A stretch of 64,000 nt of DNA. It comes from Rotaria socialis (taxonomy: Eukaryota > Rotifera > Eurotatoria > Philodinida > Philodinidae). Positions 1-64,000 of the stretch are shown here, piece after piece; positions within the stretch are counted from its first letter, which is position 1, and every line of letters starts with the position of its first letter. The notes below the pieces were generated by a model that was not told where the DNA came from, did no database searches, and worked only from the letters and a program-made list of their open reading frames with translations. The DNA lies in the NCBI GenBank assembly GCA_905331475.1, contig CAJNYU010002044.1:124001-188000 (forward strand). The letters run 5' to 3'. The translations under genes were made by a program, and so were the position numbers.

Positions 1-2754
1 ATATTTTCAGATCATTTTTGTTCTCTAAAGATAAATAGCAGTCGGTAACATACCTATTACTGCTTATAACGTAGTGGTTCAGGTGCTAAAAGAACTACAC
101 TATCGTTGGAATTAATCTAGCTGTTATTTATTTTCATTTTAAGAGAATGATATTTGATAATAGTATGACGTTAGTACTAGCAGTTTTTGGAGTGCCCATA
201 TAATAAGTAGTTGCAATCGTAACAGAGGATTTTATGTATGCTGAAAATAACACATCTTAGTATTCTATACTAGATCAAATACCAAAGTGCTTGTTAAATA
301 TTCCTATACTATACTCATTTGCTTAGTTTCATTCATGTAAATATTCACTAATAACTAGAATTTGTAGAATTGCATCCACTATTGCAGACAATCGTTGGAA
401 TAGAGCTTATGTTAGTAAACTAAAATAATGAGCTTTATTTTGCTCAAGGGTAACTTATTTTTGTGTCAGGTGTTCCTATTAGTAAAACATTGTTGAAGTG
501 CATTATTGCTCCAGTGTGTAGTTTACAAGATAATAGTACAGAATATACTATTACAATAAAAAGAAAGCATTCAATGATAAGAAAAAAACCAGTCAACTAA
601 ATATTTTCAATTTCTTTTCGAAATCTGATTGTTGACATTAGTTAATGAAATGTTTTGTGTTGCTGATATTTCTTAATCAAGATAGATGAATTCAAAAAAT
701 TCTAATCTAATTTGTTGATAATTCTGCTGATGATTTCGTCATTACAAGAATTATAAAAATAGGTACTTTATTTTCGAACTCAGTTGATCCTGGAGTTTTG
801 CGTATTTGAACTGAATCGTATTGCTATCATAATAAACTTTTATTTGTTAATCTTTGATTTCAATGTATTGTAATATGAACAGTTGATTGTTCAAGAACGA
901 GAATACTAGCAAAATAAATATGATTTATAATGATGTCTGCCAATTGCGAACAGCTTCTTCTAAACAATAACGACAAGTGATATTATTATTACAGTTGCTA
1001 TCACAAGACAAAGGTTCATAATTACATCTCTATTGCTTTACTGTCAATATCTACTAAGAATTCAATTAATAATTGGTTGCAGTTATTTATATTTTTTGAA
1101 ATTTGTTTTGAGTGAAATAGCAAGATCATTCAAAAGTAGCAAGAATTACGATAAAAAAATGAACACTTTTCCACTAGTTGTTTTAGTGTCAGTGTTCGTC
1201 ATGACTCTAGAGCGTAAGATGCAGATGTTTGTACTTTTGATTGACTCGATAATATATTCAAGTCGAAACACTTTTCCATCACTCTTCAGCAATATGACTA
1301 TTACCACTTGAATCACTTGTTTTCAAACATAATAAATAGAATGCAGCGTCACATGTACTTTTTATTTGCAAGATTTTATTTTTTTTTCCCATTAGAAGTA
1401 CTTAATTAAATTATTGTACAATCAAGTGTATAAATTAGTCTTTTTAATCAATTAATTTTGATCCAATCATTTTTGAATAAAAATTCTCGCTTATTTCTCT
1501 TGCTGTTTGCCTAGTTTATAACTCCTACTGCAAGAATACTTTCTCGTCTTTTGAAAATTTAGCTATTAATCCACATCACTCTAGAGTTCTTTTAATTAGA
1601 TGCTGCAAAATATTGTCGATAATATCATATCTAATGTTAGTAGTTTATTTTGTTTTTTACTTACGAAAAGTATGTTTAAAGACTTTCATCATCGCCCACT
1701 TAGGAAATATGGTTCTATTCAGAAAATTTGAGAATTATTTTCTGATCGCACACCAATGGAGGATGTACGGACGAAGACACAGTCACAAATCACAGTACAC
1801 CTTCACTTCATCCAATTTTTATTGTAATATTGATATTTTGCGTCTTTTTTTATCATAAACTCAAAGTTGTAACTTACAAAGAAACTATCGTACTGGCAAT
1901 ATATAGCAGTTGGTTGCCTTTGTGATGGTCTTCATCTCTGATATAAAATCGATGTTAGTTGAAAACTATGATAAAAAATCGTTTATCGAAGAAAACGACT
2001 TCATGAAAAAATTTATTCTATTCTTAATTATTGAGATTTTCCAAAATCAGAAATCGATCGAACAAAAATATTTCGTTTGCTTTTTCTTTTCTTTCTATTT
2101 ATAACAAGTGAAAAATATTGATATCAGACTACTTGGCTATAATTACATTCGAATGTGATTCTTGAATTAGAGTTGACTCATAATTCTTTGTTAACAATCA
2201 ATCATACATGTTCTCGTATCGTTTGAGCGCCAGTTTCAGTGTTGGCATCATGATTAATATCTCTACATGCGATTGAAATCTTTTGAGATTTGTGATATAA
2301 ATAGAAGAGAATTCTCTTTTTCATGAAAACACAAACTAGAACCCGAACGGAAAATCTAAATCGATATTTGCATGAAGTAGCGAGTACACTAAATAATGTA
2401 GAATCTAAAAGAAATTAATATTTCGATGCATATAAATACAACATGTACATCTGCTTATGTACGATTCTCTTGCATTTATGTCGAAAAATTGCGATCTTAT
2501 TCAAACGAATTTTGTATAAACCTACTAATTTAATCATAGCATTAGCACTATAATCCCAAGATAGCTCAAATTTGAACAATCAAAGAACACGTAACGTTTT
2601 TATAAATATGGGAGTTCACAGTGGTGCTTTAGAAATAGCAATTTTAAAAATTACAATTAAGGAAGCAATAGTTCATTTTATAGATTAAAATCAATTCTCT
2701 TCATTATTTTAATTAAAGAAGATTTCCGAGTACGTGGAAAAACTTCATTGATGA
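1..2754. other. Gene-poor stretch, nothing supported
   Basis: Open frames here are short, mostly lack an ATG start and show no recognisable protein motif. No repeat array, RNA gene or clear transposon end was seen. It may be intergenic DNA downstream of the decayed transporter on the minus strand. Confidence 0.6.
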
Positions 2755-4020
2755 TTATTTATTTTTATCATCGTTTTCATCATTTGTATAACCTGGATTA
2801 GGATAACTTTCCTCAATTGTTATCACTTGACTTTGTGATCGATGAATTGTTGATATCGTCATCATTTCATATGGTGGTTTTTGTTCTTCGTCCGTAGCTT
2901 GCATATATAATAAGCAATAGATATTCAGATAGAAAATGAAAAGAAAAAGTAATATCAAATACAGGTATCATTAATTTTGGATCAGTATTTTCTGGTTTTA
3001 TAAAATCTAATCAATGCAATGATTCTCGATCAATTCATATAATCAATTATTTTCTTATTCTACCTGTAAAATAGCTAACTACTACACTAACAATCAGCAC
3101 AGTAAAAATTGTTTATAATGGGTACCAAAAATAGCTGATCCCATAAAATCGAGCTAATAGACTTTGCCTACATACAAAAACACAGAACACCACATCAAGC
3201 TTTCTATCTATAATTATTCAAACAACCTTGATAACTTCGTGAATAAGGATTGTTATTGTCGCAGTTTCATTTCATAGTGATGAAAACCTTGTTGAGTTTA
3301 TCGGAGAAGACATACTTCCGTTTAATACTACACAACCATCAATACGTGTTCGTCAAAGAAATGAGCACATTTGATGTCGAAGTACGTGTGAACCCAAAAA
3401 TATCCATATTGGAATTAATACACTTACAATTAAGTCAATAAATAAACCCTAAATGTTTATATTTTTCTTCTGTGCAGTTGAAATTACAGAAAAAAGACTT
3501 CCATTAATGGCATTCAGCTAATTCAAGAAAGAAAAAAATCCAATCATAAAAACAGCGCTTATACGTTCAGCGAAAACACCAAATAAGGAAAAATGTGCTT
3601 GAAGAAGATTTCCAAGCAATGAAATAAGATAAGTTATTTATATGCAAACAATGCCAAACACTAGTGCTAAAGAAAATAATGAGAAAACGAAATGTATAGA
3701 TTTTTTTCTTTTTAAACTAAACCTACACACTTCTTCATCAAGAAACTATCTAATGATTTGATTGGCTGTCCGTTGAGCCACGTTACAAAGAAACTCCTGA
3801 ACGAAAAGTAGCTAAAACCACGATCACGAAATTCACTTTTGGATAAATTTAACCGATTTTCATTGCCGGAAATGCTCTCTATCCATGTGATCTCTATAAA
3901 TTGACTCGTGCAAATCTGCTGCATTCGTGCACTTAATATCACGAATGAATCATATGCAAATGATAGTCGTGAGTACCGCCATTCAAAATGAAGACTTGAC
4001 AGAACAAGCGAGTCCCTCAT
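2755..4020 (-). pseudogene. Decayed SLC5-family sodium:solute symporter
   Basis: Five blocks in transporter order lie along the minus strand. Near 3780-3870 is a segment with ENRLNL and FFVTWL, like the region before 'TFTWLGIYGVNQ' in SMCT-type SLC5 proteins. Near 3555-3630 is LLQAHFSLFGVFA, matching the 'VVQASLSIHGM' helix. Near 3400 is IPIWIFLGSHV. Near 3070-3150 is RFYGISYFWYPL, then a stop, then a hydrophobic segment ending SYFTG. Near 2990 is PENTDPKLMIP, followed by a hydrophilic tail ending GYTNDENDDKNK. The blocks are broken by several stops (at about 3360 and 3115, for example), a phase mismatch near 2900-2960, and an internal loss of roughly 140 residues between the first two blocks. 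No N-terminal half was found. The family assignment is by remembered motifs. A monocarboxylate- or multivitamin-transporter-like member is most likely. Confidence 0.68.
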
Positions 4021-4883
4021 AGATTGCTTCTGTTGGTCTTTCTTTGATCATTACAATTGTATTATGAGATATAGAATTATATACAAGAAGAATTCCAAAA
4101 TCGAAAATACAGAGGCCGATATACAGTCGTGTACCTACCATACAGCTCGATTTAAAGAGTCGAAGGAGACGATTTATGTTGCTTGACGAAATAATTGAAG
4201 ATAATCAATCTCTCACGTAAACTATACCACATAAGATTTATATTTCGTCGATCTATTTCAATAGATAAACATAAATTAAATTATAATCACTTATATTAAT
4301 TCGACTTAGAATCACTATAACACTGTCTAAGTACTATTTATGTAAAAGGTAAAGATAGGTAGCGCAGCTTCTGTCTCAAAATATTTGTTCATGCTGATCA
4401 GTCAACTCGACTAATGTTCCTTCATATTGACATTAGATATGCACCGAGCCCCGAACTATATATCGGAGTTTGTTGCAGACCTAATTGGCATCAATATATT
4501 ATGTCAAAATTAAAACGTCTGTGAAAATCCATTTGTCTGTATTTAGCAGTGAGAAACCAATGAGTTCTTCGTTATTTATACTGAATCGAACAGGATTTCG
4601 ATATCTCTAGCATAATTTATTGTGTTTCTATTATTTTCTTACTTAATACTTCAAAATAAAAAGATGAAGATTTTATGTTTCACATACCTAGCGCATATTT
4701 CAAACACCAATAAACGACATGTATTGACATAGTGCTATGAGTTTTAAGGCAACTGATAAACCACGTGCGACACATATCAAACTTGCAAAGCCAATAAGAA
4801 TATACTGCCGTCCATATACCGCATAGGTACAATAGTTCGGAGCACATTCGGAAAAGTATTTTTTATAAAATACTGTGCATATA
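4021..4883. other. No gene seen
   Basis: AT-rich DNA between the decayed transporter and a transposon fragment. It may include unrecognisable upstream exons of the transporter. I found no convincing block and no repeat. Confidence 0.5.
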
Positions 4884-5251
4884 CAGTTTGGTGCATAATA
4901 ATAAGACCACCGATTTTCAAATTAAGCTAAATAAAATGAGCGATATTTTTTAGTGATTTCACATAGGTTAGTCATAAGAATAGTGATATAAAATTTTCAA
5001 GCGGAGGTCTTTTTATTTTCTTATATATATATAGAACTGCCTCCACTTTTGTGGTGCATAAATATAGGACCACATGATAGGTTAATAATATTAAATGAAT
5101 CATCAGTGGTTTTGAATAAAATTAACAAACAGGATAACACTAATATTTAAGCTATAGCATGCCCAAAGCAATACAACTAACGGAAAGTGAAAGAAAGTCT
5201 ATTTTAGGATTGCACCAAAAAAATTCAAGAATGCATCAGGTTTTATTTTAG
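4884..5251 (+). mobile_element. 5' fragment of a Tc1-like DNA transposon
   Basis: The fragment starts with CAGT directly after a TA dinucleotide, as Tc1/mariner ends do. Two similar direct motifs occur: GTGCATAATAATAAGACCAC at about 4891 and GTGCATAAATATAGGACCAC at about 5054. They lie about 163 bases apart, which is the IR/DR arrangement of transposase-binding sites in many Tc1 elements. At 5159 an ATG opens a frame reading MPKAIQLTESERKSILGLHQ, typical of a Tc1-like transposase N-terminus. It stops after 30 codons and no catalytic DDE part follows. The right end was not found, so this is a truncated, immobile remnant. Confidence 0.75.
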
Positions 5252-6031
5252 TTTGAATCCAAGATTTTATGGATTCTTATGTAAGATCTGTAATTAGATC
5301 TTGGGTATAAGATAATACAGTTATCTTGTACCTAAATTTTCAAGATCTGTTAACATATCTGTACCTTGTATCTTGACCAAAATCTTGCTTACAAGATGTT
5401 TGTCTAGGGTGGTTCTTTCTTTCAGCGGAGTCATTATTGCAACCATATAATATTATGTACGTATAAAAGCATTGAATAGCTTATTTGTATCATGGACAAG
5501 AACACTACTTATGTGCTTTGTATTGCTTATTTTCCAGCAATTATTCATAATGCTTATGTGATTCTAAATTTCGACGTTTTAATTTTTATTTTGTCTTCGA
5601 TTATTATTCGTCTTGTGAATTAGTGCAGATAGTATCTTATTGTATACTCATGTGGATATAATAACCACGTTATTTAAAGAAATAGAAAATGACTTTAGAG
5701 TAATGCAAAAAAAAAGGAAGATTTTATCTGTTTGATACCAGAAGAACATTGTAGCAGTATCGTTAGAAATTGTTAGTCTATTGTTAAGCAATATTATTGT
5801 TCGTGGGAAAAAGAAACAAAAAAAACTATCTCTATACAATAGAGAGCGAAGTTTGAAAGAATCCATTCACAACTATGACTTGAGTAGATAATCGAATCAT
5901 TTTTTTCAATTCATAGTATCGAATTTTTCTGAATTTACTTGGATAAATATTTAAATCTCACACGATTGATAAGAACATGTGATACAATAGATCATGGCTA
6001 GGGGTGGCACTTTATCTTTACTTAACTTTGA
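5252..6031. other. Non-coding, AAGATCT-rich palindromic stretch
   Basis: Between about 5270 and 5400 the words AGATCT, ATCTTG and CAAGAT recur in both orientations, giving several short imperfect palindromes that resemble a decayed inverted-repeat element. It directly abuts the point where the Tc1-like fragment stops, so it may be the insertion that cut it. The rest shows nothing recognisable. Confidence 0.35.
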
Positions 6032-6095
6032 AAAAGTAAAGTAAAGTAAAGTAGTGAACTTTACCCGAAAAGTAAAGTAAAGTAAAGTAAAGTGA
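6032..6095. repeat. AAAGT pentamer microsatellite
   Basis: Two runs of the five-base unit AAAGT/GTAAA, separated by a short interruption containing the inverted word ACTTTAC. Confidence 0.9.
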
Positions 6096-6189
6096 CTTGT
6101 ATTAAGTTAGGCTTATTGTTCATTTTCTAGGCCAGCATCAAGCTCTGATAACGCTGCAGCATACAAAAGTGTTCATCTATGAAAAATGT

Positions 6190-6289
6190 NNNNNNNNNNN
6201 NNNNNNNNNNNNNNNNNNNNNNNNNNNNNNNNNNNNNNNNNNNNNNNNNNNNNNNNNNNNNNNNNNNNNNNNNNNNNNNNNNNNNNNNN
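6190..6289. other. Assembly gap of 100 N
   Basis: Exactly 100 unknown bases, so probably a placeholder of arbitrary size. The right flank is a tandem GGTGCTGAA repeat, which suggests that a minisatellite stopped the assembly. Confidence 0.97.
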
Positions 6290-6361
6290 TGCGGGTGCTG
6301 AAGGTGCCGAAAAGGTGCTGAAGGTGCTGAAGGTGCTGAAAAGGTGCTGAGGTGCTGGGGG
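6290..6361. repeat. GGTGCTGAA minisatellite at the gap edge
   Basis: About seven degenerate copies of a nine-base unit GGTGCTGAA, GC-rich against AT-rich surroundings. The array probably continues into the unknown bases. Confidence 0.85.
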
Positions 6362-6589
6362 TTCCAAACCTGCACTTTCCCCCTTGGTGATACCTCTCTA
6401 GGTCTTAAAAGTTATTTGATTAGATCATCATTGTTAAAAATAAAATTTTGTAGTAATCAAATAGAATATTAAATTAATAAGAACATTGGTTGAGATGATT
6501 ATTTTATTTAGACAACAATTACATAATCATTTTGTTCTTTGTAAAATGTAAAATTGCAATAAAACTTTAAGCATGTACTCAACAAAGTA

Positions 6590-7757
6590 CTACAGAACAA
6601 AATAAGGTGGATAGGCTTCTTGTTGTGGATAAAATTGAACATGATCTGGTGAAGTTGACGGTTTCGTCGAATAGTTCATAAATGTAACTGGTGCTTGATA
6701 ACCAGGTGTGGAGGGATTTACCATACTTTGAGTGCTCGAACGAGTTAAAACACTATTTGGTTGCTCTATCTGCTGTTGTTGCCAACTGTTTGAACTAGTT
6801 TGTTGATCGAGCGAATAACGAAATTGCCATGGTTTTGACGATGATTCTCTTTCGATAATAGTCATACTACAATAATCAACTTTACCAGCAAGTTCAGCAA
6901 GTCTTTCAGGTCTTGGTTGTCCATTCATTAAATGTCGTGTAAGTACTTCAAGACTAGGTGCATGTGCAACAAATAATATAGTACCACCTGTATTTCGATG
7001 TAATTTGATAATTTTTTTCATTGTTTCTTTTGAACGATCATAGTATTGATATTCATTTTCTAATAATCGAAGACTATTCATTTGCGAACTATAATTTGTA
7101 TCAATATTAAAGCCACCATTAATTAATTCATTATCGGACATAAAGTTAATTGGTGATCGAGCATACCAAGATGTACATTCGAATAGACCGAGTTCTAGTC
7201 GTAATGCAACGTGTCCTAAATGATCGAATAGACGAATATCTATTTTTCTTTCGCATCTCATTAAATAAATACTGATGTTTACCTTTCCGACCCATGCCTT
7301 CAAGAATACGATCAGCTGTTTGAATACTACGAAAAGCAGGTGATGAATAACATGCTGTCACCGGTAAATTATATCGTGCAAGAACATTACCAACATTCCA
7401 TGATTGAGCTAAACCTTTTACAGTTAATGGAGTATCAATATCATAGTCTAACCAATTAGCTCGATGTGGTAATGATGGTGGCATATTGGAGTCAAAAGGA
7501 TAATATCGACCACTTTGATCAAATGCTCGTTGTGTCCAACCACCGCCATATGTCACATCCACACGCTCTCCATGACGAATAATTATAAAACGAAGAGGTG
7601 CACTGCCTCCTTCACTACCAGAACCGTATGATGAACTGTAATAACCAGATTCATCGATATCTCCTCCTTCCATATCGTATTTTGATGTTTCACGTTTATT
7701 ACTGTGTCCAAATAAGAGACCTGATGGGTCCAAATATGCATTAATTTTTGCATACAT
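6590..7757 (-). CDS. UBASH3-like histidine phosphatase (PGAM superfamily)
   Basis: Model: exons 7757-7283 and 7215-6590 around a 67-base intron; 366 residues. The catalytic signature RHGERVD has its RHG at residues 61-63. The second half carries the conserved GLFE segment and FVAHAPSLE, whose histidine (about 243) is the second active-site histidine. The order and the 'PLTVKGLAQS' and 'CYSSPAFRSIQTA' stretches match the phosphatase domain of UBASH3/TULA and arthropod ecdysteroid-phosphate phosphatase. The UBA and SH3 domains of vertebrate UBASH3 are absent: residues 1-54 are a Ser/Gly-rich leader, and the last 80 residues are Gln/Ser/Pro-rich with tyrosines. The likely role is dephosphorylation of phosphotyrosine or small phosphate esters in the cytosol. 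An acceptor TTTCCAG lies just before the chosen ATG, so a 5' UTR intron or a trans-spliced leader is possible; a longer start upstream would read through it. Confidence 0.85.
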
Positions 7758-8656
7758 TTTCTTTGTTCTGGAAATGAAAAATCCTAAGAAAAATAGATTT
7801 ACGTGTGTAACTTTTCTCAAAATGATTGCAAGGAAATATTATTTATACAAATAACTTTTCATTTTTTTTAGAAAAGTCTATTGCTATCGCATTATGCATG
7901 GGAAATAATCGAAATGCAGTCACTTGACTATTACCTTCTTTTTCTCTCCTTTCAGATTATTCGTATACAAAATGAAAGAAAATGATGAGCCATGACAACG
8001 ACAAGTAGCCAGGTGGTAGGTATCTTATCTGTCAAAACAGTAATAAGTATATAGATATGTATACAAAAAAAAAATCTATCGAGGACGAATATATAATGGG
8101 TGACTGCTTTTTTTGTATTAGTCGCTCTCTTCTCAATATCATGAATAGGAAAAGAAAAAAAAGAAAAACCGTAAGCATGAAAATCTAATCATCATGAACA
8201 CTGTGAACTTGAATGTTGTTGTCCTTGTTAATCAATCGTGATTCATCTTTGCATTGATGAACAATATTTCCATGATATTCATAATAGTAAACAATACACA
8301 TATTTCTTATCGTTTTCGAAACGATAAAAATAATTTCGCGTAAAAGACAAACACCATATCCTATCATATTCTTTCATCCATCGCCTTTTAATAGATAATA
8401 GTATTGCTGATTAAATTTTTTATAGTGCCTATTTCCAATACAACGGAGATCAATATATGCTATAAAACTTTCAACCAACATAAGACTGGTAGTTTAGACA
8501 CGATGGTTAATGCATATATGTGTCAATATTAATACATTAGCAGTGGAAAAAAACGAATTTTTAACAAGAACAAAAAAAATAATCTAATTAATGGCGAAAT
8601 AATATCTGACAAAGACGAAGACAAAGACAACGAAAATGAAGATGACACATTCATCA
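7758..8656. other. Intergenic, nothing recognised
   Basis: Spacer between two minus-strand genes. It probably holds the 3' UTR of the LIM gene and the 5' region of the phosphatase gene. Only AT-rich DNA and poly-A/poly-T runs were seen. Confidence 0.5.
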
Positions 8657-10554
8657 TCATAAATTGTTCTTCATAGAAGCAATACGTCGTCGACAACATG
8701 CTTGACAAAGTAGGATATCACCTAATGGGTAACAACGACGATCCGGTTCATCATTCAATTGCAAGGAACAATCCTAAGAAAAAAGTTTCAATTTTTAGTT
8801 GTAAATATTTCTATGATGTATTTATATAACGAAAAATTCATACTTGGCATTGATAACATTGAACATGAAATGTTTTGCCCATGGAAATAATTCTCACAGT
8901 TTCATTTGAACCCTAAAATTATACAAAAAAATAATTCTAATCAATATCATAAGCTTTATCTAACATCTTCTGGACAAATCGGATTTGAACATTTATCACA
9001 TCGGGGTCCATACGTCCTAAACATCAACCGATAATGATTTTTATTTTCATTTCAACAAGAATAACTTACATATGATAGTCATGCAAACAAAACAAATTTT
9101 GATTTTTATCCGTTATAAAAGGAATTTCATCTAAACAAATCGAACATTTCGAACATTTAAAACATGTTAAGTGATAGGATTGACCAAGCGCTTGTAAAAT
9201 CTATGTTGAATATAAATAAAAGCTAATTCATTTTAATTTGAACTACTACTCATACTGTATCAGTAATTAAATGGCCACAAGCAATACAATGTTCTAGTGT
9301 TTGATGAAAACCTGTATACTAGAAATATAGAGAAATAAAAAAGAAATAAATTTTTGATTAAAAAACTATTATTTACCAAAAAGTCTTCTTCACAATACAA
9401 TTGGTCTTTAACAAAAAAATGTTTATTTTTTACTGATCGTCCACATAACACACACACAGCACAAAAGCTATGATAGATTTGACCAGCTATATCACATGCA
9501 TCATCAGAATTTGCTACTATTTCGCCGCATTTTCGACAATGACCAATAGAATATTCTCTCTTGATTGGTCCATTCATTGTATCATGTTTATGATGATTAT
9601 TAATCGAAAGTGAATGAAATTGACTTTCGAGTGTGTGAGGATCAGCAATATTATTTCGTTTTACGGTTGATGATATAACAGGAGATCGATACACCATTTG
9701 ATTAGTTGGTTTCGGTGATGCTGATGCATTAAAATCAGAAATAATTACTGAATTTGACTGATGACATACAGGTGAACCTCGTGGTGGAATAACTGGTGGA
9801 TGAAGTGGATAACGTGGTGGTGGTGGTGGAGGTGGTGCCATCGGTTGATCTCGAGATAATGGTTGAGTTAAATAAAGTTGTGTTGTATTAAGATATGTTG
9901 TAGTTGTTTTCATTCCACTTGGTGAGCATTGAGGTAGAACATTTGTCCGATGAATAGTATTACTAGTATCATTTGTTGTTGTTGTTGTTGTTGATGTTAC
10001 TTTTGGCATACGAGCAGGCGGTGGAGGTTTTGTATCTGAACTCCGATGTGGTGAAACAAACGAATAATATCCTTCTAAATAATATATATATATATATATA
10101 TATATAAATATAAGCTAAATATTTAGAAATGTATATTATGGATCTTCATATTACCTGCTGCTGTGGACTGTTGTCTTTGATAATGATTTGATTCATTGGG
10201 TGTTGATGGTAATGAATAGGATATAAATGGTGCTATGGTTGGATTTGGACTACTTTGCTGTTGATGATTTGAATAATAATTAAATGAAGGTGAATGAAGT
10301 GATGATCTAGAGCTTTGACGATTAGCTAAAGCTTTATTAAAAATACTTTCTTCATATGAGGGTGGTGGATGATTTGGTTTTGGTGATGCTTGTGGTGAAG
10401 ATGATAATGATGATTGTATTTTAGGTGATGATGATGATGATGAAGTTTCCCAAAGAACATTTGTTATATCAGGACGTGATGATGGTGAAACAACAGAATA
10501 AAAAGTTTGTTGTTTACCCGGAATAAAATTTCGATTATCGAATGCGTTTGCCAT
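8657..10554 (-). CDS. Ajuba/LIMD1-type protein with three LIM domains
   Basis: Exons: 10554-10155, 10074-9377, 9318-9256, 9200-9070, 9016-8965, 8912-8844, 8773-8657; 509 residues, every junction in phase. The N-terminal 330 residues are low-complexity, Ser/Pro/Asn-rich, with a run of seven prolines (PPPPPPPRYPLHPP) and a PPPSYEE motif that could bind WW domains. Three C-terminal LIM domains follow: the first from CRKCGEIV, the second from CIACGHLI, the third from CDKCSNPICPED. The end, LNDEPDRRCYPL, is characteristic of the Ajuba/LIMD1/WTIP subfamily rather than zyxin. Such proteins act at adhesion sites and in the nucleus as Hippo-pathway (LATS) and mRNA-silencing adaptors. The exon lengths 63-131-52-69 are shared with the zyxin-like gene at 25219-26662. 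The first intron contains a TA microsatellite. Confidence 0.9.
10082..10106. repeat. TA dinucleotide microsatellite in an intron
   Basis: An uninterrupted TA run of about 25 bases within the first intron of the Ajuba-like gene, a few bases from its acceptor site. Confidence 0.9.
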
Positions 10555-11972
10555 TGGGACACTGTTTGTGTTTATGTTTCACCTGATCTCGTATTGAAGA
10601 GAACGTAGAAAATAATTTAGAAAGTGTCTTCTCTTAAATGAATGAACTAGAGCGACATTGGAATGTGTGGAATGTGATTATATATATCATACGTGTTTGT
10701 TCTCCATTCGGATTAGAGCGATATTTTTCTTCCTTCTTCGTTCGCTTTGAACGTTTTCTTTGTTTTTTTCTTTCTCTACGACATCGTCGTTTAATTGCAA
10801 AATGCCACACGAAACGAATCGATATAAAATGAGAGAATAAGACGACAGATTTTTTTTCCTTCTCTTCGCATATACACTCCATAATATCGACATCAAGCTG
10901 TGCGTATACACGTATACATGATCGACTTAAAATTCCAATTCACGCCTTTAACTATTGTAGTAGGGAGAGAGAAAACAAAATGCCAAGCAGATGGATCAGT
11001 CAGGACAAGATTATCTAATATTATGCACATTCATTCGTTTTATTTTGTTCGTAGCTCGAATCATAGTTCTTATTGAACAATTTGTTCCGCGATTGATCAT
11101 GAGAAAAAACATAATGACAAGTGACTTCTGAAATTTCACACGAACAAGACAAAAATTATTTCCCAAGCAGAATTACATAGAAAGAAGAACTCTTTCATAC
11201 TACGTTATTGCTGTTGAAACTCGTTTAGCTATTATCTTTTTGCAAAGAATGCAATAAGTATTTTTGTAATTATATTATATAATTAGTACTTTTGACTGCT
11301 ATCAAAGCAAGGTATGATTATGTTACTTAATATCAAATTCGATTCTTTTTAACATTGATAAAAAGTAAAGCAGTATTGATGTCGAATGACTATTAATCAA
11401 AAGTTCAATTGACATTTTTTTGACATATGAACATCTGAAGAAAACGAATTCTTTGTCAAAATGATCAATCGAACAAATAAAAACAAATAAATATTGCAGA
11501 AACTCAATTGTTTATTCATTGTGACGATGATGTCACTCCTAGAAACAGTTTGGCTCGTACAGAAGAGAAAATATAAATGAAATATTGTTTATTTGATCAT
11601 ATTTTCATAGCCATTCAAATCAAATGTATGTACATGCTATTTTCCAGACAGAACAACCTCTCTCATGTTCGTTACATTATCCTTGATTGAATGAAGATAC
11701 AACGAAACATTGTGAATTATGACATGAATGGCCATGTGCTATATGATTTAGTGATTACTCATCTCAAACATATTTTATTTTTGATGATAATAGATTAAAA
11801 ATCCAATTAATATTGACAGCTGGTTGTTTTAGATTTCTCTAATGCAACAAAAAGTTTAATCTCTGTTTTTTTCACATAACACGAGTTATTTATAATACTG
11901 AAAATGTCTTTCTTTAATTTTATGTCGAAATGTCCTTCTCTAATTAAATAGTTCGCATGAAATCGGTATTTA
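10555..11972. other. Intergenic, nothing recognised
   Basis: Open frames near 10634-10911 on both strands overlap each other, are rich in Arg/Lys or Phe and have no family motif, so I treat them as chance. Otherwise AT-rich spacer, presumably the upstream region of the LIM gene and the 3' UTR of the filament gene. Confidence 0.5.
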
Positions 11973-13999
11973 TTAATCATCTGCTGTTTGTTCAAATAGC
12001 GCTCTGACAATATGATTACGATTGAATAATTCCGTGCGTATATGTTGTCCTGTATCCCAATCATAAAAGTTTGTTGCAATAAGTTGAAAATCAGAATCAT
12101 TTGCAGTTGATAATGAATTTTGATAATAACTCTTTCCGTAAATGCGAACGGTTTTATTAGAACCAAGCTGAAATTCAGGAAATGTATAACTAATACGTCG
12201 GCCATCAACTACGCGTTCAATAAACCATCCAGTAAGGTTTTGTAGACGATTGCCTATATTTTCAATTTCAACAAAACCACCTTGAACATTAGCAATTTTA
12301 ATAATAATTTTTCCTGAATAAAAACTTTTACATAAATTCTAAAAGCTTTCTTTTTATTCTGACCTTTGTATTTACGTTTATAGTGCACTATACTTTGCAC
12401 ATAATTTTCGTCAAGTTCAAGTGATCCTTGATCGTTTTGATTCATACTCATACACTTTTGTTGGTGTTCGCTCATCTCATGTGCAAATGTTCGTGTTGTT
12501 GGCATTTTTACCATTTGATTTTGGTCAATTGTATTTTTCTGATTTTCATACTGATCACGATTAATATTTTCATCCAATGTTATTGAAATATTATCACTCA
12601 ACATAGATGGATGTCGATAATCTAGTGTATGATCAATATCAGCAGTTCTTGTAATACTGGGTCTATGCAGTTGAGAAAGATTTGATCCATTTTGAGACAA
12701 GCAATCATTCTCTTTCCGATATAAAGAATTTAATAATACTTCATAGATTTTTAATTCCTGACCAATATCAAAACGAATTGTATAAGCTAATTGATCTAGT
12801 TGATCTTTTAATTCATAGTATTCTGCAAGTGCTAAATTAATATCATGTTCAAGACGAGCATATTGCTCGGTACGTTTCAGTGCTTCTATTTTTGCTTGAT
12901 TTTCAAGATCTACTAATGCCCATCGTTTGTGTTGAATTTTCTCAGCTAATATTCGATAATCAGATTCAAGACTGCCATATTCTTTTGTATGTTCACCAAG
13001 AAGATTCTCAAAATGTAGAATATGTTCTTGATATTGTCGTTCATCTAAAGAGAAAAAGAAGATTAAATTTTAATTTGAATAATTTTCATGAATACCTAAA
13101 TTCATATAAATTTTATTTGATATGCTTGTAAATTTTCTTGTCAAAACTATTTCGACATGCATTTGTTGCTCTTTAAGCATTTGTTCATAGTCGATTTGTA
13201 ATTGTTGTTGCATTGTTTCTAGAGAATTCTGATAAAAATGTCTTGACTCTTGCAATAAACTGTTTAATAAACGATTCCATTCATTAATTTCTTCTTGATA
13301 ATATCGTAACCGAAGATTATAATGCTCTTTAAGTAATTGAATTTCATTTAATAAAGTTTGTCTATCTAATGCCATTTGTGTCCATTCTGATAGATAACAA
13401 GAAAATCGAATTGATTCTTCTCGATAATCATCACCATAAGATTTTATTTGATCATTACATATACCAAGTCCCAGATGAATTTCGTTTAAATCATGATCTA
13501 ATTGATTGATTAAATAAAATAACGTTTTATGCTTTTCATTATATGAATTTATTATATCAAGAAAACTAGTTTGAATACGATTTGTTAATTTTGTTTGTTC
13601 ATCAAAACTTTTGATTTCAACTTCTTCAATTATTTTACGATGATTTTCTTCTGATAAATATAGTATCATACTATCAAGTTCTTGAAAAAGAGATCCACAA
13701 TTTTCTTCAACCAAACTCCCATTGGTGATTAATGTCTTAAGATCATTGTTTAGATTTTTATTTTCTGATTTCAAATCGTATAAATAATCAAGTAAATCTT
13801 CAAGACGATTATTTAATGAATGAAAATAAAGTTTTTCATCAGCATCTTGTTGTTTTACACCTGTTAAATCGTTCACAATCTGTGCAATTAATATATTACT
13901 ATCATGTATTGGATGATAACTACCAAACAACGACAACGGTTCCATTGAATAACATTGATTTAATGACATAGTAAAATCTTTGTATACTGTTCGAAACAT
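11973..13999 (-). CDS. Intermediate filament protein with lamin-tail domain
   Basis: Exons 13999-13096, 13044-12364, 12313-11973; 641 residues (a second in-frame ATG lies at 13966). A coil 1A-like helix starts near residue 54 (LYFHSLNNRLEDLLDYLYDL). Long heptad-rich coils follow, and the rod ends with IRFDIGQELKIYEVLL, equivalent to the 'EIATYRKLLEGEE' end motif. After a Gln/Asn/Ser linker the last exon encodes a lamin-tail Ig-fold: VQGGFVEIENIG, LTGWFIERVV and YTFPEFQLGSN are typical strands. The protein ends QTADD with no CaaX box, and no strong nuclear localisation signal is seen after the rod. That favours a cytoplasmic filament protein over a nuclear lamin, though a lamin without a CaaX box is possible. 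A TTTTTAG acceptor lies about 35 bases before the first ATG, 300 bases downstream of TCP1 on the same strand. Confidence 0.87.
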
Positions 14000-14333
14000 T
14001 TGTGGTTACTACATGTTCTTACTTAGTACAAAACTAAAAATGCTCAATCCTTTGTCAACCAAATATTCATTTAAAGATCATTGCTATTTCATTGCTATTT
14101 CTTTTGTATTCAACTGTATTCATGATCGTGTTCTCTACATAGTCAAATGGTTTTATTCAATGAAGAGAAGAAGAGAACGTGCTTTTTATTCGTGCAAGAA
14201 TTTCTTTCCTAAGAAATAAAAACGTCAACAATGAAAATAGTAAATAAAAAGAAACAACAACGATAACATAAGAACACGCAGAAATCACACACACACACAG
14301 AAGCAAACAGATTCTTCAATGCATTCGTATTCA

Positions 14334-16524
14334 TTACATGCATTCATCTCCATGTCGACCTTTCTTTTCTTCTTTATCAAGTTTAATCATATCATCAATA
14401 CGTAAAATAGTAATTGCTGCTTCTGTTGCATATTTCAATGATTTTATTTTTGATACAGCAGGTTCAAATACACCAAATGATTTACAATCGCGTACTTTTC
14501 CAGCTTGAAGATCTAATCCAAACCATTTAAGTTGTTCTTTATCCTTTTGTGTTTGTGATGCATTATGATATGCACGAAGTTTAGCAACAAGTTCTGTTGC
14601 ATCTTGTGCGGCATTAACACTCAATGCTTTAGGTATTGATAAAAGTGCTGTTGCAAATTCAGCAATAGCCAATTGTTCGCGTGAACTCTAAAGTCAAGAA
14701 GATATTGATTAGTTTCCTCATTGAAATGAAAAGATTAGAAAAATACATACAACTGTTGTAGCAAAATTTTCTAAATAAATTGAAAGTGCTGTTTCACAAC
14801 AACCACCACCAGGTACGACTTGTTTCGATTCCAATACACGTTTAATAACACATAATGCATCGTGTACAGAACGTTCGATTTCATCACACATGAAATCATT
14901 TGCACCACGTATTATAATTGATGCAGCTGTACGTGCCTTTGGTCCTCGAATAAGAATGAGTTCATCATCACATATACGTTCTTGAACAACTTCATCAGCA
15001 CTTCCAATAATAGATGCATCAACTGATTCATCACCTTCCATATTTGCTAAAGCTGTTAATAATGTTGCTGAAAACAAAAGAACACACCAGAGAAGAATAA
15101 TATGAATCAACAAATTCCACAAATAAAAATCTCACCTCCTGTTGCTTTAGCAATTCGTTTTAAATCTGCTTTTTTACAACGTCTGACTGCCATTGCTCCA
15201 GCTTCGACAAATTGTTTCAAACAAAGATCATCAATACCACCTGTTGTTAATATAACATTAGCTCCAGCATTAAGCAATTTAGCTACGCGTTCTTTAGCAA
15301 TATCAGTTTCTCTAAATAGATTTGATTTCATGTGAAAAACTGAAATGAAATTAGCAAAATTTCGTACCTTCTTCGAATTGCTTCGAGTTTTTCAGGATCT
15401 TCAACAACAATTTGCACACCTAATTTCATTCGTACTTTTTGTAAACTGAAATCCAAACATGCAATTTTAGCATTTGCTATTCGTTTTGTCATTAATTGTG
15501 ATGCAACTGTACAATTAAGTGCATAACCAGATATTAAAATACTTTCATGTGTTGAACGACCATGAGCTTTTAAAACATTTATTGACTTAATTGGTACGAC
15601 TATTCTTTCTTTTTCATTAAATTTAACCAAATTTGCTGCATCAACACACATTTTAGCAAAAAAATCTGCATCCCTAGATTAAGAATAAAACTGAAAGCAT
15701 AAAAAATCAAAATCTTTATTTCAAATACTAACATTCCAATAACTTTACTGGCCATTGATGTTTTAGCAACATTAATTAAACATTCACTACCTAATTCATC
15801 AACAGGTATGACCATTTTATCTTGAATATATTTCACCGCTAATCTAGAATGATAGCCAATTTTGTTTTTCTATGAAAGAGAACAACATGGTTAGTGTCTT
15901 ACTTGCACGCAAGTTTATAGCCACTAATAACAGATGTTGGATGAATCTTTTGTTTAACAAGTTGATCAGCATTTTTTAATAATTCAGCAGCAATAATAAC
16001 CTTTGAAAAATTTTAGTTTCTTGCCATAAGAATAAAAAAAACAAGAATTCTTTAACATACTACACTAGTTGTACCATCACCAACTTCTTGATCTTGTAAT
16101 TGAGCTAATTCAACTAAAACTTTTGCAGCCGGATGTTCAACTTCTAATAGTTTAAGAATAGTGGCCCCATCGTTTGTAATCGTTACGTCCTAAATTATTT
16201 GAAAATACATTTTGTTTTACTAATTTTTTTTAAATAAATGTAATTTACTCCAATATCATCAACAAGCATTTTATCAAGGCCAAGTGGGCCCAATGATGTT
16301 CGAACAATGTTAGCAATTGTCATAGCAGCCAAAACTAGATAATTAAGAGGCAAAGAATAATAGGCAAATTATTTTAAACCTACGAACCATTTTGAGTACG
16401 AACTGAATCACCTTGAAAATTAAAAAAAAATACACAGAAGACCAACTTATTTTTATTTGAAATATTCAATTCTTTATTTACCTGTAATACGTTCACCACC
16501 GAGCGATAATGTACCTTCAGTCAT
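14334..16524 (-). CDS. TCP1: T-complex protein 1 subunit alpha (CCT1)
   Basis: Ten exons: 16524-16482, 16411-16388, 16334-16249, 16189-16061, 16000-15903, 15843-15733, 15673-15368, 15311-15136, 15067-14751, 14687-14334; 547 residues with every phase consistent (family about 550). Subunit alpha of the cytosolic TRiC/CCT chaperonin, an ATP-driven folding machine for actin, tubulin and other proteins. Group II chaperonin motifs are intact: [20 protein letters not shown], the ATP-site [26 protein letters not shown], and [18 protein letters not shown]. Alpha-specific wording includes [12 protein letters not shown] and the C-terminal [20 protein letters not shown]. The second exon is only 24 bases (eight codons' worth, VRTQN region). 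The C-terminal tail after the last helix is short. It faces SMAD4 across a 473-base spacer. Confidence 0.97.
16388..16411 (-). other. TCP1: 24-base microexon of TCP1
   Basis: Flanked by a TTTTCAAG acceptor and a GTTCGT donor. Its inclusion gives [15 protein letters not shown], which aligns with the invariant 'TGETIRSQNVMAA' of CCT1. Skipping it would keep frame but remove that conserved stretch. Confidence 0.85.
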
Positions 16525-16997
16525 TTTATAAACTAATGAATAACTATCTGAAATAGAAAAGATACAAACATATCGACTAGTTACCAACACAGTGGTATAT
16601 TGTGTCTAGATTTTATTTTGAGAAATGTAAAGAAAAACATAGTTTTGCAAACATAATATGAATAACTGTAGTCCAGTAAGATTGTTTAGTTAGCTCTAGA
16701 TAGATGTCAGTAGAATCATTAATGAAAAAGTCAATTGAAGGAACAATTGTATGTCACATGGTAGTTCATTATGTTTACTTCTTCCTGTTCTGGGTCGCCC
16801 GTCAATGTGGAAATAAGAACAATATGCTCAGTTAATAATATAAATAAAGCAGCGAATAGCCTACGACTCATTGTTGTTCTTTTAACGAATTAAAGTACTT
16901 TTTCTTTTTGCAAATCAATAAAAACAAAGTGGATCTCCTTATTCATCCATCACTAGCTGTTGCAGCTGCAGCTGCAGCTGCATCATCATCATCACGA
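16525..16997. promoter_or_regulatory. Divergent intergenic region, TCP1 / SMAD4
   Basis: This 473-base spacer separates the start codons of two head-to-head genes and must hold both 5' ends. No TATA box or named factor site was convincing. Shared (bidirectional) promoter function is inference from the layout only. Confidence 0.5.
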
Positions 16998-19269
16998 ATG
17001 ATTTCGATTTCACCACCACCTCATTCACATAGTCCACCGTCAAGTGGTGCATCAACATCAAATGGTGGTGGTTCTTCCTCCGATGCATGTAATGGAATTG
17101 TTGCAAATCTTTTATGTCATCGACAACGAACAAATGGTGAAAGTGAAACATTTGCTAAACGAGCTATCGAAAGGTAAATATTCAAGAAACAGTAGGTGTT
17201 AATCAAAAGAATTCAATACTATTTTCTTAACTAGTTTGGTGAAAAAACTTAAAGATAAAAAGGATGAACTTGATGCATTGATTACAGCAGTAACATCAAA
17301 TGGACAACTGCCAACAAAATGTGTAACTATTCAAAGAACACTCGATGGAAGATTACAAGTATTCAATTTTATATATCTATTGTCATATACATTTTTTAAA
17401 TGTTTTATTTAGGTTGCCGGTAGGAAAGGTTTTCCACATGTTATTTATGCTCGTATATGGCGTTGGCCTGATTTACATAAAAATGAGTTAAAACATTTAA
17501 AAATCTGTCATTTAGCATTTGATCTTAAACAAGAATATGTTTGTGGTAAATTTTTTTTCTTTTTGATAACGATTTTTCAATCTTCATAACATTTATATAT
17601 GTATATAAATTGAATATTTTAGTAAATCCATATCACTATGAACGTGTTGTTTCACCTGGAATAGGTAAAAAATATTATTGCTTTTTCTTCGGAAAACTTT
17701 AATTTTCTTATTAAAATATTGAATTATTTTCTAAACAAAAAGACTTAGCAGGAATGCCACTGGTACCTCGTTTTCAATTACTCGGCCATAGTGATCCATC
17801 TTCGTCGAATGATCGTGATCTTTATTCAACATCTGATGGATATCGTTATATGAAAGGTTATTAAAAACATTTTTCTGAACTGTTTTATTTTAAGTAATTT
17901 TTCTGTTTTGTTCTTTTTATATAGATTATATAGATGAACAAAATTCACCACAAGCAATAGGTGCCATTCAACATCCTGCACCGGATACAACTAGTCCTAG
18001 TCCACCACATCAATATGCTGCCAATGGAAATACTGTTTCTACTGTTAGTAGTTTTCCTGCAACATTACTTCCACAAGGTAAACAGAAAATCATTAATTAT
18101 ATCAATATAGAAATATACTATATCCTTTGAAGATGGCAATGTTCCTCTATGGGCACAATCAGCATCAGCCTCAACTAGTAGCTTATGTAAGTTGTTTGAA
18201 AGATATTACCTTAATCTAATATTTATTATTATTATTATTATCAAGGGCAACAACATACACTTGTTCCGACAAGTGTTCCATCAATTCAACCGATAACATT
18301 AATAAATAATATTGGTGAATATTGGTGTAGCGTAGCTTATTATGAACGTGATGTTCAAGTGGGTGAAACATTTAAAGTTCCAGATACATTCAAAGAAGTG
18401 ACTATTGATGGTGGAATGGATATGACTACAGTTGGAGATCGATTTTGCTTAGGACCTTTAAGTAATGTTTATCGTACAGAAGCTAGCGAAAAAGCAAGGT
18501 ATAGATTTATGCGAGAAAATGTTTAAGAAAACAAATTTGTATCACTCATTTAGACTACATATTGGTAAAGGTATTCGTGTTGAGTGTCCAAATGAAGGTG
18601 ATATATGGATACGATGCAATAGTGAACAAGCCGTTTTTCTTCAATCACATTATCTTGATCGTGAAGCTGGCCGAGCACCAGGTGATGCTGTTCATAAAAT
18701 TTATCCTCAAGCTTGTATAAAAGTATGTAAATATTTAAAGAATAAAGACGATGTTTCTTGCGCCTAGACTTTTCTATTCATTGAATATTTTGAAATTCAT
18801 TTTTATTAGGTTTTTGATATACAACAATGTCTTTCTCAAATGGATCAACATGTAAAAATGGCATTACATACTCGAATGCAACAGCAAATTCATGGTCAAG
18901 CAATACCACCGTCAGCCAATTTAAGTGTGGATGATTTAAGACGTTTGTGTGTGTTAAGACTTAGTTTCGTAAAAGGATGGGGACCCGATTATCCAAGGTG
19001 AGATCTACTCAATTGGAAATAATAATTTTTTACAAATTTTTGTTGGCACTATTATTTTTAGACAATCCATCAAAGAAACTCCATGTTGGATTGAAATACA
19101 AATTCATCGGGCACTTCAATTACTCGACGAATTCTTTAATTCAATGAATTTTCAATCAAATGTTACAAGTTCATCGTCGAATCCGTCCGTATCGAGTAAC
19201 AACAGTAGTTCATCACATTCAACGACATCAATCGAATCTGCTTCTACTCGTCCGCCGCAACATGGTTAA
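16998..19269 (+). CDS. SMAD4: SMAD4, co-Smad transcription factor
   Basis: Eleven exons: 16998-17173, 17235-17358, 17413-17545, 17623-17664, 17743-17856, 17925-18077, 18133-18186, 18246-18498, 18554-18722, 18810-18997, 19062-19269; 537 residues, all in phase (human 552). It is the common partner of receptor-activated Smads in TGF-beta/BMP signalling, moving to the nucleus to bind DNA. The MH1 domain (about 29-150) has [15 protein letters not shown], the DNA-contact hairpin region [20 protein letters not shown] and [13 protein letters not shown]. The MH2 domain (from about 287) has [53 protein letters not shown] and [20 protein letters not shown]. The Gln-rich helix-bundle insertion is typical of co-Smads. 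The C-terminus is Ser-rich and has no SSxS receptor phosphorylation motif, as expected. I start at the first ATG; the open frame extends upstream through an Ala/Ser repeat without an ATG, so an upstream spliced start is possible. Confidence 0.97.
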
Positions 19270-21455
19270 TGAGAAAAAAAATCAAATTCACTTTTTTTGC
19301 TTTCTTTACTATATTTATTTTCAACGACTCTTCTTTTTATGCAGATATTCTGGTTCATATCTATTCTCATGTCTCAGGATGAGTTACATTTGTTTTCTGT
19401 ATTGAAACAAACAAAAAAAACACCCGATATGTACAAAAAGAGGTCTTTAGCCAGTTTTGTGGCAATACTTTTTTTCCGTGCGGCACAGCGTGGCTAGTTG
19501 TGATTTTTTTCTTTTGTCTTCTTTGTAGATATTGGTGTCGATCTGATTGTTCTTGTTGCTATTTCTTTATATTTACCATAGATGACAATGTCTAATATTG
19601 CTTAGATGTTATCTACAGATTAAAATATACATTCATTCTCGTTTGTTTTTAATATAAACATAGTTATGTTTTCTTTTTTGTTCTCGTTTTGATTAAGCAA
19701 TTCAAGCTTAGATATACTAAGAAGAATTTAATTTATCATTGACCATCATTGTTTATGTATGAATATATAATTTTAGATTTTGTTTTGATTAATCTTTTGG
19801 TTAAAAAAATATAATTATGGTACCTGAAATTTCTGATGTAGATTCAACGGATGAATTTGATAGAAAGACACTAAATTAACTGGCTAATTAGAATCGAAAT
19901 ACTAAAAATATTATTACATTTATTGGCTAGTAGGTTGTAAATGTCTAAGTAAGACATTCAAAGTGGTATTTATGCAGATGCTGGTATATCGACATCTACG
20001 ATCTAAGTCAATTTTATCAATATAATGTATGTAGCCTTAAAACATTCATAGATAGTTGCAGTATATTTTATTCTTTAAATACCATAATCGAATTGTATTG
20101 CTTTCCTTTCTTTGTTTTTTTTTAATACATTTTTGTTTCTTATCTGCATACTAAATCGCCCTTATAGAATCATCATAGAAGAAAGTTCATTTTGTAAAGT
20201 TGTTATTATTATTTTCATTTAGTATTTCTGACTTCCGATCGGATACGAATACAATTTTACCTACGGGATCAGATGTATGGGACCTTCGAGATCATTTCGG
20301 TGCAACACGTTTGCTAACTACTCGAATTACAACATCAACAAAAGTTATTTGCTATCAGTGATATGTATGGCTCTTGTTGAGTTAGCACGTTGGAATCTGC
20401 CACATTGTATTTTGTATCACAAAATACTGACGATTTACATTTACGATTTGGTCTATCATCAATAATTTGAGCTAAACTTCATGGAAATTCTAGTTAAGAA
20501 ATGTGTGAAAATTGTCATTCATAATACTTCTATAACTCTCATTCACGTGGTGTTACTCAAGTATATAATCATGCAACAAATCGAAAATCTATTCAATGAA
20601 ATTCAACACTTTATGATTCCATTAATAATTGTGGTGAATATTAACTTAAATATGAATAAGAAGCAAGTTTTGATCATGTCAAACAATTTAGTGTTTGTCT
20701 TGCCGTACGTTGATTATTACATGCAATGGTAATAGCTCATATTCCATTGTTTGTTACCCAAAAACAGCGAAATATTATTCATTGGTAATGCACAATAGAT
20801 TCCATTAGTTTCAATTAGCTAAAACAAATATTCATACCGCATATGATGATTCCAATACCTGTATAGAAACTTCATCGACAAATACATATCACCATTCAAC
20901 AACTAAGCGTTTAAATTATAGATTTAGATTTTAGTCGTGATATTGCTAATACAATCTTTTCAATAGTAAGAATGCTTGCTACACAAAATAGTGAATCCGT
21001 GTATGATTAAAAGATAATCGAAAATGCGGCACTCTTTCCATAGAAAAAGTCAAAAAAAAAGAATATACCAAATAACAAAAATTCATTAATTGATCGAATC
21101 AAACTGGCAGGAGCAATTGTAACGAACGCATGTATACAATTAGAATACTATTTATCTATGCAACTAAACAGTTCCATTTATGTTTTAATCCAAAATCTGA
21201 CTATTCGACTGCATAGGACTTGATTTGCAATTTTATGTTTTTTGCTATTAAAAATACTTCGCTCGAAAGAATTCTGATATGAATTTCGTTGTAATGTTTT
21301 CTATATTGAAAAACAAGATTTCACATACTTTTTTCTCATATTTTTAGATCAAATTATTTTATTTATTATTTTTTTTGTTTCGATATTTATTTTTCACCAC
21401 AAGAAAATCAAACCCTCCGTCGCGGAGGATATACACATTCTTATCTAATATTAAA
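19270..21455. other. 3' UTR and intergenic DNA with a decayed coding-like scrap
   Basis: The first several hundred bases are probably SMAD4 3' UTR. Around 20228-20360 one plus frame reads about 40 codons of ordinary composition (SDTNTILPTGSDVWDLRDHF...) before a stop. Coding-like pieces with frequent stops continue to about 21000. I cannot name a family; it may be an old gene remnant. No intact gene is supported. Confidence 0.35.
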
Positions 21456-22615
21456 ATGGGATCTAGTGCATCACAAACATCAGCAGAATTAAGCAAAGAC
21501 GACATAGAATTTATTTCAAGTAAAGCAAAAATTGATCATGAAAGCGTCCGAGTTTGGTATGAAAAGCTCAAGGTTTGTCGTATTTGTATTTTGACTTATT
21601 CACAATATTGAGTAAATTTCTATGTCTAGGCTGCTTGTCCAAATGGAAAAATTTCAAAAGCAGATACAGTAAGTTTCTTACGAAGCATCAATAGTGGAAA
21701 AGAAGAGCAAATTGAAAAACAAGCAGCTGATATTCATAAAGCGTTTGATGCAAATAATGATGGTATTGTTGGTATGTACGAAGGCTTCGTTGAATAAATA
21801 GTGAGAAAAGGATGCGATACCATGTTTTTGTTATCGAAAATATTCAAGTTTCTTTTTTTTGTATTAGAAACAAATTCTGATATATGCTAAGATTTTATTT
21901 CGTAATAATTTTCCACCAAAGTTTCGATCTGAATTCGAACCATTTTCTATAGATCTTTGCTGAACGAAGTTTTTTGTTAATCTGTTTAAATTATAAATGT
22001 TTGCCAGGAACTCCGTTGACAATTATTGTCACATAAACTGTCGGCCCATTCGTAGAATTTGTCTCTAACTTGATTTTAGCATAAGGAACCCAAATGTTGT
22101 ATAGAATAATAATTTTAGTTTTGTCCACTCTCAATATATTGCTGTTTATATTTTTTTCATATTTGTCTATTAGATCAGCGTGAGTTTTTAATTGGTTTTG
22201 CGTTAACGTCAAATGGTAGTATACGTGAAAAGCTTAAATATGTTTTTCGAACGTATGATCACGATAAAGATGGTGTAATTAATAAAAAAGAAATTGATCG
22301 AATGGTTAAAGTATGTGTCGATATAAAAAAAAATAGTTCTGCTTATTTCTTTTATCGAACTTTATTTTCTTGTAGATTGCAATGAGACTTCACGCAAAGG
22401 ATGATCCAGAAAATACTGCACGCATTATTGAAGAATTAAAACGATCACTTGAACATCTTAATCAAGGCAAAGATCTCGATGATATCAGAATAACTTCAAA
22501 AGAATTTATTCAATTATTGATAGAAAATAAAGAATTATGCGAACTAGTATCACCATTCAATATTGAACAACCACGAGAAGTCATTGTTCAACAACCACAT
22601 GCTCAGTCAAAATAG
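21456..22615 (+). CDS. Neuronal calcium sensor-like EF-hand protein
   Basis: Exons 21456-21572, 21630-21771, 22174-22310, 22376-22615; 211 residues. It starts MGSSAS, a good N-myristoylation signal. The first EF-hand is degenerate and carries the CPNGK hallmark of the NCS family (residues 42-46). EF2 (DANNDGIVDQRE, 79-90) and EF3 (DHDKDGVINKKE, 115-126) have full calcium loops. EF4, near DLDDIRITSKEF, lacks the normal acidic positions and probably does not bind calcium. The protein is about 20 residues longer than recoverin or NCS-1, with a Gln/Pro-rich tail. The likely role is as a membrane-associated calcium switch acting on kinases, cyclases or channels. The exact subfamily is unclear. The second intron (402 bases) is long for this window. 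Confidence 0.87.
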
Positions 22616-25218
22616 AATAAAGACGCAACAGTGATATCGAATTAAACTCTTAAGATAAATCTGATATATGCGTATATCTCTATTTACTATATCTTTTCTT
22701 TTCCTATTCGTCTTCTAAGCATAATCCCATCAGTGATCACGTTTCCCGTACGTTTTCCGTTTGTTCTTGGATATGCGCATTGGTGTGTGTACGTGTTTTC
22801 TTTTTCAGTCGAATCTTCTTTCTCTTCTAGCACATTCTGCCCGAAGCGATAAACCAAGGTTGTTTCATCTTGTGAATCAGCATTTCATGAGAAAAGATAC
22901 AGTCTATTTATATTCCACCTATACGGAAAGAACAATGTAACATAATATTTTGAAGTAATTTTTGCATTCATTTTTATGTATGTTTATTTCAATTTACGAA
23001 ATCGAACAAGTTTAAAAATGAAAAATAAAATGCGCTAGAATATTGTTACAGTCATATGTTTATTCCTTAGCTCATCGACATTCATATACTCATATCCTGA
23101 CACATATTCCCTCTATATATACTCCTCTTTCTTCAATGATAAATTTAGTTCCATCGTTATGGTACTCATTCGTTATTAATATCAAGAAGGCACAAGGATC
23201 CCTAACAAATATAAAAATGATCATTTCATTTAAGGGACATAATATTCATGGATATATTTTTTAGTTAATACTTATTGTTAGCATACTGATTTGATTCAAA
23301 TTATTTTTCATGCATTTAAGTTGCAGCAAATTGTTTTTGAACTTAAATTTAGATCATATAAACGACTTGTCCACGTAACGCCCTACTTTGCTGATCAAGT
23401 TTTGAAAACATTTTTTTCGATATGTACAGATCTAAGCGTATTTTCTGGTACAATGTTTTTACGCTGATTATGAGTTTGTACTTTTTTTCTTAAAAAAAAT
23501 TGAGTGTTGGCATCGAATACCGCGTTTTAAAGTTTTCCAAAAATCGTATTTTCAATTTTCTAGTCAAGAAATGTAAAACAAAATGCAGACTAATATATCA
23601 TTCGATGCAGAATTTGATTCTGTACAAAATGGCCTATTTATTTTTACTCTCATTACTCAGGACAACTTCTAAGCTCTTGTACAGTTTCTAACTTACTGTA
23701 CCATTATTGAGCTCCTATTTTAATGTAGTAACTTGATTCTTTTTTACAGAAGGATCTATGTACGGCAATGATCAATATATATATAAACATTCGAAATTTT
23801 TCAGTATGTTAAATGCTTCAAATTTGGTCGACAAAAAAACGTGTCACAGTGTTACGTTTGTTTTTTGCATTTTTTATCTGAGCGAAAAATTTAGAAAAAG
23901 TATTTTTTACTGCTTGAAAGCCCATTCAATTCTCTACTAAAACTGGTACCATAAGCATTTAATTTGAAGAAATAATTTGTCAAAAAATTAGAATTTTATA
24001 AGCAGTCCTAGAGTAAAAGGGTCCTTTTTTGTCACAGTATTACGCGATGATAAAACCTTTCTAGAGACGCGAGAGTTCAGTCAATCTAGGCCATTTTTGC
24101 AACATAAATAGATTATGATGATCTGCGCCGAATAATGTTTGAACGACCTTGATACCTATTATGTCTTTCGAGATAATTGCAAAACAATTTATCAAACTGT
24201 CACAGCGTTACGTTTGGACAATGCGTAAAAGCATAATTTCCTGTTTTTATTTGAGACAAAAATAGTTTGTAGCTATGAAAATTAAAACAATCATCCCGTC
24301 TTGGATTAGTTTCTGTACAAGACAACTTTTGTTCTAATATAAGACAACATGATTTTTTGGAACGTAAGATTTCATTTTATAAAAATAAAGACCTACTTGA
24401 GTTTTATTCATAAAAGAAATGAATTAAATCTAAAATTGGTTAGTATCAAACTAGTTGATTGTCACCAGGTTTTCATCAGTTTTTAAGATACTAAAGCAAA
24501 TTTACTTATATAGATTTTCTTGGTTTTAACCATTGAGTGAGGCATGATCATAGAGATCTTCCTATCAAGACTGTTATGCTTTTCAGAATAGAAAAACCTT
24601 TAAGTTCTGCTAAGTCACAGTAGTTTCATATAAGAACCGATCAAGTTTCCCAACGCTTGTATAAAAAATAATCTTATCTTAACGGTTAAAAATCTGGCTT
24701 AAGATGTATCCAGAATATTCAGTATTCATTTCGATGAGTTATGTCTTCAAAACATTCTTTTATTATTTTTCGTATTAATTCTAATCAAGAGAAAAATACT
24801 CATGATTCCAATCGATCTATGTGTCTCGAATATCTTTAGATAAAGTGTCGCTGAATTTCAAATACAAACCAAATCTTGAATAAGAAAAGTCAAATAACGT
24901 CCATGAATAGAATATATTTTCTTTTGAATTATCTAGATATCAATATGTATAATACTGCTATCATTATAATGATATTCGTATGTCGTATGTCTCGTACTAA
25001 TGCTTTCGAAATGTTTTACTGAAATATCGTTACACATTAATGTGTTTTTTCATGGTTTACTACATCAATCAAAATCATAAAAAAGAAACACAAACATTAT
25101 AATAAAAAGGTATTGACAATGTCCTTCATCTGATATTTCGTGTCTCATATTCAGTAAAAGCAACATGCAAAAATGAGACGAGTGTCCATATTTGTGGAAT
25201 AATACATAAGAAAGCAAT
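22616..25218. other. Intergenic with a repeat cluster
   Basis: Convergent gap between the calcium-sensor gene and the zyxin-like gene. Apart from the repeat cluster at about 23360-24370 it shows only AT-rich DNA; short open frames have no motifs. Confidence 0.5.
23360..24370. repeat. Degenerate repeat cluster with TGTCACAGYGTTACG motif
   Basis: The 15-base word TGTCACAG(T/C)(G/A)TTACG occurs at 23842, 24030 and 24199, spaced 188 and 169 bases. An inverted relative, CTTGTCCACGTAACGCC, lies at about 23366 and resembles the reverse complement of the sequence around 24206. TCTGTACAAGACAAC-like words also recur near 23620, 23680 and 24315. This looks like an old array or non-autonomous transposon, but no clean terminal repeats or target duplication were found. 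Confidence 0.45.
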
Positions 25219-26662
25219 TCAATTCTCATCAGCACCTCGGCGCGTTCGACAAAGATAGCATAATAATGTGCCATCTGTTAATGGACAACAACCGCCTAAA
25301 AGAGCTATCGTCTGCTCATCACTCAAACTAGTTTGACAATCCTGCAATAGAAGATAAACAGAGATGCTATATGAATACTTTGAAATCAATGATACCTCAC
25401 ATCGATAACAATCAAGATGAAAATTTTTGTTCATAGCAATAACACGAACAGTTTCATAAGAACCCTATGAAATAAAGAGAAAATAATTTTCTTTTCATTT
25501 TCTTTTCTTTTTCTTACGTCTTCTGGACATATTGGATAGGCACACTTTGCACATCGTGGAGCATAAGTACTAAAAAGAACAACGAATAAAAAGAAATAAA
25601 GGTAAATTCATAAAAAAATAATCTCAAATATTACTTGTGATAATCATATAAACAGAATATTTGTCGTTCTTTATCGACAGTAAATGGAAGACCGTCAAGA
25701 CATTCATTACATACTGAACAACGAAAACAACCAGAATGATATGTATTACCAAGTGCTTGAAGCATCTTAATCGCAAACAAAAAGAAAAATATTAAAAGTA
25801 ACAATTTAATTTGTCTTTTGTATAGTTAGATAAATACCTTATCCATTATAAGATGATCACAAATATAACATTTTTCTACTGATTGTTGAAAGCCAGTAAA
25901 CTAAAAACAGCAATAAATTATACTTAAAAAATGTCTTTCATCTTTGCATTTGACTCAATCTCATACAAATAACAAAAATATTTCATTTCTAAAGTGCGTT
26001 GTATAAATAAATAAATAAATAAATAAATATATATATATATTTATATCAACAAGAATAAACGAAAATTTGCCATCTGAAAATAACATAAATAACATATAGT
26101 GTTTATTCGTACGTACCAAATAATCTTCTTCACAATATACTTGATCGTGTACACGATAGAATGATTTACCTCGTAATATACGAGCACAAACAATACATTT
26201 AAAACAGTTATTATGATAAAGTTCGCTCAGTGCTTGACAAGCATTAGACGAGTCAGTTACTGGTTGGCCACATTTTGTACATTGACCATAATATTCATCT
26301 ACAGTTGCGTCATCTTCTAATTCCTTTTCTAACCGTAATGTAAGTGCAGCTAGTTTTTGTTGAACATTATGCAGAGAACTATTAGTACGAGCCATTGGCA
26401 TGGCTGCACTAAATGGTATTGATGTTTGAGATAGACCTTGATCAGATTTTTGAATATTTAAACGAGAAAAATCCTGTGTTTTATGAGAATGTTGTGGACG
26501 ATAATTTATATTTTGATGACCATTGGCTGTTGGTTGAAATCGAGGTTTTGGCGGATGTAAAGTAGTTTTTCGTTGATTAACGTAAAATCTATTGGAATTA
26601 GGAAACGATACTGGAGATGTTACCGATTGTTCTTGCTTTCCGTTTAGTGGAACGTAATTCAT
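25219..26662 (-). CDS. Zyxin/LPP-like protein with three LIM domains
   Basis: Exons 26662-26117, 25900-25838, 25765-25635, 25569-25518, 25464-25396, 25341-25219; 327 residues, all in phase. The N-terminal 135 residues are a basic, Pro/Gln/Asn-rich region without a clear ActA-type proline repeat. Three LIM domains follow: [27 protein letters not shown] and [12 protein letters not shown]. The third contains [20 protein letters not shown], which resembles zyxin/LPP '[20 protein letters not shown]' closely, so I place it with zyxin rather than Ajuba. Such proteins link focal adhesions and actin to signalling. The four internal LIM exons have lengths 63-131-52-69, the same as in the Ajuba-like gene 15 kb away. 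The N-terminus is much shorter than in vertebrate zyxin. Confidence 0.88.
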
Positions 26663-27505
26663 ATCTGAGTATTAATCAAAAATTAATGATAATAAGCGAT
26701 GTTCTATAAGAAGAAGAAATTCAATAAATATTTCAATTGAATCTTCAAGAAAGAAAAATCTATACTTAATGTGTATTTTGAATTAAACTTGTTAATAATA
26801 TTTATTTGTTAGTAACAATGCTACTTAGAAGACGTGCATGCAAAATTGCGTATCCGCATAAGAATGCCAAAACGACTGACGCAAGCCACTATTTTTCTCT
26901 TTGCTCTCTATCTCTCTTATTCTGTCAGCACATCCAGGTCTATCTTATATGGTTGATCATCCAGAAGAAAGAAGAAAATATCTTTATTACTCCTTTTATT
27001 ATTTCTACAGGCATTATAACTTCTCAACACAAGTAAATCCATGTCCATATCTATAGATAATTGCATTAACAACTGATCTTTTCTCTTTCTTGTTCTTCCG
27101 TTTTCTCTCCTGTACACACGCACTGCACGGCCATCATGGTTGTTGATGTTCTCTTTCGCACAATGAGAAAATGCTTGACTGTGCAATATTTATTTTACGT
27201 ATTTGCATGAAAAAACAACAAACTAAGATTAATTTTCTTGTTTCTACATATGTAATACTTAATTAAGAGCATCATTCCCTAGACTTCCTATACAATTTAG
27301 TAGAAAGTTTGGTATGTGAGAAGTTCGATAAATATCTCGTTTCAATCTTTTTTGTTTTGTTATCAGTAAATCATTGGCATTGCTTTTTATAGCTAGTTTT
27401 TTTTAAGTCAAGATTATATTTTATTATGATTAATTTATGTAAAATAGTATGTTTATGCTTATTATTGTAATTATTTGCGGATTATGAGAAGGGATATGAT
27501 ATTAT
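26663..27505. other. Intergenic, nothing recognised
   Basis: Likely the 5' region of the zyxin-like gene and the 3' UTR of the next minus-strand gene. Overlapping open frames near 26806-27186 lack motifs. Confidence 0.5.
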
Positions 27506-28086
27506 TTAAACATAATATGAGAACTTTCTTTTGAATAATGTTATGGTTGAATTTTTACGTCTCGTAAGAAATTTCTGTGTTTTCAAACGTCGTATCGGCT
27601 TGATCACATCGATTAGATCACACGGTTTTGAAGGATCATCTTGTCGAACAAAATGAACTTCGCATGTACCTTGAACTAATTGACAATTTTCTGGAGGCTC
27701 AATAATACCAGCTTCTGGTCCAAATCTGTATGATAGATTTACGACAAATAAAAATGAATTACGATGTAGTACAAATATAATAACATACCCACAACATTCT
27801 AATCCATATTGAGAACAGTGACAATTAAGACAATCAGGATACGGTGTAGTCCAAGTGGTATTAATTGCATATTTTACATCCCCATAATCGCAGTATATAT
27901 CATCGATCTGCTGATCTAGTAATTCAAAAAACACTCTAAATATTTTTTACACAAACGTTTTGTATATAAATTACTTGAAGTATTGTTCGATGGTGATGAC
28001 TTAACTGTATCTAGAAAACACGATCCACGCACTTGAGAAATAGAGAGAACTAAGATAGTTATCAGTCGGTAGGCAAAAAGAGCCAT
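27506..28086 (-). CDS. Secreted beta-microseminoprotein-like protein
   Basis: Exons 28086-27975, 27933-27789, 27725-27506; 158 residues. The first exon encodes a clear signal peptide (LITILVLSISQVRG). The mature part has the cysteine pattern of the MSMB/MSMP (PSP94) family: YCDYGDVKYAINTTW, DCLNCHC, LECCG, then PPENCQLVQGTCEVHFV and DPSKPC. The vertebrate equivalents are 'CETCTC', 'SCC', 'NCQ', 'DCKYIVV' and 'DPKKTC'. Such proteins are small secreted factors of varied or unknown function (chemokine-like in MSMP). A basic tail of about 30 residues after the last cysteine is unusual. The first intron would be only 41 bases and its acceptor choice (TTTAGAG rather than TTTAG) is dictated by frame, so that junction is less certain. 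Confidence 0.75.
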
Positions 28087-30589
28087 GTGAATAGATGAAT
28101 AGAATTCGGTAGGAATAATGCATTAGAACCAGTCGACTCTCTTATTTATATTGTTTTTTAATTCTTTTCGAAACAACAGATATTGGCAACATAAGGTACC
28201 TATCTAAATATTATTTCAATGTTTTGCTTATAATCAGATACCGTATGTGCGGGTGCTATTCAATAAATTTGAATTTATCACTTAAAAATACAATAGAAAT
28301 CATTATTATTCAGATTACGAAAATAATCAAATCAGAGAGAGAGCAACAAGTTAACACACATGATGTACATTTTCTTTTCTTTTGGTTTTCTACTGATATT
28401 CTATGTTATATTGTTCTAACTGCTTAGAAATATCATTTTATTATCTGCACTTCGCTCGCATATTTTCACACATCTTTATTATGACTGCCTGTCTTTTTGC
28501 GTACACCAGATGCTTTGCTGCTTTGTAATAAAAATCCATTCAATCTATTAGTAGCATTGAGTTGAGACTTTTGAATCATCAATAAAACATGTATTCTTGA
28601 CAGATAATGCAATAATGAAGAAATTAATTAGAAGAGAATATTACGTTTTTTTTAAACCGATCAATTTAGACAACAATGTAAACAAACTATTAAATACGAT
28701 TGATATTCCACACATGTTATCGTACGATTAAGATTTAATATGATATTTTTTATTATTCGTTGTTGTATTTGTAATAACCAAAAATAGATCAATATGTTTT
28801 TTGTTCGATATAGAATATTTGAAATCTCAATTCTTAGTTCGAAAAACAAATCAGACAACCAATGCATTTAAAATCATCAATTTTGACTATACGCCAGGCA
28901 TATACATAGGATACCGAAGATTTGTCGTTTCAAGCTCAAAAGTTAATTGTGAGAATTTATTTTCAATTAGATCTTTCAAAAAAAAATTGAAGTTTTATGA
29001 ATCGAAAAATTAATAAAATAAGGCGTTGGTAATTTGCTCTTAGTTCATTTTGAGATTCGCATGTTCGATTTAAAATTTTTATGAAAACTGCAGGGTTGAA
29101 TGGTTTTTAAAATTACTTGTATCAAATTTGATAGAATTCTTTTCTGTATGACATTTATGGAAGCGAGTAAAATTTTCAAAGCATGAATAAGCATCTTGGA
29201 TAATAGCTTACCTCTAGTGGTCGTTAAATAATAGATCAAAATGAAATGCGTGGTTGAAAATATCTATTGATTCTTAATAAGATATCACCATATACACGTA
29301 GCGTCGTTTGATTTTGAAATATTGACTTTAATGTGAAATAGTATCGAGAAATATGGCGTTAATTTCGGATGATGTCGAAATTTCTGTTTCTTTCTCGTCT
29401 GTGACTTCTATTTTATATAATTAGAACTTTTAGAAAAAAATTATTTAGATACAAACTTGACGATTTTTCAGCAAATACTTTTCCTAAAGGTACACTTTTT
29501 TACAGAAGTATGATACTGACTTTTTGCACTTTTTTTTATTTCGTTTTAAAAAGCACTCCACATTTATATTAAATCTGATCTGTAGGATATATACAGTTGT
29601 GTGCACAAAGACTACATGCGCGATAACGTCAATGTTAGAATTTACTTAAAGCTATTCAAATGATCAGAGTATTCATTAACTACAACGAAATTTAGTTACG
29701 TCACTGTTTTACTTGAGAACGTGTTACCAAACATGATCATTAATCATGACGAGCTCTGCTGATTGAAAAGACTATGATTAAGCATAAATAAATTGAAGTC
29801 AAATGACATCTGCCATTGACGTTCAAATCGAATTTTTCATATTTTGTTCTGTATTCGATACTAATCGACTCGTAATAAAGTACAGTTGTATTCAAAATTC
29901 GTCTTATTTTCAGACGATTGCCAGTATAATGTTGACTACTTCTAGGTAATTGCTATTCTACATCTCCCGTCATATGCAAATTATATTTTCCTTTGAATTA
30001 TAGTTGGTCAATAACTGATACGCGTAACACGCAAAAAATAGATCTACTATATTTCTTTTTGCTTTAATCTCTATGAATATTAAGTATGTGGTTTCAAGTT
30101 TGTTAGATAGAATGACATTGTATACACTTATCTTTGGTAAATATTTTTAAGAAGAATTCGTCTCTCTAAAGAATATGATAAGAAAACCTTTGTAATGCAA
30201 TTTAGTTATACGCTATATAAAATCGACTCACAACTATTTTTTGTGTATTCAATTATTTTGTCAAATATCATTTCGTTTTTATTCGATGGAAATTCATGAG
30301 TTTTGAGTGTCGGGATTTTTGTTTGTGTGCCAAAGAGTATTTTATTAGGTTCCATTTTGAAATTTAAAATTCATTTGATTATTATATACAAATGTATTGA
30401 TTCCAACAATATTGTGACTTGCTCGAAATCAATTATTGTAGAATTCTTTTTCTGTCATTATCTAAAATAAGTGGTTCAGATCATAAATAATATAATTAAA
30501 ATAAATATAGAATTCTAAAGAGTAATACAATTCAATTTTAATTTGTCTCAATGATAGAAAATAAATGAAAATGCCTGATTAGAAACTGG

Positions 30590-30893
30590 TTCTCCGGAGA
30601 ATGCAGAGTATGTTCGAGTGTTACGAATCAGTAAACTCGAATACTCAGTCACAATTGGAAATGCACGAAAAGAACAACCCACCGCTCATGATGTCGATGA
30701 TATTACACCAACTGCTTAGTCTGCTGCCGAGAAAGTGCAATGCCTGAGAAAAGTACCAGGCAAAAATGAAGGAATCAATTCTAACACTATTATTCCTATA
30801 GAGGATAGATCTCACTTAACTGCCATGATGGATGCTAAATTGCACGATAGTAGGAAAACTGAAGAATTGTTTCATCCGTTCATTTTAAAATAA
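30590..30893 (+). pseudogene. Decayed coding fragment, family unknown
   Basis: One frame stays coding-like for about 100 codons with a single internal stop, beginning ETGSPENAEYVRVLRISK and ending FHPFILK before a stop. Codon use and amino-acid mix are more protein-like, and GC is higher than in the flanks. No donor/acceptor pair, start codon or family motif was found. It could be a lone exon of a lost gene. Confidence 0.35.
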
Positions 30894-31907
30894 AGCAAGA
30901 TATATGATTTCACATATGTCTATTATTTTGGGTGGATATAACAATTGCGAATAATGAAAGATACTCTTGATTACTTAATTCAATTGTATAATATTAATGA
31001 TAATAGTGTCTTTTTTAGAAAGCTCGTCGACATAGATGTTAGAAAGATGCAGGAATTTCAACCACGCTGCTGCTCTAAACATGTCTCTATCATTATTTGT
31101 TTTCTTAACGATGTTACTTTTCTATTAACAGCTGTTCAACTCGACTTCTTAGAGTTCAAAAATCAATATACATTAAATGCTAAAAATTAAACGAACAGAT
31201 TGAATTGTAGATAAATTTGTTGTCTTGATGTAATATCGTTTGTGTAATTACCTTATTATGCTACTTATTTCTTATTAAATTGATAGATTTAATGATAATA
31301 TTAGTTGATTTAACACTAGGAGAATAGAAAAATCGTCAGAGAAATGATTCCAATGCCTTTAGACGAAATATACACATGCCACATCTTGTTGTACCGTGTA
31401 AGCGTTTCGAACAGACAGATTTAACTCTTTTTCTTTATTTTAATAATTATAAAACTGAGTATCCTCATGTTCTGAGCATTTTCTCGGTCAGATAATCATC
31501 AAATTATCAAATTTTTAACTTATAAAACGTCATGTTTTTTCATACTCCTTGGTTATGTTTCATTGTGAATATTGTTTCGTATATTCAACAAGAAATCTAA
31601 TACTGATTCACTGATTGCATCAGCTTGAATTTTAAACATTGCTTGTATTCAAATATTTTTATTCTTTTTTATCGTTTATTTTCATCTAAGACGTTTGACA
31701 AAATAGCCATCCGTATTTCAGTCAAAGTACTTTGAATAGAACTTAATTTAAAAGAGAAGATACAATATGATTCAGTCTTGAAATATATCAAAAAGTTTCT
31801 CTTAAATTTCACCTTGTTAAAATTAGTTTCGGTGATAGCAAAGAATAGTTCTGTTAATAGCTGTATTACCTATCTAGTAAATTGGAGAAGTTGGGGACGT
31901 TATACAT

Positions 31908-31910
<3 letters not shown>

Positions 31911-31938
<28 letters not shown>
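31911..31938. repeat. CA dinucleotide microsatellite
   Basis: Fourteen perfect AC units. Confidence 0.95.
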
Positions 31939-32871
31939 TACTCAATAGTAAATCTCCTGAAGAGATATGCTGTATCTCCTGGCTTTTCCTATGGGGAAAA
32001 TATTCTTTTATTTTTAGTCTAGAACTTATTCCAGATATGCTGAAAAGCGTCAATATATATATTTTAGCCTTATATAATGTGTTCTTACGTTTTTAAATAT
32101 CTTCAATCGATTCTTGGATTTCTCCGACGTCCTAGGTTTCCTGAATATGTGTCACCTTCCAGTTATATATTTAAGAAAAGCGCAATCTATTTTATTGCGT
32201 CCTCAAGACAATTTTCTCGTTAATCAAAATGCAAAATGTTGAGTTTCCAGGATTCAGGCGACTTCCAACACCTTAACATTTTGATGTAATCGAATGATTC
32301 ATATGCTTTCGATAAACTTTGGATCTATGTATTATTTTTCAACTGGTATAAATATTAGTAAAACAACCTAGTTAAATTTTTGAGATTCTATAGGTCATTG
32401 TAGTACGTAACGATTTTTTATTTGTTGACGATTGCTGTGCTAGAAATTATCTTTCTTTCTAATTGTAATATTATTTTGTGTCGACTTGAATTTTAACGAC
32501 GGAATAAAATTTGCTTCTGCTTTCTATCATTCATCGTTCTTAGCAAGTCGTTGTTATAGTAAGAAAAGCAACGAAGTGAATGTTATGATTCAAGCATCAT
32601 TCAATTGATTTTTTTATCTCAATGATTTATTCAATAGAAAAGAAAAGAAAAGAAAAGGGCGTGATTGATAAATCAACAGATGATAAACGAAACAGTAGAG
32701 AAAGACACATTCAAGACAAAATAAAACGTGGAATAGTTGTTTTATTCCTGTGCTGGTCTTTCAACATACAAACAAAAACACAAAAAAAGAAAAAGAAAAA
32801 GAAAAAGAAAGACAAAAATTAAATAAATAAACGACAATGATAGAGAAGTGTCTCTGTTTCAGTTTCTATTG

Positions 32872-32892
32872 CACACACACACACACACACAC
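32872..32892. repeat. CA dinucleotide microsatellite
   Basis: Ten CA units, about 50 bases past the stop codon of the alpha-SNAP gene, so probably within or beside its 3' UTR. Confidence 0.9.
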
Positions 32893-32944
32893 TCATAGAA
32901 AATTCATTAAAAGAATACTTTTAGTTTCTCGAATTCTTATTAAT

Positions 32945-33883
32945 TTATTTAAGATCAGGATCACCAGTAATTTTTTTAGCAATATCTTCAGTTAATGAAC
33001 GGAATACACGATCAGAGCGTAATGTTGATAATGGTGAACTATCAATATGTTTTAAAAATGATTCTTTATTTTGTTCCTCAACGGCGGCAATTAATTGACG
33101 AAGTAGTTTAACTTCAAGTGATCGTTCTTCAAATAATGGATTATCATTTACATAACGAGCAAGTGCTGTATTGGCATTTTCAACATCGATACATAGTGCA
33201 CACATTGTAGCTCTAGATAAATAATTTAACATAAAAAGAAAGAAAATCTATAAGAATAAAATCAATTACCTCAACCAAAAGTCTTTTGCACCATATTTGA
33301 GCATGGCATCATCTTTTGTTTTATCTCCCATTTCTTCATATTGTTGTTGCGCTTTCATAAATTCATGTTGCAGTGCCAATGTTTCAGCCATTTTCTTTTG
33401 TACTCGATTTGCAGCTGCTTTTTGCCCTTCTTGTTTTAAAAATCGATGAGCTTCTTTTAAGCATTTCATCATATTATCAAGATCATTCAGTTGTTCATAT
33501 AGTTCCGCAACTTTTTCTAATGTTTGTGATGCCATAGTCCATTTACCCTGAGACATATGTAATTCAGCAGCACTTGTTAATGCTGGCACAGCTTGTGGTA
33601 GATCAAACATTTTATATGATGATGCAATAGCTTCATACATTTGAGCTTTTTCAAATTCTTCTACACTTAAATCTAATGCTCGTTTATAAGCTTCAACAGA
33701 TATTGGATAGTTGCTTTCAGCTTTTCCAGCATTTCCAGCTTGAACATAGAGTGCACGAGCATCTTCACTTGCAGTATTACCAGCACCAAGCATTCGTTGA
33801 AAGAATCCATTTGCTGATTTAGCTTTTTTATTGGCATCAATCATTAATTGACTTGCCGACTTACTATTAGTTCCGCCGGACAT
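32945..33883 (-). CDS. NAPA: Alpha-SNAP (NSF attachment protein)
   Basis: Exons 33883-33270 and 33212-32945; 293 residues (human alpha-SNAP 295). The adaptor binds SNARE bundles and recruits the ATPase NSF for disassembly after membrane fusion. Near the N-terminus the membrane-contact segment KKAKSANGFFQRMLG corresponds to 'RKVKNSQSFFSGLFG'. TPR-like helix pairs follow, then LKYGAKDFWLRATMCALCID, close to the family's '[20 protein letters not shown]'. The end, DPDLK, matches the conserved 'EEDLR' whose penultimate leucine stimulates NSF. A T-rich TTTCAG acceptor lies 33 bases before the ATG; TFIIS is 301 bases upstream on the same strand, so trans-splicing or a 5' UTR intron is possible. Confidence 0.92.
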
Positions 33884-33916
33884 TCTTTTTAATTAAAATA
33901 TAGATAGTAATGAAAT

Positions 33917-33932
33917 CTGAAATACAAAAAAA
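33917..33932 (-). promoter_or_regulatory. Candidate trans-splice acceptor before alpha-SNAP
   Basis: A T-rich run ending TTTCAG, 33 bases before the start codon. It has no obvious 5' UTR donor partner, although one further upstream cannot be excluded. Confidence 0.4.
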
Positions 33933-34184
33933 AAACAAACACAAACATCAGATACGTTTCTATTTGTTCAACAGTGAAAACAAAATAGAATTTATTCTAA
34001 TCGAACAAAAATTTGAGAAAACAAAACCAATCTAATACGATGACAGTTGCAATCGTGTGTGTTTTTTTCAAATTCATTAATGTACAACCAAACTGAAAAT
34101 TCAAAAGCTTCTGTATAAAAACAACAATTTATCGCTTTGATGAAACGTACCATTGTTCAGTCTTTCTCTATCAGTGATTATGAT

Positions 34185-35548
34185 TTACATCTACGAAACA
34201 AAAAAACATGAAATAGAAATAAAAATTGTTTTTGTTTCAAATCAATCAGTTACCTTCCATCGATGACCACAGTTTTTACAAAAAACAAATAGAGTCATGG
34301 GTTCATCAGCGCTACGTGTTTGAGCTTCTGTATACGCACAATTATTTTGTTTACACCTAAAAATACTTTTATTTTTAAGGAAGAAAAGAAATAAACAGAC
34401 ATCCATCATACTTGCCACATTGAATAAGATCAGTGCCAGTGCCTTCGTCCATAGCAAGCTGATGTTCATTAATAGCACTTTCGTTTAATTTTGAGCGTTC
34501 TTGTTTCAATGCATCACTTGCCATTTCCTTTATAAAAAGATACTGATATTCAAAACAAAATAAAAACTCAACAAACTTCAGCAGTAAGTGTGGCTAATCG
34601 TTCAGGTGTAATAAAACCAATAAGAACATTTGTACGAAGATTAGGATTTTTTAAATCTTTCAAATTTGATATTCGACTACGAATTCGATTACGGTATTTA
34701 ACACCAGTATCTTTTATGTCTTTAAAAATTGCTAAAACAAATACAAAGCATTTTAAAAACGAAACTGAATTAAAAACATAATATTATTTATTATTCGTAC
34801 CATCTTCAACTCGACCAGCTAAGTCAACTGGATCGGCTGACCCTTCTGGCAGTTCAGAAATTGAAAAGGCGCTTGCTATAAGATCTCGTGATTTCAATCT
34901 GAAAAAAAACAAAAAACAAAAGAGAAAAAAACTCTTTCTTTCAAGATGAAACGTTTTCTTTTCCCTAACCTAATCTCATCGTGTGTTTGTGATGCCGATG
35001 TATAAGAAGATGTTGAGGTTTGTGAAATTTGACGTTCAATAGATTTACTTGATTCGAAATTTTTTCCAGTACTGCCATTTATTTCTTGAGAATGTTGACT
35101 ATTATTATTATTATTATTATTATTATTTGTTGGTATTGTTTGTTTATCATCTTTATTTACTGGTACCGATGAAGACTCTTAAAAAAAAACAAGAATCATA
35201 TGAATATTTTTTTTACGAAAAGTCAAAAATGTAAATATAATGCAAACCGGGTACAAGTTTTTTCCAATTTTTTAAAAGACTTTTTGCAACTGTTGATAAA
35301 TCATCGTTGGCAATAACTCGTCGTAAATTATTAACAGTTTTTCCAATACCAGTTTTTTGAAGAATACTCAATGTAATACGTGATTCTTGTAAACGAATCA
35401 GAAAGTCTCGTGCCATTGATTCATCCTAATGGCGTTAACATGTATAAAATAAAGAGGAAGAAAAATATATTTTATAACATACCACTTCTGATTTATCAAT
35501 CATTTTTTGTAATTTTCGATTAATTTTTCCTATTTCTTCTTCAGACAT
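34185..35548 (-). CDS. Transcription elongation factor TFIIS
   Basis: Eight exons: 35548-35483, 35425-35248, 35177-34970, 34898-34801, 34731-34577, 34527-34412, 34356-34254, 34190-34185; 309 residues (human TCEA1 301). It rescues backtracked RNA polymerase II by stimulating transcript cleavage. Domain I (LW/TFIIS N-terminal, about 1-80) has [11 protein letters not shown] and [11 protein letters not shown] Ser/Asn-rich linker follows. Domain II contains [19 protein letters not shown] and [11 protein letters not shown]. The zinc ribbon has CGKC, the invariant catalytic TRSADEPMT (Asp-Glu inserted in the polymerase active site) and CKNCGHRWK. The final exon supplies only one codon (Met) and the stop after a TTTCGTAG acceptor, where most relatives end 'RWKFC'. 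It is divergent with B4GALT7. Confidence 0.95.
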
Positions 35549-35950
35549 AATTCTAACTAATGATCTGAAAATAACATAACAAAAAGAAGTTGAAACTTAG
35601 TCACTGGTTATTTTATTTGCTAAAGAGACGTGTATGTGCGTGTGTGTGTGTGTGTGTGTGTATATACATGCAGTAATAATAATAATGTAAGGATTTACTT
35701 GATTCAGGTAAAATGAATCATCAAATTCCACTGTCAAAAGAAAATTTATTGTTTAAGGTTTTTCTTTAAAATGCATATTTTTTGAAAAAAATCTATTAAA
35801 TCTACATGATGTAACCGACTAAAAGATAGATGGCAGAAGTTAAAAACAAATCTTTGTAAAGGTTTCGTAAATCAATTTCATTGGCTTTTTTTTATAGAGA
35901 ATTTTCTCAAGTTTGTTCTTTCAAATATCTTATTATTCAAATGGATTGAT
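35549..35950. promoter_or_regulatory. Divergent intergenic region, TFIIS / B4GALT7
   Basis: A 402-base spacer between opposite start codons. It contains a perfect GT microsatellite and a T-rich stretch but no recognisable core promoter element. It is the only upstream region for the eight-gene plus-strand run, so a promoter for that run should be here. Confidence 0.5.
35641..35661. repeat. GT dinucleotide microsatellite
   Basis: Ten TG units in the TFIIS/B4GALT7 spacer. Confidence 0.9.
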
Positions 35951-36796
35951 ATGTTCAAAACTCGTCTATTAATTCGAATTTTTCTTATTTATTTTATTTT
36001 ATTTTTTCTTATTGCTGTTTGGTATTTATCAAAATTAGAAAGAAATGAAAGAACAACTCCATTAAGTCATCGTTTAGCGGTTATAGTTCCATATCGTAAT
36101 CGTTCAAACGAATTGGAACTATTTCTATCCCATATGAATTCATTTCTTAATTCTCAATCAATTGATCATATTTTTATGATTGTAAATCAAGTTGATAAAC
36201 ATCGATTTAATCGTGCTGCTCTGATTAATATTGGTTTTATTGAATCTAAATCATTAGTTGATTATATTGTCATGCATGATATTGATCTTCTTCCATTAAA
36301 TCATGAATTAACATATAAATATCCACAGTACGGTCCTATACATTTAGCATCACCAGAATATCATCCAATTTATCATTATCTCAGTTATGTTGGAGGTATT
36401 TTGATCATTAAATCTGAAGATTTTGAACGTATTAATGGTATGTCACCGTTATATTGGGGATGGGGTAGAGAAGATGATAATTTTTATGTGAGAATGAAAC
36501 GTGCTGGAATGAATATATATCGTCCACATAATCTATCAACAAATAATACTAATACATTTCAACATATTCATGATAAAAATATTCATAAACGAGATTATGC
36601 AAAATATGGAAAACAAAAAGAAGAAGGAAGAAAAATTTATCCTGAACTAGGTTTTAATACAACGAAGTACGAAATAATCAATAAAGAAATCAGAAAGACT
36701 AATCAGGGTATTGAATATATTATGTTAGACATTACAATTGAATGTAATTATAATCTAACAGATTGGTGTGATCATCCTCTTAATACAGTGAAATAA
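35951..36796 (+). CDS. B4GALT7: Beta-1,4-galactosyltransferase 7 (xylosylprotein galactosyltransferase)
   Basis: Single exon, 281 residues. This type II Golgi enzyme adds the first galactose to xylose in the linker of heparan and chondroitin sulfate proteoglycans. A short cytosolic tail and one membrane helix (about 8-27) precede the catalytic domain. Key motifs: VIVPYRNR, the metal-binding MHDIDLLPLN (DID at 110-112), SPEYHPIYHYLSYVGGI, the acceptor/donor motif WGWGREDDNFY (from 169), the metal-site histidines in FQHIHDKN, and the family's terminal TDWCDHP. WGWGREDD with this tail separates B4GALT7 from other beta-4 galactosyltransferases. The absence of introns is unusual in this window. 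It is the first gene of the tightly packed plus-strand run. Confidence 0.95.
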   Translation: MFKTRLLIRIFLIYFILFFLIAVWYLSKLERNERTTPLSHRLAVIVPYRNRSNELELFLSHMNSFLNSQSIDHIFMIVNQVDKHRFNRAALINIGFIESKSLVDYIVMHDIDLLPLNHELTYKYPQYGPIHLASPEYHPIYHYLSYVGGILIIKSEDFERINGMSPLYWGWGREDDNFYVRMKRAGMNIYRPHNLSTNNTNTFQHIHDKNIHKRDYAKYGKQKEEGRKIYPELGFNTTKYEIINKEIRKTNQGIEYIMLDITIECNYNLTDWCDHPLNTVK

Positions 36797-36840
36797 TCAG
36801 TCAGATATTTGTAATAGAATGATCTTTTTTTACTTCTTAT

Positions 36841-36850
36841 TAAATTTTAG
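36841..36850 (+). promoter_or_regulatory. Candidate trans-splice acceptor before OXSM
   Basis: TAAATTTTAG ends seven bases before the OXSM start codon, in a 61-base gap after the B4GALT7 stop. Confidence 0.6.
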
Positions 36851-36857
36851 ATAATAA

Positions 36858-38402
36858 ATGAGCGCTTGTCGTATTGTTATTACTGGTCTTGGTGCTGTTT
36901 CACCATTAGGAGTTGGTGTAGAATTAAATTGGCACCGTCTATTAAATAATCATTCCGGTATTGTTTCACTTAATGAAACAGATTATACTGGTATTCCATG
37001 TCAAATTGCTGGTCGTGTACCCATGAGTGTTGATTATCAAAATCAAGATGGTACACTTGATTTTTCTAAATATTTTACACGAATATCTGATTTAAAATCC
37101 ATGACATTAGCAAGTGCTTTTGCTCTTGTTGCTGCTCAAGAAGCAATTGAACATAGTCAAGTAACTTCTTTTGTTTTTCGATTTGAAAATATTAAATTAG
37201 AAAGTAGATACTTTTAGCTTATGATGATCGAACACGAATTGGCGTATCGGTTGGTAATGGAATAGCTGGTCTAGCAAATACATGTTCCATATTCGAACAA
37301 ATGAAAGCTAAAGGTCTATATCGTGGAATGAGTCCATTTTATATAACACAAGTTCTACCAAATACCTCAGCTGGCTATGTATCAGTTCGACATAAATTAC
37401 AAGGACCTAATGTATAATATTCATTGTAATATTACAGCTACTTAATAAATTATTCTTCGTTTTTTAGCTTTGTAATAGTTCAGCTTGTGCAGCTGGCGTT
37501 CAAGCGATTGGTGATGGTTATAATATGATTCGTCTTGGCCATGCTGATGCTATGGTATGTGGTGCTACAGAAGCCACTGTCAATCCAATAACAATATCAG
37601 GCTTTGCACGAATGCGTGCTCTATCTACATCATTTAATGATCAACCTAAACTTGCATCACGTCCATTTGAGTAAATTCTTTTTGTATGTCTATTGTAGAT
37701 TTTAATTCTTTTTTTTTTCTTTTGCAATTTTCAGTCGACAAAGAGATGGTTTTGTAATGGGAGAAGGTGCTGCTATTATGATATTGGAACGACTTGAATC
37801 TGCTCAAAAACGAGGCGCTAAAATTCTCGGTGAAATACTTGGCTATGGTTTAAGTTCAGATGCAAGTCATATTACAAATCCAACTGGATTAGGAGCATTG
37901 AATTGTATGAAAAATGCATTGAATAACGCTCATTTGCATGCGAGAGATATCGGCTATATAAATGCACATGCTACATCGTATGTATTAAATTTCATTTCAT
38001 TTGACTAATCTCATATCAAACAATGCAACGATACAGCTAACTATAATTTTTGTTTTCAGAACTCCAATCGGAGACCGCATTGAAAAACAAGCTATTACAC
38101 AATTATTTACGTCCGATAATTCTAATGTTTTAGTTTCTAGTACCAAAGGTCATACTGGTCATTTACTTGGCGCTGCTGGTGCTCTCGAATCTATATTCAC
38201 TGTTCTTGCTTGTAACCATGCAATATGTCCTACAACATTAAATTATAAAAGTAATAATGATGATTCAGAAGATTCGTCATTATTGAATATTATTTCTAAT
38301 GATAAACCATTATCATGGAATAGTAAAACGCGTATTGCATTGAAAAATTCATTCGGTTTTGGCGGTACAAATTCTTGTCTTGTTATATCAAATTTTTTTT
38401 AG
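36858..38402 (+). CDS. OXSM: Mitochondrial 3-oxoacyl-ACP synthase
   Basis: Exons 36858-37160, 37208-37411, 37468-37670, 37735-37977, 38060-38402; 431 residues. This condensing enzyme (KAS II type) extends acyl-ACP in mitochondrial fatty-acid synthesis, which feeds lipoate production. It starts [18 protein letters not shown]. The active-site cysteine lies in NSSACAAG (Cys176), with catalytic histidines in NAHATSTPIGD (His315) and [12 protein letters not shown] (Lys347, His352) and the terminal [27 protein letters not shown] is typical of the family. The second exon starts after AAAGTAG, not the later TTTTAG, because only that choice keeps frame. No obvious mitochondrial targeting peptide precedes the domain (human OXSM has about 35 extra residues), so an upstream start or weak targeting is possible. 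The stop codon overlaps the presumed acceptor for the next gene. Confidence 0.94.
38391..38402 (+). promoter_or_regulatory. Candidate trans-splice acceptor inside the OXSM stop codon
   Basis: A run of T ends in TAG, which is both the OXSM stop and a near-perfect 3' splice site. The CDC123-family ATG follows six bases later, so no separate intercistronic region exists. Confidence 0.6.
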
Positions 38403-38408
38403 ATAAAT

Positions 38409-39484
38409 ATGTCTTTTGCTGATGAATTAAAATCAGTAAGACTTCGTTCAGTGACACAGCCAAAAGAAAAACGCAATGAACAACTTTTATGTCCTGATAG
38501 TGATACGTACAAGAAGATGATGAATGAAACACAGTTTGAATATTATTTTGATATTATTAAGCAATGGACATTTCCATCAGTTATTGTATCAATGGATGAA
38601 GACGACAGAAAAGCTCTTCATCAAGGACATTTATTATTTAAAAATTCGTTATTAGATGATGACGATAAAAAAACTAATGAATGTTTTCAACAGTATCCGC
38701 AATTATTTAAATTATCAAATGCTATTGATTCGTGTGATATTCAACGTCCAATATTTGTCCGTTTATCAACAAGAAGTCCGAAAGATGCAATTTTATTATT
38801 GAATAAACAGAAATGTAAACAAGTTTTTCAAAAAACATTGGATGACATGGTAGCTGATGATACATCCGGTTTAGTTTTTATTTATTTTATATAGTTATCA
38901 TTATATTTATTTTAGAACGTAATCGACGTTTAATTGCAATCGATGAATCATCTATTCGTTTACTATCTGTAACGGATGGTTTTCATGCCATACAACTTCT
39001 AGTTGCCAGTGAGCGTATTCAAGATGATCTAATATCGTGTGCATCATTGAATTTAATAGTTCGTCAATTTATTATTGATCGTCGAAATTTAAAAAGTGAA
39101 TTTCGTGCATTTATATTTAAACATAAATTAACAGCATTAACTCAATATAATGAATATATATTTGATAGGAATTTATTTGAAAAAAAAGATCTCATTTTAA
39201 AATCTATTAAAGATTTTTTTGAAAATGAACATATAATTGAACGAATACCTTATGAAAATTATATCTTAGATTTAATATTGATCGAAAATAACAATAATAA
39301 TTATCAAATATTTATCTGTGAAATAAATCCATTTGCAGAATTTGCCGGTACTGGATTATTCTCATGGTTAAATGACCGAAATATTTTATTAGGTCGTGAA
39401 GAATTTCAATTTCGTATTAACGAAAATGATACTAGTGAACATTCGGAAGCGAATGATCAATGGTTATTATTAATGAATAATTAA
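38409..39484 (+). CDS. CDC123/D123-family eIF2 assembly factor
   Basis: Exons 38409-38868 and 38916-39484; 342 residues (human CDC123 336). CDC123 proteins are ATP-grasp-fold chaperones that join the eIF2 gamma and alpha subunits and so permit translation initiation. Visible family elements in order: WTFPSVIVSMDEDD (compare 'FPKLNWSAPRDA'), FVRLSTRSPKDA, NLIVRQFIIDRRNLKSEFRA, FIFKHKLTALTQY, a helix with DLILKSIKDFFEN, and ICEINPFAEFAGTGLFSW, the ATP/metal-binding strand equivalent to 'WLIDFNPFGEVTDSLLFTW'. The 'EINPF...TG..LFSW' wording is closer to the CDC123-like branch seen in protists and plants than to canonical animal CDC123, so it may be a paralogue. A single 47-base intron is present. 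It starts six bases after OXSM. Confidence 0.85.
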
Positions 39485-39528
39485 TAAAAAGAATAATAAT
39501 AATAAAACTAAAAGCTATCTATTTTAAT

Positions 39529-39538
39529 TTGTTTTTAG
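39529..39538 (+). promoter_or_regulatory. Candidate trans-splice acceptor before KCTD3
   Basis: TTGTTTTTAG, 22 bases before the start codon in a 75-base gap. Confidence 0.55.
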
Positions 39539-39559
39539 ATGTTTTAATAGCAAATACAC

Positions 39560-42500
39560 ATGCCAAATCAAACAGTAGATATAATTAATTTAAATGTTGG
39601 TGGACAACGCTTTTCAACAAGTCGACAAACTTTAACATGGATATCAGATTCATTTTTTACTGCGATGCTCAATGGGCTAATATCGACAAATCGCGATGAC
39701 CAAGGTTACATATTTATTGATCGCGATCCAAAATTATTTTCAATCATTCTCAATTATTTAAGAACTAAAGAATTGGGTAAATAGTTCTTTCTTTTTATAC
39801 TGAATGTTTTTCTTGAAATAGAGAATTAGAATGCTTATTAGTCAGCTTAATAGATTACTGGACTTAGTTGATACTAGATAATCGTTAACTTATTTCTCAT
39901 GAAAAATCTCAAAAATATAATGTTGAACTATTATGTAAACACCGACAGGAAGATAGAAAATAAAAGTGTGGACATGTGTTTCTTTTATGAATAAATACAT
40001 CCAAGTTAATAAGCACATCTTCGGTTTCACATGCAATACCATTCATTCGTACGCACGGTCATTCAAACCTAGTTGGCTGATACAATTAGGTGTAATGCTT
40101 CACTTCTATTCTATTAGTCGTTACTCTAGTAAATACTTTTCTCTAAAATATAATTGTTGTGCTCCTGTTCGTGAAATATAGTGTTTTTTTTTAATATTAT
40201 AATAATACTTTCAAAAAAGTAAATTACCAAAATTTAAAGGATTTGAAATTTGGATAAGTACATAGTCACGTCAATTTTAGAAATTATATCATTTCAAGAC
40301 GTTTCAATCAATTTAAACATAAAAGCCTAAAATTTCCTATTATACCTTTGTAATTATAATGATCGACGATAGAAACGACAAAAATGATTAGAACTTCGAA
40401 AAGTGAATTATTTTCATTAAGATTAGTCTCTTATACAACGAATCTAATGGTAACTAGAAAATCGTATTTCTGAGTAAAAGTCAAAGATCAATTTTGTAGT
40501 TTGAAAGTTTCTCACAACTGCTTGGAATGTGCATGATGCATATAGTTCAAACTCAGGAGAAATGCTACATTTGAATATATTTCATCGTAATTCGATACAG
40601 TTACTACCACAATTGTAAAGAATTAGTTTTCTCTGAATAGAAAAATGACGAACATTGAAAAAATGATTTCAGCACTTCTTCTATAATACTTTTTACAGTT
40701 GTTTTAAATCATTTCTATTGATCAGATATCAATGGTTGTGATCTTCATATGTTAAAACATGAATGTGAATTTTATGGTGTACAACCATTGATTCGTCGAT
40801 TACAATTATGTGAAGATCTTGAACATAGCCAATGTGGTGATGTTCTATTTAATGGATATATTAATCCTCCGCATTCAACTAATACGCAAACCTCATGTGA
40901 AACTACGCAATTATTACCATGTCAACCAATTGTTTATCAACCAGTATTATCTCAACCAGCAAGTTCAGTTCGACCTGGCACTGCTTTGAGATTAACTAAC
41001 ATTATGCAACAAACACTAAATCGTAGTGCATCACAAATAGGAGATTTTAGGTATGTGAAATGAATAAAATAAAAATTCAATATATTTTGACACAAAATTT
41101 AATTTTCTTCATCAGCTAATTGTTTTATTTTGACAATAATAATGCAGAAATACTCTCTAGATGAAGATTTAGCATGTGCTGTTGCAAATTCTTTCGATAA
41201 GAAAACATGAATTAACTCATTAATATAAAATTTAATTCCTATTCACTACGGCTAGTTATTTTATTTTTTACTGATGAAATTTATAGAACATCGTCATCGG
41301 ATTTTGTTCCGATGGCTCCGTCAGCATCAAGTGTTAGTCGTGGACATTCACGTGCATCTTCAACTGATTCAGTTCTTTGGACTACGCATCAACCTAATAC
41401 ATCATCTCATGTTCGCCAAAAATCAGCTGCATTTATTGATCATCATCCTCCAACGCCAAGTTCACCTGTAGCAAGTGTCATTCTTCTAGCTGGACATCAC
41501 AATTGGATTAGTGCTGCTTATTCAAATAATGGTTGAAAATAATTTTTATGAGGATTTTTTCAAAAGTCTATCTATTCTATTTTCTAGTCGTTATGTGCTA
41601 TAAAATGAAAGACACAAGTGGATGGCAAATAATGTTTGAATCCGAAGTTCAATCTGATGACATTTATCGTTTAGCTATAACAGCTCGCTCATCGTCATCG
41701 GCAGCAGCTAGTCAACAAACTCAAGAATCAACATCAAATATTCGAGAATCAAAACTTCTTGGCATTGCTGTACGAACAAATGTTCGTCTTTGGAATATTG
41801 TTGATGCATCAATACACACAATTCTTGGAACATTTGCATTTGGTGGACCGATTGATAATTTATTTTTTATCAATTCACAATTAGTAGCCACAGGTGATGA
41901 AAGAAAAGTCGGCGTATGGCATTCAATTTCACAACAATGGCAAACACAAGAATTAACGCGCATATTAAGTTTTGATACTGTAGGAATTTTGTTTTTTCGA
42001 GTTTTATTCTAAAAATAACTACAAAAAAAAACATTCTTATTTTAGGCTGGAACATTTCTATTACTTGGAAGTGAGACGGGATCAATTTATTATTTTGATA
42101 TGCAAAAATTTCCATTGAGAATGAAAGACAATGATTTATTGATCACAGAAATATTCAAGTACAGCTTTTTAATATTAATTTGTCTTCATTTAACATAGTG
42201 ACAATTTTATTTTGTAGAGATCCAGCTGGAGAATCAATTACAGCTTTAAGTGTTTATTTAACACCAAAGACAAGTGTTACAGGCAATTGGTAAGAAATCA
42301 GATAAAAGAAAACTGTTCGAAAAAAACAAATCTAATATTATATTCGTAGGATTGAAATAGCTTATGGAACAAATTCTGGTATTATTAGAATTGTTGTACA
42401 ACATCCAGAAACTGTTGGTCACGGGTAATCCATTATAAAATATTTTTATCCTATAACTTCTTATACAATAATGTTATTTAGTCCTCAACTATTTCAAACA

Positions 42501-44224
42501 TTTTGTGTACATCGTAGTCCAGTGACAAAGGTTAAAATCAACAAAAATTGTATTATTCGATGTATTCACGTTTTTCATTTTCTTTTCTAGATTATGCTTT
42601 CCGAGCGACATTTAATAAGGTAGAATTATGTGAAATGCATTATTATAAACTTTATTTAATTATTAGTGTATGTGCTTCCAATAATCATGTTCGTACATGG
42701 AATGTTACACGTTTCCGTGGCATGATTTCTACGCAACCAGGTTACATAGTTTTAAATGAAAACGATTTCACAAGTAAAAAAGAAATAATTATTTTCTAGG
42801 ATCAACGCCACTTGCTTCGTATCGTATTGTATCTATTGAACCAGCTCGATCAATAGCTAGTTATACTTCTGGGAATGTGAGATTTTTTCTTTTTCTATCA
42901 TTCATCTTATTTTTGAACTTGATTTTCTAGGATATTGGTAAGCTTTATCCATGTACAAGTAGAATGAAAAGAAAATAATATAAATTTAGGACCGTATGGC
43001 GATCGTGATGATCAACAAGTTTTTGTTCAAAAAGTAGTACCATTTGAGACAAATCAAATTTATGTCAGATTTTGTTCAACAGGTATAATATTTATTTTAG
43101 TACAAATTATTTTTTCTTCAATAAAATTTAAAATCTATTTTTAAATAATTTATTACTTTGAAATTCAATATATAACAAATGAAATATTATTTCTGATGAT
43201 TCATGAGCGATGATTTCAAATGGAAATTTGTCGGTGGAATCCCTACAATATTACTGTGTAATATAGTAACTTTGAAGCTGCTGACATTGTAAAAGTAGGA
43301 TTTTACCAATATTGGCTTCGGGTTATAGATTTCTACTTACTATTTTAAGAGGATAACTCTAATATATAATAGTTCTTGAGTAAAATTATGACCAACGATT
43401 ACTACCTTGAATTCAACTTTTGTTTTATACTAATTTTGTTGAAGAACTTTTGCTTTGTATCAATAGGACTTCGGCTAATTATTAGTGAAAATTTATAATA
43501 GTCTATCCCTTTTTGGCGTAGAACACTACGTAATATAGTACATCGGGGGTGGGAAGACAATATTTCTACTCCTATTACTGTGCAATATCTCTTTTAGATC
43601 ATGTATCTTTTTTAAAAGTATAATCGAAATTAAAATTCGATAAAAAACATTTGTGATATAATTAAAATCAAATGTTATAATACCGGAAAAATAGTCTAAC
43701 AAATTCTTTTTTTCTTTGCAGGCAAGCGAGTCGCTATTGTTCGATCTGTGGATAGTTCTCCAATCAGTTGTTTCACCATACATGAATGCGAAGGACCATC
43801 AAGATTAAGTACACGTCCTCGTCGATTTATTTTCACTGGTCACGATAATGGTTTGTTTAAATTAGTCAACAAAACAAATGAATTTTTTGTTATTATTATC
43901 TAAGGATCTATTCAATTATTTGATTTAACAACTGCTATTGAACTTAGTTCAAGTTCGGATGTAAACTCTCTCACATTATCATCACCACCTTCTCAAAATA
44001 ATCAAGGAGGTCCATCACCAGCTGATTTACTTAAGATGCTTGACCACTGTGATTTTGCAGTTACAAACGGGCAAAATCAAAATTTTCTATCTTCACGCTG
44101 TTCAACACCTTGTTGTATGAGTAATAATTTACCAATAACAACTGTCAATTATACGACTGCTTTAATATCATCACCATTAACACAACCAGCAACAAAAGAG
44201 GACAATGATAAACATGTTTCATAA
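39560..44224 (+). CDS. KCTD3: KCTD3/SHKBP1-like BTB and WD-repeat protein
   Basis: Fifteen exons: 39560-39776, 40726-41050, 41287-41531, 41588-41979, 42046-42158, 42218-42289, 42350-42424, 42482-42530, 42591-42619, 42667-42740, 42800-42876, 42931-42937, 42990-43082, 43722-43850, 43905-44224; 738 residues, every phase consistent. The N-terminal BTB/T1 domain reads [40 protein letters not shown] and [20 protein letters not shown]. After a Ser/Pro linker the WD-like region has [63 protein letters not shown] and [16 protein letters not shown], all very close to human KCTD3/SHKBP1. In vertebrates KCTD3 regulates HCN3 channel surface levels and SHKBP1 binds SH3KBP1. The single gene here is co-orthologous or unresolved between the two. 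The C-terminal tail is shorter than in humans. One exon is only seven bases. Confidence 0.95.
39777..40725 (+). other. Long first intron of KCTD3
   Basis: 949 bases where most introns here are about 55. No exon-like frame, repeat or RNA gene was recognised inside. It may carry an internal promoter or regulatory element. Confidence 0.5.
42931..42937 (+). other. KCTD3: Seven-base microexon of KCTD3
   Basis: GATATTG between introns of 54 and 52 bases, with TTTTCTAG before and GTAAGC after. Including it yields [17 protein letters not shown], identical in layout to human 'SGNDIGPFGERDDQQVF'. Skipping it breaks the frame. Confidence 0.85.
43083..43721 (+). other. Long intron 13 of KCTD3
   Basis: 639 bases. 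The words ACTGTGTAATATAGTA (about 43253) and ACTACGTAATATAGTA (about 43526) recur near its middle and end, hinting at an old small insertion. The donor and acceptor are normal. Confidence 0.4.
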
Positions 44225-44443
44225 TGCATTTCTTTTTCTTTCTCTTCAACTTGCATAATATTTATTTTAAAACACAAAAAAAATCCGTCTCGTGCTTCCA
44301 ATATGTGAGTGAGAAATCTATCTTATATCTTATCTTTTTATTGCTTTTGTTAAACTAAGACCATGTCACTATCATTGGGTTTATTCTGCATAAATAAATT
44401 TCTTAGCCAATATATAAATACCATTTTAAAAACGACAAAAAAA

Positions 44444-44453
44444 AATGTTTTAG
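44444..44453 (+). promoter_or_regulatory. Candidate trans-splice acceptor before PLPP6-like gene
   Basis: AATGTTTTAG, directly abutting the ATG, in a 229-base gap after KCTD3. A cis intron is unlikely because no coding or donor context precedes it, but a 5' UTR intron is not excluded. Confidence 0.55.
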
Positions 44454-45035
44454 ATGTTGAAAACATTTCATGCGTACGATCAAGATCTTTCATTTCGGTG
44501 GGCTTTATTTGGTCGATTGAATTCTCGATATATTCATTTAAGAAAATTGGTTATTGCCTTGGAATTTTCTGGCTCAGGTTATGTATGGATTCCATATTCA
44601 TTGATTATGATTGAACTTTATCGTACATCAATAAATGAAGCAATGCCATTTATTTTACTTTTCACTGGACTTATGTATGATATAGCTATCATTGGTATAA
44701 CAAAAAGTATTATACGTCGACCCAGACCAAAAATTAATCATGACGATGTTCTTTCAATAGGACCAGATAAATTTTCTTTTCCAAGTGGTCATACTTCTCG
44801 AGCTGTATTTCTTTTATTTTATTTTATCGAAACAAATTTTTTCCAACAAATTCCAAAGTCAGTTATTATAAGTTGGTTAGGTTCAGTGGTTGCTTCACGT
44901 ATTTTATTAGGACGCCATTATGTATCGGATGTTTTAGCTGGAGTTTTGTTTGGAATTTTTGAATGTACAACTATTGTACATCTTTCACCTCTTGTAGCTC
45001 GGTTTGTTTTATCGTTTTATGGCGTTTCAAATTGA
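44454..45035 (+). CDS. PLPP6-like polyisoprenoid diphosphate phosphatase (PAP2 family)
   Basis: Single exon, 193 residues. A membrane phosphatase of the PAP2/lipid-phosphatase fold. The three catalytic motifs are intact: KSIIRRPRP (84-92), PSGH within FSFPSGHTSRA (110-113), and SRILLGRHYVSDVLAG (148 on; catalytic His 155). The spacing, GPDKFSFPSGH and the small size match PLPP6/PPAPDC2, which dephosphorylates presqualene and isoprenoid diphosphates in the ER, more than the larger LPP enzymes. Several hydrophobic helices lie at about 42-60, 64-82, 117-130, 137-150 and 158-185. Human PLPP6 has a longer N-terminal tail, so the start here gives a shorter protein. Substrate is inferred. Confidence 0.88.
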   Translation: MLKTFHAYDQDLSFRWALFGRLNSRYIHLRKLVIALEFSGSGYVWIPYSLIMIELYRTSINEAMPFILLFTGLMYDIAIIGITKSIIRRPRPKINHDDVLSIGPDKFSFPSGHTSRAVFLLFYFIETNFFQQIPKSVIISWLGSVVASRILLGRHYVSDVLAGVLFGIFECTTIVHLSPLVARFVLSFYGVSN

Positions 45036-45270
45036 TGATAAAAATAAATCAGCTTCTTCGGTCAAAATTCTAAATTGAAGCTTTGTTTTTGTTTGCTTCA
45101 CATCGAATTTTTTCAACTATTTGTTTGCAAACATCACAGACATTCATTTGCGTTGCTCACGAGAAATAAAAGCGAAAAGAGATTAAAATAAATTGTTTGA
45201 TTTCAACGAAAGAATGATGGCCATCAACCAACGATGAATTATAATTCTCATTTCTATTCATTGATGTGCG
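45036..45270. other. PLPP6-like / chitinase spacer
   Basis: A 235-base gap. Unlike its neighbours it has no TTTTAG close to the next ATG; the nearest AG after a T-rich run is CATCACAG at about 45132-45139. The chitinase gene may have its own promoter or a longer leader. Confidence 0.4.
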
Positions 45271-47375
45271 ATGATGACAAGTATTTTGACTTCGTTGACC
45301 ATGATTATATGGATCATCGGTAATCAAGGTAATTATTCAATTAAAAAAAAACACAAAATTGATTATTTACTTGTATTATTTGATATATTTTAGTTCAAGC
45401 CGAATGTCAAAATGAGACATCAGAATCTATATTTGTTTATCGACGTGTGTACGTATATGTATATATATATATATATATTCGATGATAATGTTCAATTTGA
45501 TTCAATCATATTTCAATTTAGTTGTTATTTTGCAAATTGGGCAGCTAAACGATCCGATAATATTAGTCGTTTAACTCCCGAAGAAATAGATCCATTTTTA
45601 TGTACACACATTAATTTTGCTTTCGGTAAAGTACTTGAAAGTTTAACAATAGCACCGAGTGAAGAAGATGACATCAAAGGATGGACTTTAAATTCTAAAG
45701 GCATGTATGAACGTGTAATAAAACTTAAAGAAACAAATCCTGATCTACGTGTCTTATTGAGTGTTGGAGGATGGACACATGCCTCTCGTGGATTTAATGA
45801 TGTATCGAAAAATGCTGCGAATATGTATGCTTATGTTGTATTCTATTAGAATATAAGAATTTTCTTTTTTATTCATAGTAAAACTTTTGCAGCCAATAGT
45901 ATAAAATTTTTAAGAGATAATAAATTTGATGGATTGGATTTAGATTGGGTACATAAAAACAAAAGTGATCAATCGAAATTTATTCAAAAATATTCTATTC
46001 AAATAGGAATATCCAGGTGCAAAAGATCAAGGCGCAGAACCTCATACTAAAACTGGTTATACAAAATTAGTCAAAGTAAAAATAGAAATATGCAAAAATA
46101 AATATTATTTACCAAAAAAAAGAATATAAAATAGAAATTAAGTGAAATGTTTCAGCAAGAAGCTGAACAAACCGGAAAAGAAAAATTATTACTTACATGT
46201 GCTACAGGTATTTAATTAGATTGTTTCGAAAAGATTTAACAAAAAATCAGTATGTTTTCAGCTGCTGCACGCCATCGGATTGAAGCTGGCTATGAAGTTT
46301 CAGAACTTTGCAAGTATGAAGTTATTTAACACTGGATTGATTTGATTAATTTTGATTTTATTCTTAGATCTTTTGATTTTGTCTCAGTCATGACTTGTAA
46401 TTAATTTTGATCCAAGAATTTTTCTTCCTTTTTTTATATTTCTTAAAGAAAATGTTTTGTTTTCTTCTCGTATAGATGATTATCATGGTAGTTGGGAAGG
46501 TAAAACGGGACATAATAGTCCATTGTATGGAATGAGTAATGATAGAAAGAAATTTCGTGAATGGAATATTAAAGGTTCAATGCATGTGTGGTCCGCATTA
46601 GGTTGTCCAAAAGAAAAACTTAACATTGGCCTTTCAGCTTATGGTCTGTTTGTTTGTTTGTTTCTTGTGCATTCCTCGTCTGTTCTGCTAGTTATTCAAA
46701 ATAAATTATGTATTTAGGAAGAGCTTTTACATTACTTCGAGAGCCTGGTGTAAAAATTCGTAAATCAAAAGAAAAGAAAAAATCACCGATCGGACTCAAA
46801 GCAGGTGCTGCTGAAGCTGGAAAATATACACGTGAAGCAGGTGTTCTATCTTATTATGAAGTAAGTTTTAATTTCAATAATTTGAAACTATTCCATTTCC
46901 AAAAGAAAACATAGATATGCGAATTGATTGAGCAAAATCCAAGTAATCGTGTATTGTGGCATCAAGAAATGAGTGTTCCATATGTGTCCAGTGATACACT
47001 ATGGATTGGTTACGATAATGTTCGAAGTGTTAAACTAAAAGTATAGAAAAGAAAGAGCAATGCTTTTTTAAAATTAAATCATCATAAATTAAATTTTTGT
47101 TTCTTTTGAATTAGATGAAATTTTTAAAAGACCAAGGTTATGGCGGAGTGATTATCTGGTCGTTGGATCTAGATGATAAAACAGGTGACTTTTGTAAGGA
47201 AGGCCCATTCCCATTAATCAATGCAGTGAAAAATGAACTATCAATTTCACCGAATCATGTATCTAATACAAATACAAAATGTTTCGATGACAATAATACA
47301 TTAGTATTATTATTCGAAAATATTAATTCTCAATCAACAACAATAACAGTAGTATATAAGAGTAAGATTGAATAA
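45271..47375 (+). CDS. GH18 chitinase, catalytic residues intact
   Basis: Twelve exons: 45271-45328, 45394-45448, 45522-45824, 45879-45948, 46007-46075, 46156-46207, 46262-46313, 46368-46396, 46476-46643, 46718-46860, 46915-47040, 47115-47375; 461 residues, all in phase. A signal peptide (LTMIIWIIGNQVQA) is followed by a single glycoside hydrolase family 18 domain: RVCYFANWAAKR, FLCTHINFAFG, LLSVGGWTHASRGF, the catalytic FDGLDLDWEYPG with proton donor Glu163, FVSVMTYDYHGSWEGKTGHN, KLNIGLSAYGRAFTL, and GVIIWSLDLDDKTGDFC. The full DxxDxDxE motif argues for active chitin hydrolysis, unlike chitinase-like lectins. No chitin-binding domain follows; the last 50 residues are Asn/Thr-rich. It is secreted, probably for food digestion or remodelling of chitinous structures. 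It starts at the first of two ATGs (45271, 45274). Confidence 0.93.
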
Positions 47376-47519
47376 GTTTTGTTTATCATTTGTTTGTTCT
47401 TTTCTTTTTAGATTTTTTCTTTTTTCTTCTACTTGATGCTGTAATACATATTTGAATAAAATCCAATTAGTTTTGAATATATATATATATATATGTTTAG
47501 CAATCATGGATTTCTTTTC

Positions 47520-47529
47520 TCTGTTTTAG
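47520..47529 (+). promoter_or_regulatory. Candidate trans-splice acceptor before CENPX
   Basis: TCTGTTTTAG directly abuts the start codon. An AATAAA lies at about 47454 in the preceding gap and could end the chitinase transcript. Confidence 0.6.
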
Positions 47530-47784
47530 ATGGATGATATAAATAATCGTAACAATGAATATATCAAAGCAGAACTTGTAACAAAATTATTAAAACATTT
47601 TTTACCTGAAGATAGATCATCGCGTTTATCAAGTGATATGGTAAAATATTTCACCGAATTAATATTTCAATTTATACATCAAGCATTTACACGTACAATT
47701 CAACAGGCAACATCGGAAGGAACCATTCATGTTGATATTCAACATTTCGAAAAAATCCTTATGCAATTATTACTTGATTTTTGA
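47530..47784 (+). CDS. CENPX: Centromere protein X / MHF2
   Basis: Single exon, 84 residues (human 81). A histone-fold protein that pairs with CENP-S (MHF1) in the CENP-T-W-S-X kinetochore complex and in the Fanconi-anaemia FANCM-MHF DNA-remodelling complex. The ELVTKLLKHFL helix, the central FTELIFQFIHQAFTRTIQQA helix, VDIQHFEKILMQLLLDF and the exact C-terminus LLLDF match human 'RKELVSRLLHLHF...VDVDQLEKVLPQLLLDF'. Very short, yet complete. It is the seventh member of the plus-strand run, 154 bases after chitinase and 71 before CXXC1. Confidence 0.93.
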   Translation: MDDINNRNNEYIKAELVTKLLKHFLPEDRSSRLSSDMVKYFTELIFQFIHQAFTRTIQQATSEGTIHVDIQHFEKILMQLLLDF

Positions 47785-47845
47785 TAGTTGTCAAACTCGT
47801 TGAAAAATAAAAGAAATAAAAATAATAGAAAAATATTTTGTTATT

Positions 47846-47855
47846 TGTATTTTAG
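47846..47855 (+). promoter_or_regulatory. Candidate trans-splice acceptor before CXXC1
   Basis: TTGTATTTTAG-type acceptor abutting the start codon, in a 71-base gap that also contains several AATAAA-like words. Confidence 0.6.
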
Positions 47856-50800
47856 ATGGCAACAATAAATTCAAAACATTCCTCAGGATCGTTCACTCAT
47901 AAATCATTATCGAATTCAAGTTTAGGTGATGGTCAAATACTTTACTGTCTTTGTCGATCAAGTGATTGTTCAACATTTATGATGTATGAAACCAAACTAT
48001 TTTCATATTAAATATTTTCATATCAAATATTTCTAGTGCATGTGATGCATGTAATATATGGTATCATGGCTCGTGCATTGGTGTTAGTGAAAAAGAATCA
48101 GCAAAAATTGAAAATTTTTTTTGCCATCGATGCCGTCGTAAGTAATCTTTAAATCAATTGCAAAGTTCAAGTAAACAATAAAGTCTCTCCGTAACGAACA
48201 TTCTTACTGCTAATGATTACCTGTTAGTATACCAAAGCTATCATTTTAGAGCGAGTTGAATCACAATAAAACAGAAAATCATTCTTTCCCATCTTTCCTT
48301 GTTTAAAGTGTTTTTATTGTTTTCTTTGGTTTCCAGCATTTCGACTTATGGCTTCGTTTTGTTTTCATGTTTTAAAATATGTCTCATTTTTTACGTTCGA
48401 TACTATTTCACACAATGAGGATGATTTATTGGCATCAGGGCTTTCATCCATGATTGAATATTATGCAACCAATGTTATTGATGAAAGATATTTCTAGAAT
48501 CCCAACCGTAGAATTTGTTCTAATGATATCTATGTTGACGAAGTCAATGGGTATAGCGGAGAGTAAAGAAACATGATTTACAGTCAGAATCGGAAATATA
48601 TATAAATAGATGAAAGTTCAAGAGTCTTCTACTAAAAGGAGAAATTTTGTGATACGAAGAAATGCTGCAAGAAATTATGTAGTATATTTTAGAATGTAAG
48701 GCGATTTCTTTGTTTAACTTCAACAATTGAAGAAATGAAATGAAAGACTCCTTCTCAGTTCAATAAATACCTGCTGTTTTTCGTTTTGAAATAAACATAT
48801 ACTATGCGTCAAATTCCGCAGACATTTCGGTTTAGAATATTTTACATTTATGTTTCTTTGATGTGCGATACTCTTCTTTAGGATAAGATCATGCGATTAT
48901 CTCTTTCCAACCAGTTCCAGTGAAATTCGATTATTTTTAGAGATTCATACCATTCACTAGATTCGTAGCTTTACATCGCAAATTGATGCTAGAAATAATT
49001 TGAATTTTTAGTAATTGTCGACTCCAACCAGTAATTACGTTTTGAAAAGCTAGAGCGCTTTCCAGTACACATTAAAATATGTTGAATTATAATAGTCTAT
49101 GAAACCTAAATTAGAGAATTACTGTACACAATTCGTATTCTTATTTCGTTAAAAGAAGTTTTTCTTTTCAAGTTTTTCAAGTTAACAATTTTGTGTACAC
49201 AAGTGTATGTTCGAAATTCTTCCGATTGTCCCTTGATGCACGCTAATAGATTCTGTACTTTTAAAAGATATAACTTCATTTAGAGATATTTTACTTTAAT
49301 TATTCTCTTTTATAGATAAAACACCTAGTTTGCAAATCAAATACAATAAAGCGCAAAAAGAAATCGAAGAAAAATTAAGCAAATGTATTAGAGTAAGTTT
49401 TGCTACGGTAATTGTGAAATAATTGTTCTATCGGTTCAACTTTAGAAACGATTACAGAAAGAAGCACAGCTATTGAATCCTTCATCTGACACTGCACAAA
49501 AACAAAATGAATTCTCAACTGTAAGTTAGAAATGATTTAAAGAATTAGTTAAATTGAACACTGTTGTTCGATTTCTTGTTATGTCGACGAAAATTTCTCA
49601 ATGAAACTATCGAAACGCTAAAACAAATCGTCCATATGATCTTTTGCAACTAAATTATAATGATTTTGTTGATTTTTAAAAATATACCAACAAAACAAAA
49701 GCTAGCAGAATTCTCATGCTTAAGTTAAATGATCCTCCTTGTTTGTATCCTGAAAATATTTATCGAAATAAACTTTTCAGAATAGATAGATGAATCATTA
49801 TTTAATCTGACATATCTATGAGCAGCAGTTGGTGTCGAACTCATGTTATTTTGATTTCTTCTTTATACACTTAAAATTTGGCTTGAAAATTCAATCTCAG
49901 TATCAAGATGACGAAATTTTCTAGTCTTACTAACGCATTCTTGTAAAATTAAATGGAAGACATGAGCTATGATTATCTCTTTATAAGTACATAACCAATT
50001 TTTTCAATAATGTTCCATAGAATGATAAAAAAAATAGAGAACATTCAACAAGCATGGATCAATATACTAATGATGATTCAACTAGTAATCAATCAGACTC
50101 ATCATCATCATCCACCACTGTCATGTCTCGACAGCAACAAGTAATTCACGGAAATACGGCTGGAGTAGCGCGACCAAGTGGCATTCAGTCGGTACAATAC
50201 GAAGCTTTAATGTCGCGTGATGAACAAGAACAAACAACTAAAACTTCTGTCATTACAACAAAACGTGCTTTAATAACAAAAAATATTGGAACTACTGAAA
50301 AACGAAAGAGACATGTTAGCGGTAGTGCTGGTCTACCTCCTATCAAACGAGAACTACAACCAGAATTAAATGATGAAGTTTGTTCGTTCTTGTTTCCGAA
50401 ACGTATCCGAGTAATTTTGAAATATCTTTTCAGGAAGATACAAAAAATCTGAATGCACGACGTCGCCGTCGTAACACTGAAAAAGCAGTTCGTCAATGTT
50501 ATGGACCAAGTTGTCTCTTCGAAGCACGTCCTGCATCAAAATATTGCTCAGATAAATGTGGTTTAGAGTTAGCTCGAAAGTACGAAATATTAGATTACAA
50601 TATTATCATATACTTTATATATATATGTGCTTGATTTGATTAGTCGTCTTCTTCAATTTCTTCCAATGCGTCTAATGCAATGGCAAACAATTCCATCCGT
50701 CGCTGATACTTTCAATAAAAAAGCCATTGAAGAGATTAGAAATGAAATTGAAGATATAAAACAACGTTTATCAGTACTTGATGAACGACAGCGAAAATTA

Positions 50801-51598
50801 AGTGATATTATTGAAAGAGGAAAAAAATTAATAGCTACTAACGATACTAATGTATGGAAATTCATTTTTTACTAATCCACCAAAATACTTCTTTTGCTGT
50901 TAAATAGAAAATCGATACAACAAATGATGAACCTGATGGAATGTGTTTCTGTATATTATGTAATCAAGAAATAAGTCAAAAAACTTATACACGTCATATT
51001 GATAAATGTTTTATTCGAGTAAAGAAAAGTTTCTTCTTTTTCGTGTTTTGTTTGTTTCAAATGATTCGATTTTCCTTAGTTTGAAAGTCAAGTATCCTAT
51101 GGATCAAATATTAAATCGAATATTGAAGGTTTATTTTGTGATAATTACGATCGTACAAACAATCTTTATTGCAAACGACTTAAAGTTATTTGCCCAGAAC
51201 ACTCAAGAGATCCAAAAGTAATACAAAATTATATTTCAGCTTTTTTTTAATAATATCTTCAATATTTTTTTATTTATATGAATAGATTGGTCCAGATGAA
51301 GCATGTGGTTGTCCATTAGAAAAAGATTTATTTGAAGTATCAGATGAACTATGTACAGTACCAAAACGCTTATGTTCAAAACATTTTAAATGGGATCGAA
51401 AATATCGTGCACAAATTGATCTCGAGCGACTGCATGAAGTATTAATTATTATAAAGTTTTTCTCAGTTCTATATTCATTTTTATTTTTAGTTAATGCGTT
51501 ATGAAGAACTTATTGAGAAAGAAAACCGTTTGCGAACAGCTATGAATGAACGTGGTTCGGTAGCAGGACTTCTTTTACATAAAACAACAGCTCATTAA
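47856..51598 (+). CDS. CXXC1: CFP1/CXXC1-like SET1 complex subunit without CXXC finger
   Basis: Eleven exons: 47856-47983, 48037-48137, 49316-49392, 49446-49520, 50021-50377, 50434-50579, 50644-50851, 50908-51018, 51080-51217, 51286-51438, 51491-51598; 533 residues, all in phase. It recruits the SET1 H3K4 methyltransferase. The PHD finger (about 30-77) has YCLCRSSD, IACDACNIWYHGSCIG and FFCHRCR; it is followed by KTPSLQIKY, as in human 'KDPKLEIRY'. The C-terminal SET1-interaction region is well kept: QCYGPSCLFEARPASKYCSD, RLLQFLPMRLMQWQ, a coiled coil, KTYTRHIDKCF, CPEHSRDPKIGPDEACGCPL and the end GLLLHKTTAH. Between them, human CFP1 has the CpG-binding CXXC finger. Here the region (exons 3-5) has one cysteine and no CxxCxxC array, and the 1.18 kb and 0.5 kb introns show no exon that could supply it. 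Confidence 0.92.
48138..49315 (+). other. Long intron 2 of CXXC1
   Basis: 1178 bases, the longest intron in the run. I looked for a CXXC-type cysteine array and found none. No other feature is recognised. Confidence 0.5.
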
Positions 51599-54179
51599 AC
51601 ATTATAAATATAGATAGAAGGCTTGTTTTCTGTGCAAATATGTATGTAACAAAAATGTATAGTTGCTTTAGTTTTCTTGCGTTTATTTGATTGATTATTC
51701 AAAACAAAACAAAACAAAAAGAATATATATCATATTGGCTTGTAAATAAATACACAGACTTTACTAGGTGATTTACTTGTATTTCAAACAGATATTTATT
51801 GGTGCCCATTGAGATAGAATATCATCAGAAGAAAAAGCAATGATGACATTCATATGTATACTAAGTTAAAAATGCTCTAATAAATATAGTAGATATACCA
51901 GATTAATAGGTTCGTATCAATTAGAAGAGAAAAAAACGATTTATGAAATGCTTTCATTTACAACATGACAAGTTGATCGTCGTAATGTGATTTCACTTGG
52001 TATTCCACAATGGAACGATGACATTGATAGAGGATATCCGAATAGAAAGAGATTCAATCAATTAATCAATGGGATGATTTTTAAAGTTCCTAAAAGGTAG
52101 AAATGGAGCTGATTCTGGGTTTAAATCAGGCAAAATCATGCAATTAGAAACAAATGAATCAAAAATAAAAATTTGGAAAATGTCATTTGCGTAGTACTTT
52201 TTCTTAAATTTCATATTTTTTCCCTAATTCAGTCGAAAAACAACACATAACGTTTAGTAACATAAGTATTGTTAATATTTCAGGCATTTTTTTTTAAATA
52301 TATTTAGTAAATATTCGCACAACCCTTATCGGATTCTCAGGGTTTGAATAGATGAAATGTTTTCTATCTGAATTGTACACGTATTGCAAATATAACTGTG
52401 ATAGATTATTCTTTTAAGACATAATCTGTCATACGAAATCTAATCAATGATTAATTGCGAAGCATAGTAGAGACTTCTCATTAGATACTCAAGGCAATTT
52501 CTTTAACTATGAAGAGAACAGATCCTGTTCATATTCATTTTTTTTCTATTGATTTTTTACGATTTTCTCATCTCAATGGTATATTATCAAGTAGTATACC
52601 CTAGAAAGTCATCTATTGCAAGTTGTCACGAATATCAGAATGATTCAATATGGATAATTTAAAACATCTTTTCAATGATGTAAAGTTACTAGGTACATTT
52701 TCACGACTCTTTCTTTCCTTCTAAGTATGTTACAATGGTTTCAACGCTTGTGAGATCGACTGCATATTAAGAGCATTCACGAAATTTTTAATGTTATCTA
52801 TGATGGCGGAATATAATGACTCTACTGCTAGCAAGCAAATCTAGTTATGTGAATTTGTGTAGATGTTTAAAAATCAATTAGAATTTATTTATGATTCAGA
52901 CAACAGTATGAGTTCAATTCGATATTTTGATGTTTAAAACAACTATCAGTTGATTATATTATGAATAAATGCATCTACTTTCTGTGTACTCTATTTCTTA
53001 TTCAATCGTGTATTAAAATAACGAAATCTCTGAAGAAATAAATGATGAGAAGGTATTTCTAAGTGTACTATTCTGGTACGAATACGAAGACTATACAACT
53101 CAACGAAATAAAAAAATACATTTATCTTCAATTTAACCAAAATTTTAAAAAAATAATTGGAAATATCCAGTCACATAAAATCAACGAGTTATCGAGCATT
53201 ATCGTCTATTCCAACTAGTTTGTTTATTATATAAAGAGCATCATTCTATTGAAGTCTAATGAATAATATAAACTAGATGCATTAATTGCATGTTGTTTTG
53301 CTAACATTTCAACTATACACGGTGCTTATATTGAAAATCTACAAATGCTCGATACGCTGTGTAGATCATTACGTTGATGGATTATTTGAACATCGTCACT
53401 GAATTTAACCGTATTTTAAAAAAAAAGCATTCTATAAGATCTGCACTGTTTATTTTCTCATGAAACTAATGATTTCAAATGAATATCTAGAACAATACTA
53501 AGTAAACCTCCAAAACACAAGTGTAACTTCAACTTTTGACTGTGAAATATGATCGCGGTTGTTGTAAAACTAAAATTACCACTACTATTAGTCATTCTAC
53601 ACAGTAGAGTTACAATGCATAAAAAGTTTACTGTTTTTTATGTCAAATGCTTTCTTTTACATATTTCTTACAAAAACAATATAGATCTAATGCGCTTATA
53701 CTACAAAAAACGTTTGTTTCGTAAAAGAATTTTCAGTTCATCAAAGTAAGTAAATACGGTAAGTAATGTGCACCATCTATTCTGTATTAAATCTTGTTTT
53801 TCGTACTATTTCTGTTACACCAAGCCTTTCCTATACGTACAGCTTTCATCTCGTAATGATTGTCCTATTGTTTTAGAGCAACAGACAGGAAAAAAGCATC
53901 CGGCAGATTGACAGACCGGGCCATTTCGTAATTTTAGCATATCGAAATAATGCTACACAAATGATCATTTCTCCAATTTAGAGATTCAATTGTTACAGTT
54001 ATTATAAAATAACATTTTTTTAGGTATATTTATTAATACTTGTCTGCCAGTTTAAAACGAACTTTCTTCATTAAACGCACACGCCATAGAACACAAATTT
54101 ATTATTTTAAATAGGCAAAAACAAGAAAATAATTAATAATGTTCATTTTAGTAAAATTGAAAACATTCTCAAGTCAATT
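51599..54179. other. 3' UTR and gene-poor interval with coding-like scraps
   Basis: After CXXC1 the DNA is AT-rich. Two short plus-frame pieces look once coding: about 51972-52097 (VDRRNVISLGIPQWNDDIDR) and about 53275-53377 (DALIACCFANISTIHGAYIE). Both end in stops and have no splice context or family match. Nothing else is supported. Confidence 0.4.
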
Positions 54180-54660
54180 TTATTGTTGATGATTTCTTTC
54201 ATCATGTTCTTCTGGTTCATCATGAAGATTTTCTGCACTGACATTAAAGAGTGACAAATCATCTTGAATTGATTGTCGCTTTTCATCATAATCATCGTCT
54301 TCGAATTTTGTTTTCTTAAAAGAATTTGCATTGTTAGCTTCTCCATTATGTTTTGTTTGTCTACTATTATCCATGTGTAGAATTTGTGAAATAATTTGTG
54401 TAGAATGATGACGAATAGTAGGTACACTTTTGGGAGTAAAAAAGGTATTCTGAAAAAGAACCAAAAATCTGAACAGCTGTTGAGAAAGTAAAGCATCAGC
54501 TTACCGTCGGAATTGTTTGAGATTGTGGCCCAACTTTGTTCGTTTTCTTCGATGGTGGTTGTCTTGTTTTGGAAGAAATCGATAGTGTACGAGTTATACA
54601 AGAGACGAGTTTCGTTAAAGAAACCGAGGATGACCATTTAGCATTCTTGTTCGAAGACAT
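54180..54660 (-). CDS. Unrecognised small protein with acidic tail
   Basis: Exons 54660-54505 and 54449-54180 joined at a clean GTAAGC/TTTTTCAG intron of 55 bases; 141 residues. I do not recognise it. The N-terminal half is Ser/Thr/Lys-rich and basic (SKTRQPPSKKTNK), the middle has FFTPKSVPTIRHHS, and the last 40 residues are acidic (FEDDDYDEKRQSIQDD, EEHDERNHQQ). There is no membrane segment or domain motif. The sharp basic-to-acidic switch and probable phosphorylation sites suggest a disordered nuclear adaptor, but this is only inference. The intact two-exon frame with good splice sites supports a real gene. Confidence 0.6.
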
Positions 54661-56666
54661 ATGTATGTGTCCAAAAAAAGTTATTTCGAGAATGAAATAA
54701 AAGTTCACGTGCAAAGAGATTATATGTGGTTTATTCTAACAAGCTTAAACTGATTGCTTAAGATTATTACAAATAGTGTTCTTTTTTCTTTCAATCTACG
54801 CATAAAATGGCTCAATTAAGTCATTGATTTTTTGATCATCTTATTTTGATGAAATAGAATTTAGTAAATTAATCAAAGACAACATCGAATTAAAATTAGT
54901 GAACGGTAAGAAGAAAACATCAGTTCAGTACAGACATATGAGAAGTTTAACTATACTAAAATTTATTTCTATTAAATTTTTTACTATTATTAACACGCTA
55001 CATCAGCAAAAGAATCTTCTTAATTTTTGTTATTGCAAAAATATCAAAGTAAGCAAACGATCGAATCAAAGCTTTATTTGTTGAAAAAACGTTCAGATTT
55101 TAGAAACGAAATTAATATCTGCTCAACAACTGGACAAATAGTCATAAATATAAACGCTGAGTTGTATGTGGAAATTTAGAAAAAGAATTTATAGAGATGA
55201 ATGAATAAATGAAGATTAACCATCATCACCGTTCATCAAGCACATATTAAACACAGAAGCTTCATCGCGAGCAAAAACTCAGTCGATATCAACACGTGCT
55301 ACGGATATAGGGACATACGCTAGATGTTATAACTAGTAAGTATTATCATCAGGCATCTTATTACAAAAGAATGGATCTGAAGAAAATCTTCGTGAATTTC
55401 TTTGTACACAAAAAGAATTACCTAATGACGAAGTTTTCAAAATACATCGAAACGTACTACTGTTTTGATTGGATCGAAGTGGGAAAACTTTAATTGTATG
55501 CAAATTACTGAGTTTGGCTCAAGTCGATATCGATAGTCTAATAGTTTCAACTGAAAATTCGAAATGTATTCATTGAAGATATTTATAGTGGAAATATATG
55601 ATAGAGAATTCAACTTCTTACGTTAGTGCAATATTTCTAATGATAAGGATATTTTCACCTTAGTTATAATGAATAATCAAAGTTGCATACTATTTTATAT
55701 ATGGAAAACGGTTGACACGATTTATTAGCCGAAGATTTACTTTCCATTAATTGCTTTTCAATTTTAATTGGTTTATTTCTAGAAAAAGTATAAGTTTTGC
55801 TCATCAGAATTTACTGTCCGTTGATTGATTGTATCAACGGAAGAGAAAAAAATGAATGAATACTGACTGCGATAATTAATATATTATCAGGAAAAAAAAC
55901 GAATTTCAATAAATCTATCAGAAAACAAGAAAAAACAATCAATGTGTAAATAAGCAAAAACGAAGAAGAATAAATGTTTAATGTGTTGATGATCTTTAAA
56001 ACTACCTAAGTTCAGCAGCTTTCAAGAATGATAGAATATCATGACCACTTTTGTCATAACGTTACCATAATTTTATTAAATATTCATTTGTTACGACTTA
56101 ATGTTTACGAAGTTTTGGAGCTGAAGCACCCATATCTTCTAGCAATCGATCAAAGTGTTAATGCTTGTTCATTTCTCATCTTCGAAACAATTAAAGGACA
56201 GTAAATCCTCACACAAGAACAACACTGATTGAAATAAATGTTTTCATCTAATCAATGGACAGTAAATCCTCGGGTAGTAAATCCTCGGGTGGTAAATCAT
56301 GCACACGATGGAAAACAGTAAATAGATATCGGCTAAATCTTCTTAGTGAAACGCATTTATAGGTGATCAAGAACAATATTACACTTGTATGTAATACAGT
56401 ATGACATTGGAAGAAGAAAAAGAATCATCTACGAAATGGCTAGTTAATTCTTACTGAAAATGACACTAGTATTTGCAGACATTAATATGATCGGTACTAA
56501 TCCTTCGTACTTCTAATATTGATAATTATAAATTTTTTTTTATTTATTTAACTTCATTTTGAATCTATCCAACCGAAACAAAAAATAACAGAAAATCTAT
56601 ATATATCGATATATAAAATACAAAACCTATGAATAATTAACATAGAAAAAATGATTATAAATTAAT
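54661..56666. other. Intergenic with a decayed coding-like scrap
   Basis: Around 55360-55570 one plus frame reads LLQKNGSEENLREFLCTQKELPND... then, after a stop, DRSGKTLIVCKLLSLAQVD, suggesting a gene remnant of unknown family. Elsewhere, a repeated ACAGTAAATCCTC word occurs at about 56199 and 56259 with a shortened third copy. No intact gene. Confidence 0.4.
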
Positions 56667-57655
56667 TCAAATGACATTTAACAGATCTATCGCTTCTTTC
56701 AATTGTTTAACTCGATTTCGTTCATTTTCGATTTTTCTTTTATATAAATCAATAATATTATTTTTTATTTGTTGTGTTTGTTCTATCATTTGTTTAGAAA
56801 AATAATTTTTCTTTTCTAGCTTTTCAATCTCTTTATTCATATTATCACAACGTTTTCTTAATTGGATAATTAATTTCACCATTTCATCATTGCACATTTT
56901 GTTACACATCTTCTTTTTTTCTTCATACCAATTTTTGATTAAATTTAGTTGTATGTTATGTCCAAATTCAGCTGCTTCAATAACGTCTTTTTTTCGACGC
57001 AACTTTTCTGAAATGCAAATATTCATTTTTTTATTATCTTGATCGAATCTAATAATTTCTGTAAAATATTGATCAACCCGAGATGGTGAAATATATTTTC
57101 TAAGTATTAACTGGTTGTCATTATGAAAATGTGGTTCATCAAGAATTGCACAGTCAACACTATTTGGTTGAATAAAACCAAGTAGAAATGTTTGATCAGG
57201 AATTATAATATGACATGATGTTACGGTACCATATTTACTAAAATATTTACGTAGATTCGTCTGATTAAACTCGCTATCATCAGTTGGACAATCCAACGAT
57301 ATAACTAATTCATTCGATAACATAAAACGTTCATAGGCAGGACGTGTTGGTGGTAATATACGACGAATAGATAGTGTTCGATCATCAAATTTTATTCGTT
57401 GACAACGTCTTATGATGGAGTTCACATCAGCACCTAATCCATATGTAATTATTGCAGCTGCACTATTACGTTGAGAAGTTTTTGAAAAAAATGTATAACT
57501 TTCAATTGTACCAAATTTTGAAAACGATGAACTGAAATATATTTTTTTAATAAAATCTTATTTTTGCAAAAATTGAATTAAACTTACATTAAATCATCTT
57601 CGTTAGTGTTAGAAGAAATATGACTTATATATATACTGCACTCACTACGGTTCAT
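56667..57655 (-). CDS. Two-RRM RNA-binding protein with C-terminal coiled coil
   Basis: Exons 57655-57588 and 57531-56667; 310 residues. The first RNA-recognition motif starts CSIYISHISSNTNEDDLISS and continues FSKFGTIESYTFF. The second (about 96-165) has LVISLDC as RNP2, the helix TNLRKYFSKYGTV and TFLLGFIQP at the RNP1 position. Aromatic RNP1 residues are only partly kept, so one or both RRMs may bind weakly. From about 225 to the end runs a Lys/Glu/Asn-rich coiled coil (EKLEKKNYFSKQMIEQTQQI). The architecture recalls hnRNP-like factors, but I cannot assign an orthologue. A TTTTTTAAG acceptor-like site lies a few bases before the ATG, 383 bases downstream of the next minus-strand gene. Confidence 0.75.
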
Positions 57656-58038
57656 TTTTTTCTTAAAAAATAAGTTTGATCATAAACAAGATTTAGTAGT
57701 TTTTATTTCTGTGTCTTCATTTATTGTACAAAAAAAAAAGAAAGAAAAACAAAAGAAAAGTAGCAAAACAAGGATATATACTTCTATGTTGATGTTCAGG
57801 CTCACCGGCAACAAGAACAACAAACACACATCAAGCATTAACAAAAACTGTTCATGACGTACAAGATAATTTAAATTTCACTCAGGCATAATATAACTTG
57901 TAGATTGATTCGAAAGAAGAAAATATAAAACGACGATGAACGGATGAAATTAATTAGTAACTGATGAAGGATGATTGACAATTTGAGCAACTATTTACAA
58001 AAATGCAAATGAAAATTATTCGAACAATGAATTCTTTC

Positions 58039-60827
58039 TTACTTACTGTCAACTGTATCGTTATGATAGTTATTTTCAGATGGTTTTACTAAAAGAAAAT
58101 GTTATTTCATAGATAGATTGAAATGAATAATATTTACATTCTCGATAAGTAGTAGTAGTACTTGTTGTAGTAGACGAAGATAAGGATGCATCATCAACAG
58201 CTAAATATCAATATAGAATACATTGAAAAGTTTTCTTTATGAATCTACAAGACAATATCAAGTTATTCTGATGTAGTTTAAAAAGCTATGTTGCATCATA
58301 TTAAGACTTCTTTTGCACACATTCTAATCAATGTGAGATCGCTCATAGAAAGTCTATAATCAAGCATACTAGTCGAAAAACAATAGTAACAAGACCTATG
58401 CATAGTTCTAAGACTTTGCATTTGATTTTACACGGATTAAAACGATTTTTTGGAAAAACAGAAAATGTAAACATTTTCGTAGTCATCTGTTTCCAGCTTC
58501 TTTGTTGATATTCGATATAAGAGTGTAATAATACCTTCAAACGAATAATACTATATTATAATCATAAGAGAAGATTGTACAACTCATAATTTTTCTACCA
58601 CTTTAGCTCGTATAGGTACGTATATCCAAACATTGTAATTAACATGATGAGTATTTTATCTATTCTATTATAGGAGTGATAATACCCCTCTGAATGTGAA
58701 AAATGTGGACATAATTACTGCTTCGTTATACGGACAACGCTTTAGATTCGATATTTCACTCTTAATCAATGTATTTTCAACTGGCTTTAAGCTACTTGGT
58801 AGTTCGTCTAGTAAATAAATGACAGTTTAATGCTGTCTTTGTTAAAGAAAAACAAATGAACTAATAGACTATTCTACTGAACATACGACTGGGTTTTGTG
58901 ATAATATTCTGCTGCAATCGATTGCCGTCAACAATCGATGGTTTTAAACGTAAAGATTCTATAATGTCAACAATAGAATCACATGTGAATATTAAAAATA
59001 TATTTACCCTTTAAACATGTACACGAATCTATTTGATTTCGTAATATATTAAGGTCTAATTGTAATGCAGTAATAATTATTTTTACCTATGAAAAAACAG
59101 GAATTCATTGATCTATCAAAACACAAAAAAAAAGGCTATTTACTTTATCTGATGAATTATGTACTAGATTGGTTAGTTCTTGAAAATTTACAACTAATTC
59201 TTGTATTTTCTTACTTTGATTAAGATTTTCAAGTTCGTTCTTAAAGTAAAAACAAAAATAAGAATAATTAATGATTTATTCTGAAATCTTTCTGTTATGA
59301 TGTAACAATATTTACTCGTAGAGCTTTTAATTCATTATGCCATTTAATTGTACTTGCATATAAACTTTCATTCAACGAAAGAAGATTTTTTGATAGTTGA
59401 TTTGAATCCTATATATACAGGAAGAGAAATTGAACGAGACAAAAAATTTCATTTAAATCTTCAACTTTTTGTGTATTTGTTCGTCGTTCTTGTTCAAGTA
59501 AACGTTCAATTAAATTTCTGTCAAATGGTTTTGTTTTATCATGAACAACATCTATTGCTTGATTATCAGCATCACGACTTAATTTCTATTAGAGACAGTA
59601 AATAAATAACAACAAACAAAATAAATAATTTCATACATCTAATTCATCAGCAGCTTCAGAAAATTGCGTAGATTTCTGTTCAATATTTTCTAATTTTGAT
59701 GAAATATCTACATCATTGTCATTATTCATTAGCATCTAAATCAGTAATGGTTTTCTTTTTATAATATAAAAAGTACATTTATAATTATAAACTTACTTCA
59801 GTTTCTGGTCGATTGTGTTTTACTTGATTAAAATCTCTTTGTAGTTTTTGTAATCGATCATATACAAAGGAGACATTCCAGCGTTCAATTAAATTTAGAC
59901 GAACTTTTATTTGTTCAATTGTGGATAATATACGATTGATTTCAAAATTTGAAAATCTTTTTTCAACTAAATAAAATCATTATTGAATTTTTTAGCATGA
60001 AATTTTTATGTTTTTTAAAACAAAAATAATTAAAAATATGACAGCAATCCGAAGAGACTAGATTCTCGTTTGTAATCATTGTTGTTGATGTTTCAGAAAC
60101 AAATATTATTCACACGTACATATTATTTGTACTAAAATAAATTTTATCAATGATTAATAGTAGATCTCAATAGATTTGAACTATTTCTTGATGAAAAACC
60201 TATAGAACTACGTTACTCATCTTGAGAAAGTTAACGAAAACAGCGTATGTCAAAAATTATTCTTACTTTCATTAACACGCAGAGATAAGTTTTGCACTTC
60301 AGCTTTCAATTCAATATTTGCGTAAGCTAATCCAACACTAAAAACCAAGCAAAATAAATTTTGAAAAATCTTTCACATTGGATAATAATTTACCAAACGA
60401 TCATGAATATACAAACAAGAAAAAATGAGAGTAAATGTCGAGTATAGTTACACCAACGTCGATATCGCGTTGGATATCTATAGAAATATATGAATAATAA
60501 TGATATTTGTTTTTCGTAGTTAATTGAATTTATTTACATTTTTTTAGATGAATTTTTTCTGTTTGATAAAAAGACATCATCTTCTGAACTAAGAGAGAGT
60601 TCATTGGATAATCGACTACTACGACGATTAGATATTGATGTTGATGAGCGAAACTTTAATAAAGCATCAAGTTGTTTGCGTTTTTTCATTTTTTTATTAC
60701 AATGACGTGGTGGATTATAGGATATGCCAGTTTCTAAATCGTTGATAAAATCATCCATGAAACGAGTATTATTTTGATCCGATAGATTTTGTGAATTATC
60801 ATTCAATTTAATTTTAGTAGGAAGCAT
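58039..60827 (-). CDS. EFCAB14-like membrane coiled-coil protein, no EF-hands seen
   Basis: A multi-exon model of about eleven exons with short introns; phases were checked at each junction but exon ends are less exact than elsewhere. The cytosolic N-terminus contains KKMKKRKQLDALLKF, close to EFCAB14 'MKKRKELNALIGL', then a Ser/acid-rich stretch (LSLSSEDDVF). A single membrane helix ends MIVCVGLAYANIELKAEV, resembling EFCAB14 'ACVVACVGLVWMQVALKEDL'. A long luminal or extracellular coiled coil follows (FSNFEINRILSTIEQIKVRL, NELENLNQSKKIQELVVNFQ), then a Ser/Thr tail that ends VDSK. Vertebrate EFCAB14 has a C-terminal EF-hand; none is visible here, although an exon hidden in the 700-base intron near 58270-58990 cannot be ruled out. 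Function unknown. Family call rests on two short motif matches in the right order. Confidence 0.6.
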
Positions 60828-62483
60828 TATGTTTTTAAGATAATTAAACGATCGTTTGAGATCGATTGAAATACATCAATAAAAATGAAAAACATCTAAA
60901 GACAAGAAAAAACAGTGAAGCGTATCACACTCTTACGGGTACTTGATAAGCGTGAATGTCAATGACACAAGAATGCAATTGGGTACTGTTTATAAAGCAA
61001 TAAAACCTATCAGAAATTTAAAAAGCTAAATTTCAATATTTATTTAAATAGAAAAGAATATTTATTTGAATAAAACTACGGGTAATAATTTTGGTTTGAA
61101 TCTTTCTTTTTTTTGCTTTTCTTAACTTCGATTATAAAATATCTGTGACCATTCGTTGACGTGAATCCTAGATGACAGTAGATACCAACCTAACAGCAAT
61201 GAATGCTTTTTTATCGATAACTTGTGTGTCCTATTCTAAAATCTCAATAAATGAATTATCAAGTTGTTGTTTAACTATTATTCGATTTTATCTATTAATA
61301 GCTACTATTTTTTTTACATCTCTGTTAGATTCATCAACATTTCTTTGCCATTCACATCTGAGATCATTGTTGTTTTTATACGATGTGAAGTTTTCTCTTA
61401 ACAAAAGATTTAGTTTGCTATAGTTATTGTGAATATTAGGTTTTAGAATTTATGAATTCGCATTATTCGAATGAGTTTGTTAAGAATGATGCTGTCTCCT
61501 TTTATTACGTATATAAAAATGAAGATTATTAGGCGTTGAAGATAATATTGATGAATTTGAATTCTCTACTACCGATTGCTAAATATTAATACGAGAGAAA
61601 GAAGAGATAGATCCAAGAAAACAAAAGATAACTTTTCATAGAAAAACTGATGCTCAGGTATCATAGAAAATCATATAGAAATTGAATTTAAAAAATAACG
61701 AAAGAAAGCATTTCAATCTTCGTATTCATTTTCTACATGTCCTCATAGTTAGTCTTTCGACTCGTGTAATTATTTTCTTCCTTTTGTTGTCGAGAAGATA
61801 TTCGTCAAAAAATATTTCGAAACTAATCTGACTGCAAATGATGATATATGATCTATATCAGTCTTACTCAAATGTTTTTTTAACACGATATATAATATTT
61901 ATTTATGTAGCTGAAATATTGCAGAAATCACTCTTATTTATATTTGTATGACGAAATGATATGAATATTCTAAAAAGAAGATTCCAGTGTATATGTTTAA
62001 GCACCAAAAGAAGACAAGAATAGATCCCATTAAATCTATTTTTTGTATAGTGATGTCAAGGAATGAAATCAAAATAAATAACCAATCCCTGGAGATCGAA
62101 CTTTTTTTGTATTCTCATACAGAACAGATTAGAGCAACACAATACAACAAAAACTTCAATAGCATTGTTTAGTCTTCTTTTATTAATCAGGCAGGTATTG
62201 CGAGTGTAAAACAATGTGAAATTATAATGCATCTTACAGAAATAGCCTTCATCTATGGAACATCAATAGAAAAGAGAGGGGAAGAGAGAGAGAGAGAGAA
62301 AGTGTGACTGACATGGTTGTCAAACAGTAGGAGGTTTTGTTATTATGCTTAAACTTCATCTATTGCAGCTCTATATAGAATTCTTTTCAATTTCATAAGC
62401 ATTATTTTATTTTTATAATTGACAATAACAACAACAACAACAACATCATCAATACATTGACTTGAAATTTTCATTCGTGATCA
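60828..62483. other. Intergenic, nothing recognised
   Basis: A divergent spacer between the EFCAB14-like gene and the last plus-strand gene. It includes a GAGA-type purine run at about 62276-62300 and a CAA repeat near 62427. The open frame at 61172-61423 has no motif. Confidence 0.5.
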
Positions 62484-64000
62484 ATGGGAACTACTTACGA
62501 TTATACCTACGAATATGAAGTAACAGATGCAAATAGACATCATCGAAATACTGGTGGAAATATTGGAAATTATGCCCCGCGAGCTATCGGACACCAACAA
62601 CATCATGGGATATCAGTTCCACATACAAGTCGTACAGACATGATGGACTCATTAGCTAATTTACAACGTGATCGAATATGGCATAAACTTTATGATCCTC
62701 TTGATATGAATAAAGCAACACACGAAGCTGAAATTCAGGTTTGTTTTTGTAATTTTATATTTAGCAAAGATAAGCTCGATTCGATCAAGTTTATTATTCA
62801 AAAAAAAAAAAAAAAAATTATATATATATTATTATATATATAAAGAAATTGCATTCATTTACACTAATTACTGTTAATAGTGACGATTATGACACGCTAT
62901 CATTAATTTTGCTTCATAATTATTGAATTTTGAAGTACAACATGAGAAACTGTTCAAAATCGATAGTAAAAATGAGTTTTCGACTATTGAAACAAGGTAT
63001 ATATATTTAATACTATGACAGAATTTGAACTTAGACAAATATTATTAGAAAATCCGCCAAGATGTAATTGTTAAAATATTTGATCTGCAAGATTTTCTTC
63101 ATATTCGGAAACCACTATTGCATATGATTGGTCGTCACAACAACTAGCAACATAGATACGCTTTTTATGTCACTAAGTGACAATCAAATATTGAAAGAAA
63201 AAAAGGGAGGGAATATAGGTGAAACCACACTATTCTGATTGTTTTTTTTTCTTTCTGTTACAGTTAGCTGTCAATTTTTTTTGTTCTTCGCTTATGTCGC
63301 TCGTCTACATCAAACAACAAAAATATGATTATAACTAGAAAACAAAAAGAAGAGAGAAATCCTTTCTTGGTAAATTTGTACCATGCCAATCTTCATGCTA
63401 TGTTTCCATTATCAGAAGAAGGAAAGAGAGAAAAGAAGAAAGAGCAATAGCGTAGATGAAAGAACTCGTTTTTTTTTCTGTTTCTTTCTCTTCATCTAGT
63501 GTTCACATAAATTACACACATATTTTAAGAAAAAAAACTATCAAGAAATCAAATAAATAACAGATAGGTATGTAAGCACCAGAGTTAACTATCTGCTAGT
63601 TGAATATCACTATTATATACACACAGGCACATCTATTAAAACTGCACCATGTACATGTTTTTCAGCGAGTATGCACGTAAACCGTATGATCACGTAGGCA
63701 ATGATTTTAAAACGTCTTTTCTTTCTATACAATCATAAGTATAAATAATTGTTTTCTAAAGAAAATGGCTCGCCGTCAAGATCGTAAAGTAATTAAAATT
63801 GAGGCAGCCTATGGATCAGATCGGCAAACATTTATTGTTAAACGTAATTATGATTTGCGTGTACGTGACGTACAAGAAGATGCAGCAACAACATTTCGAA
63901 TACCTATTGATCAAATAATTCTCTATTGGAAGGTAAAACAGGATTGCTAATTTAAAACAGTAATTTCATTAAAAATTTAGGGTCGAAATATTTGTGAAAC
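62484..64000 (+). CDS. Partial gene with ubiquitin-like segment, runs off the end
   Basis: Model: exon 62484-62738 (85 codons, phase 0), a 1023-base intron, exon 63762-63932, and the start of an exon at 63981. The first exon encodes MGTTYDYTYEYEVTDANRHH, a His/Gly/Asn-rich stretch and then the helical DRIWHKLYDPLDMNKATHEA. It joins in frame to KMARRQDRKVIKIEAAYGSD, continuing TFIVKRNYDL and ILYWKGRNICE, whose strand pattern and final 'YWKGR' resemble a ubiquitin-like fold. I do not recognise the family. Alternatively 63765 is the start of a separate gene whose ATG follows a TTTTCTAAAG acceptor, and the first exon belongs elsewhere. The gene is cut by the window edge. Confidence 0.55.
62739..63761 (+). 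other. Presumed long intron or intergenic region
   Basis: Contains a poly-A run followed by TA repeats at about 62800-62842 and purine-rich runs near 63415-63450. No coding frame was seen. Confidence 0.45.

Follow-up and report, generated by a model that had tools for sequence, protein, structure and literature searches.

RESULTS

Eight plus-strand genes lying close together in the stretch of Rotaria socialis DNA analysed here (64,000 nt, hereafter the window) probably constitute one or two spliced-leader (SL) operons. This operon reading, proposed in a preliminary description of the DNA, finds support in the sequence, namely in the placement of splice acceptors, the scarcity of donors in the gaps, an acceptor that overlaps a stop codon, AATAAA signals and gene spacing. 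The sequence tests that we ran all favour polycistronic transcription resolved by SL trans-splicing over transcription from separate promoters.

Gene content and spacing of the run

Gene models were built with a small ad hoc gene finder and refined by hand, with identities assigned through Pfam and PDB searches, and both models and domain searches bear out the eight plus-strand genes under the names first given to them. The run opens with single-exon B4GALT7 (35951..36796; PF02709/PF13733; PDB 4irp B4GALT7, E 2.5e-77), followed by OXSM with 5 exons (36858..38402; PF00109/PF02801; PDB mitochondrial OXSM, E 5e-110) and a CDC123-like gene with 2 exons (38409..39484; PDB 8phd CDC123, E 3.7e-7), which gave no Pfam match above the cut-off and is the weakest assignment among the eight. 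These are followed by KCTD3, with 15 exons and BTB and WD40 domains (39560..44224; PF02214, E 8.8e-21), a single-exon PLPP6-like PAP2 phosphatase (44454..45035; PF01569, E 5e-19) and a GH18 chitinase with a signal-peptide-like N terminus (45271..47375; PF00704, E 1.7e-75). The run closes with single-exon CENPX (47530..47784; PF09415, E 2.8e-12, profile positions 2-74 of 74) and CXXC1/CFP1 with 11 exons, PHD and CpG_bind_C (47856..51598; PF12269, E 2.1e-78; PF00628, E 4.6e-8). No CXXC zinc finger is recognisable between 47856 and 51598, long introns included. The CpG observed/expected ratio of the window is 1.05, i.e., without depletion, which would fit a genome lacking CpG methylation.

With respect to general composition, the window has a GC content of 29.9%, 61 short GT-AG introns in the gene models (median 59 nt; a minority of introns are long) and a gene density of about one per 3.5-4 kb. 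This is in agreement with the Adineta vaga genome, for which a GC content of 30.8%, a median intron of 58 bp and ~300 genes/Mb have been reported (PMC5916493). A 100-N assembly gap lies at 6190-6289. Two related single-LIM-domain genes (6590-10554 and 25219-26662), both on the minus strand, lie ~15 kb apart; the model at 6590-10554, to which a histidine-phosphatase-like domain is joined, probably represents two genes.

The gaps between the eight genes, calculated from the gene coordinates, are 61, 6, 75, 229, 235, 154 and 71 bp and match the earlier figures exactly. While the run gaps span 6-235 nt, neighbouring genes outside the run in the same window are 226-5068 nt apart. Upstream, TFIIS lies on the opposite strand and shares with B4GALT7 a divergent region of 402 bp (35549..35950), likely to be the promoter region of the run; in the 5 kb downstream, no recognised gene was found. 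The gaps have a GC content of 0-31%. AATAAA is present in 5 of the 7 (dinucleotide-preserving shuffle, P = 0.003), with ATTAAA upstream of OXSM, and the 6-nt OXSM-CDC123 gap is too short for a poly(A) signal.

Acceptor sites before the downstream genes

A TTTTAG within 22 nt of the ATG had been described for six of the seven downstream genes, and we recover all six, at distances of 0-21 nt on the plus strand. They lie at 36845..36850 (7 nt 5' of the OXSM ATG), 38397..38402 (6 nt 5' of the CDC123 ATG, overlapping the OXSM stop codon) and 39533..39538 (21 nt 5' of the KCTD3 ATG), and, directly abutting the ATG (0 nt) in three genes, as many as had been stated, at 44448..44453 (PLPP6), 47524..47529 (CENPX) and 47850..47855 (CXXC1). 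The chitinase shows no acceptor-like site within 120 nt of its start, in line with the earlier remark that it lacks a close acceptor and may split the run in two.

The placement of these acceptors is beyond chance. TTTTAG occurs 97 times in the whole window and within 22 nt of 2.2% of 1,671 other non-coding ATGs, against 6 of 7 here (binomial, P = 7e-10). Because the gaps are very AT-rich, we also ran a dinucleotide-preserving shuffle within each gap (5,000 trials), which yielded a mean of 0.22 and a maximum of 3 out of 7 (P = 3e-9). When scored with a matrix built from introns outside the run only, four of the six sites score as ordinary acceptors and those of OXSM and PLPP6 are mediocre, their scores being equalled by 10% and 13% of non-coding AGs, respectively. 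The KCTD3 acceptor abuts not the KCTD3 ATG but the start codon of a two-codon uORF (ATG TTT TAA, 39539-39547) ahead of the main start at 39560; if the acceptor is used, the KCTD3 mRNA would carry this uORF immediately after the leader.

The strongest argument for an operon is the OXSM-CDC123 junction. OXSM ends in AAT TTT TTT TAG, so that the CDC123 acceptor, pyrimidine tract as well as AG, consists of the last three OXSM codons. The alignment of the OXSM protein with mitochondrial OXSM (PDB) extends to residue 428 of 431, and the gene is therefore complete. Since the CDC123 acceptor is the OXSM stop TAG, neither a promoter of CDC123's own nor a 5'UTR intron could be accommodated except inside the OXSM coding sequence.

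All six run acceptors read TTTTAG|AT, as does none of the 61 short cis introns (for TTTTAG alone, run sites versus cis acceptors, Fisher's exact test, P = 3e-5). AT after the AG is found in 9 of the 61 cis acceptors and, taken alone, also sets the run sites apart (P = 5e-5). TTTCAG|AT occurs on the minus strand upstream of CCT4 (16547), NAPA (33916) and TFIIS (35564), at 23, 33 and 16 nt from the respective ATGs, which brings the start-proximal sites with AT to 9 of 9 against 9 of 61 in cis (Fisher's exact test, P = 7e-7), these nine having been preselected for T-richness and proximity to a start. The same reaction thus seems, from these motifs, to serve genes outside tight runs too. Since such acceptors also precede the non-clustered CCT4, NAPA and TFIIS, the acceptor alone is not proof of an operon; a lone acceptor marks trans-splicing or a 5'UTR intron, and the operon inference rests on spacing.

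CCT4, NAPA and TFIIS, none of them in a tight run, are candidate recipients of a leader, and TFIIS and NAPA, 358 nt apart on the same strand, are a possible second, looser pair. A strong TTTTTAG|AT acceptor also lies at 21348, 108 nt 5' of the start of an EF-hand protein gene (21456). A minus-strand RRM gene with an acceptor seemingly abutting its ATG was left out, since the GTAAGT donor found upstream, together with coding-like sequence, points to a cis intron.

For donors in the gaps, we required an intron length of at least 38 nt and took the 10th percentile of cis donors (3.94) as the yardstick. The best scores are 1.8 for OXSM, 4.2 for PLPP6, 3.0 for CENPX and 0.8 for CXXC1, with no donor at all for CDC123 and KCTD3. 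Gap donors are thus weak or absent at five of the six junctions, the exception being KCTD3-PLPP6, where a GTGAGT at 44305 scores 4.2. Because this site resembles a weak cis donor and lies in a 229-nt gap, PLPP6 could be transcribed from its own promoter, with an intron in the 5'UTR. Around the chitinase-CENPX gap, we observe a donor-like GTAAGA at 47362, 14 nt inside the chitinase end, and a TTTTTAG|AT acceptor of very good quality at 47412, 118 nt 5' of CENPX; a 3'UTR or alternative splice around these two positions is possible.

Proposed transcription units and competing explanations

Given the absence of an acceptor at the chitinase and the weaker case at KCTD3-PLPP6, two units are favoured, B4GALT7-OXSM-CDC123-KCTD3(-PLPP6) and (chitinase-)CENPX-CXXC1, with a probable transcription-unit break in the plus-strand PLPP6-chitinase gap (45036..45270), where no acceptor lies near the start codon. 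RNA polymerase II would initiate in the divergent region between TFIIS and B4GALT7 and, past B4GALT7, would go on to transcribe OXSM, CDC123, KCTD3 and probably also PLPP6. The spliceosome would add a separate leader RNA at each TTTTAG|AT, so that the downstream gene acquires a capped 5' end, and the upstream gene would be cleaved and polyadenylated within the short gap or, at OXSM-CDC123, at the acceptor itself. The chitinase most likely starts its own transcript, with CENPX and CXXC1 probably trans-spliced downstream of it. In three of the mRNAs the leader alone would make up the whole 5'UTR; the published bdelloid leader ends in AAGAG (PMC3795323), which would place a purine at position -3 of the start codon.

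We weighed this operon reading against three others. It is unlikely, though the most plausible of the three, that the genes are trans-spliced and yet transcribed separately, from promoters in the upstream gene or the gap, so that the acceptor merely ends an outron and there is no operon. The AG|AT acceptors of CCT4 (23 nt), NAPA (33 nt) and TFIIS (16 nt), outside tight runs, speak for such an arrangement, but a CDC123 promoter would have to sit within the OXSM reading frame, the gaps of 61 to 75 nt minus the acceptor leave almost no room, and the spacing of the run is far tighter than that of the rest of the window.

Conventional splicing with no trans-splicing, in which the acceptors would belong to 5'UTR introns or to overlooked N-terminal coding exons, their donors lying in the gap or within the preceding gene, appears quite improbable. 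Donor-like sites do occur within 400 nt of all acceptors (chance occurrence ~0.009 per nt), for example GTGAGT at 44305 and GTAAGA at 47362; however, gap donors fall below the cis 10th percentile except at KCTD3-PLPP6, the CDC123 donor would fall in OXSM coding sequence, and the common TTTTAG|AT is unlike cis acceptors. That the pattern is nothing but a compact cluster in a genome rich in AT and in T-rich AGs hardly deserves credence: gap GC is indeed 0-31% and the window holds 97 TTTTAG, but composition-matched shuffles gave at most 3 of 7 in 5,000 trials, which refutes chance at P ~3e-9 for acceptor placement.

DISCUSSION

The acceptor of C. elegans is TTTTCAG, and the run acceptors are mostly TTTTAG; no SL2-type leader is known in rotifers. 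C. elegans operons have a spacing of ~100 bp, with a rare SL1-type lacking a spacer (PMC12582326, PMC7986045). The run resembles them in its single strand, its short spacing and its order of poly(A) signal and then acceptor before downstream starts, with OXSM-CDC123 resembling the type without a spacer, and differs from them in its gene set. Ciona and Oikopleura operons use one leader, with spacing down to ~1 bp or ~30 bp (PMC7986045), whereas the spacing of the run is mixed, from 6 to 229 bp, and the phylum is another. Among gnathiferan relatives, chaetognath operons (Spadella, Paraspadella) comprise genes <250 bp apart that are resolved by SL, the longest with nine genes (PMC12460157, PMC2481426); their leader is different, and the best-represented genes in Paraspadella operons are those of protein metabolism, unlike in the mixed run described here.

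Bdelloids trans-splice a 23-nt leader, GGCTTATTACAACTTACCAAGAG, onto more than half of their transcripts (PMC1925144, PMC3795323), so that acceptors at genes outside tight runs are to be expected (PMC1925144). GGCTTATTACAACTTACCAAGAG is the probable leader for the run acceptors, the bdelloid system having so far been described for mRNAs. A search for this leader in the window, in viral contigs and in prokaryote genome contigs gave no match, and the window was not expected to carry it. Likewise, Rfam and tRNA scans of the window returned no RNA genes; an SL RNA gene was neither found nor expected there. Protein searches of the viral contigs with CCT4 and B4GALT7 revealed no related loci.

Established examples of SL operons come from nematodes, flatworms, tunicates, chaetognaths and Hydra (PMC7986045, PMC12582326, PMC12460157). 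For rotifers, operons were given as not determined in 2008 (PMC2481426), and operons and polycistronic mRNAs were stated to be unreported in 2021 (PMC7986045); in 2025, rotifers were loosely counted with the lineages that show trans-splicing and operonic transcription (PMC12460157). Judged by its sequence, the run is a candidate operon for rotifers that would rely on a known mechanism and not on a new one. The broader proposition, that bdelloids have genuine mixed-function SL operons of up to at least five genes, with acceptors in stop codons and a TTTYAG|AT trans-splice code unlike cis acceptors, has in our judgement about an even chance of being right.

If the operon reading is true, Rotifera would join the animal groups with operons. 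SL operons are scattered across animal phyla, and the reasons for their origin are debated. An EST survey detected no leader in monogononts (PMC1925144), and a mixed-function operon in bdelloids, by contrast with monogononts, would offer a close comparison within one phylum. For genome annotation, the run is a warning that close same-strand genes may form one transcription unit, and it provides a candidate motif for finding more of them.
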